A DNA stretch of 64,000 nucleotides from Bacteroidales bacterium (lineage in GTDB: Bacteria; Bacteroidota; Bacteroidia; Bacteroidales; UBA932): assembly GCA_017550655.1 (NCBI GenBank), contig JAFZOK010000013.1, forward strand, positions 186,001 through 250,000, given 5' to 3'. Shown one piece after another: positions 1 through 64,000 of this stretch. The notes under the pieces were generated by a model. The model saw only the letters and a program-made list of their open reading frames with translations, had not been told where the DNA came from and made no database searches. The translations under genes and the position numbers were made by a program. Numbering within the stretch: the stretch's first letter is position 1; every line of letters starts with the position of its first letter.

Positions 1-1803
1 AGCAAGTCCGGCTCCCATCTGATAAGCCTGATCGAGGATGAGGCGGAAGAACTCTACAAGGTATGCCCGCAGGTAGAAGTTCTTATCTGCGGAAAATCCA
101 CAAAGAGCGTCTACACTGCAAGGCGCATAAAGAAAGACCTGGTGCTGACCGTCAGCATTGCCCTGATTATCATCATACTTATAATCGGATATTGCTTCCG
201 GACAAAGGATACGCTGCTGTATATGCTGATGCCTCTTGTCTGGGGAGTTGTGGCAGCCATAGCCGCCGTCTATCTCATCCAGGGGCAGATGTCCTTCATT
301 GCGCTGGGCATCGGGTGCATCGTGATTGGAGTAGCTCTCAGCTACTGCATCCACATAATAACCCACCACAAGTACATTGCATCCGTTGAGCAGGTTATAA
401 CGGACCAGGCAAAGCCGGTGGCTCTGGGATGCATCACAACCGTGGGCTCTCTCCTGGGACTGATTTTCACAAAATCATCTCTCCTCAGCGATTTCGGCCT
501 GATGGCATCGCTGGTAATGGTGGGAACGACTCTGGCCGCCATATTCTTCCTTCCTCAATTCTTCAAGAACTCCACGGGCAAGAAAAACGACAAGGCATTT
601 GAGGCAATCGAGAAGATTACCACCCGCCCGTACCACAAGAGCGGCTGGGTTATAATTCTGGTTGTCGTCCTGTTTGTCCTCAGCGTTATCTTCACTAGAG
701 GAAGGGCCAACTTCGACACGGACCTTTTCCACCTTGCCTACAGCGACCCTAAGCTTGTAACTGCCGAACAGGTCTATGACACTAAACTCGAAAACGGCCT
801 GCAGGTAAAGCACATAGCCGTGCGTTCAAAGGATCTGGACAGCGCCCTGGCCCTTAACCAGGTTCTGGCAAAGGAGTGCCAGGCACTTCAGGACAGGGGC
901 CTGATAGCTTCCTTCAGCTCGGTTTCCAACCTTCTTCTCCCGTCCATTGAACAGGATGAAAGAATCAGCCTTTGGAACGCGTACTTTACATCGCAGAAGA
1001 AAGAGCAGGTCAAGAAAATGACCGCGGCCGCTGCCAATCGCAACGGCTTTGAAGCGGATATGTTCACTCCTTTCTACGAGGCTCTGGACAAGGAATATTC
1101 TCCAGTGGACGTGTTCTCGGGCGGAACCATTCCAAACGAGATAATGGGCAACTTCATCGAGAAGAACGAAGACGGAACCTACCTGGTTCTCACCGCAATA
1201 AAGACCAGAGACAAGGACAGCCTGTGGAGGGCCTCTGAAATACTAGCGGAGGGCGGTCATGACAAGGACAGAGCCCTGGCAAACGGGGTTGTCGTGATAG
1301 ACCCTCTGTTCTACACCACCAATATGCTGGAGATTATGGAAAGCGACTTCAACACCGTGCTGCTGATTTCCTCCATCTTCGTACTCGTAATCCTGCTACT
1401 GGCATTCAGGAACATTGTCCACGCCATCATAGCCTTCCTGCCTATGTTCATGAGCTGGTTCATGGTGCTTGGCTTCATGAAGCTCTTCGGCATAGAGTTC
1501 AACCTGATCAATATGGTCATCTCCACTTTCATCTTCGGAATGGGAGTGGACTACAGCATCTTCGTGATGGACGGCCTTATAAAGGGCAAGGAAAGGGAAG
1601 ATCTTCTCAAATACCACCGCAGCGCCATTTTCTTCTCCGCCGTGATGCTGATCCTGGCGGTAAGCAGCCTGTTGTTTGCCGTTCATCCGGCCATTTCCTC
1701 CATCGGCCTTTCAACCCTGGCGGGAATGATTTCCACAATCGTGATTACCTTCACCCTGCAGCCTTACCTGTTCTACAAGTGGGAGGCCTACAGACATAAA
1801 TGA
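1..1803 (+). CDS. MMPL/RND-family exporter, 5' end outside window
   Basis: The reading frame is open from the first base, so 600 C-terminal residues are visible and the true start lies upstream. A hydrophobic block from about residue 48 to 190 and another from about residue 450 to 600 flank a soluble, presumably periplasmic, domain; this is the half-repeat layout of MMPL/RND transporters. The C-terminal block has an FGMGVDYSIF stretch typical of such pumps. The stop overlaps the next start by four bases (ATGA), so the two genes are translationally coupled. In Bacteroidota, MMPL exporters of this kind sit in aryl-polyene/dialkylresorcinol clusters next to LolA-like carriers and FAD oxidoreductases, as here. 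The substrate, a lipid or polyene, is inferred from context only. Confidence 0.8.
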   Translation, partial: SKSGSHLISLIEDEAEELYKVCPQVEVLICGKSTKSVYTARRIKKDLVLTVSIALIIIILIIGYCFRTKDTLLYMLMPLVWGVVAAIAAVYLIQGQMSFIALGIGCIVIGVALSYCIHIITHHKYIASVEQVITDQAKPVALGCITTVGSLLGLIFTKSSLLSDFGLMASLVMVGTTLAAIFFLPQFFKNSTGKKNDKAFEAIEKITTRPYHKSGWVIILVVVLFVLSVIFTRGRANFDTDLFHLAYSDPKLVTAEQVYDTKLENGLQVKHIAVRSKDLDSALALNQVLAKECQALQDRGLIASFSSVSNLLLPSIEQDERISLWNAYFTSQKKEQVKKMTAAAANRNGFEADMFTPFYEALDKEYSPVDVFSGGTIPNEIMGNFIEKNEDGTYLVLTAIKTRDKDSLWRASEILAEGGHDKDRALANGVVVIDPLFYTTNMLEIMESDFNTVLLISSIFVLVILLLAFRNIVHAIIAFLPMFMSWFMVLGFMKLFGIEFNLINMVISTFIFGMGVDYSIFVMDGLIKGKEREDLLKYHRSAIFFSAVMLILAVSSLLFAVHPAISSIGLSTLAGMISTIVITFTLQPYLFYKWEAYRHK

Positions 1804-3293
1804 AATACGACGCCATCATACTAGGCAGCGGACTGGGAGGTCTGGAATGCGCCTTCATACTCGCAAAATGCGGTATGAACGTGTGCGTAGTGGAAAAGAA
1901 CGCCGCACTGGGAGGATGCCTTCAGAGTTTCCGCAGGGGAAAGGATGAGTTCGATACCGGCTTCCACTATGTGGGAGCGCTTGGAAAAGGCCAGATTCTG
2001 GAAAGGATATTCAGCCACTTCGGCCTTATGGATCTTCCCTGGCATCAGCTGGATACAGAGGGATTCGACCAGGTGCTTTTCCAGGACAGAAGCTATCTGC
2101 TTGAAAACGGCTACGGTCAATTTGCAGATTCTCTCTCGGCGATTTTTCCGGAAAGCCGGGCGGAACTGGAAAGCTATTCCGCCTTCCTGGAGAAGGTCGG
2201 AAAAGGCATCGCAGACCCCATCCTTAAAGGCTCCGGCGGCTTTGACTCCCTCAACACCCTGTTTGAGAAAAGCGCCTACGGTTATCTTTGCCGCAGCATA
2301 AGCAATCCGCTTCTGAGGAACATTCTGAGCGGAGCGTCCCTGAAGCTGGAACTCAGGCCCTCTACCCTTCCGCTTTACACCTTTGCCCAGATCAACAGTT
2401 CCTTCATACAAAGCGCCTGGAGGCTTAAGGGAAGAGGCTCCCTGATTGCCGATACCCTGGCCGACGGCATAAGGAAGATGGGCGGAACAGTGCTGACTGG
2501 CGCCACGGTAACCTCCCTGGAGGAGAAGGACGGACATATCAGCGGAGCCCAAATCCTTCATAACGGCTGCAAGGAAACATTATCCGCAGACCTGTTTGTC
2601 TCTGATCTGAGCCCTCAGCTTACCCTGGACCTCCTCCAGGACAGCCCTAACGTAAGGCCGGTTTTCCGCCGCCGCATCAGCCGCCTGGAGCAGACCTGCG
2701 GCTTCTTTACGGTGAACATTAAGCTCAAGGAAGACAGAATCCCATACCTTAACCGCAACATCTACTGCTACTCTCCGGATCTGGATTCCGTATGGGATGT
2801 AGCCAAAACTCCGGCCGGAAGCCCTCCAAGAGGCATCCTCATAAGCCAGCAGGTTCCTGAAAGCGGAACTGCCGCCACCCAGATGGACATCCTCACCCCT
2901 ATGGACTATTCCGAGGTGGAGCGGTGGAAAGACACCCTGCCAAACCGCCGCGGAGAAGAATACCTTGCCTTCAAGGCAAAGAAAGCCCAAGAGTGCATTC
3001 TTCTTACCCAAAGCATATTCCCGAATCTGAAAGATTCCATCGAGACCTTCTACACCAGCACCCCGCTCACCTACAGAGACTACACCGGAGCCGTAAAAGG
3101 CACCGCCTACGGCATCCGTAAAGACTTCAACAACCTCACACAGACCCTGTTGACTCCCAAAACACCGTTTGCTAACCTGTACTTTACCGGACAGAACCTC
3201 AACCTCCACGGAATACTGGGAGTTTCCCTCACTTCCCTGCTTACCTGCTCGGAAATTTTAGGAAAAGAGCCGGTGGTACCTTTTTTGGAGTAA
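1800..3293 (+). CDS. FAD-dependent oxidoreductase, phytoene desaturase/retinol saturase-like
   Basis: The 497-residue protein opens with a Rossmann dinucleotide fold, GSGLGG at residues 9-14, followed by the acidic residue of VVEKN near 31-35. The length and a C-terminal region ending in a second flavin-contacting segment (FTGQNLNLHGILG) match the CrtI/all-trans-retinol saturase group of flavoproteins, which reduce or desaturate long conjugated chains. It overlaps the upstream exporter gene by four bases and lies just before a LolA-like gene. The likely role is tailoring of a polyene or fatty-acyl pigment, but the substrate cannot be read from sequence. Family assignment is firm; pathway assignment is inferred from neighbours. 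Confidence 0.8.
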   Translation: MKYDAIILGSGLGGLECAFILAKCGMNVCVVEKNAALGGCLQSFRRGKDEFDTGFHYVGALGKGQILERIFSHFGLMDLPWHQLDTEGFDQVLFQDRSYLLENGYGQFADSLSAIFPESRAELESYSAFLEKVGKGIADPILKGSGGFDSLNTLFEKSAYGYLCRSISNPLLRNILSGASLKLELRPSTLPLYTFAQINSSFIQSAWRLKGRGSLIADTLADGIRKMGGTVLTGATVTSLEEKDGHISGAQILHNGCKETLSADLFVSDLSPQLTLDLLQDSPNVRPVFRRRISRLEQTCGFFTVNIKLKEDRIPYLNRNIYCYSPDLDSVWDVAKTPAGSPPRGILISQQVPESGTAATQMDILTPMDYSEVERWKDTLPNRRGEEYLAFKAKKAQECILLTQSIFPNLKDSIETFYTSTPLTYRDYTGAVKGTAYGIRKDFNNLTQTLLTPKTPFANLYFTGQNLNLHGILGVSLTSLLTCSEILGKEPVVPFLE

Positions 3294-3305
3294 ATTTGTA
3301 CCGTT

Positions 3306-3944
3306 ATGAGAAAAATTTTCATCGCGATACTTTCCCTGTGCGTTCTGACGAGCGCCGCAGGCTTGTCGCAGAGCAAGGAAAAAGTTCTGGCAGACATCCA
3401 GAAAAAGAACGAGACATACAAGACCATTACCTCCACCTGCACCCAGGTAAAGACAATGAAGGGAATGAAGAAGAATGTGGAGAGCAAGGGAAAGATGTAC
3501 TTCATCCGTTCCTCAGAGAAACTTTCCATGCAGCTTACTCACGACAGGGTAAAGCACAAGGACAAGGAAAGCCAGCTGATCATAAATGGAGACAAGGTAA
3601 CGATGGTAAGCGGCGGAACCCGCAACGTCTTCAACACCAAGACGGACCACAATATGAACATCCTGAGGGGAACCCTGGTCAGCTGCATCAAGGGAGAACT
3701 GGCAAAGGCCGCCCAGCTCAACAAGTCGGACATCAAGATGACCACGACAGACAAGTACTATGTCTTTGAGATGAACGTGGCCAAGCACGCCAAGGGAAGA
3801 TGGAACCACCTATCCGCATCCTACAGCAAGAAAGACCTAAGCCTCTGCATCTTCACCCTCACGGAGAAAAACGGCAACACCACCACCTGGAACACTCTGG
3901 ACAAGGAATTTAACGGCATTATACTGGACGACCTCTTCTATTAG
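3306..3944 (+). CDS. LolA-like periplasmic lipid/lipoprotein carrier
   Basis: This 212-residue protein has a cleavable-looking signal peptide (about residues 1-21, ending near SAAGLSQ) and the profile of LolA-related outer-membrane lipoprotein carriers: a small beta-rich domain with a TYKTITSTCTQVK segment and a C-terminal LDKEFNGI region. It sits between the FAD oxidoreductase and a DUF5686 gene. A diverged LolA-like protein is a usual member of Bacteroidota aryl-polyene/resorcinol clusters, where it is thought to ferry the lipid product across the periplasm. A TAAATTTG box at 3291-3298 ends only seven bases before the ATG, so an internal promoter giving an almost leaderless transcript is possible. 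Confidence 0.75.
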   Translation: MRKIFIAILSLCVLTSAAGLSQSKEKVLADIQKKNETYKTITSTCTQVKTMKGMKKNVESKGKMYFIRSSEKLSMQLTHDRVKHKDKESQLIINGDKVTMVSGGTRNVFNTKTDHNMNILRGTLVSCIKGELAKAAQLNKSDIKMTTTDKYYVFEMNVAKHAKGRWNHLSASYSKKDLSLCIFTLTEKNGNTTTWNTLDKEFNGIILDDLFY

Positions 3945-3952
3945 ACTCAGCG

Positions 3953-6571
3953 ATGAAGTTTTTGGGCAAACGGGGAATCTTTAAACTTCTGCCGGCATTT
4001 TTGCTGGCGGCATCTCTCCTTTTGCCGTCCGTCTCCGATGCCCAGAGCACAAGAATAAAGGGACGTGTCACCGATGCCGATACCGGAGAAGGCCTTCCTT
4101 TCGCCAACGTCTATTTCAAGGGCACAACCATCGGCGTTTCCACAGACCTTGACGGCTACTACACCCTGGAAACCAGAGACCAGACCGTGGACTTGCTCAG
4201 GTTCGAGATGCTGAGCTACATCCCCGTGGAGAAGCAGGTCAAGAAAGGTGCCTTCAACCAGCTGGACATCGCCTTGAAGATCGAGGAGAACCTCCTCAGC
4301 CAGATTGTGGTAAAGCCAGACTACCGCTACATCCGCTGGATTCTCTCCAACATAGAAAGGGCCAAGAAAATCAACAATCCGGAAGAAAGAGACCGCTACG
4401 AGTGCCGCCTCTACACCAAGATGGAACTTGACCTTGTCAATGCGGACACCCAGATAAAGAACAAGCTTCTGAGGAAAAACTTCGGTTTCGTGTTCAACTA
4501 TATGGACACCTCCGTAATCAGCGGAAAGCCATATCTTCCAATTATGATATCGGAGAACAACTCTAAGTTCTATAAGCAGAAAAATCCGGAACAGACCAAG
4601 GAAATCATAGAGGCTACCCGCATATCGGGAGTAAAGGACGAGGCCACATTCGCCCAGTTTACCGGAAATATGCACATCCGCACCAACTTCTACGACGACT
4701 TCATCAACCTGTTCGACATACAGATTCCGTCTCCGGTTAAAGGCCCGAACGTTTACTATGACTACTTCCTGATAGACAGCCTCAACATAGACGGAAGAAA
4801 AACCTATCACATCCGTTTCCATCCGGCCAAACTGGTGTCTTCCCCTACCTTCGACGGGGAAATGAGGATAGACGCCCAGGATTGGGCCGTAAGGGAAATC
4901 CACGTAAAGCTCAAGAAAGGCAGCAACGTCAACTGGATTAGGGACCTGGTTCTTGACTCCGAGTACCAGTTGGTTGGGGGACGGGGCTCCTACCAGGGAA
5001 AAGATTCTCTCTGGTTCTTCAAGCAGGACAAGATGTACGCGGACTTTTCGGTGACAATGAGAGACTCCTCCAAACTGATGTCCTTCCTCGGAAGGAGACA
5101 GTGCGACTATCTCGACCCGAGATTCGACCGCCAGATGCCGGACAGCGTTGCCAAGCTTATGAGCAATGTCGTGACGGGCAAGAACCCTTTAATCGACGAC
5201 GAGGCCTATTGGGAGCAGAGCCGCCCGTATGCCCTCAGCCAAAAGGAAAGCAATATCTACAAGATGGTGGATTCCATCAAGAACGTTCCTCTCTACCACA
5301 ACATCTACACCATTGTAAACACCTTTGTAAACGGGTATTACGACTTCGACTACTTTGGAGTGGGCCCGTACTTCAAACTGTTCAGCTTCAACAACATAGA
5401 AGGCGCCAGATTCCAGTTCGGAGGAAGGACCACTGAAGATTTCAGCAAGAAGATAAGGCTCTCCGGCCACGTTGCCTACGGCACCAAGGACAAGGATTTC
5501 AAGGGAAAGATTATGGCTGAATACATGTTCAGCAACATGCCTACCCGCAAGCTGATTGTCAGCGCCAGCAGGGATATGGTTCAGATGGGAAGAGGAGCCG
5601 GAGCGCTTACGGAGGGCAACATCATGTCCTCCCTCCTCAACAAGGGTAACAGCGAGCGTATCAGCCCGGTAAACGAATATACCCTCGGCTATGTCCACGA
5701 GTGGAACGAGGGCTTCAACAACAGCATTTCCATAGAAGGACGCAGGGTTTATTCCAACAAATATGTGCCGATGTTCACCCCGGACAGCATCCACGTAACC
5801 AGCGTTTCATCCAACCAGCTGCATTACACGGCCCGCTTTTCCTGGGACGAGACCGTAACCCGCGGAACGTTCGACAAGATCTACGTTCTGACTCATTACC
5901 CTATTGTAACCATAGACCTGATTGGTGCCGCCAAGGGAATGAGCCACAACGACTTCGGATTCTTCCGGGCTGAGGCCGCTGTTGATTACACCCTTCCGCT
6001 TCCGCCTTTTGGAACTTCCAAATTCCAGCTTGCCGGAGGAAAGATCGTGGGCAAGGTTCCATATCCGTTCCTCAAGCTCCACGAGGGTAACGGAACATAC
6101 TTCCTGGACAAGAGTTCCTTTGCCTGCATGGATTTCTACGAGTTTGCCTCGGACACCTGGGCCACACTCTTCTACGAGCATAACTTCAGGGGCTTCTTCC
6201 TCGGCAAGATCCCTCTGATGAAGAGATTGCAGTGGAGAGAGGTCTTCACCCTCAAGGCCGGTTACGGAACCCTATCCAAAGTCAACAACGGCATAACTGA
6301 CGGAAAAATCGGCAACCCTTCAAGCACCATTATGGGAACCGGTCCCGGAGCGAAATACGAGGGAATGGAAGCAAGGCTTCTCTTCCCGGAAGGCATGAGC
6401 AGCCTAAGAAAGCCTTACGTGGAAATGGGAGTTGGCGTAACCAACATCTTCCGCGTCTTCCGCGTGGACTGCTTCTGGAGAATGACTCACCGCTTCAAGA
6501 TCGAGGATGGCGTCAAGGTCAAGAAAAACCACCGTGCCGCCATCAACTTCGGCTTTGAATGGGCATTTTAG
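3953..6571 (+). CDS. DUF5686 outer-membrane protein with carboxypeptidase-regulatory-like domain
   Basis: The 872-residue protein has a signal peptide (residues 1-30, ending near SDAQ), then a CarboxypepD_reg-like beta-sandwich (about 33-115: RIKGRVTDADTGEGLPFANV), then a long beta-rich DUF5686 region. It ends in phenylalanine (GFEWAF), as outer-membrane beta-barrels usually do. Such proteins are widespread in Bacteroidota surface systems; their biochemical role is not established. The start codon at 3953 overlaps a CTCAGCGAT nonamer (3946-3954), eight bases after the LolA-like stop, so co-transcription is likely. In context it may help place the cluster's lipid product in the outer membrane, which is inference. 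Confidence 0.8.
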   Translation: MKFLGKRGIFKLLPAFLLAASLLLPSVSDAQSTRIKGRVTDADTGEGLPFANVYFKGTTIGVSTDLDGYYTLETRDQTVDLLRFEMLSYIPVEKQVKKGAFNQLDIALKIEENLLSQIVVKPDYRYIRWILSNIERAKKINNPEERDRYECRLYTKMELDLVNADTQIKNKLLRKNFGFVFNYMDTSVISGKPYLPIMISENNSKFYKQKNPEQTKEIIEATRISGVKDEATFAQFTGNMHIRTNFYDDFINLFDIQIPSPVKGPNVYYDYFLIDSLNIDGRKTYHIRFHPAKLVSSPTFDGEMRIDAQDWAVREIHVKLKKGSNVNWIRDLVLDSEYQLVGGRGSYQGKDSLWFFKQDKMYADFSVTMRDSSKLMSFLGRRQCDYLDPRFDRQMPDSVAKLMSNVVTGKNPLIDDEAYWEQSRPYALSQKESNIYKMVDSIKNVPLYHNIYTIVNTFVNGYYDFDYFGVGPYFKLFSFNNIEGARFQFGGRTTEDFSKKIRLSGHVAYGTKDKDFKGKIMAEYMFSNMPTRKLIVSASRDMVQMGRGAGALTEGNIMSSLLNKGNSERISPVNEYTLGYVHEWNEGFNNSISIEGRRVYSNKYVPMFTPDSIHVTSVSSNQLHYTARFSWDETVTRGTFDKIYVLTHYPIVTIDLIGAAKGMSHNDFGFFRAEAAVDYTLPLPPFGTSKFQLAGGKIVGKVPYPFLKLHEGNGTYFLDKSSFACMDFYEFASDTWATLFYEHNFRGFFLGKIPLMKRLQWREVFTLKAGYGTLSKVNNGITDGKIGNPSSTIMGTGPGAKYEGMEARLLFPEGMSSLRKPYVEMGVGVTNIFRVFRVDCFWRMTHRFKIEDGVKVKKNHRAAINFGFEWAF

Positions 6572-6587
6572 TATATATTTGCATATT

Positions 6588-7154
6588 ATGAAAAGGTTAT
6601 TTTTCATGCTGTTGCTCAACGCAATCATATTGGGCTCAGCACAAGCACAAAACCTGCCCGCCGGAATGCGGGTTGAGGTGGCCGAGGACGAAACCGACCA
6701 TGGCGAATACAGCATTTTTGAATATAAGGACAGCGACGATGCCGAATCTTTCGCCTACTATCTCAGCCTGGGGCGCGTCACCGACTTCCTCGGTGCTGAC
6801 GAGATCCTTGGCATGGAGGTGAAGAACATCCACGAGGTCACCATCCGCCTTGGCTCCACCACAGAAGAAGCCCTGGCCACCATCGGCACTATCCTGGACC
6901 TCTTCGACAAGGACGTGCATACCACTGCAGAGTTTCAGGGCCGTGCCGCAACAAGCGGCTTCAAACTCGGAGAACCCGTCACTGCCACCTGCACGGTAGT
7001 AAAGAAGACTCTTGGAGGCAAGCGCCTGCAGTTTCTCTTCCCGGAGGGCGGCCGCCAGGCTCGGGCCTATCTCTCCAAGTCGACCCTCAAGAACCTCCGC
7101 GCAAATTTCAAGTTAGATATTAAGCTTCATCCTAAACAACATCGCAAGAAATGA
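6588..7154 (+). CDS. Secreted protein of unknown function
   Basis: A 188-residue product with a clear signal peptide (MKRLFFMLLLNAI to SAQAQ). The frame extends upstream to 6507, but that ATG lies inside the previous gene. The start at 6588 is preferred because a signal peptide begins there and a TATATTTG box lies at 6574-6581, just upstream. I do not recognise the family. The mature part is acidic at first (VAEDETDHGEYSIFEYKD) and lysine-rich at the end. The stop overlaps the start of a 41-residue peptide gene by four bases, which ties it to the peptide and lipoprotein genes that follow. Confidence 0.7.
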   Translation: MKRLFFMLLLNAIILGSAQAQNLPAGMRVEVAEDETDHGEYSIFEYKDSDDAESFAYYLSLGRVTDFLGADEILGMEVKNIHEVTIRLGSTTEEALATIGTILDLFDKDVHTTAEFQGRAATSGFKLGEPVTATCTVVKKTLGGKRLQFLFPEGGRQARAYLSKSTLKNLRANFKLDIKLHPKQHRKK

Positions 7155-7276
7155 GAACAAAAGAGATTTATTCGGCTCCAAAAGCAAAAGTGTATCTAAT
7201 CCAGACATCAGGAGCATTGCTGATTGACGGCAGCAAGGAGGATTATGGAGATGCGATAACGGATGAATGGGCTTAA
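7151..7276 (+). CDS. 41-residue peptide upstream of a fimbrillin-like lipoprotein
   Basis: A short gene that begins MRTKEIYSAPKAKVY and has an acidic end (…ITDEWA). It overlaps the preceding stop (ATGA) and ends 25 bases before the lipoprotein gene at 7302. Two other short genes in the window (36094-36237 and 59862-60011) share its start (M-x-T, then Tyr, Pro, a basic residue and Val about residues 7-16), a V/I-Q segment near residue 17-20, an acidic C-terminus and the same place just ahead of a fimbrillin-like lipoprotein. That repetition is the main support for it being coding. No signal peptide or membrane segment is visible. Function unknown. Confidence 0.65.
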   Translation: MRTKEIYSAPKAKVYLIQTSGALLIDGSKEDYGDAITDEWA

Positions 7277-7301
7277 TCACCACTAAATCAGGAATTGTAT
7301 T

Positions 7302-9557
7302 ATGAAAAATGTGGTTAATTGCTGTTTGCTGGCGCTTGCCGCTCTCTTGTTTGCAATCGGATGCAGCAAGAATGACAGTATATTGCCGGATGATGCCGCA
7401 CCTAAATACCGCCTGACCGTAAAGGCAGACAAGGGCACTGATGACCCATCCTCAAAGGCTCTTGCCATTGAAGACAGAAACGGAAAGCACTATTTGGCTT
7501 CCTCTTGGGAAACCACCGATAATATCTATGTTCATTTAAACACTACCGGAAGCTCGATAGGAACACTTCATCCTAGATCTGAAGGCGCTAATGCCGATCT
7601 TGACGGTGAGATTTCCGGATCGCTTCATACAGGAGATTATCTCTGTTTTTCTTATCCAATATCTTCATTTAACTGGGATTACACAGGCCAGGACGGAAAG
7701 TTGGAGACCATTGCTCAGCGATACGATTACGCCTATGCTGATGCTTACATCAAATCTGTGGACGGTTCAACGATAACAATAGATCCGCTAACATTCTCGG
7801 CACAGCAGGCAATAGTAAAATTCACTCTTGTTGATGCAGCCGGCAACCCCGTATATCCAACAAAATTGACCTTAACGGCGAAAGACTCTCAAAACCATGA
7901 CATTTTGATTCGGTCTAATTCTAATACGGGAAACCTTGAGATAAACATAGACCAGACCACGCCGCACAATGAGATATATGCCGCCCTCAACTTTATGGGA
8001 ACCTCAACTGCCGCCTCTTTCAAACTTGTGGCATCTGTCGGTGAGCAAATATCTTATGTATACGAGAGAAATACAGAAACGACCTTCCAAGCCGGAAAGT
8101 ACTATGAGATAAAAGTCAAGCTCAGCAACATGACCGTAAACCCGTCCATCGGTATTGATGATGTAGTATTCAACTTCAATTTTACTGTGAACGGCTCACA
8201 GTGGACTAAAGAAGGACCGGTTTTCGTATTCTTTGACGGAGTTACAACCGGATATTATGCAATAATACACGATGCGGATGGATGGCACGACGGATCTTTC
8301 GTTGACCTTGGCGGAACTCAGGCATCTGATATTCTGGAAAGCGGCAAGGTTACTGCCGTATACCTTGACTGGGGAGAACAATTGGATTCTAATCCAGTGT
8401 CGTTCTCCAATGGGAAATGGAATTTCCTTAAAGGAGGCAGCCAGACTGAGGGCTGGAAGTATTTGAGTGCAGACAAAGTTCCTTTCTCGGTTGCTGGAGT
8501 TACCGTAAGTGGAACACAGAAGATAGAACTGAATTCCTCCATTTCACTCTCGGAACCGTCATACAATGCCATTGCAGTCGACCCCGGAATTACAGGAACA
8601 TACTTCACCAAGTTTGCCTGCAACAATCTGATTCCTGCAGGATTGGCTTTCATTTCCTCAGACGGGACGGTAAACGACGTTGAAGAAAGTGCCGGACAGT
8701 GGATTAACGTGATTTCACATTATGCATGCGCAAAGTTGGTGGATTCACCTGATAATGTGTATTATTACGCTCTTCATGCAAACTCTCCGTCAGTAGACAA
8801 TCCTGATTCATATTATCACTTGTTCGACATTGGAAACGCGCGCCTTAACCTGAAAGGGACTACTTACCCTCACGCCGAAATTTCCGATGATGGCGATGAT
8901 TGGGTTCAGGTGGGCAAGGGCATTTTTGTTACTATACGTGGTACAACCTGGTGGTCTACAAATCTTTCTGACGACAGGCACAGTCCGCTTCCACATCCTT
9001 GGACAACGGCAGAACTGGTGTGGACTCCGGTAAACCAATGGGATAATGAGCGTGTATCCAAGAGTTTAAGCGAGGCAACATTTGACTACAACTCCCAATT
9101 GCCAGAGCCTTTTAACTGGTACAATTCAAACTACTATTTCAATCGTTTAGTCAGTATTTTGGGCATAAAAGGTTGGATAGTGGCAGACGCGGATAATCTT
9201 TCAAAATTCATTTTCCTGCCGTTTGCCAACCACAGCGATTTTTACTTTTATTCCCTTATGTATCCTGACGAGACAGAATTGCGCTATAACTACAACTGGC
9301 ATTATTGGGCAAAAGGTTGTCATCCTTATCTTCTCTATCACCGTAAGGATGTTCTTGGATATGATGACCGGCATTGGGGTTATCACTTTGCTTCAACCCT
9401 TCATTTTCCGTCATATAACGACTCCTTCTATCCATATTATGACGGTACGGATATCAATTTCTTTTCCGGCAGATGCGGTGTTCCGGATTATGCTATGTTA
9501 ACCAACTATGATATCCAACCGCTGTACTTCCCGGCCCGCCCAGTAAAGAAGAATTAA
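7302..9557 (+). CDS. Fimbrillin-family surface lipoprotein
   Basis: The 751-residue protein has a lipoprotein signal (hydrophobic residues 8-20, lipobox AIGC with Cys about 21). An N-terminal fimbrillin-like region follows: a Thr/Ser-rich start, KALAIED, a GDYLCFSYP segment, then SAQQAIVKFTL near residue 165 and AGKYYEIKVKL near 265. The same order of motifs is seen in the lipoproteins at 34462-36075 and 60028-62316. The C-terminal 450 residues are rich in Tyr, Trp and Asn and match nothing I recognise. It probably sits on the outer membrane as a fimbria-related or adhesin-like protein. It follows the 41-residue peptide by 25 bases, so the two are probably one transcript. Confidence 0.75.
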   Translation: MKNVVNCCLLALAALLFAIGCSKNDSILPDDAAPKYRLTVKADKGTDDPSSKALAIEDRNGKHYLASSWETTDNIYVHLNTTGSSIGTLHPRSEGANADLDGEISGSLHTGDYLCFSYPISSFNWDYTGQDGKLETIAQRYDYAYADAYIKSVDGSTITIDPLTFSAQQAIVKFTLVDAAGNPVYPTKLTLTAKDSQNHDILIRSNSNTGNLEINIDQTTPHNEIYAALNFMGTSTAASFKLVASVGEQISYVYERNTETTFQAGKYYEIKVKLSNMTVNPSIGIDDVVFNFNFTVNGSQWTKEGPVFVFFDGVTTGYYAIIHDADGWHDGSFVDLGGTQASDILESGKVTAVYLDWGEQLDSNPVSFSNGKWNFLKGGSQTEGWKYLSADKVPFSVAGVTVSGTQKIELNSSISLSEPSYNAIAVDPGITGTYFTKFACNNLIPAGLAFISSDGTVNDVEESAGQWINVISHYACAKLVDSPDNVYYYALHANSPSVDNPDSYYHLFDIGNARLNLKGTTYPHAEISDDGDDWVQVGKGIFVTIRGTTWWSTNLSDDRHSPLPHPWTTAELVWTPVNQWDNERVSKSLSEATFDYNSQLPEPFNWYNSNYYFNRLVSILGIKGWIVADADNLSKFIFLPFANHSDFYFYSLMYPDETELRYNYNWHYWAKGCHPYLLYHRKDVLGYDDRHWGYHFASTLHFPSYNDSFYPYYDGTDINFFSGRCGVPDYAMLTNYDIQPLYFPARPVKKN

Positions 9558-9576
9558 TGGTCTAAACAAACACGAT

Positions 9577-10923
9577 ATGAAACAATACATCGAACAGAAC
9601 AAGGACCGCTTCTTTGAGGAGCTGTTCTCCATCCTCAGAATCCCTTCCATCAGCGCCAAGAAAGAGCACAAGGCAGATATGCTTAAATGCGCCAAAAGGC
9701 TAGTCGAGCTTCTCAAGAAAGCAGGAGCGGACAAGGCGGACGTTTATCCTACAGCCGGCAACCCTGTAGTCTTCGGCCAGAAAATCATAGACCCAAAGGC
9801 CAAGACCGTAATGGTTTACGGGCACTATGACGTGCAGCCAGCCGAGCCGCTGGAGAAATGGAACTCCAAGCCGTTCGAGCCGGAGATCCATGACGGAGCC
9901 ATCTGGGGAAGAGGCGCAAACGACGACAAGGGCCAGCTCTTCATGCACATCAAGGCATTCGAGTATCTGGTTAAGACCAAGCAGCTCAAGCATAACGTAA
10001 AGTTCATCTTCGAGGGCGAGGAGGAAATCGGCAGCCCGTCCCTTCCTGCCTGGGTAAAGAAGAACAAGAAGATGCTCGCCAGCGACGTTATCCTTGTCTC
10101 CGACACCACAATGATCAGCGAGAAGGTTCCTTCCATCAACTGCGGAATGAGGGGCCTGGCTTATCTGGAAGTCACCGTTACCGGCCCTAACAAGGACCTC
10201 CACTCCGGCCATTACGGCGGAGCCGTTGCCAACCCTATCAATGTCCTCTGCGATATGATTTCATCGCTGATAGACAAAAACGGCAAGGTTAAGGTAAAGG
10301 GCTTCTACGACGATGTGGTCAACCTCAGCAAGGCAGACCGCGCCCAGCTTGCAAGGGCTCCGTTCAACCTGAAGGAATACAAGAAATTCCTCGGCATCGC
10401 TGAGGTAAAGGGAGAAAAGGGCTACACCACCCTTGAGAGAACCGGCATCCGTCCTTGCCTGGATGTTTGCGGCATCTGGGGCGGCTACACCGGAGAGGGC
10501 GCCAAGACTGTGCTTCCATCCACAGCCCACGCCAAGATATCGATGAGGCTTGTTCCTAACCAGGACAGCGCCAAGATAACCAAGCTCTTCAAGCAGCATT
10601 TCCTCTCTATCGCCCCTAAATACGTTAAGGTAAAGGTTGAGGAAAAAGAGGGCGGAAACGGCTTCCTTATCCCGATTACCTCCCCTGCCTTCCAGGCCGC
10701 TTCAAAGGCCATGAAGGAAGTTCTGGGCATCGAGCCAGTTCCAAGCCGCGGCGGCGGAAGCATCGCTGTTCTGGCTGACATGCAGAAGATCCTGGGTACA
10801 GACCCTCTGCTGATGGGATTCGGACTTGAGAGAGACACCATCCACTCCCCTAACGAAAGCTACCTGCTCAAGCAGTTCTTCGGCGGAATGGAATCCATCG
10901 CCCTGTTCTACAAGTACTACTAG
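9577..10923 (+). CDS. M20-family dipeptidase (CNDP2-like metallopeptidase)
   Basis: A 448-residue protein of the M20 metal-dependent exopeptidase family. Metal-binding and catalytic motifs are in order: GHYDVQP near residue 89 (first metal His plus catalytic Asp), GANDDKGQ near 111, and EGEEEIGSP near 146 (catalytic Glu pair). The dimerisation domain follows, with RGLAYLEVTVTGPNKDLHSG near 196 and a late His in DTIHSPNES near 428. Length and motif spacing fit cytosolic dipeptidases of the carnosinase-like branch, which split dipeptides from the C-terminal side. No signal peptide. It starts 19 bases after the lipoprotein gene and is convergent with the next gene. Confidence 0.9.
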   Translation: MKQYIEQNKDRFFEELFSILRIPSISAKKEHKADMLKCAKRLVELLKKAGADKADVYPTAGNPVVFGQKIIDPKAKTVMVYGHYDVQPAEPLEKWNSKPFEPEIHDGAIWGRGANDDKGQLFMHIKAFEYLVKTKQLKHNVKFIFEGEEEIGSPSLPAWVKKNKKMLASDVILVSDTTMISEKVPSINCGMRGLAYLEVTVTGPNKDLHSGHYGGAVANPINVLCDMISSLIDKNGKVKVKGFYDDVVNLSKADRAQLARAPFNLKEYKKFLGIAEVKGEKGYTTLERTGIRPCLDVCGIWGGYTGEGAKTVLPSTAHAKISMRLVPNQDSAKITKLFKQHFLSIAPKYVKVKVEEKEGGNGFLIPITSPAFQAASKAMKEVLGIEPVPSRGGGSIAVLADMQKILGTDPLLMGFGLERDTIHSPNESYLLKQFFGGMESIALFYKYY

Positions 10924-10928
10924 AATTT

Positions 10929-11510
10929 CTACTGATAATCCTTAGGGGTAGGACAATACTTTACATCCACCCCCAAAAGGTAGTTGTTAATCATTCTTAA
11001 CCTGGCCATGTATTTGTCCAGGTTTTTTTGCGCTTTCTTCCTGTTCAGAAGGAACCGCCCGCCGCTCTGCCCGTAACTGCCGTCCGGCTTCAGGAACACA
11101 AGATTCCAGGAAGAGCCTCCCAGTTCCACAAGCTCCCCCTTCTTGTAAACCCTCTCGTATCTTTCCTTCATCTTTGATAGCTTCAGCGATTTTATCATCT
11201 CCTTAACCCTGACAGCCACCGTATCATCCACAAATACCTCCCTGTCTATAAAAATCCGCGCCGTTCCCCTCAGGGTGTCCGGAATCGGCTCAACCGTTCC
11301 GTCTGCATATTTTCTTCTTGCAAGCGCCAGCCTGCGGTTCTGATGCGGATCCATAACCTTCAGCACAGGCTTCCCGTCCCTGTAGAAAAGATGAATATTC
11401 TCTTCCGGAGCATACCTTACCGTGTAATTATAAACCGTCTGGTCTTTACTCTGCGATAACCCCAACAAAGCAAATCCCATAAACAGACACAACAAAACAA
11501 CTCTTTTCAT
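10929..11510 (-). CDS. Secreted protein of unknown function
   Basis: The reading frame allows an earlier start at 11564, but the ATG at 11510 (MKRVVLLCLFMGFALLGLS) begins a signal peptide, and a TAnnTTTG box lies at 11532-11539, downstream of the earlier start. The 193-residue product is basic (many Lys and Arg) with no family I recognise. It ends only five bases from the convergent dipeptidase stop, with no strong hairpin between them. Confidence 0.65.
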   Translation of the reverse strand: MKRVVLLCLFMGFALLGLSQSKDQTVYNYTVRYAPEENIHLFYRDGKPVLKVMDPHQNRRLALARRKYADGTVEPIPDTLRGTARIFIDREVFVDDTVAVRVKEMIKSLKLSKMKERYERVYKKGELVELGGSSWNLVFLKPDGSYGQSGGRFLLNRKKAQKNLDKYMARLRMINNYLLGVDVKYCPTPKDYQ

Positions 11511-11531
11511 AAGCAGATTATTTCCCATAAA

Positions 11532-11539
11532 CAAATATA
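11532..11539 (-). promoter_or_regulatory. -7 box (TATATTTG) for the gene starting at 11510
   Basis: A TAnnTTTG match on the minus strand 22 bases before the chosen ATG. It decides between the two possible starts of that gene. Confidence 0.5.
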
Positions 11540-11620
11540 AGGTTTTCTGTCCAAACAGCCCCATTACCTAAAATAGGAAACCCAAAACAGGGAATACTAG
11601 CCAAGACACTGCCCGTGCTG

Positions 11621-11697
11621 GAAAATGTGATTTTCTTGATTAAAATTGTTCCTAAAATGTGATTTTGTGTCTATATTTGTTCCCGAAAATGTGATTT
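11621..11697 (+). promoter_or_regulatory. Promoter with three AAAATGTGATTT operator-like repeats
   Basis: AAAATGTGATTT begins at 11622, 11654 and 11686, exactly 32 bases (three helical turns) apart. TTGTTCC follows the first two copies. A TATATTTG -7 box lies at 11672-11679 between copies two and three, and the third copy reaches to within four bases of the ATG at 11701. The phased copies around a promoter suggest a cooperative repressor site, possibly autoregulatory. Confidence 0.65.
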
Positions 11698-11700
11698 ATT

Positions 11701-13056
11701 ATGAAATTACTGAAAAGAAAAATAGACATCGCACTTGCCGCATGGAAGCAGAATCCACAGCGCAAGCCCCTTATTGTCAAGGGTGCTCGGCAGATTGGGA
11801 AGACCCGTTCCATCCAAGCATTCGGGCAAGCGAATTATGAATCGGTCATAGAAATAAACTTTGTCCTACAGAAGAAGTTCCGTACAATATTCGACAACGG
11901 CTATGAGGTGGACACTATTATCAAGAACATATCCTTGTTAGAACCGTCTTGGAAATTCATTCCGTACAAGACACTCATCTTCTTTGACGAGCTTCAGAAA
12001 TGTCCGGACTGCGCCACATCTCTCAAATCCTTCAACGCAGATCCACGTTACGATGTGATTTGCTCCGGTTCCCTGATGGGTATTTATTATGAGGAGATTG
12101 AGTCCAATGCCGTTGGAAACAAGGAGGATTACGAAATGCACTCTATGGATTTTGAGGAATTCCTATGGGCTAAAGGCTATTCTGAGGCACAGGTAGAGGA
12201 TCTTTATACCCACATGGAGAATCTCACGCCTTTCTCCGAATTGGAATTGTCCACCTATATGGATATCTTCCGTGACTATATGACCATAGGCGGCATGCCA
12301 GAGGTAGTGAAGATGTACATTGATAACGGCCACTTCGGCGGTACTCTTGAGTTACTACGACAACTTCTCCTTGACTATGAGGAAGATATCACCAAATACG
12401 CTAAGGAGTCAGACAAGGCCAAGATCCTGGCTATTTACAGGCATATATCAACCTTCCTTGCCAAGACTAGCAAGAAGTATCAGATTACCAAAGTGGCCAA
12501 AGGCGCAAGGAATCGTGAATACATCGGAGCTGTGGAGTGGCTGGAAAAAGCAGGCGTGGTTAATGTTTGTTACTGCCTGAGTAATCCGGAAATCCCGCTC
12601 AAAGGCAACTATGACGCTGATACATACAAGGTCTATTATCACGACACGGGTCTGCTCATCGCTTCCTTGGATGAAGAGGCCCAGGAAGACCTCCGTGCCA
12701 ATAAAAACTTCGGTACCTATAAGGGCGCCATCTATGAGAACATCGTAGGAGAGATGCTTCGCAAATCCGGTTATAAGCAGCTCTACTACTACAAGAACGA
12801 TAGTCCAGCCCTGGAAATGGATTTCTTCGTCCGCGATTCCGACTCGCTTATACCTGTCGAGGTAAAAGCTAAGGACGGAGCTACTGCCTCTCTAAACCAC
12901 CTCATCGATTGGCCGTCCTATCCAGATATCTCATACGGCATCAAGTTCGGGTACAAGAATATTGGTTGGGGCGGTAAATTCTATACGTTTCCTTATTTCC
13001 TTGGATTCCTATTGAAGAGGTTCCTTAAGGAAACCGGGCATCCGAATACCCCTTGA
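11701..13056 (+). CDS. AAA-type ATPase with DUF4143 domain
   Basis: A 451-residue protein of the ATPase/DUF4143 family common in Bacteroidota and Prevotella-like genomes. Walker A is GARQIGKT (about residues 28-35) and Walker B is TLIFFDELQ (about 91-99), followed by SGS at sensor-1 position. The second half is the DUF4143 region with an endonuclease-like fold, including an EMDFF…VEVKAK segment near residues 376-397. These proteins are common in variable genomic regions; their role is unresolved. The gene sits immediately left of the cassette array and is preceded by three phased repeats. Nothing shows it acts as a recombinase. Confidence 0.85.
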   Translation: MKLLKRKIDIALAAWKQNPQRKPLIVKGARQIGKTRSIQAFGQANYESVIEINFVLQKKFRTIFDNGYEVDTIIKNISLLEPSWKFIPYKTLIFFDELQKCPDCATSLKSFNADPRYDVICSGSLMGIYYEEIESNAVGNKEDYEMHSMDFEEFLWAKGYSEAQVEDLYTHMENLTPFSELELSTYMDIFRDYMTIGGMPEVVKMYIDNGHFGGTLELLRQLLLDYEEDITKYAKESDKAKILAIYRHISTFLAKTSKKYQITKVAKGARNREYIGAVEWLEKAGVVNVCYCLSNPEIPLKGNYDADTYKVYYHDTGLLIASLDEEAQEDLRANKNFGTYKGAIYENIVGEMLRKSGYKQLYYYKNDSPALEMDFFVRDSDSLIPVEVKAKDGATASLNHLIDWPSYPDISYGIKFGYKNIGWGGKFYTFPYFLGFLLKRFLKETGHPNTP

Positions 13057-13282
13057 GGGATGCTGGAATTTCCAGTAAAAGTAGTCCCCTTTGTCCGGCG
13101 TGAAACTGGTTCCCTCCAGACGTTGGGGAAAAGACTACCTAGGGCATTTCAGGATAACCCTTTCTATCAAGTGCTTGTGTGACATATCGGTGAGAATAAA
13201 TGACTTCAGGCGACATTTAGGCGACAATTTTGAGCGAATATAGCCGTTAAAAACATATCGCACAAGGGTCCCGGGATTTATC
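13057..13282. repeat. Left boundary of the cassette array
   Basis: After the ATPase gene, an imperfect inverted repeat (GTAGTCCCC near 13081 against GGGGAAAAGACTAC near 13125) may terminate it. From about 13133 to 13233 the sequence matches the arm block found after the tRNA-like cores at 17212, 18770 and 22198 (ctacctagggcattt…), including two GGCGACA boxes at 13209-13226, 11 bases apart. The tRNA-like core expected just before 13133 is replaced by a degenerate GTTGGGGAAAAG. This is the leftmost array repeat, so about 13118 is taken as the array edge. The remaining bases to 13282 show nothing else. Confidence 0.6.
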
Positions 13283-14566
13283 CTATTTGACAGATCTTGA
13301 GCTATAATCTGGATATAATGTTGGGCTTACTGGAATATTATTTCTGTTCATATCAGGATTCCAGCCTCTTCCCTTTTCCTTAAGTCTCAGCCACCTTTGT
13401 TCCTGCCTTACATCATCGCTATAGTAATTGTAATGGCTGTCACTGTTCTTAACCTTAATCTGCTTGAATTCTTTTCTATCCAGATTAATGTTTAGGGCAA
13501 GTATTTCCTTGTTCTTCTTGCAGAAAAGCAAGTCAAATTCATTTGCATCGCCGAGGGAAGGAAACTCAAGAGTAAGAAGACGCACTCCCTGTGCTATCTT
13601 AGTAGCACTGTATGACATATTTGAACAAGGTAGAAGAATATCACCAACCTTCAGCATTGCAGTTTTGTTCTTGTTCTGATCAAGTTTCAGTATTCCTTTA
13701 TCCTTAACAACCACAACTGTTTTATCCTCTTGGCGGTCAACCAAGAAAACACTTACATCCTTGGAAGGTGATATGGCCTCTGGGGCATATGTAACATTAC
13801 AATCACCGACCAACTCCCCTTTCTTGAACAAGGCGAGATAACTGTTGTAAGCATCAAGGTTGAATCCGTATCTTGCAGTATTTCCATAAGAATCAGCCAC
13901 CAGGAAAAGCATTACCTCATTTGGATTGAGCGCCCGGAAACCAAAGTCTCTGTTGTCGCTCCGAACAGTTGATTTAAAAAGTGGCTTTTCATCCTTATCT
14001 AAAGCGACTATCTCTATCATCTTGTGGAAATAATTATGGTGATATGTCTTCTTTGATACCACCCTCTCCTGATATCTTTTATCTCTTTCGGTCCAATCTA
14101 CACCGATCGTATCTCTAAAAGATTTCCATGCATCAGCCCGCGCTCTCTTTCTTCCAGCTCTTCGGGTTGGAACAGAATACCCAGACTCTGACTCTGACTC
14201 ATCGTTCCAAAAACGAATAGACGCATTGATAGAAAAATCCGCTTCCTGTTTGTCTTGAACCTCTACAGCTCCTTTAAGAGAAAGGCTTTGACGAACATAA
14301 TTTCCGAAAGTCTTAAGCCTAGATTCAGAAATATCTGTTCCCACAGAATCATATTGTATCTCCGCGATGTAGAATTTCTTGCCTCTCAAATCATAATCTC
14401 CCTCTGAACTGACAACCGGACGGTAGCAAGGCTTATAGTTTTTGGGAGCTGGGGTGCTCAAGGCTTTGGTAATAAACTTGTCCATTTGCTTCTGCTTGTT
14501 ACTCTGCCCCAGACACAGAAGGGATGATATCAAGATTATAATTGAACAACTGATAAATCGTTTCAT
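13283..14566 (-). CDS. Secreted protein of unknown function (array cargo)
   Basis: A 427-residue protein with a signal peptide (MKRFISCSIIILISSLLCLGQ). The mature part has a lysine-rich start, a central stretch rich in Ser, Arg and Lys (residues about 128-165) and a C-terminal region that looks beta-rich. I recognise no family. It has its own promoter: TTTG at 14660-14663 and TATTTTGC at 14633-14640, 19 bases apart, about 65 bases before the ATG. It is the leftmost array gene, bounded by the arm block at 13133 and the block at 14726. Confidence 0.75.
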   Translation of the reverse strand: MKRFISCSIIILISSLLCLGQSNKQKQMDKFITKALSTPAPKNYKPCYRPVVSSEGDYDLRGKKFYIAEIQYDSVGTDISESRLKTFGNYVRQSLSLKGAVEVQDKQEADFSINASIRFWNDESESESGYSVPTRRAGRKRARADAWKSFRDTIGVDWTERDKRYQERVVSKKTYHHNYFHKMIEIVALDKDEKPLFKSTVRSDNRDFGFRALNPNEVMLFLVADSYGNTARYGFNLDAYNSYLALFKKGELVGDCNVTYAPEAISPSKDVSVFLVDRQEDKTVVVVKDKGILKLDQNKNKTAMLKVGDILLPCSNMSYSATKIAQGVRLLTLEFPSLGDANEFDLLFCKKNKEILALNINLDRKEFKQIKVKNSDSHYNYYSDDVRQEQRWLRLKEKGRGWNPDMNRNNIPVSPTLYPDYSSRSVK

Positions 14567-14868
14567 AACTAATCTATTCTATGTTTGTAACACGTCTGTT
14601 ATATTCTGTCATAGAGGACACTACCTCCGGTTGCAAAATAAAAAAAAACAGCGATTTTCCAAACTCTTATGCAAATAAATCTCCAAAACTTTTTTCCTAG
14701 GGGAACAGCAAATGATAGATAGATATTTTGGCGACACATAGGCGACAGAATTGCATATTTTCCCCCATTTTTCAGGAGTTTTGGGGTGAATGGGATGAGA
14801 AGTTGAGTTGATAGAGAAAACTGCAAAATCCCTATTCTATGGGTCTAGAATGGGGATTTTACAATAGA
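14567..14868. repeat. Intergenic block with TTTTGGCGACA repeat, no tRNA-like core
   Basis: Holds the promoter of the gene to the left (14633-14663) and one copy of the large repeat at 14726-14860. That copy has the GGCGACA pair at 14730-14736 and 14741-14747, a CCCATT/AATGGG pairing and the AAATCCC/GGGATTT pairing. It stops without the 59-base hairpin/tRNA core and runs straight into the stop codon of the next gene, so it looks like a truncated or decayed junction. Confidence 0.7.
14633..14663 (-). promoter_or_regulatory. Promoter of the 13283-14566 gene
   Basis: TTTG (14660-14663), a 19-base spacer and TATTTTGC (14633-14640) on the minus strand match the Bacteroidota consensus. Confidence 0.55.
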
Positions 14869-15090
14869 CTAAAACAACCATTTTTTTATCATAATGGCTA
14901 AGAAAGCTATCGCTATTATAGAACAAATGCCACATATAGAATTCTTTAACCCTTCTATATTAACACCGTTTATCATTTTTCCTTCGCGAAAACTCTTAAA
15001 TGAAACTTGCTCTCTCCTAATATAACGCAAATAAAAGAAGCGAATTCCTGCTCCAATATAATCAATTAATAGATATTCGATTATTCTCAT
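14869..15090 (-). CDS. Small membrane protein, unknown function (array cargo)
   Basis: A 73-residue product with a charged N-terminal half (FYLRYIRREQVSFKSFREGK) and one hydrophobic segment at about residues 51-68 (SICGICSIIAIAFLAIMI) before a KKWLF end. AAAAGG sits directly before the ATG, and the standard array promoter lies at 15130-15161. No family is recognised. Support is the promoter, the ribosome-binding sequence and a plausible membrane segment. Confidence 0.55.
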   Translation of the reverse strand: MRIIEYLLIDYIGAGIRFFYLRYIRREQVSFKSFREGKMINGVNIEGLKNSICGICSIIAIAFLAIMIKKWLF

Positions 15091-15129
15091 CCTTTTAAAA
15101 CGGATTTATCCCTATCTTATGGTCAATCG

Positions 15130-15161
15130 TAAAGATACTCTGTTTTAAGGGAACACCAAAA
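15130..15161 (-). promoter_or_regulatory. Array promoter P1, copy 1
   Basis: CAAAA (minus-strand TTTTG, 15157-15161), exactly 19 bases, then TAAAGATA (minus-strand TATCTTTA, 15130-15137). The same module, with the same spacer length, recurs at 18487, 19594 and 22933. Confidence 0.7.
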
Positions 15162-15214
15162 TCTATCAACCCAGAGCAGAGAAAACCTATCCCCATCTCC
15201 TCCATCTCGGATCT

Positions 15215-15334
15215 TCAACCCTTCTCTCTCTTCTCCTTCTTCTCCCGATAGATATCCCTTATTATGAGAATGATCTTGATAACGCAGAACAATCCCAATA
15301 TCACAAACGCTGGAATCAGGATATACTGTCCCAT
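15215..15334 (-). CDS. 39-residue single-pass membrane peptide (array cargo)
   Basis: The frame starts MGQYILIPAFVILGLF, with one membrane helix of about residues 4-27, then a highly charged tail (REKKEKREKG). A purine-rich AGGGAAGAGG sequence lies about 10 bases before the ATG. A membrane segment followed by a basic/acidic tail is common in real small membrane proteins. No family is recognised. It lies between the P1 promoter at 15130 and the toxin-antitoxin pair, and may be co-transcribed with the PIN gene upstream of it (stop-to-start gap of 44 bases). Confidence 0.5.
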   Translation of the reverse strand: MGQYILIPAFVILGLFCVIKIILIIRDIYREKKEKREKG

Positions 15335-15378
15335 TGCACCAAAAACCTCTTCCCTATAAAGAATAATCATATACTTCC

Positions 15379-15786
15379 TTATTCCGGCTTTTCTATGCGG
15401 TCCAAGAAATCTGCGACAGTGAGTATCTCGATACCCTCATAATTCTCGATGGAGAGCAAATCGCTGTCTCCGCTCACGATATAAATACACCTCCCGTCAA
15501 CAGCACATGATATAAACTTGTCATCATCAGGATCTCGACTGATACGAATATCGGAAGTAACACGGATGATTTCAAATCTGGCAAGAAAATCTTGAAGCGG
15601 AATCTTTGTACTGATATCAGGGTACTTCTGCTTAAGGCGAAGAACAATTTCTTCGTACTCGTCCACAATCTCCTTGCTTGCCACGACATCCACCCGGTTC
15701 TCCATTATGTGACGGAGAAGCTGGTAGGGCTTACCACCAAAGAAGACAGCGGAGGCAACGACATTTGTATCTATAACGATTCTCAT
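15379..15786 (-). CDS. PIN-domain toxin of a toxin-antitoxin pair
   Basis: A 135-residue PIN nuclease. The acidic active-site residues are visible: Asp in VIDTNV (residue 6), Glu in SKEIVDEYEEI, Asp in SRDPDDDKF, and Asp in VSGDSDLL near residue 107. This matches the 'putative toxin-antitoxin system toxin component, PIN family' group, whose members cleave RNA. The start overlaps the stop of the AbrB-type antitoxin gene by four bases, the usual antitoxin-first order. As array cargo it could stabilise the array by post-segregational killing, which is inference. Confidence 0.85.
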   Translation of the reverse strand: MRIVIDTNVVASAVFFGGKPYQLLRHIMENRVDVVASKEIVDEYEEIVLRLKQKYPDISTKIPLQDFLARFEIIRVTSDIRISRDPDDDKFISCAVDGRCIYIVSGDSDLLSIENYEGIEILTVADFLDRIEKPE

Positions 15787-16046
15787 TTGCGTTTCTCCGC
15801 TCTCATTGACTTGATTTCCGCATTAATCTCCTCCTCTGTAAGTCCAAGCTGCCTGGCAGTTTTCTGAGCCTGCTCGATTAACGAGTAGAATTCATCCAGA
15901 GAAGGATCCCTAACGGGTTTAAGGAGGATGTTCTCGTTGTCTGTTAAGACCAGGAACTGAGAACCTTCCCCAAGATTGAGTTTCCTGCGGATTGAGATAG
16001 GAAGGACTATCTGTCCTCTCGATGACATTGCTGCTATTGTTGCCAT
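15783..16046 (-). CDS. AbrB/MazE-type antitoxin
   Basis: An 87-residue protein with an N-terminal swapped-hairpin AbrB domain (SSRGQIVLPISIRRKLNLGEGS, positions 8-29) and a helical C-terminal tail that would bind the toxin (LTEEEINAEIKSMRAEKRK). It is coupled to the PIN gene by an ATGA overlap. The promoter is at 16090-16120, with an inverted repeat at 16068-16082 just after it, consistent with autorepression by the antitoxin. Confidence 0.85.
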   Translation of the reverse strand: MATIAAMSSRGQIVLPISIRRKLNLGEGSQFLVLTDNENILLKPVRDPSLDEFYSLIEQAQKTARQLGLTEEEINAEIKSMRAEKRK

Positions 16047-16067
16047 ATTTTCCGATATTTAAGACAG

Positions 16068-16082
16068 GTAAGAATTACTTAC
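16068..16082. promoter_or_regulatory. Probable antitoxin operator
   Basis: GTAAG and CTTAC form an inverted repeat with a five-base centre, between the promoter at 16090-16120 and the antitoxin start at 16046. This is the expected place for AbrB/MazE-family autorepression. Confidence 0.5.
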
Positions 16083-16089
16083 TTTTCTG

Positions 16090-16120
16090 CAAAAATAGAA
16101 AATATTAATAAAAAACAAAA
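16090..16120 (-). promoter_or_regulatory. Promoter of the AbrB-PIN operon
   Basis: Minus-strand TTTTG (16116-16120), 18 bases, then TATTTTTG (16090-16097). Confidence 0.6.
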
Positions 16121-16248
16121 GCCAGGAGTTCTACTTTCTATCAACTATCTCCACTCCCACCCCCATTCTATCAACCTGTATTAAGCCCTAGAACACTTTT
16201 CCCGAACGCGCCTTGGACTGCGAATACGGAAAAGATGGGGGGATTCCC

Positions 16249-16950
16249 TTAATGAAAAACTATCGGATAATTTGTTGCACAGATATACAACTGTCCTTCT
16301 TCATCTATTTTAAAAACAATGAATGAGGGTAAAATACCACTCGGTGAGTATGAAAAAGATAAATCAAGTTTGTTCTTCTGTTTATTATAAGTGAAAATGA
16401 TATTATCTAAATCTATCTGAAGGATTAGTAATTTATCACTATAATCTTTTCTTTCAATTAGCTTTCCATTAATATACAGGCTAATATCATCGATTATTGT
16501 ATTTAAGATAGAAGTAGAATTAAACTCTGAAAAATACACAACCGGGAATGATTTACTATCTTGGGTAAATACACTTGTTGGTATACTGGTGATATAGTCG
16601 TATTTATTATTGATGTTTTCAAGGGTATCTAAGAAAGATATCCGGTTCCAGTTAAAACCATCAGAAACTTTCCCCGCCTTAAATACAGCAAGCAGGTACT
16701 TTTCATCGATAATGCAATTAAAACAAATATCCTTTTTCTTGAAATATACCGTTTCCCTGGACGATATCCTGCTGCTGTCTATATTAAGTAACGATTTCAA
16801 GTCTATCAGCTGAGTATTCTCTTCCAGTCTCAACCTACTGCCATTTATGGAAAGAATGCAAATGCTGTATAAGATTCTTACAGCCAACAGTATGGCGAAG
16901 ATGATTAGAACATACTTAAGATATTTAAGATACCTTTTACACTTCCCCAT
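16249..16950 (-). CDS. Membrane-anchored protein of unknown function (array cargo)
   Basis: The frame is open to 17109, but that extension is translated repeat sequence. The ATG at 16950 follows a conserved leader with a TACCTTTG box (16975-16982), giving 233 residues. There is a basic N-terminus and one membrane helix near residues 14-36 (VLIIFAILLAVRILYSICIL), so the rest is probably periplasmic. No family is recognised. The 39 bases upstream of the start are identical to those upstream of the gene at 24320-24940, although the two proteins differ, which points to exchange of coding regions behind a shared leader. Confidence 0.65.
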   Translation of the reverse strand: MGKCKRYLKYLKYVLIIFAILLAVRILYSICILSINGSRLRLEENTQLIDLKSLLNIDSSRISSRETVYFKKKDICFNCIIDEKYLLAVFKAGKVSDGFNWNRISFLDTLENINNKYDYITSIPTSVFTQDSKSFPVVYFSEFNSTSILNTIIDDISLYINGKLIERKDYSDKLLILQIDLDNIIFTYNKQKNKLDLSFSYSPSGILPSFIVFKIDEEGQLYICATNYPIVFH

Positions 16951-17381
16951 TTTTAACAGCACATTAGTTTCTATCAAAGGTAGTGTTTTGTTTTTAAAGG
17001 GCAGAATTTTGGCGACACATAGGCGACAGAATTGCAAAAAAATCCCCCATTTTTCGGGATTTTTGGGGTGAATGGGATGAGTTGGAGAAGATGATAGAGA
17101 ATTCTGCAAAATCCCTGTTCTATGGGTCTGGAATGGGGATTTTATATAGGAAAAGGGATTGCCAGGTCAGGTTTAAACTGCTTTGACAATCCCTTGTTGT
17201 GGGCCCAGAAGGACTACCTAGGGCATTTCAGCATAACCCTTTCTATCAAGTGCTTGTGTGACATATCGGAGAGAAAAAATGACCGCAGGCGACAGATAGG
17301 CGACAAAACAAAATGAGTTTTGATGATAAAAATCTCTCCTAAAAGAAACCCTCTGGTGAGCAATCTTTTGACACACCAAAG
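16951..17381. repeat. Complete array junction 1 (leader, large repeat, tRNA-like core, arm)
   Basis: From left to right: leader/promoter of the gene at 16950 (-7 box 16975-16982); large repeat 17007-17143 with GGCGACA boxes at 17011-17017 and 17022-17028; 59-base core 17153-17211 with a 9-bp stem AAGGGATTG/CAATCCCTT, ending GTGGGCCCAGAAG like the tRNA end; and arm block 17212-17330 with GGCGACA boxes at 17288-17294 and 17299-17305. Boxes on both sides of a central core resemble the arm/core plan of a tyrosine-recombinase attachment site. Confidence 0.7.
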
Positions 17382-18443
17382 CTATTTTAGGGTATAATCT
17401 TGAATGATTATATCTGATTTATGCTTATCGTTTTCTTTTATGAAATTACTTATTGTCAGTTTATCTCCACTTACAATATAGTCGGTATCGAAAGCTATTC
17501 TATCAACCTCTGACCCATTGAAAATATGAAGGAAGGAGTAAGGAGCACCACCTTCTAAATAATTACATAAATAGGCATCTGCTTCTATTCCATTAGACCG
17601 AATGATATATAGAAGCCAACCATCTTTTATCTTCTTCTTAATTGCTCCAAAGATGTTATATGGATTATCTCTCACAGGATCATGGGAAAAGATGTCAAAG
17701 AGAAATATATCGGGAATTATCTTGCAACAATCGAGAGCTTCACTAAAAGATGGTATAGATGTCCTTGTTTCAAAATAATCCAATAGATTTTGTTCAATGG
17801 TTTCCTCCTCAGAATCGTTGCTCGAATAGTTATCAGAATGTTTTGTCTCTACAAGATTTCCCCTATAAACACAAGTATTGATATATGTGAAATCCTTATC
17901 CAGTTTGTATTTGTCTATCCGATATGAAACGAATGGCTCAACATTGCCGGGAGTCCTTCTGTCTTCAACATAAATTAAAACATCGTTCAAGCTCTCTGCT
18001 TTATGTGCGTCTATTTTGAATGAGACAAGCGAGACCTCGTGAATTAAATCTTCTACCAAGAGTTCTTTTGTCACCTTCTTGTTTTTATCAGAGAATATTG
18101 AATAAAAGGTCTTTCGCTCAGAACAATCGGAAGAGTAATATACTATCAGCCAATAACCAGTTCCTTTAACCTTAAAAAGAGGATAGTATTTGATAGGATG
18201 ACCGTTGACGTGGTTAAAAAGATTGTTTCTTACAAACAACAACTGATTGGCAACAACCTTATCCGGTAGGGGCTTCTTGTCCTTTTCTAAAGGTATTGGT
18301 GTCTTCTTGAGCACAAAATCATCAAATGACACCTCTTCAAAATAAGATAGGAGATCATTATTTTCAGAACATCCCTCCACAAACCCCATTAATGGCAGAC
18401 AAAGAAACAAAACGATAAAGCTATTTATTACAAAAGTCCTCAT
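17382..18443 (-). CDS. Lipoprotein of unknown function (array cargo)
   Basis: A 353-residue protein with a lipoprotein-type signal (VLFLCLPLMGFVEGCSEN; likely lipid-modified Cys near residue 25). The mature part is rich in Asp, Lys, Tyr and Ser, with a poly-acidic stretch near residue 213 (NDSEEETIEQN). No family is recognised. It is preceded by array promoter P1 (18487-18518) with a leader of roughly 40 bases. It occupies its own unit, between cores at 17153 and 18711, so it is the clearest one-gene cassette of the array. Confidence 0.75.
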   Translation of the reverse strand: MRTFVINSFIVLFLCLPLMGFVEGCSENNDLLSYFEEVSFDDFVLKKTPIPLEKDKKPLPDKVVANQLLFVRNNLFNHVNGHPIKYYPLFKVKGTGYWLIVYYSSDCSERKTFYSIFSDKNKKVTKELLVEDLIHEVSLVSFKIDAHKAESLNDVLIYVEDRRTPGNVEPFVSYRIDKYKLDKDFTYINTCVYRGNLVETKHSDNYSSNDSEEETIEQNLLDYFETRTSIPSFSEALDCCKIIPDIFLFDIFSHDPVRDNPYNIFGAIKKKIKDGWLLYIIRSNGIEADAYLCNYLEGGAPYSFLHIFNGSEVDRIAFDTDYIVSGDKLTISNFIKENDKHKSDIIIQDYTLK

Positions 18444-18911
18444 AGTTTGGCTATTCTAACATAGTCTCATTTACTGGGGTCAAATGTAAAGATACTCTGT
18501 TTTAAGAGAACACCAAAATCTATCAACCCAGGGAAGGGTCTGTTGATAGTCTCCCTGTGCTCTCATTTTGGCGACACATAGGCGACAGAATTGCAAAAAA
18601 TCCCCCATTTTTCTGGATTTTTGGGGTGAATGGGAAGAGTGTTGGGAGAATGGTCTTTTTGATAGAAAATCCCTGTCCTATGAGTCTGGAATGGGGATTT
18701 CTTAATGGAAAAGGGATTGTCTGACAGGTGTTAATCTGCTTTGACAATCCCTTGTTGTGGGCCCAGAAGAACCACTTTGAAAATTGTAGCATAGTTCTTT
18801 CTATCAAGTGCTTATAGGACCTGTCGGAGAGAAAAAATGACTCTCTGGCGACCGATTGGCGACAAAATGAAGTGAGTTTTGATGGTAAAAATCACTCCCA
18901 GAAGGGTCATC
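18444..18911. repeat. Complete array junction 2
   Basis: Promoter P1 at 18487-18518; large repeat 18566-18700; 59-base core 18711-18769 with an 11-bp perfect stem AAGGGATTGTC/GACAATCCCTT, ending GTGGGCCCAGAAG; arm block 18770-18905. The arm's two boxes at 18847-18853 (GGCGACC, one change) and 18858-18864 keep the 11-base spacing. No gene fits in these 468 bases; frames across it are translated repeat. Confidence 0.7.
18487..18518 (-). promoter_or_regulatory. Array promoter P1, copy 2
   Basis: Minus-strand TTTTG (18514-18518), 19 bases, TATCTTTA (18487-18494); drives the lipoprotein gene at 17382-18443. Confidence 0.7.
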
Positions 18912-19568
18912 TTAAGCCTCAAATAACTCTTTGTTTTTATTAAAGAGTTCTATCAGCAAATTACCCTCTTTCTTCTTGTCGACGAGTTTAAATCCTAATA
19001 TTCTGATTAGCCAAATTGGATTCATTGGGCAATTTTTATACTTCGTTTGTATTACCATATGCCCAACACCAACATTTAATTTAGACGCAGAGATGTATTG
19101 CATCCATTTAAGATTAGGAAAATGATGGATGATTGATTCTCCAAAATAAACACCTACATCATAAAGGATGGAATAGGATAAATCGGTAAGATCCCACTTC
19201 TCTATATCTATCTCTGGCGGATAAAGACGTCTCAACCGCTCATACTCTTCTTCAGGCATCTGTTCTGATTGAATGCTTGTTTCCAGCCATTTTTCTATTT
19301 CCGACAAAGAGTTTATAGAAAAGTCCATTTGGAGACTTTCAAAACCAGCGAATGTCCTTATATAATTTTCAAGAGTTTTGATACGATGGTCTTTGTTCTC
19401 AAAAAACCAATCTTCATAGGGTTTAATGATATCTTTTCTTTTGCTCTTACCATGCTTGAATACATCAAACCAAATTTCAAGAGGACTTGAAATCTTTATT
19501 AATTGCACTCTATCATTTACCTTGAGAACTGGAACAGAATCCAGGAAGTCATATGTAAAAGCCTCCAT
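18912..19568 (-). CDS. Soluble protein of unknown function (array cargo)
   Basis: A 218-residue protein with no signal peptide or membrane segment, so probably cytosolic. It is rich in aromatic and charged residues, with a Trp/Ile-rich stretch near the end (NPIWLIRILGFKLVDKKKEG). The overall look recalls small immunity or defence-associated proteins, but I cannot place it in a family. Promoter P1 lies at 19594-19625, and the next gene on the right is divergent. Confidence 0.65.
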   Translation of the reverse strand: MEAFTYDFLDSVPVLKVNDRVQLIKISSPLEIWFDVFKHGKSKRKDIIKPYEDWFFENKDHRIKTLENYIRTFAGFESLQMDFSINSLSEIEKWLETSIQSEQMPEEEYERLRRLYPPEIDIEKWDLTDLSYSILYDVGVYFGESIIHHFPNLKWMQYISASKLNVGVGHMVIQTKYKNCPMNPIWLIRILGFKLVDKKKEGNLLIELFNKNKELFEA

Positions 19569-19857
19569 TTATTACATTTACTGTAGTCAAATGTAAAGAT
19601 ACTTTGTTTTAAGGAAACCCCAAAATCTATCAACCCAAGAGGCCCTGTATTCAATTATATCAAAGATTCTACCGACAGCTGATCCAACCACCAACACCCC
19701 CATTCTATCAACCTGTATTAAGCTATAGAACACTTTCCCGAACGCGCTTGTGGGAAGAATACGGAAAAGACAGATATTTACTCCCCATTCCAATGATTAT
19801 CCTATCTTTGTGCTAACTGGTGCTCCTTTACAATTTAGCACAGATAATAAGGACTGT
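19569..19857. repeat. Divergent intergenic block with R2 repeat, copy 2
   Basis: P1 (19594-19625) serves the leftward gene. R2 spans about 19638-19770, with an inverted repeat around CTTTCCCG (19733-19740) and CGGAAAAG (19762-19769). A TATCTTTG box at 19803-19810 is the probable -7 element of the rightward gene at 19858. R2 here lies between two promoters, so it is not simply a gene terminator. Confidence 0.65.
19594..19625 (-). promoter_or_regulatory. Array promoter P1, copy 3
   Basis: Minus-strand TTTTG (19621-19625), 19 bases, TATCTTTA (19594-19601); upstream of the gene at 18912-19568. Confidence 0.7.
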
Positions 19858-20718
19858 ATGAAAAGATTCTTGTTGATATTACTGACATTATGCTTAAGCA
19901 TACACTCTGTCAGATTATTTGCATCTCCTCAGCAATCTGAATTTCTAATTATTAAGAATGACACCATACCAATCTATCAAATATTACTCACCGATGTAAT
20001 AGAAAAACATCTTGATAGTGTTTCTTTTCTTTATGGCAAGGGGTTTGACGCGGGAGTTCTCTTGGGTACAAATAATTGGAGAGGATATCGAGGCATTTGG
20101 GAACTTAAAGACGATACTTTGTATTTGGTTGGCTTCAAATTTGGTTTTGGAGGACTTTCTTTGGAAAAATTGTTTCCAGATATGATTAAAGATGGGAAAG
20201 TGCTTGCAGACTGGTATAATTCGGAACTGATAATACCTAAAGGAAAAGTCTTAAGGTGGGATGGCATTTTTTCACGCACATACGTAGAGGAAGAACATTT
20301 AAATTTTAAAAATGGGCACGTTAAATCCCGACAGACGGTATGTAATTATATTGACTTACCCAATGGAATAAGCAGATTATCAGATAATCCTTATAACCCC
20401 AAAGGTGAGATTGCCAACGTTCTTTTTAATCGTATTGTTAGCATTGAAACCGATTGGAATAAGGTGGACGAAAACTCAAATGATGATGTTTTGATAGGTG
20501 AGTTCTATGTGACGATAGGTGCCAATGGACGGGTCGTTTCTGTGACGAATGATATAGGAGAGAAATCCGATATAACACGATTTTTAAAAAGGAGACTTAA
20601 GGGATTGCGCTTTGATATTATAAAATTTAACGGGAAACCGTACGAAGAGGTAATAACATTATTTATTGACCTTAATGAGGACAAGAACCAACTGGAGTTA
20701 CTTAATATTTACAATTAG
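19858..20718 (+). CDS. Secreted protein, array paralog family member A
   Basis: The frame opens at 19750, but the ATG at 19858 begins a signal peptide (MKRFLLILLTLCLSIHS) and follows the TATCTTTG box at 19803, so it is preferred (286 residues). It shares a block order with the proteins at 20951-21910 and 23147-24025: GxWELKDDTLYLV near residue 70-80, KVLADWYNSELIIPKG near 120, NYIDLPNGISRL near 160, and a C-terminal VTIGANGRVVSV…LKGLRFDIIKF. That last part resembles the TonB C-terminal fold by pattern only. It is the only rightward gene in the array. Function unknown. Confidence 0.7.
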   Translation: MKRFLLILLTLCLSIHSVRLFASPQQSEFLIIKNDTIPIYQILLTDVIEKHLDSVSFLYGKGFDAGVLLGTNNWRGYRGIWELKDDTLYLVGFKFGFGGLSLEKLFPDMIKDGKVLADWYNSELIIPKGKVLRWDGIFSRTYVEEEHLNFKNGHVKSRQTVCNYIDLPNGISRLSDNPYNPKGEIANVLFNRIVSIETDWNKVDENSNDDVLIGEFYVTIGANGRVVSVTNDIGEKSDITRFLKRRLKGLRFDIIKFNGKPYEEVITLFIDLNEDKNQLELLNIYN

Positions 20719-20950
20719 TATCTCATTCCCCAAAGCACGTTAACACATAAAATTATAGGGTGACACATCTTTAGCGGGTGTGTCACTTCTTCTTTTGATA
20801 GATTTCTGTGCTCTAATTTTGGCGACACATAGGCGACAGAATTGGAAAAAATCCCCCATTTTTCTGGATTTCTGGGGTGGATGGGAAGAGTGGGAGAAGA
20901 TGATAGAGAAAACTGCAAAATCCCTGTTCTATGGGTCTGGAATGGGCTAA
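20719..20950. repeat. Array junction 3, truncated
   Basis: After the hairpin at 20760-20786, the large repeat runs 20817-20946 and then breaks off. The hairpin/tRNA core is absent, and the sequence passes into the 3' end of the next gene, whose last codons themselves resemble the arm block. This looks like a deletion between junction repeats. Confidence 0.65.
20760..20786 (+). terminator. Hairpin after the gene at 19858-20718
   Basis: GTGACACA (20760-20767) pairs perfectly with TGTGTCAC (20779-20786) and is followed by TTCTTCTTTT, fitting a rho-independent terminator for the rightward gene. Confidence 0.6.
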
Positions 20951-21910
20951 TTAGCGTTTTTGCACAGCCTTTTCTATCAAGCGCCTTGTGCCAGCGGTTG
21001 GGGTGGAGGAACGACTAAAGGACGGACTCCTTAGTTCATCTTTGGGGTAAAGAGTATTGCCATCATATTCATATAAAAGAACTATTTGTTCTGAATACTT
21101 TTTGCCCCAAAATTTAACGATATCAAACCTTAGATCCTTCAAAAGTCTTTTCAGGGGTCTATTGCTTTTATAGGATTTACTTTTGGGGGATCGAGAAGAT
21201 ACGTCAATCACAGTTCCTTTAGGACCAATGACTACTTTTATTGCGTCTAATTCAGTAGGCTGTAATTCTTTTTTTAGGATTTGTGGATGTCTATTAAATG
21301 AATCTATTATTGCCTGAAAAACTCTCTTTTCTCCGATATAATTAATCTGGTCATCATCCGTGGAATAAAGCCTTGGTATTGCACCTGGAACAGATATGTA
21401 ATTCTTTATATGTTGGGTTTTTATTAGATAGCCTTCTTTAACCAATACGTGATCTTCTGTGGAGTATGTTCTATGTATCCTAAAGAAGCCTAGAAAGGAT
21501 CTTGTAAGATTTCCTGTGGGAATAATGAAATTACCGCTATACCAATCGGCCAACACTCTTCCTTCTACACATTTATCACCGAAGATATCAAAGAGGTTTA
21601 TGCTTTTATAGTTGTTATGATAGATAGGTACATCCAGCTTCACGAGATACAGTTTCCCATCGCAAATTTCCCAGGTGCCTAAATATCCCCTAAGCAGATT
21701 CATCGGTCTACTAAGTTCCCTTCTTTCTTTTTCTTTAAGAACAGTTTCAACAAAATCTCTAACAGGATATAGAGGTAATACTGAAATACTGACGGTATCA
21801 CCATTATATATTAGTCTTTCATTTATTTGCTCATCTGCCCTAGCTATCGTTGAACTCATCAATGACAACAATAGCACAGAAAAGACTATTATGGTCCTGA
21901 GTTTGGTCAT
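20951..21910 (-). CDS. Secreted protein, array paralog family member B, with extended C-terminus
   Basis: A 319-residue protein with a signal peptide (IIVFSVLLLSLMSSTIARA). It is closest to the protein at 23147-24025: near-identical signal peptide, GTWE.CDGKLYLVKL, IFGDKCVEGRVLADW, NYISVPGAIPRLY, and a C-terminal LRFDIVKFWGKKYSE. Member C stops right after KDE, whereas here one extra base (GAA C TAA) replaces the stop and reading continues 27 codons. That tail is encoded by decayed arm-block sequence (cttttctatcaagcgcc). The leader, with TACTTTTG at 21939-21946, is almost identical to that of member C. Function unknown. Confidence 0.7.
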   Translation of the reverse strand: MTKLRTIIVFSVLLLSLMSSTIARADEQINERLIYNGDTVSISVLPLYPVRDFVETVLKEKERRELSRPMNLLRGYLGTWEICDGKLYLVKLDVPIYHNNYKSINLFDIFGDKCVEGRVLADWYSGNFIIPTGNLTRSFLGFFRIHRTYSTEDHVLVKEGYLIKTQHIKNYISVPGAIPRLYSTDDDQINYIGEKRVFQAIIDSFNRHPQILKKELQPTELDAIKVVIGPKGTVIDVSSRSPKSKSYKSNRPLKRLLKDLRFDIVKFWGKKYSEQIVLLYEYDGNTLYPKDELRSPSFSRSSTPTAGTRRLIEKAVQKR

Positions 21911-22360
21911 AAGGTATTTCAGGGTTTGTCTATCAACACAAAAGTAGCAAACTATAATGGAAGTTCATAAAGACTCCTGTTGATAGATAGAAATTTTGGC
22001 GACACATAGGCGACAGATTTGGAAAAAATCCCACATTTTTCAGGAGTTTTGGGGTGAATGGGAAGAGTGGGAGATGATGACCTGATTTGATAGAAAATCC
22101 CTGTTCTATGCACCCAGAAAGGGGATTTTACAAAGGAAAAGGGATTGCCAGGTCAGGTGTTAATCTGCTTGACAATCCCCTGTTGTGGGCCCAGAAGGGC
22201 TACCTAGGGCATTTAAGGATAGTTCTTTCTATCAAGTGATTATATGACCTATCGGTGAGAAAAAATGACCTCAGGCGACACATAGGCGACAGAATGAAGT
22301 GAGTTTTGATGGTAAAATCACTCACTGAAAGGGCCTCATTAATCTTCAATAACGTCGAGT
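21911..22360. repeat. Complete array junction 4
   Basis: Leader of the gene at 21910 (-7 box 21939-21946); large repeat 21994-22129; 59-base core 22139-22197 (stem slightly decayed, GACAATCCCC) ending GTGGGCCCAGAAG; arm block 22198-22325 with GGCGACA boxes at 22274-22280 and 22285-22291. No gene seen in these 450 bases. Confidence 0.7.
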
Positions 22361-22885
22361 TTAAGACTCCAATAATGCCTCGAGAACTCGCTCAAAGCTG
22401 TCATCAATCAATAAGACTTGCTCTCCGGCCTGTATAAAACCTTCCAAGCACCGTTTGTTATCTTCTTTCAGACCACACAAGGAACATTCAGAATCATCTA
22501 AACGGGATTCTATGGCTGAACCATATCCCGTGATATCCTTGAAATGTTCATCAATGTAGCGACCAGTCATTGCAAGGCAGATGAACCGAATAGAAGATAG
22601 GTAATTCTCATCAAAGTCCCGACGCCAATCAAACGGGACATAGCAGCCTTCTACGATTAGATTCTGGCTGTTCTCTATAGCCGTCTTTATCATTTCCCTG
22701 ACAATGGGCCAAAGATATTCCGTGAGAGCGTCATCATCCTTAGGAGTAAGAAAGGTGTTTCCACTGCGAATCAATCCCATTTTCAGATGGTCGATTGAGA
22801 GATAGGGATACTTGTATTTCTCAAGCATCCGCTGCGCCAAAAGTGTTTTCCCCGTGTGTGAGGCTCCGGTAATTAGGATAATCAT
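22361..22885 (-). CDS. P-loop nucleotide/small-molecule kinase (adenylate-kinase/zeta-toxin-like)
   Basis: The frame is open to 22993; the ATG at 22885 (MIILITGASHTGKT) is preferred because P1 ends at 22933 and the earlier start would lie in promoter sequence. The 174-residue protein has a P-loop GASHTGKT at residues 7-14, YLSIDHLKMGLIRSGNT near 29-45 and VEGCYVPFDWRRDF near 74-87 with a likely catalytic acid. Close relatives, as I recall them, occur in Clostridia as 'adenylate kinase' or 2-phosphoglycerate-kinase-like proteins. The substrate is unknown. A Firmicutes-like gene in this place supports horizontal acquisition. Confidence 0.7.
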   Translation of the reverse strand: MIILITGASHTGKTLLAQRMLEKYKYPYLSIDHLKMGLIRSGNTFLTPKDDDALTEYLWPIVREMIKTAIENSQNLIVEGCYVPFDWRRDFDENYLSSIRFICLAMTGRYIDEHFKDITGYGSAIESRLDDSECSLCGLKEDNKRCLEGFIQAGEQVLLIDDSFERVLEALLES

Positions 22886-23146
22886 TCTTGGTCTAATAAT
22901 ACGTTTATAGCAATCTCTCCTATGGTCAGATGTAAAGATACTCTGTTTTAAGGGAACACCAAAATCTATCAACTCTGGAGGCCCTGTATTCAACTATATC
23001 AAAGATGCTACCGACAGCTGATCCAACCACTCCCACCCCCTTTCTATCAACCTGTATTAAGCTCTACTACACTTTTCCGAACGCGCCTTGGACTGCGAAT
23101 ACGGAAAAGATGGGGAATGAAAGGCTATCAAGAGAGATGATAGGCA
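22886..23146. repeat. Intergenic block with R2 repeat, copy 3 (most complete)
   Basis: P1 (22933-22964) is followed by R2 at about 22972-23116. It contains a perfect 8-bp inverted repeat CTTTTCCG (23072-23079) / CGGAAAAG (23102-23109) with an inner CGC/GCG pairing, and ends just before the stop of the gene at 23147. R2 carries several CTATCAA words, which also recur through the other junction blocks. Confidence 0.7.
22933..22964 (-). promoter_or_regulatory. Array promoter P1, copy 4
   Basis: Minus-strand TTTTG (22960-22964), 19 bases, TATCTTTA (22933-22940); drives the P-loop kinase gene. Confidence 0.7.
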
Positions 23147-24025
23147 CTATTCATCTTTCAGATAAAGATATTCACCGTCGTACCTAAAATCAATATGTAC
23201 GCGCTCTGAATACTTTTTACCCCAGAATCTGATGATGTCAAATCTTAAACCCTGAAGTAGTTTTTTTAGATATTTGTTCTTATCTAAATCGAGCTCAACA
23301 TCTGTGATAATACCTTCAGGTCCGATTGTTACAATAATGTGGTAATAATACATTACAGATTTCAAAACCTTCTTTCTTTTTAGTTCTTGTTTGTGAAGGT
23401 TGAGGCAGCTTATTATTGCTTGTTTGACTTTTACTCTTTCAAGGTCTATCCTAAATCTGTAGGGCTCAACGTCGTTGTCATAATACAGATTATAGCGCCT
23501 TGAGATTGCACCAGGAACGGGTATGTAATTATCAACCTGTTTAGTTTTTCTAAGAACACCTTTCTTGAAAATCAAATGTTCTTCTTTGTAATATGTACTT
23601 GCAGAGACGCCATCATATACTAACCAATCTCCCTTGGGAAGAACGATTTCCTCACTAAACCAATCTGCCAACACTCTTCCTTCTACACATTTGTCACCGA
23701 AAATATCCTGGAGACTTATACCATCAAAAGCAGTAAAAGAAAGTTTTATCAGATATAATTTTCCATCCTTAAATTCCCAAGTACCGATATAACCTCTGGC
23801 TAATGAACAACCTACAATTGAATACATGTCCAGACCATAACGTTCTTTAAGAATGCTCTCAACATCATCTACAATGGCGTAAAGTGGTTGTGTTGCTATT
23901 TTTAAAGTATCTCCATTGTATATGAATCTTTCCCCGTCTTGAGAAGATGCCCTGGCTATAGTTGAGCTCATCAAAGACAGCAATAGCACAGAAAAGAAGA
24001 CTATTATGGTCCTTATTTTTCGCAT
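23147..24025 (-). CDS. Secreted protein, array paralog family member C
   Basis: A 292-residue protein with a signal peptide (IIVFFSVLLLSLMSSTIARA). It shares with members A and B the blocks RGYIGTWEFKDGKLYLIKL, IFGDKCVEGRVLADWF, NYIPVPGAISRRYN, and a C-terminal VTIGPEGIITDVEL … LRFDIIRFWGKKYSE. That ending has the TonB-C-like pattern of a strand, a GxI/V turn, a helix and a GK.Y.E strand. Secretion is supported by the signal; function is not known. The leader with TACTTTTG (24054-24061) is nearly identical to that of member B, so B and C look like a recent cassette duplication. Confidence 0.7.
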   Translation of the reverse strand: MRKIRTIIVFFSVLLLSLMSSTIARASSQDGERFIYNGDTLKIATQPLYAIVDDVESILKERYGLDMYSIVGCSLARGYIGTWEFKDGKLYLIKLSFTAFDGISLQDIFGDKCVEGRVLADWFSEEIVLPKGDWLVYDGVSASTYYKEEHLIFKKGVLRKTKQVDNYIPVPGAISRRYNLYYDNDVEPYRFRIDLERVKVKQAIISCLNLHKQELKRKKVLKSVMYYYHIIVTIGPEGIITDVELDLDKNKYLKKLLQGLRFDIIRFWGKKYSERVHIDFRYDGEYLYLKDE

Positions 24026-24319
24026 AAGGTATTTCAGGGTTTGTCTATCAACACAAAAGTAGCAAACAAAAATGGTAGTTCATAAAGACCCCTGTTGATA
24101 GATAGAAATTTTGGCGACACATAGGCGACAGAATTGCATATTTTCCCCAATTTTTCAGGATTTTTGGGGTGAATGGGATGAGTGGGAGATGATGATATGT
24201 TTTGACAGAAAATCCCTGTTCTATGGGTTTAGAATGGGGATTTATTAATGGAGAAGGGATTGTCTGACAGGTGTTAATCTGCTTTGACAATCCCTTGTTG
24301 TGGGCCCAGAAGATTTATC
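24026..24319. repeat. Array junction 5 (no arm block)
   Basis: Leader with -7 box 24054-24061; large repeat 24109-24243; 59-base core 24254-24312 with a perfect 11-bp stem, ending GTGGGCCCAGAAG. The stop region of the next gene begins directly after the core, so this junction lacks the arm block. Confidence 0.7.
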
Positions 24320-24940
24320 CTAATTGATAGGTTTCCTGTAATATAAATGCTTGTCAAATTGTATATATCCTGTCTTATCTTTTATCTTATTCTCATCTAT
24401 ATAGTTCAGCACTACACTTTTATCCTTAATATAGGCAACAAGATCATCTAGATTTTTTGATATGAAATCTTCTGTGATTATTATCAAAGACCACTCTCGA
24501 CTAAGCATCCATTCTATTATCAAAGTTATATCCTTATTCTTATCAACTATCATTCTATGTAAATAGATATTTCTGGAATCCAACTGCCAAATACTTCTGA
24601 AAATAAGGCACATTTCATTAATCCTTTTTCTCAAGTCTAAATCGTTGAAGACGTCGATAACTTCATTCTCATACCAGTTGCCGGCGGAATCAGGTTTATC
24701 TTTGAGAAGTTTTAAAGAGATTAAAGTATCAGTAACCAAAGGCATTCTTGCCAAGTAACGATTGCCCTCATAGTTAATGAAATAGTAACTACTTTCTCTT
24801 GCGTCTGATATGGAGTAATCATAAATGACATCTTCTTTGTAGTTGATGCTGCTAATCTGCCTCAAATCATAATAGCCTAATAATGAGCAGGATATTAGAG
24901 ATAAAATAATTAATGTGAAGAGAACTTTTTTCCACTCCAT
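24320..24940 (-). CDS. Lipoprotein of unknown function (array cargo, nearest the tRNA)
   Basis: The frame is open to 25000, but the extension is translated leader; the ATG at 24940 gives 206 residues. A short lipoprotein signal is visible (KKVLFTLIILSLISCSLLG, Cys about residue 18). The mature part is rich in Asp, Ile and Tyr and matches no family I know. Its leader, with TACCTTTG (24965-24972), is identical over 39 bases to that of the unrelated gene at 16249-16950. It lies between cores at 24254 and 25136, so it is the unit next to the tRNA, i.e. the most recent insertion if integration is always at the tRNA. Confidence 0.65.
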   Translation of the reverse strand: MEWKKVLFTLIILSLISCSLLGYYDLRQISSINYKEDVIYDYSISDARESSYYFINYEGNRYLARMPLVTDTLISLKLLKDKPDSAGNWYENEVIDVFNDLDLRKRINEMCLIFRSIWQLDSRNIYLHRMIVDKNKDITLIIEWMLSREWSLIIITEDFISKNLDDLVAYIKDKSVVLNYIDENKIKDKTGYIQFDKHLYYRKPIN

Positions 24941-25182
24941 TTTTAACAGCACATTAGTTTCTATCAAAGGTAGTGTTTTTGATAGAAATTTTGGCGACAC
25001 ACAGGCGACAGAATTGGAAAAAATCCCCCATTTTTCAGGAGTTTTGGGGTGAATGGGAAGAGTGGGAGAAGAGATGATAGAGAAAACTGCAAAATCCCTG
25101 TTCTATGGGCCTGGAATGGGGATTTATTAATGGAAAAGGGATTGTCTGACAGGTGTTAATCTGCTTTGACAATCCCTTGTTG
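24941..25182. repeat. Array junction 6, joined to the tRNA
   Basis: Leader of the gene at 24940; large repeat 24989-25125 (boxes GGCGACA separated by 11 bases, one base different between them); 59-base core 25136-25194 that overlaps the last 12 bases of the tRNA. On the minus strand the core hairpin (GACAATCCCTT arm followed by TTCC) directly follows the tRNA and may act as its terminator. Confidence 0.75.
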
Positions 25183-25256
25183 TGGGCCCAGAAGGGCATG
25201 ATCCTCCGACCCCCTGATTATGAGTCAGGTGCTCTAACCAACTGAGCTATGAGCCC
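25183..25256 (-). tRNA. tRNA with CAU anticodon (elongator Met or Ile2)
   Basis: A 74-base cloverleaf on the minus strand. Acceptor stem GGGCTCA pairs with TGGGCCC (one G-U), discriminator A; D arm GCTC/GAGC; anticodon stem CCTGA/TCAGG with loop CTCATAA, anticodon CAU; five-base variable loop; T stem GGAGG/CCTTC. The T loop reads ATCATGC, so the usual TTC/A pattern is not kept. G1-C72 excludes an initiator tRNA. Met and lysidine-modified Ile2 cannot be told apart here. CCA is not encoded. Its last bases are the repeated core of the cassette array. Confidence 0.85.
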
Positions 25257-25288
25257 CAATCCAGCGGACAGGTTCCGCTATCCGAATG

Positions 25289-25296
25289 CAAAGGTA
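25289..25296 (-). promoter_or_regulatory. -7 box of the tRNA gene
   Basis: Minus-strand TACCTTTG, 33 bases before the tRNA. It overlaps the hairpin GGTAAAG/CTTTACC at 25293-25315. An AGCGGA/TCCGCT pairing (about 25263-25280) would form in the leader. Confidence 0.5.
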
Positions 25297-25315
25297 AAGA
25301 TTTTTTTACTTTACC
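25293..25315 (-). terminator. Possible terminator of the rpsL-rpsJ operon
   Basis: GGTAAAG (25293-25299) pairs with CTTTACC (25309-25315) around an A/T-rich loop. A perfect 14-base palindrome GCTAGTTAACTAGC at 25342-25355 lies right after the rpsJ stop. No clean U-run follows, so efficiency is uncertain. Confidence 0.4.
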
Positions 25316-25356
25316 AGCATCCTTATTTGACAAGAAATCTGGCTAGTTAACTAGCA

Positions 25357-25662
25357 TCAGACTTTGATCTCAACTTCCACACCGCTCGGAAGTTCCAGCT
25401 TCATCAAGGCGTCAACAGTCTTGGCTGAAGATGAATAGATGTCCAGAAGACGGCAGAAAGAATTGAGCTCGAACTGCTCTCTTGCCTTCTTGTTAACGAA
25501 GGTTGAGCGGTTAACGGTGAAAATCTTCTTGCTGGTCGGAAGTGGAATAGGACCGCTTACGATTGCACCTGTAGCCTTAACAGTCTCAACGATGCGTGCT
25601 GCTGACTTGTCAACCAGAGCGTGATCGTATGACTTAAGTTTAATTCTAATCTTTTGGCTCAT
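25357..25662 (-). CDS. rpsJ: 30S ribosomal protein S10
   Basis: The 101-residue S10 protein of the small subunit head; begins [20 protein letters not shown] and holds the conserved [10 protein letters not shown] and REQFELN segments. It is the last gene of rpsL-rpsG-fusA-rpsJ. In most Bacteroidota rpsJ leads straight into rplC and the rest of the S10 cluster. Here a palindrome, a tRNA and the cassette array follow instead, and no rplC is present in the window. Confidence 0.97.
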
Positions 25663-25698
25663 TGTATTTTATTTTAAAATATTATCAGTTATCGACGA

Positions 25699-27813
25699 TC
25701 AGTCCTCATCATCCAGGAATCTTGTTCCGGCCTTGTCGATGATTTCCTTGGCAAGGTTGGAAGGAAGCTCTGCATAATGAGAGAATTCCATTGTACTGGT
25801 TGCTCTACCGGAAGAAAGTGTACGGAGAACGGTTACATAGCCGAACTGCTCGCTGAGCGGAACCTTGGCCTTGATGATCCTGGCACCGCCGCGGGAGTCC
25901 ATATTGGTTATCTGTCCCCTTCTCTTGTTGAGGTCTCCGATGACGTCTCCCATATACTCTTCAGGTGTTACCACCTCAAGGGCCATGATAGGCTCCATCA
26001 GAACCGGAGCTGCCTTTCTGGCGGCTTTGCGGAACGCCTGGCGGGCGCAGATCTCAAAGGAGAGCTGGTCTGAATCCACAGGATGGAAGCTACCGTCCTT
26101 GAGGACAACCTTCATAGAGGTAACCTCATAGCCGGCCAGAGGGCCGTTTTGCATAGCTGCCTTGAAGCCCTTCTCGACTGCAGGGATGAACTCTCTAGGG
26201 ATGTTACCACCCTTGACCTCATCCACAAACTGAAGTCCTGTAACTCCTTCGTCTGCAGGACCGAGCTCTACAATGATATCCGCAAATTTTCCACGGCCAC
26301 CCGTCTGCTTCTTGAAGACCTCTCTGTGCTGGACAGTCTGCGTAACAGCCTCCTTGTAGTTCACCTGAGGTGCACCCTGGTTGATCTCTACGCCAAACTC
26401 TCTCTTCAGACGGTCTACAAGAATCTCCAGATGAAGCTCGCCCATACCACTGATGATGGTCTGGCCGGTCTCCTGGTCTGACTTGACGGTGAAGGTAGGA
26501 TCTTCCTCGGCGAGTTTGCCGAGAGCGATACCGAGCTTGTCAAGGTCTCCCTGGGTCTTTGGTTCCACTGCGAGTCCGATAACCGGATCCGGGAATACCA
26601 TAGACTCCAGAACTATAGGATGTTTCTCCTCGCATACGGTATCTCCGGTATGGAGGTCCTTGAATCCTACAACTCCGCAGATGTCTCCAGCCTCAACAAA
26701 ATCAATAGGATTCTGCTTGTTGGAGTGCATCTGGTAGAGTCTTGTAACTCTCTCCTTCTTGCCGCTTCTTGTGTTAAGTACATACGAACCTGCATCCAGA
26801 CGTCCAGAGTAAGCTCTCATATAGGCCAGCCTTCCTACAAACGGATCCGTAGCAATCTTGAATACAAGACCGCAGAACGGCTCGCTTGCCATAGGCTTTC
26901 TTTCAGCCTCCTCGTTTGTCCTAGGGTTGGTACCCTTGACATTACCCTTGTCCAGAGGACTAGGCAGATACCTTACTACGGCATCCAGGAGGAATTGCAC
27001 GCCCTTGTTCTTGAAAGAAGAACCGCAGCAGATAGGAACAAGCTCCATGGAAATGGTACCCTTCCTGATAGCTGCTATCATCTCTTCCTTGGTAATCGTC
27101 TGGGGATCGTCGAAATATTTCTGCATCAGAGCCTCGTCAAACTCTGCGGCGGTCTCGAGGAGGTTGTTCCTCCACTCTTCCGCCTCATCGACGAGCTCTG
27201 CAGGAATATCCTTTATCTCATAATTCACAAGCTCCTTGTTGTCCGTATCGTAGAAGTAAGCCTTCATGTCGATAAGGTCAATGATGCCCTGGAACTTCTC
27301 TTCCGCTCCGATAGGAAGGCAGATAGGAACCGGATGGGCGCCGAGCTTGTTCTTGATGTCATCTACTACGCCCATGAAGTCTGCACCTACACGGTCCATC
27401 TTGTTTACATAGGCGATCTTTGGAACACTGTACTTGTCTGCCTGTCTCCAGACGGTCTCGCTCTGAGGCTGGACACGTCCAACAGCGCAGAAAGTAGCAA
27501 CCGTACCGTCCAGAACACGCAGAGATCTCTCTACCTCTACGGTAAAGTCCACGTGGCCCGGAGTGTCGATAAGGTTGATCTGGTATTTTTCACTGTTGTA
27601 GTGCCAGAATGCAGTGGTAGCGGCAGAAGTGATGGTTATACCTCTCTCCTGCTCCTCCACCATCCAGTCCATTGTGGCGGCACCGTCGTGAACCTCACCA
27701 ATCTTGTGAGTCTTACCAGTGTAGTAAAGGATTCTTTCAGATGTGGTTGTTTTACCGGCATCTATGTGAGCCATGATGCCGATGTTTCTAGTATATTTGA
27801 GATCTCTAGCCAT
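25699..27813 (-). CDS. fusA: Elongation factor G
   Basis: A 704-residue translational GTPase that moves tRNA and mRNA after peptide bond formation. The GTPase motifs are in order: AHIDAGKTT (G1, about residues 15-23), the switch region [11 protein letters not shown] (about 58-68), DTPGH (about 87-91) and NKMDR (about 141-145), followed by domains II-V ending in a conserved C-terminus. Full length, no frameshift. It lies 18 bases after rpsG and 36 before rpsJ. There is no tuf gene in the operon, which is usual for the phylum. Confidence 0.98.
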
Positions 27814-27831
27814 CTAGTTTTCTCCTACATA

Positions 27832-28308
27832 CTAAAAACGGAAATGAGCGAATGCCTTGTTGGCCTCAGCCATCTTGTGCATATCCTCTTTTCTCTTGAA
27901 GGCACCACCTTCGTTATTGTATGCTGCCATTATCTCCGCCGCTAACTTTTCAGCCATCGACTTGCCCGGTCTCTTGCGAGCGTAAAGAATCATGTTCTTC
28001 ATACTCAGCGATATTTTTCTCTCCGGGCGCACTTCCGTTGGAACCTGGAAATTGGCGCCACCGACTCTGCGGCTCTTTACCTCGATCTGCGGGGTAACGT
28101 TCTCAAGCGCTTTCTTCCAAATTTCCATAGGAGCCTTGCCAGAATCTTTCATCTTCTCGCCGATCATGTCGATAGAATCGTAAAAAATAGCGTAAGCGAT
28201 ACTCTTCTTCCCCTGCAACATAAGGTTGTTCACGAAGCGGGTAACCATTACATCGTGATACTTAGGATCTGGAAGTAGAATCCTCTTTTTAGGCTTTGCT
28301 TTTCTCAT
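27832..28308 (-). CDS. rpsG: 30S ribosomal protein S7
   Basis: The 158-residue S7 protein, primary binder of the 3' domain of 16S rRNA. It begins [17 protein letters not shown] and contains [20 protein letters not shown] near residues 75-94 and the conserved [13 protein letters not shown]. Second gene of the str-type operon, 27 bases after rpsL. Length is normal. Confidence 0.98.
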
Positions 28309-28335
28309 TTTGGAAATGTTTTAATAGTTGATGAC

Positions 28336-28719
28336 TTACTTCTTAGGTGCCTTAGGCCTCTTTGCTCCGTAGAGGGAACGACCCTGCTTGCGGCCGTCTA
28401 CTCCTGCGGTATCCAGGGCGCCCCTAAGAATGTGATAACGTACTCCAGGAAGGTCCTTTACACGACCGCCGCGAACAAGCACGATGCTATGCTCCTGCAG
28501 GTTGTGGCCTTCTCCCGGGATGTAGGCATTCACCTCTTTCTGGTTAGTCAGTCTAACACGGGCAACTTTTCTCATTGCTGAGTTAGGCTTCTTAGGAGTT
28601 GTTGTGTAAACACGTACACAAACTCCACGTTTCTGAGGGCTGGAATCGAGTGCGCGAGACTTGGACTTAGTCACAATTCTCTTGCGTCCGTTCCTTACCA
28701 ATTGTTGGATTGTTGGCAT
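28336..28719 (-). CDS. rpsL: 30S ribosomal protein S12
   Basis: The 127-residue S12 protein of the decoding centre; [15 protein letters not shown] start, and the conserved TTPKKPNSA (about residues 40-48) and [16 protein letters not shown] (about 91-106) segments are intact. The lysines where streptomycin-resistance changes occur (TPKKPN and GRVKDLPG) look wild type. First gene of the operon, with promoter at 28774-28805 and a leader hairpin at 28754-28769. Confidence 0.98.
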
Positions 28720-28753
28720 TTAAAATACTGTTAATCTTTAATTTATGTTATTT

Positions 28754-28769
28754 CCGCCGTTTTTGGCGG
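28754..28769 (-). promoter_or_regulatory. Leader hairpin of the rpsL operon
   Basis: CCGCC and GGCGG pair around GTTTTT in the 5' leader, just after the transcription start expected from the promoter at 28774. It could be a regulatory or stabilising element; there is no evidence of which. Confidence 0.4.
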
Positions 28770-28773
28770 GTTG

Positions 28774-28805
28774 CAAAGATAATCATAGTTTTCAATTCTG
28801 CAAAA
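28774..28805 (-). promoter_or_regulatory. Promoter of the rpsL-rpsG-fusA-rpsJ operon
   Basis: Minus-strand TTTTG (28801-28805), 19 bases, TATCTTTG (28774-28781): a perfect match to the Bacteroidota consensus, and useful as a reference for the others called here. Confidence 0.75.
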
Positions 28806-28902
28806 GAAACCTGTGGAAAAAGTGTGCAAAAGTTGCCGCAGAGACGGCAGACCGGCATACGAATAATCGTTGATATCCGTTTCAAATATCATAGGAATCT
28901 TT

Positions 28903-28910
28903 TATATTTG
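28903..28910 (+). promoter_or_regulatory. -7 box of the rocD-like gene
   Basis: TATATTTG, 67 bases before the ATG at 28978, divergent from the rpsL promoter. Confidence 0.5.
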
Positions 28911-28977
28911 TAACGAATTGCAAACATACGGGGTGCAATGTATTAGATTCTTTATGATTATCTATTGATTCAACTAT

Positions 28978-30312
28978 ATGGCAACAAAATCCAAAACAAC
29001 AAAAAAAGCCGTTCCGGCCAAGAAAGCCGCAGTAAAACCTGCCGCCAAGAAAGCAGTAATCGCTAAGCCAGCAGCTCCAAAAGCCAAGATTACCGCTGTA
29101 AGCAAGCGATATATGAATATGGAGGAAAAGTACGGAGCCCACAACTACCATCCGCTTCCTGTAGTTCTTGCAAAGGGAAAGGGAATCTACGTATGGGATG
29201 TTGAAGGCAACAAGTACTTCGACTTCCTTTCATCTTATTCCGCAGTCAACCAGGGCCACTGCCACCCGAAGATCGTGAAGGCCCTCAAGGAGCAGGCAGA
29301 CAAGCTTTGCCTGACATCCAGGGCATTCTACAACAACTGCCTGTGCGAGTACGAGAAGTTTATGCACGGCTATTTCGGATACGACAAGGTTCTGCCGATG
29401 AATACCGGCGCAGAGGGCGTGGAGACCGCCCTTAAGCTGGCACGCCGCTGGGGAGCAGTCAAGAAAGGAATTCCGAACGACAAGATCAAGATCATCTGCT
29501 GCGGAGGAAACTTCCACGGACGTACCGTCACCATCATCACGATGAGCGACGACCCTTCTTCTTACGCTCAGTACGGTCCTCTGACCCCTGGCTTCATCCG
29601 CATCCCTTACAACGATCCTAAGGCTCTCGAGAAAGCCCTCGACAAGTACGGCAAGGAAGTGTGCGCATTCATCGCCGAGCCGATCCAGGGAGAAGCCGGA
29701 GTGTTTGTACCGGATGACGGCTACCTGAAGAAATGCTTCGACCTGTGCCACAAGCACAATGTGCTCTTCATCGCCGATGAGGTTCAGACAGGTATAGCAA
29801 GGACAGGAAAGATGCTCTGCTCAATGCACGACGGCATCCGTCCGGACATCGTTATCCTGGGCAAGGCCCTCGGAGGAGGAGTGCTTCCTGTATCAGCCTG
29901 CCTTGCAGACGACGAGATTATGCTGAACGTGAAGCCTGGCGAGCACGGCTCAACCTTCGGAGGATTCCCTCTGGCAGCAAAGGTTGCCATCGCAGCCCTT
30001 ACAGTAATCAAGGAAGAAAAACTCACTGAGAATGCAGAAAAGATGGGCAAGATCTTCCGCGATGAGGTGAACAAGATCAACTCTCCGTTCATCGTCCAGG
30101 TAAGAGGACGCGGCCTTCTGAACGCCATTGTGACCAAGCCAATCGGCAAGAAGACTGCATGGGACATCTGCCTCAAGCTCCGCGACAACGGCCTGCTGGC
30201 AAAGCCTACCCACGACCACATCATCCGCTTCGCTCCGCCATTGTGCATCAACGAAAAGGAAATCAAACAGGCTGTGGGCATCATCAAGAAGACATTCGAG
30301 GAGATGGCATAA
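28978..30312 (+). CDS. rocD: Ornithine-oxo-acid aminotransferase with Lys/Ala-rich N-terminal extension
   Basis: A 444-residue PLP-dependent class III aminotransferase converting ornithine and 2-oxoglutarate to glutamate semialdehyde and glutamate. Conserved parts include [19 protein letters not shown] (about 57-75), the substrate-loop [16 protein letters not shown] (about 82-97), [14 protein letters not shown] (about 262-275) and the PLP lysine in ILGKALGGG (about 295). The first 40 residues are an added Lys/Ala/Pro-rich tail ([20 protein letters not shown]) not part of the enzyme fold; a similar tail occurs on the HemD protein at 54433-55458. Carbamate kinase and ornithine carbamoyltransferase genes lie just downstream in the opposite direction. 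Confidence 0.9.
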
Positions 30313-30313
30313 C

Positions 30314-30342
30314 AAAAAAAGCGGCGATTGCCGCTTTTTTTT
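30314..30342. terminator. Bidirectional terminator between rocD and arcC
   Basis: GCGGC (30321-30325) and GCCGC (30330-30334) with loop GATT, an A-run before and a T-run after, so it can stop transcription from both convergent genes. Confidence 0.9.
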
Positions 30343-31288
30343 ATCTTTTCTTGGAAACGATTATCGTTCCGGTTTTGCCCCAGAGGGCTTCGCGGGCCTT
30401 CTCCAAAGAGGTGATCAGGGCCATACCGGAAGGACGTTTCTCGAGGAAGTTGACGCAAGACTCAATCTTAGGAAGCATGCTGCCAGCCGGGAACTGCCCT
30501 TCGGCCATGAACTGCTTTGCCTCCTCCACGGAGATGGAGTCCAGGTCGTACTGGTTCGGCTGGTTGAAGTTGATGGAAACTTTCTCCACGGCGGTAAGAA
30601 TCACCAGCATATCGGCCTTGAGGTCTATGGCAAGCTTGGCGCAGGCGCGGTCCTTGTCTATAACGGCTGCCACGCCGCGGAAATCATCCCATCCTTTCTG
30701 GACAACCGGAATGCCGCCACCTCCAACGGTGATGACCGTGGTGTGCTGGTCCAGAAGGCGTCTGACCACCGGAAGCTCCACAATCTTGACAGGCTTTGGA
30801 GAAGGAACCACACGGCGCCATCCCCTGCCGGCATCCTCTACGAATGTATATCCGGTCTTCCTTGCAATGGCCTCAGCCTCGTTTTTGCCGTAGAAGGTAC
30901 CTATCGGCTTTGTAGGATTCTGGAACGCAGGATCGTTCTCGTCAACAACCACCTGTGTCAGGACAGCGGCGCAAGGCCTTGGCATGTGCCTTCTTCCGTG
31001 CTCCCTCTGTATTGCCTGCTGGAGATGATATCCTATGTAGCCCTGAGTCATCGCTCCGCACTCCGGGAACGGCATCAGCGGAGTCTTTCCTCCGTGAGTT
31101 GCGGAGAACTCCAATGCCAGGTTCACCATTCCGACCTGAGGGCCGTTGCCGTGGCCTACAACCACATCGTAGCCGTCTTCCTCCAGGTCCACAATCGCCG
31201 AGGCTGTTGCTTCAACCAGCTTCAGCTGCTCCTCCGGCGTATTTCCTAGAGCATTTCCTCCCAGCGCTATTACTAATCGTTTTGCCAT
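30341..31288 (-). CDS. arcC: Carbamate kinase
   Basis: A 315-residue amino-acid-kinase-fold enzyme that makes ATP from carbamoyl phosphate and ADP. Signature parts: VIALGGNALG near the start, VVGHGNGPQVG (about residues 43-53), and ITVGGGGIPVV (about 185-195). Length is typical. It follows the ornithine carbamoyltransferase gene, from which a terminator-like hairpin separates it, and faces rocD. Together the three enzymes convert citrulline-derived carbamoyl phosphate to ATP and ornithine to glutamate semialdehyde. No arginine deiminase gene is in the window. Confidence 0.95.
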   Translation of the reverse strand: MAKRLVIALGGNALGNTPEEQLKLVEATASAIVDLEEDGYDVVVGHGNGPQVGMVNLALEFSATHGGKTPLMPFPECGAMTQGYIGYHLQQAIQREHGRRHMPRPCAAVLTQVVVDENDPAFQNPTKPIGTFYGKNEAEAIARKTGYTFVEDAGRGWRRVVPSPKPVKIVELPVVRRLLDQHTTVITVGGGGIPVVQKGWDDFRGVAAVIDKDRACAKLAIDLKADMLVILTAVEKVSINFNQPNQYDLDSISVEEAKQFMAEGQFPAGSMLPKIESCVNFLEKRPSGMALITSLEKAREALWGKTGTIIVSKKR

Positions 31289-31295
31289 AAACTTT

Positions 31296-31340
31296 GAAAA
31301 AAAAGAAAAACCAAACTCCCATCCGATTGGGAATGGGAGC
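31296..31340 (-). terminator. Terminator after the ornithine carbamoyltransferase gene
   Basis: CTCCCAT (31317-31323) pairs with ATGGGAG (31334-31340); on the minus strand a T-rich run follows the stem (plus-strand A-run 31299-31311). It lies before arcC, so arcC may rely on readthrough or a weak promoter. Confidence 0.65.
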
Positions 31341-31366
31341 TTGTGTAAGTTATTAATTTAAAGGAG

Positions 31367-32359
31367 CTACTTGAGGGTGGCGTACATCACGGCCTTGATG
31401 GTGTGCATACGGTTCTCGGCCTCGTCGAATACCTTGGACTGCTTGCTGCGGAATACCTTGTCCGTAACTTCCATTTCCTTGAGGCCAAACTTCTCGTAAA
31501 TATCCTTTCCGATAGTTGTCTCGAGATCGTGGAAAGAAGGCAGGCAGTGCATGAAGATGGCATTAGGGTTGGCGTTCTTCATAACAGCATCGTTGACCTG
31601 ATAAGGCTTCAGGAGCTTGATTCTCTTCTCCCAGAGCTCTGCAGGTTCGCCCATTGATACCCAAATGTCTGTGTAGATGACGTCTGCGTTCTTGGTTCCC
31701 TTCTTCACGTCGTCCGTGAGGGTGATGGTGCAGCCGTTCTCCTTTGCAATCTTCTTGCAGGTGTCAACCAGTTCCTTTGCAGGCATATTGGCCTTAGGAC
31801 CGCAAGCCACAAAGTTGATTCCCAGCTTGGCGGAAACCACCATAAGGGAGTTGGCAACGTTGTTGCGGGCATCGCCCATAAACACCATTGTCAGGCCCTT
31901 GTAGTATCCGAAGTTCTCCTTGATGGTGAGAACGTCTGCCAGCATCTGGGTTGGATGGAAATCGGTGGTCAGGCCGTTCCATACTGGAACACCGGCATAC
32001 TTTGCCAGATCCTCAACGATCTTCTGGTCAAAGCCTCTGTACTCTATACCGTCATACATTCTTCCCAGCACCTTTGCGGTATCCTCCAGAGACTCCTTCT
32101 TGCCCATCTGGGAAGAGCCCGGATCCAGGTATGTAACACCCATACCAAGGTCATTGCCAGCCACTTCGAACGAGCAGCGGGTACGGGTACTGGTCTTCTC
32201 GAACAGCAGAACGATGTTCTTTCCCTGGAGATATTTGTGAGGAGTATTTGTACGCTTGAGGCTCTTGAAATCTTCGCTGAGCTTCAACAGATATTGAATT
32301 TCTTCGGTGGTGAAGTCCAAAAGCTTGAGGAAACTTCTACCGGATAAACTTCTTGGCAT
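31367..32359 (-). CDS. argF: Ornithine carbamoyltransferase (anabolic/catabolic type not resolvable)
   Basis: A 330-residue transcarbamylase. The carbamoyl-phosphate loop [11 protein letters not shown] (about residues 56-66) and the ornithine-binding HCLPSFHD (about 272-279) are intact, and the N-terminal [13 protein letters not shown] is typical. Neighbouring carbamate kinase and ornithine aminotransferase suggest catabolic use (citrulline to ornithine plus carbamoyl phosphate), as for arcB, but the sequence alone does not exclude the biosynthetic direction. A TATCTTTG box lies at 32388-32395 on the minus strand, 29 bases upstream. Confidence 0.92.
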
Positions 32360-32387
32360 AAATTTAATGTATTTGATGAATAGGCCA

Positions 32388-32395
32388 CAAAGATA
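32388..32395 (-). promoter_or_regulatory. -7 box of the ornithine carbamoyltransferase gene
   Basis: Minus-strand TATCTTTG, 29 bases before the ATG. Confidence 0.55.
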
Positions 32396-32444
32396 TAATT
32401 ATTTTAATCACATTTAAGAAATCTGATACAAATTTTAAACAAAA

Positions 32445-32470
32445 TAACCGCATCTCGAAAGACACGGTTA
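32445..32470 (-). terminator. Terminator of the pyrBI operon
   Basis: TAACCG (32445-32450) pairs with CGGTTA (32465-32470); the minus-strand continuation is TTTTGTTTAAAA. Confidence 0.6.
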
Positions 32471-32491
32471 CTTTTCAGATGAAATTGTCCC

Positions 32492-32956
32492 TTACTTCAG
32501 GACAACCTCGTCCTGCTTTACGATGCGCTCGCAGTAGTGGCACTTGAGGGTGATGTTCTTTCCGTCCATTACATGGAAGTGCGTCTTCATCGGCTCGTTG
32601 TTGCTGATGCACTTAGGGTTGTTGCACTTTAAGATGTCTATCAGGTCTTCCGGAAGCTCAACCTTGTGCTTTTCCACAACAGCATAGTCCTTGATGATGT
32701 TGATCACAGCGCTTGGGGCTATGACGGCGATGCGGTTGAGGGTTTCCTTCGGGAGATCTATATCGGCGATCTTGATAAGGCCCTTCTTGCCCATACTGCG
32801 GCTGGAGAGGTTGTTTCCGATGGTTACGCCGTTCTCAAGATTCTGGATTCCGAGGATGTTCACCACCTTGAAAAGGGAATCGCAAGGGATATGGTCTATA
32901 ACGATGCCGTTCTGCAGCGCAGCAACGACCAGTTCTTTCTTTCCTTGAATGCTCAT
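32492..32956 (-). CDS. pyrI: Aspartate carbamoyltransferase regulatory subunit
   Basis: The ATG at 32956 (MSIQGKKELVVAAL) gives 154 residues, the usual PyrI length; an earlier TTG at 32971 would add five residues and is less likely. The N-terminal allosteric domain (IDHIPCDSLFKVVNIL, about residues 21-36) is followed by a zinc domain with four cysteines (CNNPKC near 110 and CHYC near 139). It binds nucleotide effectors and joins catalytic trimers into the holoenzyme. It follows pyrB by 60 bases. Confidence 0.95.
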   Translation of the reverse strand: MSIQGKKELVVAALQNGIVIDHIPCDSLFKVVNILGIQNLENGVTIGNNLSSRSMGKKGLIKIADIDLPKETLNRIAVIAPSAVINIIKDYAVVEKHKVELPEDLIDILKCNNPKCISNNEPMKTHFHVMDGKNITLKCHYCERIVKQDEVVLK

Positions 32957-33016
32957 AATGTTTTGTGTCAACTCTATTTGTTTAACGCTTGATGTCTAAT
33001 GTATCGGCGACTTTGA

Positions 33017-33925
33017 TTACAGCCCCAGTGCCCGGCAGATAATGGCCTCGCGGGTATAGAGGCCGTTGAGAGCCTGCTGGAAGTAATATGCCTGAGGAGT
33101 GTCGTCCACATCCTGGGTGATTTCCGTTACCCTTGGCAGCGGATGCAGAACCCTGAGGTTAGGCTTGCAGCCCTTGAGCATGGAAGCGGTCAGGGTGTAA
33201 ACGTTCTTTACCCTCTCGTATTCCATAAGGTCGCTGAAGCGCTCCCTCTGCACACGGGTCATGTAGAGAATATCGGTCTTGTTGATCACCTCCGGGCTGA
33301 AGTTCTTGGTTTCCTCATACTCGATGCCCAGCTTCTTGCAGTATTCCTTGTACTGCTTCGGCATACGCAACTCATCGCAGGCAACAAAGATGAAATGAGG
33401 ATTGAAGAACCGCATAGCCTCCAGCAGAGAGTGAACAGTACGGCCGTACTTGAGGTCTCCCACCATGGTTATCGTAAGATTCTCCAGCGTTCCCTGCGTC
33501 TGGTAGATGGTGTACAGGTCCAGCATGGTCTGGGACGGGTGCTGGTTGCTGCCGTCTCCAGCGTTCACGATTGGAACTTTGGATATCTCGCTGGCGTAGC
33601 GTGCAGCTCCCTCCAATGGATGACGCATGACAATCAGGTCCGCATAGTTCGCAACCATCATGATGGTGTCCTTGAGCGTTTCTCCCTTGGACTGGCTGCT
33701 GGTGCGGGCATCGCTGAAGCCGATTACACGCCCTCCGAGGCGGTTTACGGCTGTCTCAAAGCTGAGACGAGTACGGGTGGATGGTTCAAAAAATAAAGAA
33801 CCCACAACCTTGCCGTCTAAAAGATGCTGATTGGGGTTCTTTTCAAATTCCTTGGCACGCTTGAGAAGTGCCAGAATCTCTTCCTTGCTGAGGTCAGAGA
33901 TCGATAATAAGTTGCGTTTTTGCAT
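33017..33925 (-). CDS. pyrB: Aspartate carbamoyltransferase catalytic subunit
   Basis: The frame opens with a TTG at 33949, but the ATG at 33925 ([16 protein letters not shown]) fits the family and lies 22 bases after the TATATTTG box at 33947-33954, giving 302 residues. The phosphate loop [11 protein letters not shown] (about 48-58), [10 protein letters not shown] (about 125-134) and HPLPRVTEI (about 258-266) are present. It catalyses carbamoyl phosphate plus aspartate to carbamoyl aspartate, the committed step of pyrimidine synthesis. Forms a pyrBI operon with the regulatory gene. Confidence 0.96.
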
Positions 33926-33946
33926 AAAGCGTAAATTTTCCGCCAA

Positions 33947-33954
33947 CAAATATA
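33947..33954 (-). promoter_or_regulatory. -7 box of pyrBI
   Basis: Minus-strand TATATTTG. Its place decides for the ATG start of pyrB at 33925. Confidence 0.55.
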
Positions 33955-33960
33955 ATCAAC

Positions 33961-34386
33961 CTCAGCGATTATTTCTCTGCCACCGTCCAAAATTTCACCC
34001 TATCTCAGCAAAAGATATCCACAACTTTTCCTCAGCGATTTCCAAAGGGGCTACTGTGCCTTATCACCGCGCCTAATCTCACCGGAAAAGAGAGGTTGGG
34101 AGCATTTCCAGGCGTTTTTGCTCCCACCGACACACAGAACGGGACGATGGGAGCATTTTGAGGCGTTTTTTGCTCCCACTGACACACAGATCGGGACGAT
34201 GGGAGCATTTGAAAGAAGGAAAGATGTGCACGGTCGGCTGATTTGGGTACGACCTTGCACGTTTGGGCTGGAAAGGTGTGCACGGTCGGCTGATTTGGGT
34301 ACGACCTTGCACTATTTGGAAGGGAAAAGTACGGGGTAAAACGCACCCAGAGGTCCGAAAGATGGACCACCGTGCACAAAACAGAA
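33961..34386. repeat. Intergenic stretch with two families of tandem palindromes
   Basis: No convincing gene; open frames here are translated repeats. Two CTCAGCGAT nonamers lie at 33961-33969 and 34031-34039. Palindromes TGCTCCCA…TGGGAGCA of 36-37 bases occur at 34119-34155 and 34171-34206, after a half copy at 34098. A second type, GTGCAcGGTCG…CGACCtTGCAC, 35 bases, occurs at 34226-34260 and 34278-34312. Both types repeat with a period of exactly 52 bases. A smaller GGTCC/GGACC hairpin lies near 34357. Confidence 0.75.
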
Positions 34387-34410
34387 ACCGGCCCCATCGC
34401 TGAAGCCGGT
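34387..34410 (-). terminator. Terminator after the BspA-like lipoprotein gene
   Basis: ACCGGC (34387-34392) pairs with GCCGGT (34405-34410); the minus-strand continuation is TTTCTGTTTT. Confidence 0.6.
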
Positions 34411-34461
34411 CTCTTGTATATTGAATGTTAATTTGTGTACGGTCTGTACGATGTGTGCAAA

Positions 34462-36075
34462 TTAAGACGCATCCTCAACGTTCCAGCCTTCAGGAATGCC
34501 GTTAGCACCTGATGTCCAGCTAGTCATAGAAGCAGCCTTAATGAAGGTTCCACCGGCAGGAACTCCAAATCCCACCCATCCCGAGGTACAAGATGTTGCA
34601 GAAATATCTGTAGCCAGGCATTTTATATAATTCAAACTGGTACAACCGCGGAACATGTAATGGTAGCAATCACTCTTCAAACTTGTTGCCGGAAGAACCG
34701 GAGCCATGGTAAGGCTTTTACATGACCAGAACATACCATAATAGCAATATGTTTCCAATGTTGTGGCTGGAAGAGCAGGTGCCGACTGTAGTGAAGTACA
34801 AGAACTAAACATATTATAATAGCAACCAGATGCTAACGTTGTTGCAGGAAGAACGGAAGCTCTGTTAAGGTTTGAACAGCCCTTAAACATATTCGAATAG
34901 CAATAATTGGCCAACGTTGTAGCTGGAAGCACCAAATCTTTCTCGCTGTGGTTGAATATGTTCTCGTTACCAGAAAACAAATAGGCAAAAGTATAAGCGT
35001 CAGACAGTGATGTTGCTGTAGCGTAAGAGGAACTCACAAGACTCATTATGTTTCCATAAACATAGCAAGTCCCGCCTTCGCAGCCGATTATACTGGATGT
35101 GGTTGAAGCAGAGGTTCCATATTTGGAATTGGTACCATAGAAAGAAACCTTGTCTCCAACATTAGTCAAAACTATATACTTTTTGGTATCAGCGGGTATT
35201 TCTTCTTGTGCCGCGCCGTTTACGCTATAAAATACAGAACCGGCAGCCTTATTATCGAATGTGACGGTTGTATTAACAGACATAGCCTCAAGAGTAAGAG
35301 GAGTATTAACATCTTCTGTTTCACTCATCTTTACTGTGATGGTATAGTATTTCTTGTTCTCGAATGTAACGCCAGTCTTCCTGTAGGTGTAGATCTTTCC
35401 TCCGGCTACGGCAGTCAGGGTGATATCCTTGCTGGTTACATTGGCAAGTGCTACATAAACAACGTTGCTTGAAGTATTGGCTGGGGTAACAGCAATATCG
35501 CTCATACCGTTAACCTTTATGGTAAGGGAGGTTGGAACAAGGTTATTGCCGCTGACCTTGTCTTTAAGAGAGAACTTCACGAAAGCCTGCTGAAGATCAA
35601 AAGTGGCGTCGGTTGTGGAAATGTCGGAACCGTTAATGGAAGTAACAGTAACTGTTGCAACTGCATAGTCGCAGCTGTTGGCAATACCGTTAAGGGTTCC
35701 GTCCTGAGCGTTATAGCTAGGGCTCAGATAGCTTAGCACCAGAGTGTTCCCCTCTTCTATATCTCCTGACAGTTCTCCCACAAAACGGGTAGTCTTTCCA
35801 GATGCCGTGGCAGAAAGGACTCCGGTAATGTCCTCTCCGGTGGTCTGGTTGTAAACGGTGAGCTTATCGCCAGCGTTCCAAGTGAAGGAAAGGGTGGTTC
35901 CGCTTTCTTCGAGGGTGGCTTTGGTATCTACTCCGTTATTTGACTTAACGGAAACTTTGTAGGTCTTTACGTTTGATACAGGTTCCTGTTCTGGCTCAAT
36001 GCTCTCCTTTGAACAAGAAGAAATAACTACTCCTGCAGCGAGGAGCAAAACTGAAATAAATCTAAATGTTTTCAT
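34462..36075 (-). CDS. Fimbrillin-like lipoprotein with BspA-type C-terminal repeats
   Basis: A 537-residue lipoprotein (signal FISVLLLAAGVVISSCSKE, Cys about residue 21). The N-terminal half carries fimbrillin-like motifs also seen at 7302-9557 and 60028-62316: a KATLEESGTTLSFTWNAGDK segment near 53-72, DLQQAFVKFSL near 164, and ENKKYYTITVKM near 238. The C-terminal part, about residues 380-500, has four to five repeats of roughly 27 residues with the pattern LPATTLxxxCYxxMFxxCxSL, the BspA-like leucine-rich type linked to surface adhesion. A 47-residue peptide gene precedes it by 18 bases. Probably surface-exposed. Confidence 0.8.
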   Translation of the reverse strand: MKTFRFISVLLLAAGVVISSCSKESIEPEQEPVSNVKTYKVSVKSNNGVDTKATLEESGTTLSFTWNAGDKLTVYNQTTGEDITGVLSATASGKTTRFVGELSGDIEEGNTLVLSYLSPSYNAQDGTLNGIANSCDYAVATVTVTSINGSDISTTDATFDLQQAFVKFSLKDKVSGNNLVPTSLTIKVNGMSDIAVTPANTSSNVVYVALANVTSKDITLTAVAGGKIYTYRKTGVTFENKKYYTITVKMSETEDVNTPLTLEAMSVNTTVTFDNKAAGSVFYSVNGAAQEEIPADTKKYIVLTNVGDKVSFYGTNSKYGTSASTTSSIIGCEGGTCYVYGNIMSLVSSSYATATSLSDAYTFAYLFSGNENIFNHSEKDLVLPATTLANYCYSNMFKGCSNLNRASVLPATTLASGCYYNMFSSCTSLQSAPALPATTLETYCYYGMFWSCKSLTMAPVLPATSLKSDCYHYMFRGCTSLNYIKCLATDISATSCTSGWVGFGVPAGGTFIKAASMTSWTSGANGIPEGWNVEDAS

Positions 36076-36093
36076 TGTCTGTCCTCCTTAATA

Positions 36094-36237
36094 TTAATCC
36101 CAAGTGTCATCTCCGCCAGGTGTAGGATCCATACCCTCGCCACCGCCAGTGCCGGGCTCACTCTGGCAAATGAAAGATTCTGTTTGTACAAGCAAAACCT
36201 TGATTCTAGGCTGCTCGTAAAGCTGTTTTGTGTTCAT
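36094..36237 (-). CDS. 47-residue peptide upstream of a fimbrillin-like lipoprotein
   Basis: Begins MNTKQLYEQPRIKVLLVQTE, then a Gly/Pro/acidic end (…PGGDDTWD). It matches the peptides at 7151 and 59862 in start, Tyr/Pro position, basic-x-Val segment and acidic C-terminus. Gene position is also the same: 18 bases before a fimbrillin-like lipoprotein, with the promoter (36277-36306) in front of the peptide rather than the lipoprotein. Function unknown. Confidence 0.65.
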   Translation of the reverse strand: MNTKQLYEQPRIKVLLVQTESFICQSEPGTGGGEGMDPTPGGDDTWD

Positions 36238-36276
36238 TATTAGATATGTTTATTATTATTTTCGTTTTTCGGGCCG

Positions 36277-36306
36277 CAAAAATAATAAAAAATCTTAATC
36301 CACAAA
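36277..36306 (-). promoter_or_regulatory. Promoter of the peptide-lipoprotein pair
   Basis: Minus-strand TTTG (36303-36306), 18 bases, TATTTTTG (36277-36284). It lies before the peptide gene, which supports one transcript for both. Confidence 0.55.
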
Positions 36307-36425
36307 TGTTTTTGCGATTTTTATAAAGTGTTGTAAAAGATAACGTTTAACGAAGCTGGGACAGGGATCGCCGTGCGATTTTTGGCAAAAACAGCGTTAT
36401 ACAGGGCTTGGATGGTGCTACGGGG

Positions 36426-37751
36426 CTATGGGACTTTGGAGAAGACGGCCTGGTGGCGGAAGACGTGCATCCAGAGGCTGCGGACGATGATGTGGGCCAT
36501 ATAGGCGGCGTAGAGGGCCTGGATGCCCCAGAGCGGCCTCAGGGCGTAGTAGAAGCCGAAGAAGGCCAGGGCGGCGAGGATCATGCCCCACATAATGGTG
36601 CGGGTGGAGGTGGCTCCGATGTAAATACCGTCCCATACGAAGGCCGAGGTGCTAAGGGCCGGCATAACCCAAAGCCATATCAGGAACGGGAGAGCGGCCT
36701 GGATTACGTCTGGCTTGTCTGTCATCAGGGAGAACATCCACTGGCCGCCAAGCACGTAGATAATGGTAGAGGCAATCGCTATCCACAGGCACCAGCGGAA
36801 AATCACCTTGACGGAAAGCCTCAGCAGCGGGCCGTCCTTGGCACCGATGTACTTTCCGGCAAGGGCCTCTCCGGCGTATGCAAACCCGTCGATGAAGAAA
36901 GAGAAGAGCATCAGCAGCTTCATTATGATCGTGCCCACGGCCAGCTGGGTGTCGCCGTAATTTGCGGAGAGAGAGGTAAATCCCACGTAGATGAACAGGA
37001 AGCAGATGCTGCGGATGAAGAGGTTGCCGTTAACCGAGAAGAATTTTCCGAGGTCCTTTAGCCTCAGCGATTCCTTGAGGTTGGCATACTTGAAAAGCTT
37101 GCGGTAATAGATGAGGAATATCGCGATACAGAGGATTAGGCCCGTGTACTGAGCGGTAAAAACCGCCCAAGCTATGCCCTTGAACCCCAGGCCGAACTTT
37201 ACGGCAAACAGCAGGCAGAGCCCAAGGTTGGCAACGTTGACAGTTATGTCCGCAATCATAGGGCTGATGGCGTTCTGCATTCCGATGAAAAAGCCCTTGA
37301 ACACGAACAGGGAAAGCGTGGCCGGAGCCGCCCAGATCCTTATGAAGTAATACTGCCGGGCATAGTCCGCCACCTGCGGTGAGCAGTTGATAAAGCCAAG
37401 GGCGATGTCTATGTAGAGATACTGGATGGCAAAGATGAGGAGTGCAATGGAAAGGGCCGTGCCGATGCCTTGCGTGAAAATCTTCATCACATCCCGGAGG
37501 TCTCTGCGGCCCAGAGCCTGGGCTATCATTCCTCCGGTTCCAACCCGCAGGAAGCCCATGTTCCAGTACAGGAGGTCGAACAGCATCGTGGAAATGGCCA
37601 TTCCGCCAATGGCAACGGCGTCTCCGATGTGGCCCACAACGCCCACGTCCACCATTCCCACCAGCGGAACGGTGATGTTGGCGAGGATGCTCGGTATTGC
37701 CAACCTGAGCACCTTGCGGTTCATCTGCTGTATAAGGGATTTGTCTGCCAT
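36426..37751 (-). CDS. MATE-family efflux transporter (DinF-like)
   Basis: A 441-residue protein with about twelve membrane segments. The N-terminus LAIPSILANITVPLVGMVD and the GHIGDAVAIGGMA segment at about residues 40-52 are typical of MATE transporters, which export drugs or metabolites with Na+ or H+. Sub-branch looks DinF-like. It begins six bases after the rsgA stop on the same strand and is probably co-transcribed. Substrate unknown. Confidence 0.85.
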   Translation of the reverse strand: MADKSLIQQMNRKVLRLAIPSILANITVPLVGMVDVGVVGHIGDAVAIGGMAISTMLFDLLYWNMGFLRVGTGGMIAQALGRRDLRDVMKIFTQGIGTALSIALLIFAIQYLYIDIALGFINCSPQVADYARQYYFIRIWAAPATLSLFVFKGFFIGMQNAISPMIADITVNVANLGLCLLFAVKFGLGFKGIAWAVFTAQYTGLILCIAIFLIYYRKLFKYANLKESLRLKDLGKFFSVNGNLFIRSICFLFIYVGFTSLSANYGDTQLAVGTIIMKLLMLFSFFIDGFAYAGEALAGKYIGAKDGPLLRLSVKVIFRWCLWIAIASTIIYVLGGQWMFSLMTDKPDVIQAALPFLIWLWVMPALSTSAFVWDGIYIGATSTRTIMWGMILAALAFFGFYYALRPLWGIQALYAAYMAHIIVRSLWMHVFRHQAVFSKVP

Positions 37752-37757
37752 ACGGCC

Positions 37758-38873
37758 CTACTCGTCGCCCTCGCGGTATTTGCCGTCGTCCTCCAGCATG
37801 GCCAGGTAGGAAGAATATCGCAGAGGAGAAATCTCCCCGGCCTCCACGGCGGCCTTCACGGCACAGCCCGGCTCGTGGGTATGCGTGCACGGAACAAATC
37901 GGCAATTGTCCTCAACCCTCAGCATCTCGGGGAAATAGTTGCTGAGTTCCTCCTTCTTGAAGTCCACCAGACCGAAGCCCCTTATGCCCGGAGTGTCCAC
38001 CACAAAGCCCCCGCAGGAAAGCGGATGCATCTGGTAGAATGTGGTGGTATGCCTGCCCTGGAGATGAGCCTGGGATATCTCTGCGGTCTTGAGGTTCAGC
38101 GACGGGTCCAGCGCATTGACCAGGGAACTTTTGCCCACTCCGCTCTGACCGCTGAAAAGCACAACCTTGTCCTTGCACATTTCCTTGAGGACCCCAATGT
38201 TGTAGCCAGTCTTGACGGATGTTTCCAGCACCTCATATCCGGCATTGCGGTATATCTGCATAAAGCCCGCCGCCATCTGGGCAAGCTCCTCATCCGCCAA
38301 ACCATAAGCACTGCTCTCTGTATCTTCTCCGGCAACCCCACTCTTCTGAGCAGCAGTTCCTGCCGCGTCTGTATTCAACGGAAGTTTTCCAGAGCCCTCC
38401 CTTCCGGCGTAATTTTCCACATCGTTTGCCTTTAACGGAAGTTCTTCTCCGCGATAAAGGTCCGCCTTGTTCAGCAGGATTGTAACCGGCACACCGTAAG
38501 CCTCGCAGGTAACAAGGAAGCGGTCCACGAACTGGAGCTTGACTTCAGGATCGCGGAGCGTGACAGTAAGAAAAACCCTGTCTATGTTGGCCGCTATTAC
38601 GTGATTCTGGCGGGAAAGGTTCTGGGATTTGCGCACGATGCAGTTGCGGCGGTCGTGAATGCCCGTGATAGTAAAGCTCCCCGTGCTGTCCTCCTGATAG
38701 TCAACCACATCCCCGACTGCAATCGGATTGGTGGAAACACTCCCCTTCAGGCGCAGCTTTCCCCTGACCACCGCAAGGAACGGATTCCATTCCGGCAGCC
38801 TGGACAGCAGATAGTGGCTCCCCGTGTGCTTGACAACAACGGCAGATTTATTAAGATTCTTTTCTTCTTTCAT
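37758..38873 (-). CDS. rsgA: Ribosome small subunit-dependent GTPase A
   Basis: The frame is open to 38921; the ATG at 38873 (MKEEKNLNKSAVVVK) fits the family, giving 371 residues. The circularly permuted GTPase motifs are in the expected order: NKAD (G4) near residue 133, GQSGVGKSSLVN (G1) near 231 and DTPGIRG (G3) near 283. The C-terminal zinc motif is CRFVPCTHTHEPGC near 321. It helps mature the 30S subunit. A low-complexity insertion of about 50 residues sits between G4 and G1 (ENYAGREGSGKLPLNTDAAG…), making the protein longer than usual. Confidence 0.93.
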   Translation of the reverse strand: MKEEKNLNKSAVVVKHTGSHYLLSRLPEWNPFLAVVRGKLRLKGSVSTNPIAVGDVVDYQEDSTGSFTITGIHDRRNCIVRKSQNLSRQNHVIAANIDRVFLTVTLRDPEVKLQFVDRFLVTCEAYGVPVTILLNKADLYRGEELPLKANDVENYAGREGSGKLPLNTDAAGTAAQKSGVAGEDTESSAYGLADEELAQMAAGFMQIYRNAGYEVLETSVKTGYNIGVLKEMCKDKVVLFSGQSGVGKSSLVNALDPSLNLKTAEISQAHLQGRHTTTFYQMHPLSCGGFVVDTPGIRGFGLVDFKKEELSNYFPEMLRVEDNCRFVPCTHTHEPGCAVKAAVEAGEISPLRYSSYLAMLEDDGKYREGDE

Positions 38874-38958
38874 ACAATTAGAACGTCCAAAAATAACAAA
38901 ATGAAGCGTAACCGCAGACACCCCGCTGCCGTGAATTGCTACAAATACATATAATTGT

Positions 38959-38966
38959 TACATTTG
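38959..38966 (+). promoter_or_regulatory. -7 box of the polyprenyl synthetase gene
   Basis: TACATTTG. It excludes the ATG at 38955 and leaves 38973 (almost leaderless) or 39012 as starts. Confidence 0.5.
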
Positions 38967-39011
38967 CTATTGATGAACACCTGCACGCGCGGCAGAGAAA
39001 ACAACAACCCT

Positions 39012-40001
39012 ATGCTTCAACTGGAAGAAATCTACAAGATCATCGACGATGAAATCTCCCGCCTTAACTGGCCGGAAGAGCCCCACGGACTTTATGCCCC
39101 TCTGAAATATATGCTGGATATCGGCGGAAAAAGGCTCAGGCCAAGATTCTGCCTGACCGCTTACAATCTCTTCAGCGATGACATCGCCGAGCATATTCTT
39201 TCTCCCGCGATGGCCCTTGAAGTGTTCCACAGCTTCACCCTTATCCACGACGACATTATGGACAAGGCAGACATACGCCGCGGAGTGCCAACGGTTTACA
39301 AGAAGTGGGACAACAACACCGCCATCCTTTCCGGAGATGCAATGTGCATTTCTTCCTACCAGCTCCTCAACGCCGCGCCGGAGCATTGCCTGAAGGCCGT
39401 CCACGACCTCTTCACCAAGACCGCGCTCGAGGTTTGCGAAGGTCAGCAGATGGACATGAACTTCGAGACCATGGACAACGTTCCTATGGAAGACTATATG
39501 ACAATGATCGGCCTCAAAACCGGAGTCCTCATAGCCTGCGCCGCATCCATCGGTGCCCTCATAGCCGGAGCGGACCGCAACCTCAGCCGGCAGATCTATG
39601 ACTTCGGTTTCCAGCTGGGCCTTGCCTTCCAGATCCAGGATGACTATTTGGACAGCTTCGGAGACGAGAAGGTCTTCGGCAAGAAAATAGGCGGAGACAT
39701 CCTCAACAACAAGAAAACCTGGCTGCTCATCAAATGCCGCGAAGAGGCCCGGAGAAAGGATGGCGACAACGGCATCCGCACTCTGGAAAAACTCCTTGCC
39801 ATGGGAGAAAGTGAAGAAAATGCTAAGATTGAGGCCGTAAAAGCATTCTACCGGAACCTAAGCATAGACACTCTTGCAGAAGAAGCAATCAACGCATATT
39901 ACAATAAGGCTATCAGCGAGTTAGAAAAAACGAACCTCTCTTCCCCCCAAAAAGCCCAGCTGGAAAAATTCGCTTCCGGGCTTGTTTCGAGGCGGTTTTA
40001 A
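39012..40001 (+). CDS. Trans-polyprenyl diphosphate synthase
   Basis: From the ATG at 39012 the product has 329 residues (39 bases longer upstream if 38973 is used). Both Asp-rich motifs are present: HDDIMDKADIRRG near residue 82 and DDYLD near 210, with GGKRLRPRF near 39 and KTG near 170. It condenses isopentenyl diphosphate onto an allylic primer; length and the residues before the first motif suggest a chain of C15-C40, not resolvable further. Family is certain, product length is not. Confidence 0.9.
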   Translation: MLQLEEIYKIIDDEISRLNWPEEPHGLYAPLKYMLDIGGKRLRPRFCLTAYNLFSDDIAEHILSPAMALEVFHSFTLIHDDIMDKADIRRGVPTVYKKWDNNTAILSGDAMCISSYQLLNAAPEHCLKAVHDLFTKTALEVCEGQQMDMNFETMDNVPMEDYMTMIGLKTGVLIACAASIGALIAGADRNLSRQIYDFGFQLGLAFQIQDDYLDSFGDEKVFGKKIGGDILNNKKTWLLIKCREEARRKDGDNGIRTLEKLLAMGESEENAKIEAVKAFYRNLSIDTLAEEAINAYYNKAISELEKTNLSSPQKAQLEKFASGLVSRRF

Positions 40002-40032
40002 TTGTGATGGTAAGAAAATTTTCGTATATTTG
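40002..40032 (+). promoter_or_regulatory. Promoter of the gene at 40114
   Basis: TTG (40002-40004), 20 bases, TATATTTG (40025-40032). Confidence 0.5.
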
Positions 40033-40113
40033 CCCAAACTGCGTAGAAAAACAATTTATTCAATCAAGTATAACCTAAAAAGTTGCGCACGACACGCATA
40101 AGTGTAAAAAACT

Positions 40114-40485
40114 ATGACTGAAACTACAAAAAAAGGTAACGGCCTTGCAGTAGCTGGCTTTATCCTCGGTATCCTCGCTGTTGTATTCAGCTTCTTCCTT
40201 CTTACAGGTTGGCTGACTTGGATCCTTGCTGTTCTGGCTTTGATTTTTGGTCTTATTGGATGCTTCGGCAACAAGAAGAACAAGGGTTTGGCTCTTATCG
40301 CTGTAATTCTTGCAGTAGGTTCTGTATGCATTTATCAGTTCCGTACTATTCCTAAGTACAAGAGCATTTTGACTGAAGTTGCTACCGGACTGAGCGAAGA
40401 GAAAGTTAACGAGGCTCTTGAGAATCTGGGAGACGCTCTTAAGGATGCAGCTCAGGAGGCAACCGAAGAGGCTCCTGCAGAATAA
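40114..40485 (+). CDS. Small membrane protein, DUF4190-like
   Basis: A 123-residue protein with three hydrophobic segments (about residues 11-30, 31-50 and 60-76), a basic GNKKNKG loop and an acidic C-terminal tail (EEKVNEALENLGDAL … EEAPAE) that is probably cytosolic or periplasmic helix. The layout resembles DUF4190-type proteins. Function unknown. It has its own promoter and a strong terminator directly after the stop, so it is transcribed alone. Confidence 0.75.
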   Translation: MTETTKKGNGLAVAGFILGILAVVFSFFLLTGWLTWILAVLALIFGLIGCFGNKKNKGLALIAVILAVGSVCIYQFRTIPKYKSILTEVATGLSEEKVNEALENLGDALKDAAQEATEEAPAE

Positions 40486-40501
40486 TATTTGCAAGCAACT
40501 G

Positions 40502-40536
40502 AAAAAAAGCGTATTCATTCCGGATACGCTTTTTTT
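40502..40536 (+). terminator. Strong terminator after 40114-40485
   Basis: GCGTAT and ATACGC pair, extended by an A-run before and a T-run after, with a nine-base loop. It works in both directions in principle. Confidence 0.9.
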
Positions 40537-40560
40537 GTGCCCACTCCAAACCGACCGGGT

Positions 40561-40650
40561 GTTCCTGTCGGCACCCAAATCCGGACGACAGAAACGTTTT
40601 CAGCCCTTTTTGCTCCTGTCGGCACCCAAATCCGGACGACAGGAACATTT
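40561..40650. repeat. Two tandem palindromes, 51-base period
   Basis: CCTGTCGGCACCCAAATCCG recurs at 40564 and 40615, each copy closing with CGACAG, so each forms a hairpin with about ten base pairs. The spacer (TTTTCAGCCCTTTTTGCTCC) is the reverse complement, nearly, of the spacer in the GH3 gene repeats at 48494-48632. It is a member of the same family as the repeats at 34119. Confidence 0.7.
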
Positions 40651-40698
40651 CATATTTACCCTATTGGACAAGAATAATCGGAGGGCTTTTATTTGACG

Positions 40699-41019
40699 CT
40701 ACCCGATTATCACAGCGGTGCCGCTGGTGGAAACCATAAGCATAGAGCCCCTCTCGCCAATAGTCTCGTAATCTATATCCACGCCTATTACGGCATTGGC
40801 GCCCATAGCGGCTGCTCTTTGGGCCATTTCGTTCAGCGATGTCTCCCTCGCCTCTATAAGAACTCTCTCGTACGAGCCGCTGCGTCCGCCCACAATATCG
40901 CGGATGCTAGCCTTGATATCCTTCCAGAAGTTGGCGCCGATGATGGTTTCTCCTGTTACAATGCCTTTATATTCAATTATTCTGTGACCTTCGACGGTCG
41001 GTGTGGTGGTAATAAGCAT
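40699..41019 (-). CDS. YbjQ/UPF0145 family protein
   Basis: A 106-residue member of the YbjQ (UPF0145) 'heavy-metal-binding' family by name. The conserved segments are [18 protein letters not shown] (residues 14-31), the GGRSGSYE turn (about 44-51) and [20 protein letters not shown] near 65-84. These small proteins form pentamers; the biochemical role is not established. A TATCTTTG box on the minus strand at 41040-41047 serves it, divergent from the gene at 41111. Confidence 0.88.
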
Positions 41020-41039
41020 AATCTTGAATATTTGTTGTT

Positions 41040-41069
41040 CAAAGATAGTGTTTTAATTGATTACCTTTG
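41040..41069. promoter_or_regulatory. Divergent -7 boxes for 40699 and 41111 genes
   Basis: Minus-strand TATCTTTG (41040-41047) and plus-strand TACCTTTG (41062-41069) lie within 30 bases. Confidence 0.5.
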
Positions 41070-41110
41070 CGAGAGATTATTACATCTTTGTCGCTGAAAA
41101 AAACATTGAT

Positions 41111-42352
41111 ATGAATCAGAAGATTAAAATAATGGTGGCAGCCTTGATGATTGCATTGTGCACTCTTCTCATGGGCTGCGGCGGAGGAGGGTCATCAGAA
41201 AAACCAGGTCCGATACAACCTCCGGAGAATATCGCTGTAAGTTCTGTTGTTCTTTCATCGACGACCGCAAATATCACTGTTGGGGGATCGCTGCAACTCT
41301 CTGCAACCATCAATCCTTCCAATGCGACAAATACTACGGTTTTTTGGACGTCATCCAATTCAGCGGTCGCAACTGTAACCAATAGCGGTATGGTTAATGG
41401 AGTTGCTGTTGGAACTGCTGTTGTAACAGCAACTTGCGGGGGAAAATCCGCCACTTGTACTTTTACTGTTTCTTCCCCCTATGTTGAATTTGATGATGCC
41501 GCTTTTGAGGCATTTTGTGTGAAAAACTATGACTTGAACAGCGACAAGAAAATCAGTTTATCTGAAGCGATATCCGTAAGGATAATGTCTGCCAATTCAC
41601 AGAAAATCAAGTCTATGAAAGGAATTGAGCACTTTACGTCTCTTACGGAACTCTCTTGCCAGAACAACGAACTTACCTCTTTGGATTTGAGTGGATGCTC
41701 TTCTCTGACCAATCTTGATTGTTCCATCAACAAATTATCCAAACTGGACCTCAGCAAATGCACGGCACTGGTAATCCTCAAGTGCAACGAAAACAACATT
41801 ACTTCCCTGGACTTGACAAAATGCCCTAAGGTCACCACCGTCAAATGCAATTTTAACTCTTTGATAGAGATAAAACTTGATGGTTGCAACACCATAATGC
41901 ATTTCGATGCTTCAGACAACAAGCTCACAAAACTTGTTATTCCGAAAAACCCGGCCCTTCAGGATGTTGATTGTCATAATAACAGTATAGAGGCCTTGAA
42001 TCTCAGCGATAATGTATACCTTCAAAAAATTACCGCCTCAAATAACAAATTGAAGACCGTAGATATACGAAACTGCCCATATCTTTCACAGGTGGATGTT
42101 TCTAATAACTTACTCTCGACAATGTCGTTTGAAGGTTGTTCGTTTTTAAGTACATTGTACTGCTATAACAATACGATAACTGAGTTGGATTTATCACCAA
42201 CCGTTATCCATAACTTGATGGCCTGGCCAATGCCAAGCCTGAAGACCATCAAGAAAAAAAGCGGGACCTATGTCGTTTATTATGAGTATATCGAAGGATC
42301 GTTTGGTACGGTGGATCCCGCCTCTTTGGGAATAACAATTGTTGAGGTTTAA
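41111..42352 (+). CDS. Surface lipoprotein with Ig-like (Big_2) and leucine-rich repeat domains
   Basis: The frame opens at 41057, but ATG 41111 (MNQKIKIMVAALM) begins a lipoprotein signal with LLMGCGGG, lipid-modified Cys near residue 21, giving 413 residues. A Big_2 domain follows (about residues 38-120: LSSTTANITVGGSLQLSA … WTSSNSAVATVTNSG). From about 165 on come leucine-rich repeats of internalin type, about ten units with LxxLxCxxNxLTSLDLSGC. This combination suggests an exported ligand-binding surface protein. The first bases of its leader (ATCTTTGTCGCTGA) are repeated in front of the next gene. Confidence 0.8.
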   Translation: MNQKIKIMVAALMIALCTLLMGCGGGGSSEKPGPIQPPENIAVSSVVLSSTTANITVGGSLQLSATINPSNATNTTVFWTSSNSAVATVTNSGMVNGVAVGTAVVTATCGGKSATCTFTVSSPYVEFDDAAFEAFCVKNYDLNSDKKISLSEAISVRIMSANSQKIKSMKGIEHFTSLTELSCQNNELTSLDLSGCSSLTNLDCSINKLSKLDLSKCTALVILKCNENNITSLDLTKCPKVTTVKCNFNSLIEIKLDGCNTIMHFDASDNKLTKLVIPKNPALQDVDCHNNSIEALNLSDNVYLQKITASNNKLKTVDIRNCPYLSQVDVSNNLLSTMSFEGCSFLSTLYCYNNTITELDLSPTVIHNLMAWPMPSLKTIKKKSGTYVVYYEYIEGSFGTVDPASLGITIVEV

Positions 42353-42359
42353 TAAGAAC

Positions 42360-42367
42360 TATCTTTG
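42360..42367 (+). promoter_or_regulatory. -7 box of the U32 peptidase gene
   Basis: TATCTTTG, 20 bases before the ATG. Confidence 0.5.
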
Positions 42368-42387
42368 TCGCTGAGAAAAGAATTGAT

Positions 42388-43626
42388 ATGGACAAGAGGA
42401 TTGAGATAATGGCGCCGGCAGGGAACTTCGAGTGCCTGATGGCTGCGATTCAGGGCGGGGCCGATTCCGTGTATTTCGGGGTGGGCAACCTGAACATGAG
42501 GAGCCACTCGGCCAACAACTTCACCAACGAGGACCTTCCGGAGGTGGTGCGCATCTGCCGTGAGCACGGGGTAAAAACCTACCTTACTCTGAACATCGTG
42601 GTGTATCAGACGGAGATGGAGGACGTTAGTAAGGCTCTGGAAGCGGCCCGGGATGCCGGGGTTTCCGCCGTTATCGCATCAGATATGGCTGTCATCCAGA
42701 TGGCCCGTTCCATGGGCATAGAGGTCCACGCTTCCACGCAGATGAACATCTCCAATTTTGAGGCTGTGAAATTCTATGCACAGTTTGCAGATGTGATTGT
42801 CCTTGCCAGGGAACTTACCCTGCCACAGATAAAGGATATCAGTGAGCGAATCAAGAAGGAGAATGTGTGCGGACCTTCCGGACAGTTGCTGCGGCTGGAG
42901 TTGTTCGTCCACGGAGCGCTCTGCATGTCCATTTCCGGCAAATGCTATCTCAGCCTGCAGGAGTACGGGGCTTCCGCCAACCGCGGAAGCTGCTACCAGC
43001 TCTGCCGCAGGGGCTATCGTGTCACCGATCTTGAGACCGGCCAGGAACTGGAGATAGACAACAAGTACATAATGAGCCCGAAGGACCTCTGCACCATAGA
43101 GTTCATAGACAAGATCATCGATGCCGGAATTTCCGTGTTCAAGATAGAGGGCCGTGCCCGCAGCGCCGAGTACGTGAAGATCGTCACCTCCGCCTACCGC
43201 CAGGCCGCCGATGCCTGCTGCTCTAATGGCGGCTACACGGAAGAGATGAAGCGGGAACTGAAAGAGAGACTTTCCGGAGTCTTCAACCGCGGATTCTGGG
43301 ACGGATACTATCAGGGCGCACGGCTTGGAGAGTGGAGCGAAGTCTACGGCAACAAGGCCAGACGCAAGAAGGTCTATGCCGCTAAAATCACCAACTACTT
43401 CTCAAAGCTCGGAGTTGCTGAAGTGCTGGTTGAAGCCGGAGAAATCAAGGTCGGCGACGAAATCCTCATCATCGGTCCGTCCACCGGCTGCATAGAACTC
43501 AAAATCGCCGAGATAAGGGTAGACCTCAAGCCTGTTCACAAGGCGGTAAAAGGAGACCTGTGCTCCATCCCTGTCTCTGAAAAGCTCCGCCGCTCCGACA
43601 AGCTCTACCTTTGGCAACCCGCCTAA
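42388..43626 (+). CDS. U32-family protein, tRNA hydroxylation (TrhP-like)
   Basis: A 412-residue U32 family protein. The family signature is complete: E-L-F at residue 171, GALC, then GKC and YLS ending about 189. N-terminal IEIMAPAGNFECLMAAIQ and NRGSCYQLCRR near 196 are typical. Members act as [Fe-S]-dependent partners in hydroxylation of U34 in tRNA, the TrhP/YegQ group; old annotations call them collagenase-like proteases. Which one applies here is not proven, but the length and domain order fit TrhP best. Ends one base before the S41 peptidase stop on the other strand. Confidence 0.88.
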   Translation: MDKRIEIMAPAGNFECLMAAIQGGADSVYFGVGNLNMRSHSANNFTNEDLPEVVRICREHGVKTYLTLNIVVYQTEMEDVSKALEAARDAGVSAVIASDMAVIQMARSMGIEVHASTQMNISNFEAVKFYAQFADVIVLARELTLPQIKDISERIKKENVCGPSGQLLRLELFVHGALCMSISGKCYLSLQEYGASANRGSCYQLCRRGYRVTDLETGQELEIDNKYIMSPKDLCTIEFIDKIIDAGISVFKIEGRARSAEYVKIVTSAYRQAADACCSNGGYTEEMKRELKERLSGVFNRGFWDGYYQGARLGEWSEVYGNKARRKKVYAAKITNYFSKLGVAEVLVEAGEIKVGDEILIIGPSTGCIELKIAEIRVDLKPVHKAVKGDLCSIPVSEKLRRSDKLYLWQPA

Positions 43627-45636
43627 TTATTTCCAGTAGGAGAGGGCTTTCCAGAGCTGGGAGTCGTAGTCCAGCATGTGGCGGATGCGGGCTGCGGTGA
43701 GCTGGTATTTCTGGACGATTTCCTCTTCTACGAGCGGCTGGATTTCATCGCGGTTCTGCTCTATAGCCTGTTCCTTGGTGAGTTTGACCTTTGATTCCAG
43801 GAGGTCGTAGGCTTCCTTGTTCTGTTCATAGGTACCTTCCTCCTTTGCTTCGCGGACCAGTTGCTCGAACACGATTTCCGAGGCGGAGCGGTGGTCGAAT
43901 TTCCTCTTGGCGGCGTATTTCACGAAGTCTTCCCACTGGGCATCTGTCATCTTGAAAACGCCAGCAATATCTTCAGACAACCCGTTTGAAGGAGATGCTG
44001 AAACGCCGGTCTTAGTATGATCTTCAGACAATCCGCCTAAATGGGATGGAGAAATGTCACTGGTCTTGGATACTTCAGTCTTGGATGAACCTGAAGACAA
44101 AGCAGGGATATCCGGGTTGCGGGTATAGAAGTCCACGGCATATTCCTCGAGGATGCCGCTTAGAGAGAGGGCAAGGGCCGGACGGCTGTAGGCTTCCGGT
44201 TTGATTTCTATGTCCGGAGTGATGCCTCCACCATCATACACGGTGCGGCCATGCCTGGTCTGGAAGGCCTGCTTGAGAGAGTCCGGAACGGTACCTACGC
44301 TGCCGTCTGAGTTGCGGTGGGCGTAGTCCATTATCTGGATGCAGCGTCCGCTTGGAGTATAGTATTTGGCGATGGTGAGTTTGAGTTTGCCGTTGTAGCC
44401 TACCGGGCGGAAGCTCTGCACAAGACCTTTGCCGTATGTGCGGGTTCCTACAACCAGGGCACGATCCAAATCCTGAAGGGCTCCTGCAACAATCTCTGAA
44501 GATGAAGCAGAAGAAGAGCTTACAAGAACCATCAGCGGAATAAGGGTATCTACAGGAGCCTTGTCTGTTACACAGCTGAAGCTGGAGCCTTCTCCGCGAC
44601 CGCGGGCAGTCGCTACCAGCGTGCCCTTTGGAACAAACAGGGAAACTATATCTGTGGCTTCATCCATAAGTCCGCCGCCGTTTCCTCTGAGGTCAAGGAT
44701 GATTCGCTGAGCGCCTTGGTCTTTAAGAGAAATCAGGGCCTTGCGGACATCCTCGGAGCCGTTGAGGGTAAAGCTGCTGAGCTTTATGTAACCGGTAGGT
44801 ATTTCAAACGCGGAATTCTCCATAGCGGAGGACGCAAAAGGAGCATAGACGGAGGAAGCGTTTGGAATTTTGCAGGTATCGTACTGGGAAAGGAGCGCTT
44901 CGATGCCGGATGGTAGCGTGAGCATTCCGTAGTATGGAACATCTGAAGTGTGAACCTTGTCTCTTGTTACAACGATTTCTTCGTTCTTTCCGGTGCGGCC
45001 TTTCTTGATCAGGAACTTGACCTGGGTTCCGGGGTTGCCCCTCATGCGCTTGCTGCACTCGTCAACTGTAAGGGTGCTGCAGTCCGTTCCGTCTATCTTG
45101 AGGATGATGTCTCCGGGTTCAATGTTGTAGCGGATTGCCGGAGAGCCTTCGTAGGTCTGCATAATCATCACACCCAGAGAGTCTTTGCGGATGGTGGCAC
45201 CTATACCGCCGTAGGATGCGGTGGTCAGCATTTCTATGGACTCGGAGTCCTCTTCCGGAACATATTCGGTGTAAGGGTCTATGGATTGCAGCATAGCGTC
45301 TATGCCGTAGTTAATCAGCTTGGCAAAGTCCACCGTGTCCACATATTCGGTTGCAAGGGTGCGGAGTATGTTGTACTGGATTTCAAGTCCCTGGGTAAGC
45401 TTGAAGTTGCGGCTCTGCGCATTGCCGGACAGAGGGGCAAACAGTAAGAGCGAAACCGCCGTGGCAATGGACAGAAGGGTATGTCTGCGGCCGGCAGAAT
45501 GCGAAGGAGTGGCAAAGAGCTGGAAGATGTGTCTGCGGCCGGCAGAATGCGAAGCGCCCAAGGAGGAATATGATGCGGATGGGGAGTTGAATGATGTCAT
45601 CTGGGTGTTTTTATCGGTGAGCAAAAAACTGTTCAT
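43627..45636 (-). CDS. S41-family C-terminal processing peptidase with PDZ domain
   Basis: The frame is open to 45882, inside the next gene; ATG 45636 (MNSFLLTDKNTQM) or 45600 is more likely, with a TATTTTTG box at 45649-45656, so 669 or 657 residues. A signal-type segment (LLSIATAVSLLLFAPLSGNAQ) begins near residue 52. PDZ domain around residues 140-220 and catalytic Ser in SSSSASSSEIVAGAL near 360, with Lys in YGKGLVQ near 385, are intact. It trims periplasmic proteins. Odd: an in-frame repeat SHSAGRRH twice before the signal segment (bases 45483 and 45531) and a duplicated acidic stretch SPSHLGGLSED/SPSNGLSED near residue 540. Confidence 0.88.
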   Translation of the reverse strand: MNSFLLTDKNTQMTSFNSPSASYSSLGASHSAGRRHIFQLFATPSHSAGRRHTLLSIATAVSLLLFAPLSGNAQSRNFKLTQGLEIQYNILRTLATEYVDTVDFAKLINYGIDAMLQSIDPYTEYVPEEDSESIEMLTTASYGGIGATIRKDSLGVMIMQTYEGSPAIRYNIEPGDIILKIDGTDCSTLTVDECSKRMRGNPGTQVKFLIKKGRTGKNEEIVVTRDKVHTSDVPYYGMLTLPSGIEALLSQYDTCKIPNASSVYAPFASSAMENSAFEIPTGYIKLSSFTLNGSEDVRKALISLKDQGAQRIILDLRGNGGGLMDEATDIVSLFVPKGTLVATARGRGEGSSFSCVTDKAPVDTLIPLMVLVSSSSASSSEIVAGALQDLDRALVVGTRTYGKGLVQSFRPVGYNGKLKLTIAKYYTPSGRCIQIMDYAHRNSDGSVGTVPDSLKQAFQTRHGRTVYDGGGITPDIEIKPEAYSRPALALSLSGILEEYAVDFYTRNPDIPALSSGSSKTEVSKTSDISPSHLGGLSEDHTKTGVSASPSNGLSEDIAGVFKMTDAQWEDFVKYAAKRKFDHRSASEIVFEQLVREAKEEGTYEQNKEAYDLLESKVKLTKEQAIEQNRDEIQPLVEEEIVQKYQLTAARIRHMLDYDSQLWKALSYWK

Positions 45637-45648
45637 AATCGTACCTTT

Positions 45649-45676
45649 CAAAAATAGTAAACTTTTGCTAACTTTG
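45649..45676. promoter_or_regulatory. Divergent -7 boxes for the S41 and rdgB genes
   Basis: Minus-strand TATTTTTG (45649-45656) and plus-strand TAACTTTG (45669-45676) lie back to back. Confidence 0.5.
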
Positions 45677-45697
45677 GTTTGATTAACAACTGCACGT

Positions 45698-46291
45698 ATG
45701 GAACTGATATTTGCAACCGCCAATCCGAACAAACTCAAGGAAGCATCGGAAATACTGGGTAAAGGTGTTACACTAATTATGCCAAAGAAGCTCGGTTTCA
45801 GGGGAGAAATTCCGGAAACCGGAGACACCATAGATGCCAATTCCAAGATGAAATGCCGGTTTATCTGGAACAAGTTCCACAAGAGTTGCTTCGCCGATGA
45901 TACGGCTCTGGAGGTTACTTCTCTGGACGGTGCTCCGGGGGTGCATTCCGCACGTTATGCCGGAGAAGGACACGACGATGCAGCAAACCGCGCCAAGCTG
46001 CTGGATGCTCTCACAAAAGTGGACAAGCGCAAGAAGAACATACGCGAAGCAAGGTTCCGCACGGTTGTCACGCTAATCCACAAAGGCACTATGTACACCT
46101 TCGAGGGAAAAATGAAGGGCACCATCGCGGAGAAAGAAAGCGGAGAGGGCGGATTCGGTTACGACTCCATTTTCATTCCGGAGGGTTGCAGCTGCACGTT
46201 CGCCGAGATGAGCGAAAACCAGAAGAATGCGATCTCCCACAGGGGCATCGCGATGAGAAAACTCGCCAACTTCCTAAGCCAACTGAAGTAA
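45698..46291 (+). CDS. rdgB: XTP/dITP diphosphatase (RdgB/HAM1 family)
   Basis: A 197-residue HAM1-type pyrophosphatase that hydrolyses non-canonical purine triphosphates such as dITP and XTP to keep them out of DNA. Conserved parts: ATANPNKLKEASEIL (residues 5-19), FADDTALEV (about 65-73), GVHSARYAGEG (about 80-90) and GFGYDSIF and SHRG near 145-185. Normal length. It is followed 55 bases later by recO on the same strand. Confidence 0.96.
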   Translation: MELIFATANPNKLKEASEILGKGVTLIMPKKLGFRGEIPETGDTIDANSKMKCRFIWNKFHKSCFADDTALEVTSLDGAPGVHSARYAGEGHDDAANRAKLLDALTKVDKRKKNIREARFRTVVTLIHKGTMYTFEGKMKGTIAEKESGEGGFGYDSIFIPEGCSCTFAEMSENQKNAISHRGIAMRKLANFLSQLK

Positions 46292-46346
46292 GGCCTCAAT
46301 CTCGCAAAAGAAATTCAGTCTGCTTAATCAACCGCCACAACTGAGT

Positions 46347-47066
46347 ATGCTGGAAAAGGACAGGATCATAGTGCTGCACACAATCAAGCATTCCGACAGC
46401 GGGATGGTGGTGCAGTGCTACTCCGCGTCCAGGGGAAGGACCGCGTGCTACTTCTTTGCAAAGAGCAAGAACTCAAGGAATTCACAGATGTTTCCCCTAA
46501 GCGTTCTGGATGTTGTACTGCATTTCAGGACACCGAATGGAAGCTCTATGCCGATGATAAAGGAAGCGTCCCCTACCGTACCGCTCAACAACCTTAAGAC
46601 AGACATACGCAAGGGAGCGATTTCCCTGTTCATGTGTGAACTTCTCCTGAAGACTCTGAGAGAAGGAGACGCAGACCCTCGCCTTATGGAATTTCTTTCC
46701 GGCTCGGCGATGCTGCTGGATGCCATGGATGAGGGCGTAGAGAATTTCCATCTGCATTTTGCCGTAAGCCTCTGCAACCGGCTGGGCTATATGCCGGCAG
46801 ATAACTATTCTGAAATCCGCCGACATTTCAACTTTACAACCGGCTCGTTCTGCGATAATTACAACGAAGCCTTCTGCTTCACTCCGGACGAGAGCCTGCT
46901 GCTTCACAGGATACTTTCCACACCTCTTGCACTCCTTCCGGAAATCAAATGCAATGGAGAGGCCCGCAACCGTTTCCTCGGAAAGGTAATAGACTACATC
47001 TCGTTCCACACATCCTTCAAAACGGAGCTTAAATCTCTGCCCATCCTGAGAGAGATTTTTGGATAG
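46347..47066 (+). CDS. recO: DNA repair protein RecO
   Basis: A 239-residue RecO: N-terminal OB-fold starting IIVLHTIKHSDSGMVVQCYS (residues 7-26), followed by a helical domain. It lacks the four-Cys zinc site, as seen in many Bacteroidota relatives (CNGEARNRFLGKV near residue 205 stands in its place). RecO loads RecA on gapped DNA with RecR. It follows rdgB by 55 bases and precedes the GH3 gene by 90. Confidence 0.88.
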   Translation: MLEKDRIIVLHTIKHSDSGMVVQCYSASRGRTACYFFAKSKNSRNSQMFPLSVLDVVLHFRTPNGSSMPMIKEASPTVPLNNLKTDIRKGAISLFMCELLLKTLREGDADPRLMEFLSGSAMLLDAMDEGVENFHLHFAVSLCNRLGYMPADNYSEIRRHFNFTTGSFCDNYNEAFCFTPDESLLLHRILSTPLALLPEIKCNGEARNRFLGKVIDYISFHTSFKTELKSLPILREIFG

Positions 47067-47156
47067 AGCGTACCGGGTATTTTGCTTCGGGTTTTGCGCT
47101 TTTTTATTAAATTGCAAAGTCTTGCCATTTTGAATTGAATCGCTGAGAAAAAGCTT

Positions 47157-48998
47157 ATGGGAAAGAAAACCGCACGGGCAATAAACAGGGCCGTTCTAGC
47201 CTGGGGCAGAGGCTACTTGAGAGATATCGAGAGGAGCTATACCCATGCGCCAGAAATGCAGAAAGAGGTGTTCTCCCATCTTGTCAGATGCGGGAAAGAG
47301 ACGGTTTTCGGAAGTGAGAGGGATTTCTGCAACATACATATCCTCAGTGATTTCCAAAAACGCGTAAAGCTTTCCAAGTACGATGACATTGCTCCATACA
47401 TAACCCGAATACGCCAGGGAGAAAAGTTCGTGCTCTGGAACCAGAACGTTCGGTGGTTTGCCAAGTCCAGCGGCACTTCTTCAGACAAGAGCAAGTACAT
47501 ACCGATTACCAAGGATTCCCTCTACGGAACCCACTTCAAGGGGATGAAAACAATGCTGATGAATTACGTGCATCTCAATCCAGATAGCCGCGTATTTTCT
47601 TCCTACGCCCTGACCCTGGGTGGGAGCGTGGCTCCGGATGCACTGTCAGACAAGGATGCTCTTCAAATGCTGCTTCAGGGCAAGGTGTTTGACGGAGACC
47701 TTTCCGCCGTGATGCTCCGCAATTCCCCGAGGATTGTGGAGTTCCTCCGCACCCCTTCCAGAAAGACTGCCCTTGTCGCCGATTTCGCCACTAAGGTTGG
47801 TCTTATCTGCAGGGAAAGCACCCGGAAAAACGTCTCCAACTTCTCCGGTGTACCGAGCTGGAACCTGGTGCTGATGAACAAGATTCTCGAGTACACGGGC
47901 AAGAGCAACCTGCTGGAGGTGTGGCCGAATATGGAGCTGTTCATGCACGGGGGCATCAGCTTTGAGCCATACAGGGAAATCTACCGCAAGTTGATTCCGT
48001 CCGACAATATGCACTATCTGGAAAACTACAACGCCTCAGAAGGATACTTTGCATTCCAGGACACTCTCGAGGGCGGAAAAGGAATGCTGCTCACCGTAAA
48101 CAACGGAATCTTCTACGAGTTCATCCCATTCGGAAAACTGGATGCTGCAATTGAAGGAGATTATACCTGCGCCGTTCCGCTTGAAGGAGTGCAGACGGGC
48201 ATAGATTACGCCATTGTGATTTCCACGGTCGGAGGGCTTTGGAGGTATATGCCGGAAGACCTCGTAAGGTTTACTTCCGTCAACCCTTACAGGCTCCTGG
48301 TAACCGGCAGGACAAAGATGTACATCAACGCCTTCGGAGAGGAGCTGATGATCAACAACGCCGAGCAGGCCATAGCCTCGGCGGCTTCAAAAACCGGCAT
48401 AGAAATCACAGATTACACCGCCGCACCGCAGTTCATGTCAGTGGACAAAACCGCCGGAAAGATTACCGGTTCCGGAGCGTTTGAGCGGGATACTGCTCCT
48501 ACTGACACACAGAACGGGACGATGGGAGCAAAAAAGGCTGAAAATGCTCCTACTGACACACAAAACGGGACGATGGGAGCAAAAAAGGCTGAAAATGCTC
48601 CTACTGACACACAGAACGGGACAGCAGGAGCGTCCTCTGCAGGAAAAGCTGCACGAAGCGCTTTGGTGCAGGGGTATCACGTTTGGGCGATTGAGTTCAA
48701 GGACCCTCTCCGCAACCCGGAGAGCCCGGATTTCCAGCCACAGGCCGTAGAGGATTTCGCGGAGCTTCTGGACACCGAGATCCAGAAACTGAACTCGGAC
48801 TACGAAGCCAAGCGTTCCCCGGGTTCCACGATGCAGCGGCTTAAAATCCTGCCGCTTGCTCCGGGCACCTTCTACCGATGGATGGAATCCCGCGGCAAGA
48901 CCGGCGGCCAGAACAAGGTTCCGCGCCTGTGGAAAGACCTCAAGTACATCAACCAGCTAAAGCATATGTCAGGTCCCCGCAGTTTGGATGGGACCTAG
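47157..48998 (+). CDS. GH3 auxin-responsive promoter family protein, with in-frame repeat insertion
   Basis: A 613-residue member of the GH3/acyl-adenylating family (named after plant auxin-conjugating enzymes; the bacterial role is unknown). The ATP-binding SSGTSSDKSKYIP lies near residue 102 and YNASEGYFAFQ near 290. At residues 445-495, three tandem copies of a 17-residue unit APTDTQNGTMGAKKAEN interrupt the C-terminal domain; at DNA level they are palindromic repeats of 51-base period (from 48494) of the family also at 34119 and 40561. Because the insertions are multiples of three, the frame survives. The start ATG at 47157 follows a CTCAGCGAT nonamer on the minus strand (47139). Confidence 0.85.
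   Translation: MGKKTARAINRAVLAWGRGYLRDIERSYTHAPEMQKEVFSHLVRCGKETVFGSERDFCNIHILSDFQKRVKLSKYDDIAPYITRIRQGEKFVLWNQNVRWFAKSSGTSSDKSKYIPITKDSLYGTHFKGMKTMLMNYVHLNPDSRVFSSYALTLGGSVAPDALSDKDALQMLLQGKVFDGDLSAVMLRNSPRIVEFLRTPSRKTALVADFATKVGLICRESTRKNVSNFSGVPSWNLVLMNKILEYTGKSNLLEVWPNMELFMHGGISFEPYREIYRKLIPSDNMHYLENYNASEGYFAFQDTLEGGKGMLLTVNNGIFYEFIPFGKLDAAIEGDYTCAVPLEGVQTGIDYAIVISTVGGLWRYMPEDLVRFTSVNPYRLLVTGRTKMYINAFGEELMINNAEQAIASAASKTGIEITDYTAAPQFMSVDKTAGKITGSGAFERDTAPTDTQNGTMGAKKAENAPTDTQNGTMGAKKAENAPTDTQNGTAGASSAGKAARSALVQGYHVWAIEFKDPLRNPESPDFQPQAVEDFAELLDTEIQKLNSDYEAKRSPGSTMQRLKILPLAPGTFYRWMESRGKTGGQNKVPRLWKDLKYINQLKHMSGPRSLDGT
48494..48632 (+). repeat. In-frame palindromic repeat array inside the GH3 gene
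   Basis: Three copies (start 48494, 48545, 48596; period 51) of TGCTCCTACTGACACACARA … GGAGCA, with an A-rich spacer AAAAAAGGCTGAAAA. Base pairing GCTCC/GGAGC remains in each. The same unit with a 52-base period is intergenic at 34098-34206. Confidence 0.75.
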
Positions 48999-49160
48999 CA
49001 GAAAAACGGCAAGAATCCTGTCAGGTCCCCGCAATTTGAATGGGACCTAGCAGAAAAACGGCAAGAATCCTGTCAGGTCCCCGCAATTTGAATGGGACCT
49101 AGCAGAAAAACAGGCGAAATCCTGTCAGGTCCCCGAAGTTTGGGTGGGACCTAGCAGAAA
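48967..49160 (+). repeat. Four palindromes with 52-base period after the GH3 gene
   Basis: Copies start at 48967, 49019, 49071 and 49123, exactly 52 bases apart; each holds AGGTCCC … GGGACCT with a 12-base loop. The first overlaps the last codons of the GH3 gene, and the fourth ends six bases before the start of the next gene. Copies 2 and 3 are nearly identical, the outer copies differ. Copies are too alike in the spacer for a CRISPR. Confidence 0.8.
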
Positions 49161-49166
49161 GAAGAA

Positions 49167-50336
49167 ATGAACGTTCAGGATTACATAGAAAGAGTTTTCA
49201 CTCTGGGAGATAAGAAAGGGCTTGATGCACAGCCTGAAAAGAATGTGTTGGAGGAATTCAACGCTTTGGCTCTGGAATCCTTCGAGTTTCAGAGGGAGAA
49301 CTGTAGGGTTTATCGCGAATATCTCGATCTTATCGGGAAAGGAGACTTTCATCCTGAATCAATAGATGAAATCCCTTTCTTTCCGATACGACTTTTCAAG
49401 AGTCAGGATATTATTTCATCTTCAAGGGAAGCGGCTCTGTACTTTACGTCCAGTGCCACAACCGGAATGACTCCAAGCCGCCATATGATTGTAGATCCAA
49501 CCGTTTATGAGCAGAGTTTCAAGACGGGGTTCCGGAGGGTTTACGGGGAGAGCGGAACTTATAATCTCCTGGCTTTGCTGCCATCATATCTGGAAAGGAA
49601 GCATTCGTCTCTTGTCTATATGGCAGAGGGGCTCATCGCTGAGACAAGGCAAAACGGGGCGGAGGGAGGCTTTTTCCTCTATAATCACGATGAACTTTTC
49701 TCCTCCATAAAGCGTCTTGCCGACAGAAAAATTATACTTCTGGGAGTGAGCTTTGCGCTGCTGGATTTTGCGGAATATGTGAAGCAGCAAGTGCCGGATC
49801 CTGATGAAAGAGCGGCTATATTCAGCGATGTGATTGTCATTGAAACGGGCGGCATGAAAGGACGTGGAGAGGAACTTTCACGCGAAGAGTTACACAGAAG
49901 GTTGAGGGATGGATTTGTATCAGCGAGAATAGACTCCGAATACGGAATGTGTGAACTGCTCTCACAGGCATATTCAATCGGCAACCGGCCCGGGAACTCT
50001 CTGGAAAAAAGCGAACAGAAAGCATCTGGAGCAGATGAGAAAGGACTGAGAACTTTGAAAGCAAGCGAGAAGGAGGAAGGCGTGTTCTTCACACCACCGT
50101 GGATGAGGGTTTTGGCTAGAGACCTTATGGATCCGTTCAGGGTGAAAGGTGTCCTTGAAGGCGGACTCAACATCATAGACCTTGCAAATATCTGGTCCTG
50201 CTGCTTCATAGAGACAGAGGACCGGGGAAGGATATTCTCCATCGCTGAGGAAAAGAAAAGCGTCCATCCAGTTTTCACTGTGGACGGACGCATTCAAAAC
50301 TCCGAACTCCGCGGCTGCAACATGCTCATCCAATAA
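49167..50336 (+). CDS. LuxE/PaaK-type acyl-transferase or acyl-protein synthetase
   Basis: A 389-residue protein of the LuxE-like acyl-protein synthetase family, an AMP-forming group related to PaaK. ATP-binding FTSSATTGMTPSRH (about 90-103), IETGGMKGRG (about 225-234) and the DSEYGMCELLSQAY motif (about 255-268) are present. It lies directly after the GH3 gene; both belong to the acyl-adenylate superfamily, so they may act on related substrates. A low-complexity stretch EKSEQKASGADEKGLRTLKA near residues 280-300 has no counterpart I know in the family. Confidence 0.78.
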   Translation: MNVQDYIERVFTLGDKKGLDAQPEKNVLEEFNALALESFEFQRENCRVYREYLDLIGKGDFHPESIDEIPFFPIRLFKSQDIISSSREAALYFTSSATTGMTPSRHMIVDPTVYEQSFKTGFRRVYGESGTYNLLALLPSYLERKHSSLVYMAEGLIAETRQNGAEGGFFLYNHDELFSSIKRLADRKIILLGVSFALLDFAEYVKQQVPDPDERAAIFSDVIVIETGGMKGRGEELSREELHRRLRDGFVSARIDSEYGMCELLSQAYSIGNRPGNSLEKSEQKASGADEKGLRTLKASEKEEGVFFTPPWMRVLARDLMDPFRVKGVLEGGLNIIDLANIWSCCFIETEDRGRIFSIAEEKKSVHPVFTVDGRIQNSELRGCNMLIQ

Positions 50337-50373
50337 GGGCTGTCTTTCAGGAGATTATCCGCCACACCCCCGT

Positions 50374-53300
50374 TTATTCATCCAGGGACTTTCCGGTGAA
50401 GATCTTTACGTAGGCATCAGCCCGGGCGCGGATCTGTTCTCCCTTTTCTGTAAGGCCGGCGGTTTTGTAGGTGTCTGCTATCCAAACCAGATAGTAGATA
50501 TTCCGCTGGATGTTGTCCCATGAGAAGATTTCTCCCTTGTAAGGCTTGCTGAACAGGGTGATGTGCTTGTAGGTTTCTTCAACGAAACGGTCTCCGAGAT
50601 CCTGTCCCTTTTCCATTTCTCCACAGGCGAAGTAAATGCCCACAGCATCCAGAACTGCAAGGTCGTTTCCGGAAGAAATCAGGGAAGAGTTCAAAGGGAA
50701 ATTCTCCTGAGGCATAACCTGCTGCATCTTGTCCAGAACGGCTATAGCCTTCTCCGGCTCATCGTTCTGGGCAAGGGCCTTGGCATTCTGGGCCATGATG
50801 TCCCTTACCGGAAGAAGCGCGTTGAAAGTAAGCAGATTCTGGTAATCCATGTTAACCGGAGCGGCCAATGACTCGAAGCGGTAGGTGTTCATTATCCTGT
50901 CGTACATAACGTCAGGATCAACGGCCTGGTCTATGTACTCGCTGCTGAGGCCCGTCTTGTTCTTGATAGGAACGAACTTGAAACCGTAGCCGTCGTACTG
51001 CAGATAGTCCTTGATGCCGATGTTGATGTCACCGCCTCTCTGGAGAACATACAGCGGACGGTCCCACTTGTAGTGGGCAAGATAGTCAAGCATCATCAGC
51101 GATGTCTTGTCTATGCTGGTAACATTGTCCGGAATATTAAGCTGTATGGTATCAGGAACTTTCTCCATATCCTTTGGAGAAACGATTCCGTACTTTTCCA
51201 CATTCTCCTTGTTGACAGGTATCGTGTAATGGCGCCCGACAATGAGGTTATGGTTCTTGCCGTCTCCCATCCTTACGGTAACGGACGGATCCTTGAGAAC
51301 CTTGATAAGGTCTCTGCCGGGAACCACTTCCTTGATGTAGTCCGTAACCGGAACAAAGTCGTTCTTGCCATAGTAGTAATCCTTCTTTTCCAGGGTAAAA
51401 GGAACCGGCTCGCTATCGTACTGCTTGCACTGCATCTGGTCTATGTACCAGTCTGTTCCGAGCAGGGAGGTATTCATTATCCTGACATCTGTCCTCACGC
51501 CCTCAACCTCCTGGATGTACCACAGAGGGAAGGTGTCGTTGTCTCCGTGAGTTACAAGGATGGCATTTTTGTCAAGGCCGATGAGGTAGTTGTAGGCCAG
51601 GTCGTGGCAGGTGTATCTTCCGCTGCGGTCGTGGTCGTCCCAGGTCTGGGAAACCATCTGCACAGGAACCAGCAGGCAGAGAACCGATGCAACTGCTGCG
51701 GCCGGAGCTTTCTTGCCCTTGAAAATCTTCTCAAGCAAATCGCCGAGCCAGAGAACAGCAAAGCCAATCCAGATTGTGAAGGCGTAGAAAGAGCCGGCAT
51801 AGGCGTAGTCCCTCTCTCTTGGCTGGTAAGGCGGCTGGTTGAGGTAGAGCACCACGGCAATTCCCGTGAGGAAGAACAGCAGGAATGTTACCAGAGTGTT
51901 GCGCTTATCGTGACGCAGCTGATACAGAAGTCCGATGATGCCCAGAAGCAGAGGCAGGAAGTAGAAATGGTTCTTTGCCCTGCTGTTTACGATGTAATCC
52001 GGACCTTCTGACTGGTCTCCGATGTGAGCCCTGTCTATGAAGCCGATACCGCTCTCCCAGTTGCCCTTGTAGATATCTCCCGGTACGGTGGCGTGGAGAT
52101 CGTTCTGCCTCCCCACAAAGTTCCAGAAGAAATATCTCCAGTACATGAAGTTCAGCTGGTAGCCAAAGAAGTACTTGAGTTCAGAACCCATATCCGGATT
52201 CTTTCCTCCAGTGTACATTGAATAGAACTTTGCATAAGATCCGTCTGAGCCGTTGGACCACATTCTCGGGAACAGAACCTTATCGCCGTAAACCGGCTGC
52301 GCGGGGCCATCCAGCTTAACGTACTTTCCCTTTGTGTTGTCATAATTGTAATAAGACGGGGTCTTGACGTCTATCAGTTTTGACTTAAACGTAGGGCCGT
52401 ACAGAAGAGGCTGGGAGCCATACTGCTCACGGGACAGATACCTTACCAGCGTGTAAGGGTTGTCTGGCTGATACTCGTTGGTTGGAGTGTTGGCGGAAGA
52501 CCTGATTACCGTAACGGCAAAAAGGGAGTAGCCGATGATGATGGCGAGAGTGCAAAGGAACACGTTGTTCCACAAGGCCTTGCCGGTCTTGTAGGAACGG
52601 TATGCTCCCCAGAAGCACAGTCCTATGATCAGCAGCACGAAGAATGCCGCGCCGCTGTTTTTCGGCAGGTGGAATCCGTTTACGAATATCCTGTCCACAA
52701 AGGCGGACAAGGATGGAAGGTAAGGTATGATTATCCAGTTGATAAGTATCAGGATGAAGCAGGAAACGAAGAACGCCTTCCAGGCTCCCCATTTGGTAAC
52801 CTTGTACTTGCGGTAGTAGTACAGCATTCCTAGAGCCGGAATGGTAAGCAGGTTCAGAAGGTGGATTCCTATGGAAAGGCCCATAATCAAGGCTATGAAC
52901 ACCAGCCAGCGGTTGGCGTATGGTTCGTCCGCATTTTCCTCCCACTTGAGCATTGCCCAGAATACCAGGGCGGTAGCCAGGGAGCTCATTGCGTAAACCT
53001 CGCCCTCCACGGCCGAGAACCAGAACGTGTCTGACCAGCAATAAGCCAGGGCTCCGACTATTCCGCTGCCCAGAATCTTGAGGGCGGTTCCTCCGTCGAT
53101 TCCTTCCGGTGCAGACAGCGCCCCCTTCTTTTCCATAAGGCGGCGGGCAAGGTGGACAATAGTCAGGTAGAGCAGCATAATGGTAAGTGCTGAGCACAGA
53201 GCGCTCATCGCATTTACCAGCATCGCTGCGTGTTCCTTATCGGCGAATATTGTAAAGAAGCGTGCAATTACCTGGAATGTCGGGTTTCCCGGAGGGTGTC

Positions 53301-53451
53301 CAACCTCAAGTTTGTATGATGAAGCTATGAACTCTCCGCAGTCCCAGAAGCTGACAGTCGGCTCTATCGTGGAGAGGTATGTAAACGAGGCTACAGCCAG
53401 AACCGCTACCGCCACGATATTGTTGAGCTTTTTGAATTTCTTTATTTCCAT
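50374..53451 (-). CDS. DUF2723 membrane protein (GT-C-like glycosyltransferase candidate)
   Basis: A 1025-residue protein with ten or more membrane segments in its first half and a soluble C-terminal half with TPR-like helices near the end. The N-terminal WDCGEFIASSYKLEVGHPPG (residues 36-55) is the conserved block of DUF2723, which has the acidic and His residues expected in a GT-C type active site. The family is common in Bacteroidota and is suspected to glycosylate exported proteins; the donor is unknown. A TACCTTTG box on the minus strand lies at 53483-53490. Confidence 0.85.
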   Translation of the reverse strand: MEIKKFKKLNNIVAVAVLAVASFTYLSTIEPTVSFWDCGEFIASSYKLEVGHPPGNPTFQVIARFFTIFADKEHAAMLVNAMSALCSALTIMLLYLTIVHLARRLMEKKGALSAPEGIDGGTALKILGSGIVGALAYCWSDTFWFSAVEGEVYAMSSLATALVFWAMLKWEENADEPYANRWLVFIALIMGLSIGIHLLNLLTIPALGMLYYYRKYKVTKWGAWKAFFVSCFILILINWIIIPYLPSLSAFVDRIFVNGFHLPKNSGAAFFVLLIIGLCFWGAYRSYKTGKALWNNVFLCTLAIIIGYSLFAVTVIRSSANTPTNEYQPDNPYTLVRYLSREQYGSQPLLYGPTFKSKLIDVKTPSYYNYDNTKGKYVKLDGPAQPVYGDKVLFPRMWSNGSDGSYAKFYSMYTGGKNPDMGSELKYFFGYQLNFMYWRYFFWNFVGRQNDLHATVPGDIYKGNWESGIGFIDRAHIGDQSEGPDYIVNSRAKNHFYFLPLLLGIIGLLYQLRHDKRNTLVTFLLFFLTGIAVVLYLNQPPYQPRERDYAYAGSFYAFTIWIGFAVLWLGDLLEKIFKGKKAPAAAVASVLCLLVPVQMVSQTWDDHDRSGRYTCHDLAYNYLIGLDKNAILVTHGDNDTFPLWYIQEVEGVRTDVRIMNTSLLGTDWYIDQMQCKQYDSEPVPFTLEKKDYYYGKNDFVPVTDYIKEVVPGRDLIKVLKDPSVTVRMGDGKNHNLIVGRHYTIPVNKENVEKYGIVSPKDMEKVPDTIQLNIPDNVTSIDKTSLMMLDYLAHYKWDRPLYVLQRGGDINIGIKDYLQYDGYGFKFVPIKNKTGLSSEYIDQAVDPDVMYDRIMNTYRFESLAAPVNMDYQNLLTFNALLPVRDIMAQNAKALAQNDEPEKAIAVLDKMQQVMPQENFPLNSSLISSGNDLAVLDAVGIYFACGEMEKGQDLGDRFVEETYKHITLFSKPYKGEIFSWDNIQRNIYYLVWIADTYKTAGLTEKGEQIRARADAYVKIFTGKSLDE

Positions 53452-53482
53452 CTGTATGGTTTGTTTCTTTCCGTGTATCGGG

Positions 53483-53511
53483 CAAAGGTAATAATAATTG
53501 CACTATCTTTA
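53483..53511. promoter_or_regulatory. Divergent -7 boxes for the DUF2723 and SUI1 genes
   Basis: Minus-strand TACCTTTG (53483-53490) and plus-strand TATCTTTA (53504-53511). Confidence 0.5.
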
Positions 53512-53530
53512 CCGCCCCAAAGTTTAAGTT

Positions 53531-53878
53531 ATGGCTAAGAACGACTGGAAAAAGAGAGACGGAGTTGTCTTTTCCACCAATCCCGATTTCAAATATGATT
53601 CCACGGAATCCGAAGACGAGATCCAGACCCTGCCGCCCGAGAAGCAGAAACTGATTGTCTGCATAGACCGCAGCGGAAGGGCCGGAAAGCAGGTTACTCT
53701 GGTGAAGGGTTTCATCGGCGATGACGATGACCTGTCCGCCCTTGGCAAAAAGCTCAAGACCAAGTGCGGAGTCGGAGGAAGCGTAAAGGACGGGGAAATC
53801 ATCATCCAGGGAGATTTCAGGGACAAGGTCGTGGAGCTTCTGACAAAAGACGGATACAAGGCAAAGAGAGGAAACTAG
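53531..53878 (+). CDS. SUI1/YciH-family translation factor
   Basis: A 115-residue SUI1-domain protein related to eukaryotic eIF1 and E. coli YciH. The domain spans about residues 38-112: LIVCIDRSGRAGKQVTLVKG, then KKLKTKCGVGGSVKDGEI, then IQGDFRDKVVELL. Likely improves start-codon or tRNA selection on the 30S subunit. It is the first gene of a tightly packed run to rnpA-yidD (gap of three bases to the next gene). Confidence 0.92.
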   Translation: MAKNDWKKRDGVVFSTNPDFKYDSTESEDEIQTLPPEKQKLIVCIDRSGRAGKQVTLVKGFIGDDDDLSALGKKLKTKCGVGGSVKDGEIIIQGDFRDKVVELLTKDGYKAKRGN

Positions 53879-53881
53879 CCT

Positions 53882-54433
53882 ATGGTGGACAGGTACGCCG
53901 ATATGGCCATCGTGATTGTTCTGGTGGTGTTCTTCCTTGTCGCCACGGAGAGAATCCTTGAGGGACTGTTCCGGTCCTTCCATTCTTTCTTTTTCCTCAA
54001 GCGGCAGGAAGAGGTGGACGATGAACTTACACTGAGTTCTTCGAGAAATATCACGGCCATGTTCATTTACCCGGCAGCCCTGTTTGCAGTATCGCCGAGC
54101 CCTAAAATATTTGCCTTCCTCCTGATTGGAAGCATAGCGTATCTTGCGGTGAAATACGGCTTTATGGCCATACTGGATTATGTCAACCGCACCAGTGCCT
54201 TCAAGTTTATAGGCAGAATGGGCATAAACTACCTTATATCAGCCTCCGCGATGCTATTTTTGGCGCGTATAAACATTTGGTTCTCAGCATTGTGCATTAT
54301 ACCCGCCATTATGTATCTCATAATGGAAGCCAAGGTGATTTTCAAAAACAATTTTTCTGTTTTTTTCTACATTTTGTACCTTTGCACCCTCGAACTGCTA
54401 CCGGCAGTTCTGCTGTTAAGATTATTTGTGTAA
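53882..54433 (+). CDS. DUF4271 membrane protein
   Basis: A 183-residue protein with five or so membrane helices and a conserved RNITAMFIYP segment; DUF4271 members lie before hemD in many Bacteroidota, as here. Function unknown. Its stop (TAA) shares one base with the start of hemD, so translation is coupled. Confidence 0.85.
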   Translation: MVDRYADMAIVIVLVVFFLVATERILEGLFRSFHSFFFLKRQEEVDDELTLSSSRNITAMFIYPAALFAVSPSPKIFAFLLIGSIAYLAVKYGFMAILDYVNRTSAFKFIGRMGINYLISASAMLFLARINIWFSALCIIPAIMYLIMEAKVIFKNNFSVFFYILYLCTLELLPAVLLLRLFV

Positions 54434-55458
54434 TGAAGATAAGCAAGATACTCATAGCGCAGCCTGGCGTGGCCAGTGCAAACCCGCACTATGCAAATCT
54501 GATAAAGAAATACGGCGTGAGCATCGAGTTTCACCCGTTCTTCAGCATGGTTCCTCTGACTCTCAGGGAGTTCAGGGCACAGAAAGTGAACATTCCGGAT
54601 TACACCGCCATAGTGTTCACCTCCAAGGGAACCATAGACGCGTTCTTCCAGCTTTGTGCCGAGCAGAGGATCAAGATTCCTGATTCACAGAAATATTTCT
54701 GCACATCCGAGAGCCTCTCCTACTATCTGCAGAAGCACATCATCTACCGCAAGAGGAAGATTTTCTTCGGCGACGGAACATTCGCTTCTGTGGTAAAGCT
54801 CGCAAAGGCGGACAAGCACAAGAACGAGAAGATTCTCATTGCATCTCCGGACCACATCTACCCTGAGTGGATCCAGATGTTCAAGGAAGCAAACCTGAAA
54901 TTCGCACCTGCAGTTGTGGCCAAGTTCGTGGACAACGACCTTAAAGGACTCAAGCTGGAGGACTATCAGATCATCGCCTTCTACAACGCTCTGGACATCA
55001 CTTCCCTGAAGAACAACTTCCCGGGCTTCAAGCAGAACGGCACCAAGTTCATCGCCTTTGGAGCAGGCATACGCAAGGCCATGACAGAGGCCGGCATGAC
55101 CTACGCCATCGGAGGCCCAACTCCGGAGTTCCCTTCTTTGGCAAACGCCCTGGAGCAGCTGATCGTAAACCCGGACTTCAAGCAGACAAACCTTCCTGAG
55201 GAACCTAAGAAGGAAACCAAGAAAGCTCCGGCCAAGAAGCCTGCAGTAAAGAAAGCAGCACCAGCAAAAAAGGCTGAGGCAAAGACTCCGGCAAAGAAGG
55301 CAGAAACCAAGACCGCAGAGAAGAAGGCTCCTGCCAAGAAAGCCGAGGCAAAAGCTCCTGCCAAGAAGGCCGTGGCTAAGGCTCCCGCAAAGAAGGCCGC
55401 TCCGGCTAAAAAGACCGCAACCAAGAAACCTGCAGCCAAGACCGCAGGCAAGAAATAA
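54433..55458 (+). CDS. hemD: Uroporphyrinogen-III synthase with Lys/Ala-rich C-terminal tail
   Basis: The ATG at 54433 overlaps the previous stop by one base (taATG); the frame opens earlier, but within the DUF4271 gene. The 341-residue protein has a HemD fold ([21 protein letters not shown] near residues 6-26, [12 protein letters not shown] near 66-77, [16 protein letters not shown] near 235-250), which closes the tetrapyrrole ring of haem synthesis. The last 80 residues are Lys/Ala/Pro repeats ([17 protein letters not shown] …) resembling histone H1-like tails, absent from usual HemD. A similar tail is at the N-terminus of the rocD protein. Confidence 0.85.
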
Positions 55459-56138
55459 TGCCAGACACCGCTCCCAAGACGTTCAAGAAAAACGAGAGGC
55501 TTAAGTCAAGGAAAGCAGTCCTGAGACTTATGTCCAGGGGAAGGCGTGTGGAAGCGTCTCCGATTCTGGCAAAGTATTCCTTCAATCCCGGGGAGCAGGA
55601 TCCGGCAAACAAGATAATGGTTGTGGCTCCAAAGAAGCTCTTCAAGAAAGCCGTTGACCGCAACCTTCTCAAACGCAGAATCAGGGAGGCTTACCGCCTG
55701 AACAAGCAGATTCTTCCGCCTTGTGCGGCACACATAAGTTTCACCTACACGGATAAGGAAAAACTTCCGTTTGCCAGGATCCAGGAATCCGTAGTAACCA
55801 TACTCAAAACCATCGCGGAGAACAAGCCTGAGGGCAATAATGTTCCTGAAAACAAGGAGTCTGCTCCGGAAGAAGAGCCTGCTTCAGAAAAATCCAGGTG
55901 CGGTTTCTGGAGAGTTGTCAGGAAAATCCTGATTTTCCCTTTCGTGATTCTGATCAAGTTTTACCAAGTCTGCATTTCTCCGCTTAAGCCCGCCACCTGC
56001 CGCTTTACCCCTACCTGTTCCCAGTATGCCATTGAGGCATTCAGAAAACACGGAGTGTTCAAGGGATTCTACCTTGCGGCAAGGCGCATACTGAGATGCC
56101 ACCCATGGGGCGGCCACGGTTATGATCCCGTTCCGTAA
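55458..56138 (+). CDS. rnpA-yidD: Fused RNase P protein component and YidD
   Basis: A single 226-residue frame, starting one base into the previous stop (taATG). Residues 1-115 are Rnp[16 protein letters not shown], then the RNR-like [19 protein letters not shown]. Residues 116-150 are an acidic linker ([18 protein letters not shown]). Residues 155-226 are the YidD domain: [34 protein letters not shown] and [11 protein letters not shown]. The two genes are usually adjacent or overlapping neighbours (rpmH-rnpA-yidD). One protein would couple tRNA maturation to membrane-protein insertion. No frameshift or internal stop is visible. Confidence 0.9.
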
Positions 56139-56143
56139 AAATT

Positions 56144-57925
56144 CTAGAAATCAGAGCCGTAGAAGCGGCGGTAGATAGGTTCGCGGATATCGAACTCCCT
56201 GGATAGAGAATCCAGGTCATCCGTAGGAATATCCTCAAGTGCCAGCATAATCAGTCCGTCCACACAATAGTTGAAATCCGGATCCACGTTGTAGTCGATG
56301 ATCTTGGACCCCATCTTTATGTATTTCTTCAGGAGCGGTGGCAGACGGTACTGTCCGCCGCTGATTCTCAAAAGATAACGGTCAAACGCTTCCAGGTTGT
56401 TTGTCCTGCCGAAGAGGAGAGCGTCCGGATCCACCCTTCCGAAATCAGGAGAGAACGGAGTCTTCGGGCTTGTCATTCCGTTATAATCCGGATTGCTGTG
56501 GTTCTGCCTCAGATAATGAATCATTATGCTGCGGTAAAGCATAGGATACCAGGAACTTATACTAACAGGACCTATGAGGTACTTGTATTCCGGATATTTC
56601 ATCAGCGTATAGAAAAGACCCTTGAGCAAAAGCATGAGGGCCAGCGTGTCCTTCTGGTGGCTGACACACACGAAGCTGCGGCCGAGCTCCACGCATTTTT
56701 CCAGAGTCGGAGCGAATTTGTCGGAATAGCGGAAGAGGGTGTCTGCATAGAATCCGTGGATTCCTTTATCACGGAGAATATCCGCTCCCAAGCCAAGCCT
56801 GTACGCCCCTACAAGATCCTTGGTTACGTTGTCCCATAGAACCAGGTGCTTGTAGTAGACATCATACGGGTCCGTATCCGCAGAAGTGTTGGTGCCTTCC
56901 CCTACAGCGCGGAAAGCTTCCTCCCTCCTTACGGCAATCTCGCGCATCATGTTCGGTATGCGGTTGTAGTCGAACAGGTAGCAGGAAAGTGTGCCCACGT
57001 CAAACATGTGGGCGTCCTTGTTTTCTTCCAGTTCCTTGAGGAGAACCTCAGTCGGAACAAATTCTCCAAGCCTGTTGGTGTAAACGCTCTCGTCCTTCTC
57101 TTCGGTATCAGCCTCAAGAACGTACGAACGGCTTCTGAGGAACTTTGCAACCAGTCTGTCTTCCGGGAATTTATCCAGTTCTGCGTGCTGTATCAGGGAA
57201 CCGATCCTTACCTTTATTTCCTTTCCCTTCTTGTCGAACATCTCTCCGGTAAACCGGAGATCGCTGAGCTTGTTGCTGATTCTGCTAAGCCACTGGAAAT
57301 ATTTTGAGTTATTGCCGTGGAAATATATCGGCATAACAGGGCACTTGCTCCTTCTAATCTGGCGGCAGATGTATGTAATCCACTCTGCATCAGCCACAAC
57401 CTTTCCCCTGGTGTTCCAGGAAGAAACTTCTCCCGCAGGGAAAATCAGCAGCGCTCCGCCTTTCTGGAGATGCTCCTCAGCCTGTCTCAATCCGGAGATT
57501 GTGGGGGCCGTGAATTTTCCGAATCCGTATGTGGTGTTTACCGGAATGAAGTAATCCGCAACGTTAGGAATCTTGGAAAGAATGAAGTTCGTAAGGATTT
57601 TTATGTCCGGACGGATCTTTCCCAGAATGCTCAGGGCAGCCATTCCGTCCAGGCCCCCGAAAGGATGGTTTGCGGTCAGGACAACCCCTCCCTCCTTAGG
57701 AAGGGATTCCAGGGCAGATGTGTTAACATCAAGCGTAATCTCCAGGTTTTCAAGCAATTTGTCTGCAAACTCAACGCCCTGGTAATCTGCAAGACGGGTG
57801 TAAAGCTCGTTGAGCTTGTCCAGTCCGGCTATCTTCATACCCATAGCCGCGACCAGCTTTCCGGGAAGACCCGGAATGTTCAGAGACTTCTTAAGCTCGT
57901 TTTTATTGATTACTTTTGCACACAT
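56144..57925 (-). CDS. Two-domain acyltransferase: PlsC-like and GNAT-like (lipoamino-acid synthase type)
   Basis: A 593-residue protein. The first 270 residues hold a PlsC-type O-acyltransferase: NHPFGGLDGMA near 89 (the HxxxxD motif), FPAGEVSSW near 162. The second half, about 300-560, has the hemolysin-like N-acyltransferase (GNAT) pattern, with ELGRSFVC near 410 and YLIGPVSIS near 448. In Bacteroidota such pairs make N-acyl-glycine or ornithine lipids (GlsB/GlsA-like, or OlsF when fused). Here both are in one chain, so one protein would carry out both acylations. Head group is not readable. Divergent from uvrC. Confidence 0.8.
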   Translation of the reverse strand: MCAKVINKNELKKSLNIPGLPGKLVAAMGMKIAGLDKLNELYTRLADYQGVEFADKLLENLEITLDVNTSALESLPKEGGVVLTANHPFGGLDGMAALSILGKIRPDIKILTNFILSKIPNVADYFIPVNTTYGFGKFTAPTISGLRQAEEHLQKGGALLIFPAGEVSSWNTRGKVVADAEWITYICRQIRRSKCPVMPIYFHGNNSKYFQWLSRISNKLSDLRFTGEMFDKKGKEIKVRIGSLIQHAELDKFPEDRLVAKFLRSRSYVLEADTEEKDESVYTNRLGEFVPTEVLLKELEENKDAHMFDVGTLSCYLFDYNRIPNMMREIAVRREEAFRAVGEGTNTSADTDPYDVYYKHLVLWDNVTKDLVGAYRLGLGADILRDKGIHGFYADTLFRYSDKFAPTLEKCVELGRSFVCVSHQKDTLALMLLLKGLFYTLMKYPEYKYLIGPVSISSWYPMLYRSIMIHYLRQNHSNPDYNGMTSPKTPFSPDFGRVDPDALLFGRTNNLEAFDRYLLRISGGQYRLPPLLKKYIKMGSKIIDYNVDPDFNYCVDGLIMLALEDIPTDDLDSLSREFDIREPIYRRFYGSDF

Positions 57926-57958
57926 CGTCTTGAAATATGCCTATCAAAGACAAAGATA
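57911..57958. promoter_or_regulatory. Divergent -7 boxes for uvrC and the lipid synthase
   Basis: Plus-strand TACTTTTG (57911-57918) for uvrC and minus-strand TATCTTTG (57951-57958, within uvrC) for the gene to the left. The two promoters overlap the opposite coding regions. Confidence 0.45.
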
Positions 57959-59814
57959 AGATAAAAAAGGAGATAATATCCATCCTCCCCCAGCAACCCG
58001 GCGTTTACAGGTTTCTGGACAAGGACGGAAAGATTATCTATGTGGGCAAGGCCAAGAATCTCAAGAAAAGAGTCAGCTCGTACTTTGTCTCCGAAAGCAG
58101 GCTTAACGCCAAAACCAGAGTCCTGGTCGAGAAGATCGCCGATGTAAAATATACCGTGGTGGAAAACGAGCAGGATGCTTTCCTTCTGGAAAACAACCTT
58201 ATCAAGGAAAACCAGCCGCGCTACAACATCCTGCTGAAAGACAGCAAGACCTATCCGTGGATTTGCATAAAGAAGGAGCCTTTCCCGAGGGTCTTCATCA
58301 CCAGAACCCTTGAACGGGACGGATCTCTCTATTTCGGCCCTTACAGCTCGGCGATGTATGCCAAGGACCTCGTGGACATGTTCCACTCGATGTTCAGGCT
58401 GAGGACCTGCTCCCTGAAACTCAATGCGGAAGACATTGCCAAGGGCAAGTTCAAGGAATGCCTCAACTCCCACATAAACAAATGCGACGCCCCGTGCATA
58501 GGCAAAATCACGGAAGAGGCCTACTCGGAAAACATCGAGGCCGTAAAGAACATCCTCAAGGGCAACGCATCGCAGATGATAAGGCTTTTCAGGGAAAAGA
58601 TGACCGAGGCCGCTTCAAAGATGGAGTTTGAGCTTGCGCAGGTTTACAAGGAGAGGATGCAGACTCTGTCCTCCCACTATAACAAGTCCCTTATCGTGCA
58701 GCCGGACCTGACCAATCTGGATGTGTTCTCCATCGTCTTTACGGACAGCATCGGCAAGGCCACGGAAAAGGGCTCCGCCTTCGGAAACTTCTTCCGCGTC
58801 ACCAACGGCTGCATCACCAGAGTCCTGAATCTGGAGCTCAAAACCCAGGGAGACCTCTCCATAGAAGAAGACTCTCCAGAAGGAAGGCAGGCCGTTCTCA
58901 CCCAATTTATGCTGAGTGTTTACAATATCCTCAGCGATGCCCAGGAAAAGCCTAACCCTGAAATCCTGGTTCCTTTCCTCCCGACAGAAGGCATACTTTC
59001 CAAAGACCACAGCATCCACGTTCCGCTGAGGGGTGACAAGCTTTCCCTCCTGGAACTATCCACCAAGAATGCCAAGGAGTTCATGCTCCAGGCCCTCAAG
59101 CAGGAAGCCCTGAAGAACCCGGAGGAAAAGAAAAACATCGGGGTGGAAATGCTAAAGCGTGATCTCCATCTGGACAAATACCCTGTCCACATCGAGTGCT
59201 TCGACAATTCCAACATCCAGGGAACAAACCCTGTGGCTTCCTGCGTGGTATTCCGCGACGGCAAGCCTTCCAAGAAAGACTACCGCAAGTTCAACATCAA
59301 GACCGTTCTCGGAGCCAACGACTTTGCATCCATGTACGAGGTGGTCTATCGCCGATATTCCAGAATGCTCGAGGAAAACAGGGAAGACCTTCCTCAGCTG
59401 GTGGTTGTTGACGGCGGACGAGGCCAGCTGGACTTTGCATACAATGCCCTGAAAGACCTGAAACTTGAAGCCACCATCCCAATCATCGGCATCGCCAAGC
59501 GTCTTGAGGAACTCATTAAACCCGGAGATCCCAACCCTTTGTTCCTGGACAAGAACTCCCCGTCCCTGAAGCTCATAATGCAGTTAAGGGACGAGGCTCA
59601 CCGCTTCGGCATCACTTTCCACCGCAGCCTCAGGACAAAAAAGCAGGCTGTCTCAGCCCTGACGGAGATCAAAGGCATCGGCCCTGCCACCCAGCAGAAG
59701 CTTCTGCAGCATTTCAAGAGCGTGGCAAGGATCAGAAAAGCCACCGAAGAAGAGCTTGCAGCCGTTGTCGGCAAATCCGCCGCAAAAAAGGTGGCCGGTC
59801 ATTTTTTGTCGTAA
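57937..59814 (+). CDS. uvrC: Excinuclease ABC subunit C
   Basis: A 625-residue UvrC. The GIY-YIG nuclease domain is at the N-terminus (GVYRFLDKDGKIIYVGKAKNL, about 21-41), followed by the Cys-rich region (CLNSHINKCDAPCIG near 180), UvrB-binding UVR motif (about 205-240), RNase H-like domain with HIECFDNSN and VVDGGRGQL near 415-490 and a C-terminal helix-hairpin-helix pair. It makes both incisions in nucleotide excision repair. Length and all parts are normal. Confidence 0.97.
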   Translation: MPIKDKDKIKKEIISILPQQPGVYRFLDKDGKIIYVGKAKNLKKRVSSYFVSESRLNAKTRVLVEKIADVKYTVVENEQDAFLLENNLIKENQPRYNILLKDSKTYPWICIKKEPFPRVFITRTLERDGSLYFGPYSSAMYAKDLVDMFHSMFRLRTCSLKLNAEDIAKGKFKECLNSHINKCDAPCIGKITEEAYSENIEAVKNILKGNASQMIRLFREKMTEAASKMEFELAQVYKERMQTLSSHYNKSLIVQPDLTNLDVFSIVFTDSIGKATEKGSAFGNFFRVTNGCITRVLNLELKTQGDLSIEEDSPEGRQAVLTQFMLSVYNILSDAQEKPNPEILVPFLPTEGILSKDHSIHVPLRGDKLSLLELSTKNAKEFMLQALKQEALKNPEEKKNIGVEMLKRDLHLDKYPVHIECFDNSNIQGTNPVASCVVFRDGKPSKKDYRKFNIKTVLGANDFASMYEVVYRRYSRMLEENREDLPQLVVVDGGRGQLDFAYNALKDLKLEATIPIIGIAKRLEELIKPGDPNPLFLDKNSPSLKLIMQLRDEAHRFGITFHRSLRTKKQAVSALTEIKGIGPATQQKLLQHFKSVARIRKATEEELAAVVGKSAAKKVAGHFLS

Positions 59815-59831
59815 AAGCGTGAAAAATACAT

Positions 59832-59839
59832 TAACTTTG
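59832..59839 (+). promoter_or_regulatory. -7 box before the 49-residue peptide gene
   Basis: TAACTTTG, 22 bases before the ATG at 59862, so the promoter serves peptide and lipoprotein together. Confidence 0.5.
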
Positions 59840-59861
59840 GGAAAATCGTAAATCAGGCGAT

Positions 59862-60011
59862 ATGAAAACGATCGGTAAACAGTTTTATCAAATGCCCCTT
59901 GTAAGGGTTTACGAAGTGGTGCAACAAGGGGTTCTCTGCCAAAATAGCGGAGACACGGAAGGTTTCCATGATGTAGAAGAAGAGTATGATGACGATGATT
60001 TCGAACCTTAA
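59862..60011 (+). CDS. 49-residue peptide upstream of a fimbrillin-like lipoprotein
   Basis: MKTIGKQFYQMPLVRVYEVV start, then QQGVLCQNS and a very acidic end (EEEYDDDDFEP). It matches the peptides at 7151 and 36094 (M-x-T, Tyr, Pro, basic-Val, then Val/Ile-rich, acidic end). It lies 16 bases before the lipoprotein gene at 60028. Function unknown. Confidence 0.65.
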   Translation: MKTIGKQFYQMPLVRVYEVVQQGVLCQNSGDTEGFHDVEEEYDDDDFEP

Positions 60012-60027
60012 TCGCAGAGGAACAGTT

Positions 60028-62316
60028 ATGAAAAAGTTATTTGTAATTATTCTCGCGATAAGCGCAGGGCTGTTCTGGTCCTGCTCCAAGGAAGACGCTG
60101 TCTTAACAGAGCCGGAAACTGATGTGCCCCAGGGCAAGACCGCTTTCAGGGCCACAACAGAGCCGACTACCAAAACATCCTTGGAAAAGGATGGCGATGT
60201 GTACAAGGTTCTATGGCAGAACGGAGACCAGATTACCATCGTAGACGGGGCTTCCACGCCTAACGTTGGAATCTACAGCACCCAAAGCACCACGACTCAC
60301 GCTGATTTCACCTTCTCCAGCGGAAGCGAGGCAACCACTCCTGACTACAAGGCATATTATCCGGCCACCGTCTACAACAACGGCACACCTACCCTGCCCG
60401 CAACGCAGAAATATGCCGCAGGTAACATTGCCGGTTCTCCGATGTATGCCGAGAGTGCTACTGAAACCCTGGAGTTCAAGAACATCTGCGGAATCATACG
60501 CCTGAATGTAAGCACCACTCTCAGCGGAATGAAGGTTAGCAAGATCATCCTTTCGGCCGACCAGGGAATGAGCGGGGCCATCTCCAACGCTGCAACGTTA
60601 ATGACTGACAACTTTGTTGCCGCAGTTACTGGCACGGAGGGAGTAACTCTGGACTGCGGAGAAAACGGAGTGGATATCGGAAGCACGGCTGTTCCTTTCC
60701 ACATCTCCGTTCCCCAGAACAATTATTCATCGCTGAGCATTACAGTGATAACCACCGACAACAGCACTCAGAAACGCACCCTGAAAACCGGCAAGACAGT
60801 TTCTGTACAGCGCAGCGGCATCACAACCATCAATATTTCTTTCAACGATTTTATTCCAGAGCCTATAGACCTGAGCAAAGATGAATCCGCAAACACTTAT
60901 ATCGTAAGCAAAGCAGGTTACTATAAGTTCAAGGCTACCGTAAAGGGTAACGGCGGGCTGGATCCTCTGACCGGAACCACTGCCACAACCATAGATCCGT
61001 CCAGCATTGCAGGAGTCAAGGTATTGTGGGAACTGTACGGCCAGGGACGGGCCATAAAGCACGACGGAGCCAAATACGATATCAGTTACTCCGATGGCTA
61101 TGTCTATTTCTTCACTCCTGATACATTCACGCCGGGAGATGCTTATGTAGCAATCTATGATGCTGATGACAACATTCTCTGGAGCTGGCTCATCTGGGCA
61201 ACGCCCGAGCCTGGAAGGCAGATCGCAGGCGATCAGATTTTTATGACCCAAAATCTTGGAGGCATTCCTGTAGGCAACTGTATGCGCGGATTCCTGTATG
61301 AATGGGGACGCAAGGACCCGTTCCCTGCGGCAGATGGCAATAACTATAAGCCTTATGACTATGTTCCGGACCGTATGGCTTGCCATGCAATTCTGTCTGC
61401 CGGTTCCGGTGTCAGCGTTTCCTACACCGTTGAGCACCCTACCACTTATCTGGACGATGCCCCTTGGATGACAGAATCTGATTTCAGGAATAATCTTTGG
61501 GCTATCTCGGAAAAAACTATTTACGACCCATGCCCTCCAGGCTGGAAAGTTCCTAGCCGCACCCAAATGGAAACGTTCCACTATAATATTGGATTATCCA
61601 CCTTGCCAGCCACGGGTTTCATTGGTAACTGCACCACCGATTTCGAATATGGAAATCCAGGATCTGGTTATTACTGGTCCAGTTCCGCTGTTGACAGGTC
61701 TAAAGCCTATGCATCGTGCAACGACAACCGCCTGAACGAATCGTGGCCAACACAGGAAGGCTACGCTATCCGTCCGGTCCGCCATGTCGTGGTTGATAAT
61801 CTAACCGTTTACGACCGTACGGCAACCAGCTATTATGTTCCTGTATATGGTACTTTTGCTGACGCATATCTGAAGTGCGAATACATAATGCCTTCCGCCG
61901 ACCTGATGACTATGTACGGCCTTCAGGTCAAATCCATGACTTTCTATCTAAAACGCCAAACACTATTCGCCTGGGGCGGAACTTTCCAGGTGTTCATGAA
62001 AGAGGTTGACTACACCTCGATCTCCGAATATAGTGGAACTGCCGACGCCACCATTGTCTATACGGGAACACTCGACGCAACAGGAAGCACGATGACAATA
62101 AACTTTACCACCCCATATACTTACAAGGGGGGCAATCTTCTCATCGGTGTTTATCAGATTGCAACTGCTTCTTACTATGACGCTATTTTCTACGGTCAGG
62201 AAGCCTCAGGAGCTTGCGTTCAGGGATATAAAGAATCCAGCCTTGACGAAGTCCCTTGCGAACAGCGCGACTTCCTGCCAAAGACCACATTCCACTTCAG
62301 TCCGTTAGGGTATTAA
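60028..62316 (+). CDS. Fimbrillin-like lipoprotein with FISUMP domain
   Basis: The frame opens at 59986, but that part overlaps the peptide gene; ATG 60028 (MKKLFVIILAISAGLFWSC) begins a lipoprotein signal, Cys at about residue 19, so 762 residues. The N-terminal half has the fimbrillin-like features (KTAFRATTEPTTKTSLEKDG, YPATVYNNGTPTLP, SGITTINISF). Residues about 400-590 match the FISUMP (Fibrobacter major paralogous) domain: IFMTQNLGG, EWGRKDPFPA, DPCPPGWKVPSR, GYYWSSSAV and GYAIRPVRHV. The rest is unassigned. Likely outer-membrane surface protein. Confidence 0.8.
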   Translation: MKKLFVIILAISAGLFWSCSKEDAVLTEPETDVPQGKTAFRATTEPTTKTSLEKDGDVYKVLWQNGDQITIVDGASTPNVGIYSTQSTTTHADFTFSSGSEATTPDYKAYYPATVYNNGTPTLPATQKYAAGNIAGSPMYAESATETLEFKNICGIIRLNVSTTLSGMKVSKIILSADQGMSGAISNAATLMTDNFVAAVTGTEGVTLDCGENGVDIGSTAVPFHISVPQNNYSSLSITVITTDNSTQKRTLKTGKTVSVQRSGITTINISFNDFIPEPIDLSKDESANTYIVSKAGYYKFKATVKGNGGLDPLTGTTATTIDPSSIAGVKVLWELYGQGRAIKHDGAKYDISYSDGYVYFFTPDTFTPGDAYVAIYDADDNILWSWLIWATPEPGRQIAGDQIFMTQNLGGIPVGNCMRGFLYEWGRKDPFPAADGNNYKPYDYVPDRMACHAILSAGSGVSVSYTVEHPTTYLDDAPWMTESDFRNNLWAISEKTIYDPCPPGWKVPSRTQMETFHYNIGLSTLPATGFIGNCTTDFEYGNPGSGYYWSSSAVDRSKAYASCNDNRLNESWPTQEGYAIRPVRHVVVDNLTVYDRTATSYYVPVYGTFADAYLKCEYIMPSADLMTMYGLQVKSMTFYLKRQTLFAWGGTFQVFMKEVDYTSISEYSGTADATIVYTGTLDATGSTMTINFTTPYTYKGGNLLIGVYQIATASYYDAIFYGQEASGACVQGYKESSLDEVPCEQRDFLPKTTFHFSPLGY

Positions 62317-62322
62317 TAAGTA

Positions 62323-62394
62323 TAAAATATTACACTTTTTCTTTGCAAATAAGACCTTTTTTGCTACTTTTGTCATAGAAAGTATAATATTTTA
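62323..62394. promoter_or_regulatory. hip operon promoter with paired operators
   Basis: TAAAATATTA (62323-62332) and its inverted copy TAATATTTTA (62385-62394) flank a TACTTTTG -7 box (62365-62372); the match extends into ACTTT. The second copy ends six bases before the first gene of the operon. This is the arrangement expected for HipB autorepression by DNA looping or paired binding. Confidence 0.7.
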
Positions 62395-62399
62395 GACAA

Positions 62400-62615
62400 A
62401 TGAACCTGGCTTCAACAATAAAATCGCGGAGAAAAACTTTAGGTATTTCCCAAAACGACCTTGCGGAAATGGCTGGAGTGTCCTTGGCTACGGTTAAAAA
62501 CCTGGAAAGGGGAAAATGCAACCCTTCCTATGAAAACCTTATAAAGATCCTGGATGTGCTGGGGCTTGAAATGGAGTTTAGGGTAAAGAGTCCTTTCTAT
62601 AACCAAAATAATTGA
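62400..62615 (+). CDS. HipB-like HTH antitoxin/repressor
   Basis: A 71-residue XRE-type helix-turn-helix protein: IKSRRKTLGISQNDLAEMAG (recognition region) and SLATVKNLERGKCNPSYENL follow the start. It would bind the operator pair upstream. It overlaps the next gene by four bases (62612-62615), so this is the first of three coupled genes. The name is by position and sequence type; HipB of HipBST carries the same fold. Confidence 0.85.
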   Translation: MNLASTIKSRRKTLGISQNDLAEMAGVSLATVKNLERGKCNPSYENLIKILDVLGLEMEFRVKSPFYNQNN

Positions 62616-62944
62616 ATATGAGACAGCTTGCCGTATATTCAAATAACAGGTTTGCGGGTGTGCTTACGGAAAAAGTCCCGGGAAAGGGATATACCTTTTC
62701 CTATGACCCAGATTACATAAAGACCGGCGCAAACCCGATATCCGTTAATTTTCCGTTGAGAAAAGAATCCTATGAATCAGACGATCTGTTTCCGTTTTTC
62801 ATAAACCTTCTGCCGGAGGGGGCCAACAGGAAAACAGTTTGCCGCTTTTACAAAATAGATGAAAACGATTATTTCGGCCTTCTTGATTTCTTTGCCGGAA
62901 AAGATATCATCGGAGCCGTAAACCTCAGAAAAATCCAACCATGA
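62612..62944 (+). CDS. HipS-like protein (HipA N-terminal domain only)
   Basis: A 110-residue protein equal to the N-terminal subdomain of HipA: RFAGVLTEKVPGKGYTFSY near residue 10-28 and FFINLLPEGANRKTV near 61-75. In the three-gene HipBST systems this is a separate HipS antitoxin that binds and inhibits the kinase. It overlaps both neighbours by four bases. The three-gene split, rather than one hipA, is seen directly here. Confidence 0.85.
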   Translation: MNMRQLAVYSNNRFAGVLTEKVPGKGYTFSYDPDYIKTGANPISVNFPLRKESYESDDLFPFFINLLPEGANRKTVCRFYKIDENDYFGLLDFFAGKDIIGAVNLRKIQP

Positions 62945-63876
62945 ACAAAGATTTGTTTGGAGGAAAAAAAGTATCTCCTTTTTTGGATTTCAGTTTTTCA
63001 GACCAGAAAAAGAACGGGGAGTATCCCGTTTCCGCAGGAAGGATTTCCGTTTCCGGTGTTCAGGAAAAGTTTGGGGCTGTAGTGGAAAAAGGAAAAATCC
63101 GTCTCTGCAGGGAAGGAGAGCAATCCACATACATACTCAAGCCGGCACCTTTGGACAACAGTTTGTCAAACCGCAATTATCTTCCGGCAAACGAGTTCCT
63201 TACAATGCAGATTGCATCTTTGGCGTACGGCATTAAAACCGCCCTCTGCGGCTTATGCTTCTCAAAAGACGGCCACGGCATCTACATCACAAAGCGTTTT
63301 GACATTCTTCCGGATGGGACAAAAAGTGAGATGGAAGATATGGCTTCCATACTTAACAAAAGCGAGATGGATGGCGGGTCTTATTTCAAATACAGCGGAT
63401 GTTACGAAGATATTGCCAGAGGCATCAAGAACACCGTTTCCGCCTGGAGCGTAGATCTTGAGATTTTCTTTAACCAGGTGGTTTTCAATTATATTTATGG
63501 TAATTCAGATGCCCATCTCAGGAATTTTTCAATTATCCGCATCGCCGAGGATTACCGCCTTGCTCCCGCTTATGACCTTATAAATACCGCGTTGCACATA
63601 GGTGGAGATGATTTTGCACTAAACGGGGGTCTGTCTTCAAACATTCTTAAAAGTGACGCATACCAGACTACCGGACACCCTTGCCGATTGGATTTTGATC
63701 GGTTTGGCCTGCAAATTGGGCTTAAACCTCGGCGCATAGAAAGGATACTGGATCGTTACACTTCAATTCCGGACACTGCTCTTGAGTTGATAAAGGGTTC
63801 TCTCCTCAGCGATAAACTCAAAAGAATCTATCTCCGCATCGTCAAGGAAAGAACCGCCCGATTTAACAGGGGTTGA
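62941..63876 (+). CDS. HipT-like kinase toxin (HipA C-terminal domain)
   Basis: A 311-residue HipA-type kinase lacking the N-terminal subdomain. The Gly-rich loop is RISVSGVQEKFG (about residues 34-45, with Ser residues where autophosphorylation occurs in HipT); the catalytic loop GNSDAHLRNFS is near 188-198; the metal-binding LAPAYDLINT near 208-217. HipT of E. coli O127 phosphorylates Trp-tRNA synthetase; the target here is unknown. All three genes are coupled by ATGA overlaps and share one promoter. Confidence 0.85.
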   Translation: MNKDLFGGKKVSPFLDFSFSDQKKNGEYPVSAGRISVSGVQEKFGAVVEKGKIRLCREGEQSTYILKPAPLDNSLSNRNYLPANEFLTMQIASLAYGIKTALCGLCFSKDGHGIYITKRFDILPDGTKSEMEDMASILNKSEMDGGSYFKYSGCYEDIARGIKNTVSAWSVDLEIFFNQVVFNYIYGNSDAHLRNFSIIRIAEDYRLAPAYDLINTALHIGGDDFALNGGLSSNILKSDAYQTTGHPCRLDFDRFGLQIGLKPRRIERILDRYTSIPDTALELIKGSLLSDKLKRIYLRIVKERTARFNRG

Positions 63877-64000
63877 GGTGTTCACCCACTTTTCGTAAAG
63901 CCGACACCCATTCTGACAGGCCCTGGGGCTATTTGTCTCAAATCTTTTTACGATTTGAGACACTTTTTTACACGTTCTGTGGCGGAGAAGGAAAAACACC
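63877..64000. other. Window end, no gene
   Basis: After the kinase stop there is no convincing frame. A terminator lies at 63935-63970; the rest shows nothing. Confidence 0.6.
63935..63970 (+). terminator. Terminator after the hip operon
   Basis: GTCTCAAATC (63935-63944) pairs perfectly with GATTTGAGAC (63952-63961), then ACTTTTTTAC. Confidence 0.85.

What the first reader, a model, noticed from the sequence alone, without database searches (positions are those of the whole stretch)
13118..25256. A tandem array of gene cassettes that appears to have grown at the 3' end of a tRNA gene
Seen: between an ATPase gene and a CAU tRNA, thirteen mostly leftward genes are spaced by repeated junction blocks. 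A 59-base core occurs five times with constant length (17153, 18711, 22139, 24254, 25136), and the last copy is the tRNA's own 3' end plus its downstream hairpin. Cargo genes differ between units, most have their own promoter, and they are AT-richer than both flanks. Established: integrases often use tRNA 3' ends as targets and re-create the end. Inference: small units integrated repeatedly at the same tRNA, each supplying a new end and terminator, giving an ordered array with the newest next to the tRNA. No integrase is in the window, so mobilisation in trans is implied. I know of no described system with this exact layout in Bacteroidales.
Basis: partly seen in the sequence, partly recalled or inferred. 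Interest (0 to 1): 0.92.

Follow-up and report, generated by a model that had tools for sequence, protein, structure and literature searches.

The report
Gene cassette array grown at tRNA
In rumen bacteria, small gene cassettes have piled up one behind another at the end of a single tRNA gene, apparently put there by a site-specific recombinase, and near-identical cassettes sit in different orders in different species, so the locus looks like a natural swap shop for mostly unknown genes.

Summary
In detail: five 59-base copies of [hairpin + tRNA 3' end] in one AT-rich array of 12 genes, the last copy being the tRNA itself. The array sits, with other content, at the same tRNA in sister species of one genus of ruminant-foregut Bacteroidales. 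Genome-wide in 39 genus members, all 25 exact cores lie in these arrays or on this tRNA. Many cargo genes are at least 98% identical, and placed in other orders, in species whose fusA is 87-96% identical. Junctions look like attachment sites: a direct-repeat pair (GGCGACA-n4-GGCGACA) 184-187 bp before and 91-92 bp after the core. In sister genome G027 an intact tyrosine integrase with an arm-binding domain sits on this tRNA; a truncated copy in G018 has the same core and spacings. Best reading: tandem accretion of very small integrase-dependent elements, later eroded by short-repeat deletions. Precedents exist (additive flexible islands, CIME accretion, tycheposons, rAID), so it is a new, unusually compact variant. 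Present activity is untested.

The parts
25182..25256 (-). tRNA gene, anticodon CAU (called Met; possibly Ile2); its 3' end is the entry point
25136..25194 (-). core 5: terminator hairpin plus tRNA 3' end
24254..24312 (-). core 4
22139..22197 (-). core 3
18711..18769 (-). core 2
17153..17211 (-). core 1
21998..22291 (.). complete junction: R arm pair, R block, core 3, L block, L arm pair (attP-like)
18570..18864 (.). complete junction around core 2 (L arm degenerate: GGCGACCGATTGGCGACA)
17011..17305 (.). complete junction around core 1
24113..24130 (+). R arm pair of core 4 (no L arm on the other side)
24993..25010 (+). R arm pair of core 5 (tRNA-proximal)
13130..13226 (.). left end of array: L block and arm pair, core not recognisable
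14725..14854 (.). R block with arm, core missing (fused units)
20815..20946 (.). R block with arm, core missing, followed by a diverged L-like sequence at 20954
22920..23115 (.). D-type junction (promoter part, CTATCAAC, hairpin part); related pieces at 15118-15170, 16151-16240, 18478-18527, 19586-19770
13283..14566 (-). unit E1 cargo, 427 aa, predicted signal sequence by eye, no Pfam; 95% aa relative in G016
14869..15090 (-). E1 cargo, 73 aa; relatives in G032 and G003
15379..16046 (-). E1 cargo, PIN_3 toxin and MazE-type antitoxin pair
16249..16950 (-). E1 cargo, 233 aa membrane-type protein (by eye); 90% aa relative in G031
17382..18443 (-). E2 cargo, 353 aa, lipoprotein-like by eye
18912..19568 (-). 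E3 cargo, 218 aa; 88% aa relative in the G018 array
19858..20718 (+). E3 cargo, 286 aa, family F8, the only rightward gene
20951..21910 (-). E3 cargo, 319 aa, family F8
22361..22888 (-). E4 cargo, P-loop kinase-like (Pfam matches below cut-off), 99% identical cassette in G020
23147..24025 (-). E4 cargo, 292 aa, family F8, weak TonB-CTD-like fold
24320..24940 (-). E5 cargo, 206 aa, lipoprotein-like by eye, newest unit if growth is at the tRNA

Best explanation
The locus is a tandem array of very small integrative elements that entered, one after another, at the 3' end of one CAU tRNA gene. Each element, when circular, would carry an attachment site (R arm pair, core equal to the tRNA 3' end, L arm pair) and as little as one cargo gene. 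A tyrosine integrase with an arm-binding domain recombines the core with the tRNA end, with the crossover inferred in GTGGGCCCA. The element supplies a new terminator hairpin for the tRNA and leaves a displaced core copy behind, so the array extends at the tRNA. The integrase gene is itself a resident of this site in sister species and is absent here, so this array is either frozen or mobilised in trans. Later deletions between short direct repeats (arms, CTATCAAC) remove cores and fuse units into multi-gene ones. Shown by sequence: anatomy, fixed geometry, sharing and reordering of cassettes between species, integrase on the same tRNA. Inferred: catalysis by that integrase, circular intermediates, order of insertion, route between cells.
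For: (1) Five 59-base cores ending in the tRNA 3' end. (2) Exact arm pairs in 11 of 39 genus genomes, one orientation within each contig, reversed control pattern 0 in those 39; exact 15-base cores 25 in 11 of 39 genomes, all in the arrays or on this tRNA, control 0. (3) Geometry in 19 stretches of 12 genomes: of 28 exact TTGTGGGCCCA cores (11 on the tRNA, 17 internal), 15 of 17 internal ones have an L arm within 400 bp, all at 91-92 bp; 20 of 28 have an R arm (up to 3 mismatches) within 400 bp, 16 at 184-187 bp and 4 of a second type at 285-296 bp (for two cores in this window I took the first repeat of the pair, 17011 and 18570). The length holds although the integrase-bearing R segment is only 51% identical to the most distant cargo one. 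(4) Intact 457-aa integrase (Arm-DNA-bind_5, Phage_int_SAM_5, Phage_integrase) starting about 110 bp from this tRNA in G027; a 97% identical copy cut off after 187 residues in G018, with arm, core and L arm at 186 and 91 bp; a 73-bp remnant at the tRNA in G029. (5) 31 of 40 cargo comparisons exceed the fusA identity of the species pair, 17 are 98% or more. (6) In G020 and G018 the tRNA reads GTGGGCCCACCAGG but the internal core reads GTGGGCCCAGAAG. (7) The tRNA-adjacent cassette of G003 is internal in G032 (93% over 923 columns). (8) 48 of 85 ends of shared tracts fall at core, arm or CTATCAA against 16% of random positions.
Against: No circle, excision or integration was seen. No integrase is in this array, and no exact arm or core lies elsewhere in this genome. 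No clean empty site with the same two flanks was found; the species without the array that I fetched have other neighbours. 37 of 85 tract ends lie at none of the three sites, the ends are not independent, and conserved repeats pull alignment ends towards themselves. 9 of 40 cargo comparisons are below the fusA identity. 8 of 28 cores have no R arm within 400 bp. D-type and core-less junctions are not explained by insertion at the tRNA alone. In G027 the contig ends about 100 bp past the integrase gene, with an inverted copy of upstream sequence there, and no arm was found between gene and tRNA, so that element's shape is uncertain. The genomes are MAGs, most of them in many contigs.
Confidence: 0.8

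Rival explanations
1. A hypervariable locus remodelled by homologous recombination through its repeated junction blocks (130-280 bp), with no site-specific step today; the tRNA-like cores are relics of old insertions.
For: Junction blocks are long and similar enough for recombination within the array; 37 of 85 tract ends are at none of the named sites; no integrase in this genome's array.
Against: Identity tracts begin or end within an 18-bp arm or the 15-bp core with unrelated sequence beyond; arm-core-arm distances are held within 1-3 bp across diverged sequences; an intact integrase sits at the site in G027.
Confidence: 0.12
2. A Bacteroidales rAID-type locus: an array of orphan immunity genes with a tyrosine recombinase and conserved intergenic motifs.
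For: Same order, AT-rich short mostly co-oriented genes, repeated intergenic blocks; tyrosine integrase in the sister locus.
Against: No immunity domain in 32 cargo proteins scanned; in relatives many genes point the other way. The rAID passages I saw do not mention tRNA (0 occurrences in the text).
Confidence: 0.05
3. An integron cassette array without integrase (CALIN).
For: Ordered single-gene units with a hairpin at each junction, toxin-antitoxin cassettes.
Against: Crossover lies in a tRNA 3' end; junction core does not fit the recalled attC box GTTRRRY; most starts have their own promoter motif; the associated integrase has an arm-binding domain.
Confidence: 0.02

Closest known systems
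Additive flexible genomic islands at tRNA genes (Methylophilaceae fGI-2, PMC10872708; passages seen)
   Same: Recurrent copies of the last nucleotides of a tRNA gene along a variable island with mostly unknown genes; content varies between species.
   Different: There: repeats of 20 nt of tRNA-Lys, islands of 330 bp to 42 kb. Here: a full arm-core-arm junction with hairpin at fixed spacing, complete units of 0.9-3.4 kb, an integrase with the same site in sister species, and near-identical units shared in other orders.
CIMEs and tandem accretion of ICEs/IMEs (review PMC5704250; passages seen)
   Same: Elements without integrase that keep attL and attR; tandem insertion at the 3' end of a target gene; possible mobilisation by a related integrase.
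   Different: No transfer gene among the predicted cargo; units of one to three genes; many in a row; the integrase occurs as one of the residents.
Tycheposons (as described in passages of PMC10872708; original paper not seen)
   Same: Insertion at tRNA genes (tRNA-Met among them), tyrosine recombinase, cargo carriage.
   Different: Given there as 4-200 kb; units here are smaller, mostly without a recombinase, and stacked.
rAID, recombinase-associated acquired interbacterial defence of gut Bacteroidales (PMC12247911; passages seen)
   Same: Bacteroidales, AT-rich arrays of short genes, conserved intergenic sequence, tyrosine recombinase.
   Different: Anchored on a tRNA, mixed gene directions in relatives, cargo not recognisable as immunity genes.
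Integrons (recalled)
   Same: Works alike: fixed entry point, ordered small cassettes, toxin-antitoxin cassettes.
   Different: Entry point is a tRNA 3' end, arm-core-arm sites instead of attC, own promoters, another integrase type.

Membership tests
tRNA-targeting tyrosine-integrase elements in tandem | Direct repeats of the tRNA 3' end bound the units | tested here: met
   4 internal cores plus the tRNA. The leftmost copy is not recognisable in this genome but stands directly after the flanking gene in G026, G028 and G032
tRNA-targeting tyrosine-integrase elements in tandem | Arm-type repeats at fixed distance on both sides of the core | tested here: met
   16 of 20 cores with an R arm at 184-187 bp, 15 of 15 with an L arm at 91-92 bp; binding by the enzyme not tested
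tRNA-targeting tyrosine-integrase elements in tandem | Integrase gene next to the attachment site | tested here: inconclusive
   Met in sister genome G027 (intact) and as remnants in G018 and G029; not met in the window's genome
tRNA-targeting tyrosine-integrase elements in tandem | Excision as a circle and reintegration | not testable with these tools
   No reads or cultures
CIME | No integration or transfer genes, attL and attR kept | tested here: met
   E2-E5 are bounded by cores and none of their predicted proteins matches an integrase or transfer family; descent from a larger element not tested
Tycheposon | 4-200 kb element at a tRNA with tyrosine recombinase (as given in PMC10872708) | tested here: not met
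   Core-to-core units 1558, 3428, 2115 and 882 bp, no recombinase
rAID | Tyrosine recombinase contiguous with the array | tested here: not met
   None in the window; an integrase stands at the tRNA in G027
rAID | Co-oriented short genes under 41% GC with conserved intergenic motifs | tested here: inconclusive
   Here 11 of 12 genes leftward, array 37.8% GC, repeated junctions, GC not measured gene by gene; in relatives many genes are in the other direction
rAID | Orphan immunity genes | tested here: not met
   No immunity family among Pfam matches of 32 cargo proteins; fold-level relatives not excluded
Integron / CALIN | attC sites with GTTRRRY boxes (recalled) | tested here: inconclusive
   By inspection the core reads GTTGTGG, which does not fit; no attC model was run
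Integron / CALIN | IntI-type integrase | not tested
   The enzyme at the site has Arm-DNA-bind_5 and SAM_5 domains; no IntI profile was compared

The most novel reading that the evidence does not exclude
A currently active, integron-like exchange system built from a tRNA-targeting integrase: a shared pool of single-gene circles with arm-core-arm sites is captured, stacked and swapped at one tRNA across species of a rumen genus, and the integrase gene itself travels as one of the cassettes, so that hosts alternate between capturing and frozen states.
Probability: 0.4. Interest if true: 0.8.

Novelty: new variant of a known kind. Interest (0 to 1): 0.62.

Why it matters
If units as small as one gene can be captured and stacked at a tRNA by an integrase that need not stay in the array, then an integron-like gene-capture strategy has arisen by another route, in an uncultured rumen lineage where gene exchange is otherwise hard to see. 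The conserved arm-core-arm geometry gives a searchable signature for integrase-less cassettes, the G027 integrase gives a protein to test, and the two tRNA variants give a natural tracer of transfer between species. The cargo (toxin-antitoxin pairs, secreted and outer-membrane proteins, many unknown families) is a list of genes that move between rumen species.

Tried and rejected
Considered and rejected or left open. (a) Chance or simple duplication: rejected, since each core has its own neighbour and the last one is the tRNA. (b) Known RNA element: an Rfam scan of 11000-27000 gave the tRNA above its gathering score; the other three matches were below theirs. (c) Phage or plasmid origin: a 20-base arm pattern had 0 matches in viral contigs; the integrase had only matches under 60% identity in 53 plasmid and 22 phage records (best rows 23-26%) and none in viral contigs. 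(d) Wider spread: the integrase has 1 of 295 order-level genomes at E 1e-60 (33% identity), and that locus has no tRNA within its 4362 bp. The arm pattern had matches in 5 of 294 other order-level genomes, none with the TAGGCGACA spacer form, while the reversed control matched in 5 of 295, so outside the genus it is at background. (e) Integrase in this genome: 4 tyrosine recombinases; I looked at the surroundings of one pair (C15:734343 and 737522), which has restriction-modification-like genes and no tRNA call. (f) Empty site: not found with both flanks. (g) Cargo function: Pfam cut-offs reached by 2 of 12 proteins here and 5 of 20 in relatives; NCBIfam 0 of 10 at cut-off; PADLOC only weak matches for 1 of 10. 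Structure of the 18912-19568 protein failed (pLDDT 36.6). The F8 model (pLDDT 71.9) had 0 PDB matches at E 0.001 or better; several of its top rows are TonB or TolA C-terminal domains at E 0.03-1.5, a weak lead only. (h) The R, B and L letters are my own labels.

Rows dropped: the fusA comparison uses 23 cargo families that I chose; families F8, F12, F21, F36 and F41 and the ORFs in repeats were not counted, and 19 cargo comparisons with G032 had no fusA on the fetched contig and were left out. The tract-end count keeps tracts of at least 92% identity and 200 columns, drops contig ends and merges ends within 15-base bins.

Literature: I found no description of this array in seven searches of an open-access library; most subscription papers are not held. 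The original rAID paper is not held.


Full report
What is there. Between an AAA/DUF4143 ATPase gene (11701-13056) and a tRNA with anticodon CAU (25182-25256, minus strand) lies a 12-kb stretch of 37.8% GC, against 49-50% on both sides. It holds 12 plausible genes, 11 of them leftward. A 59-base sequence occurs five times with exactly constant length: a hairpin followed by TTGTGGGCCCAGAAG, and the last copy is the tRNA's own 3' end with its downstream hairpin. Around the complete junctions are further repeats. To the left of the core (R) is a block of about 190 bp that begins with a direct-repeat pair GGCGACA-CATA-GGCGACA. To the right (L) is a block of about 90 bp that ends with the same pair. 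The pairs all point the same way. Cores at 17199, 18757, 22185, 24300 and 25182 (position of GTGGGCCCA) cut the array into five units. The four complete ones are 1558, 3428, 2115 and 882 bp; the leftmost, from the L block at about 13130, is about 4.1 kb. Two further R blocks (14725, 20815) have lost the core, and a third kind of junction (D, e.g. 22920-23115) has neither arm nor core.

Relatives. The window lies in a 2.26-Mb MAG. In 60 relatives searched with the tRNA-proximal 270 bp, array-like matches were confined to the same genus. An exact 23-base arm pattern in the genome collection hit 11 stretches in 7 MAGs, titled Bacteroidales bacterium or uncultured Bacteroidia, from yak rumen, water buffalo and goat omasum and RUG isolates (rumen by recall of the RUG name). 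Contig lengths show that these are G032, G028, G016, G003, G026, G031 and G020. The exact arm pair occurs in 11 of 39 genus genomes, with one direction in each contig, and the reversed control pattern in none of them. In 295 order-level genomes it occurs in this one and in 5 others with other spacers, no more often than the control, which matched in 5. The exact 15-base core occurs 25 times in 11 of 39 genomes, control 0, and every place is one of the arrays or this tRNA. One inexact core (GTGGGCTCAGAAG) with R-like sequence lies beside the enolase gene in G013, next to a gene that by eye resembles a cargo gene of G032: an ectopic or displaced unit.

Exchange between species. Maps of 19 oriented stretches from 12 genomes show the same kinds of junction but different cargo in each array, with single cassettes shared in other positions and company. 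For example, the kinase-like cassette at 22274-22972 is 99.0% identical over 699 bp to one in G020 that has other neighbours. Cassette F19 is present in G026, G020 and G032 next to three different right-hand neighbours. For the pairs with fusA at hand, 31 of 40 cargo comparisons exceed the fusA identity and 17 reach 98% or more, in pairs whose fusA is 87-96% identical. G026 and G031 share F20 at 100% over 408 bp with fusA at 86.9%. Nine of 40 are below fusA, so some sharing is old or diverged.

Attachment-site anatomy. Of 28 cores in these stretches, 11 are on the tRNA and 17 internal. Of the 17, 15 have an L arm pair, all 91-92 bp from the core start. Of the 28, 20 have an R arm pair within 400 bp, 16 at 184-187 bp and 4 of a second hairpin type at 285-296 bp. 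The sequences in between vary: L segments have median 72% and minimum 62% pairwise identity, R segments median 78% and minimum 51%. Held spacing with drifting sequence is what a protein-DNA assembly with arm-type and core-type sites would demand (established for tyrosine integrases; applied here by inference).

The integrase. In G027 an intact 457-aa tyrosine recombinase with Arm-DNA-bind_5, SAM_5 and catalytic domains starts about 110 bp from this tRNA and reads away from it. In G018 a copy 97% identical over residues 1-187 and then cut off lies with an arm pair (GGCGACGGATTGGCGACA), the core, an L block and an L arm at 186 and 91 bp, the same geometry as the cargo units. In G029 a 73-bp piece, 97% identical, lies near the tRNA. 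So the enzyme is a resident of this very site. The window's genome has four tyrosine recombinases, none in the window, and no exact arm or core elsewhere. A caution: the G027 contig ends about 100 bp past the gene with an inverted copy of sequence that in G018 lies upstream, and no arm was seen between gene and tRNA.

Where the crossover lies. G020 and G018 have a tRNA variant ending ...CCTGGTGGGCCCAC, while the internal core in their arrays has the other variant (AGAAG). Their tRNA-proximal junction combines the element's hairpin with the host's tRNA variant. This places the switch within GTGGGCCCA and suggests that those units came from hosts with the first variant. Comparison of G003 with G032 shows one unit at the tRNA in the first and inside the array in the second, followed there by more units. 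This fits growth at the tRNA, though loss in G003 is equally possible for that single case.

Other breakpoints. Of 85 ends of shared tracts, 23 fall at arms, 9 at cores and 16 at CTATCAA or its complement, against 5%, 2% and 8.5% of random positions; 37 fall at none. Many junctions look like deletion between the two arm pairs of one junction (18-bp direct repeats 277 bp apart), which removes the core and fuses two units (compare G020 13874 with 22274 here), or between the two CTATCAAC copies of D. This explains multi-gene units without a second enzyme, but D junctions themselves remain unexplained.

Cargo. Recognised by Pfam at cut-off: PIN_3 and MazE (2 of 12 here); ParE, ParD, AbiEii, DUF6922 and an outer-membrane beta-barrel (5 of 20 in relatives). 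No immunity family appeared. Family F8 (three genes here) gave a model of moderate quality with weak likeness to TonB C-terminal domains. Each of 8 of 11 starts has a TAnnTTTG motif upstream (12.7% expected).

Verdict. It works like a tRNA-anchored accretion array, and in layout like an integron. It belongs with integrase-made tRNA islands (CIME-type accretion, additive flexible islands; passages of PMC5704250 and PMC10872708). It differs in the tiny units, the strict arm-core-arm geometry, the brisk exchange between species, and the integrase as a resident of the same site. It fails tests for tycheposons (size) and rAID (contiguous recombinase, immunity cargo). I rate it a new variant of a known kind.

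Noticed in passing
window 25182-25256: ARAGORN calls tRNA-Met, but the genome has three CAU tRNAs (one initiator-like, one Met-like at C15:569763, and this one), so this may be tRNA-Ile2. Two T-stem variants (GGAGG/CCTTC and CCAGG/CCTGG) exist in the genus.
   Followed up: partly
window 11701-13056: An AAA_14/DUF4143 ATPase gene stands where G020, G026, G028 and G032 have a 396-aa lipoprotein-like gene (F3) next to the array; in this genome F3 lies instead at C15:17230-18414 near tRNA-Ala and tRNA-Ile, and G027 has two F3 copies.
   Followed up: partly
L041 (G032:C23:1-8700): Between the last core of the largest array and the contig end lies a set of genes beginning with a serine-recombinase-like ORF and including a Dam-like methylase by eye, perhaps a large newer insertion at the tRNA.
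   Followed up: no
L068:7478-8135 (G013): Unit end with an inexact core beside enolase, away from any tRNA call in the 16 kb fetched: an ectopic or displaced unit.
   Followed up: partly
L044 (G027:C20 end): The contig ends in an inverted copy of sequence that lies upstream of the integrase in G018; real inversion or assembly fold-back unknown.
   Followed up: no
L040 oriented 4044-4072 (G004): Three GGCGACA repeats in a row (two overlapping arm pairs), also seen as two overlapping exact matches.
   Followed up: no
window 7302-9557: 751-aa lipoprotein-like gene with a weak fimbrillin-like (Mfa_like_1) match, below cut-off.
   Followed up: no
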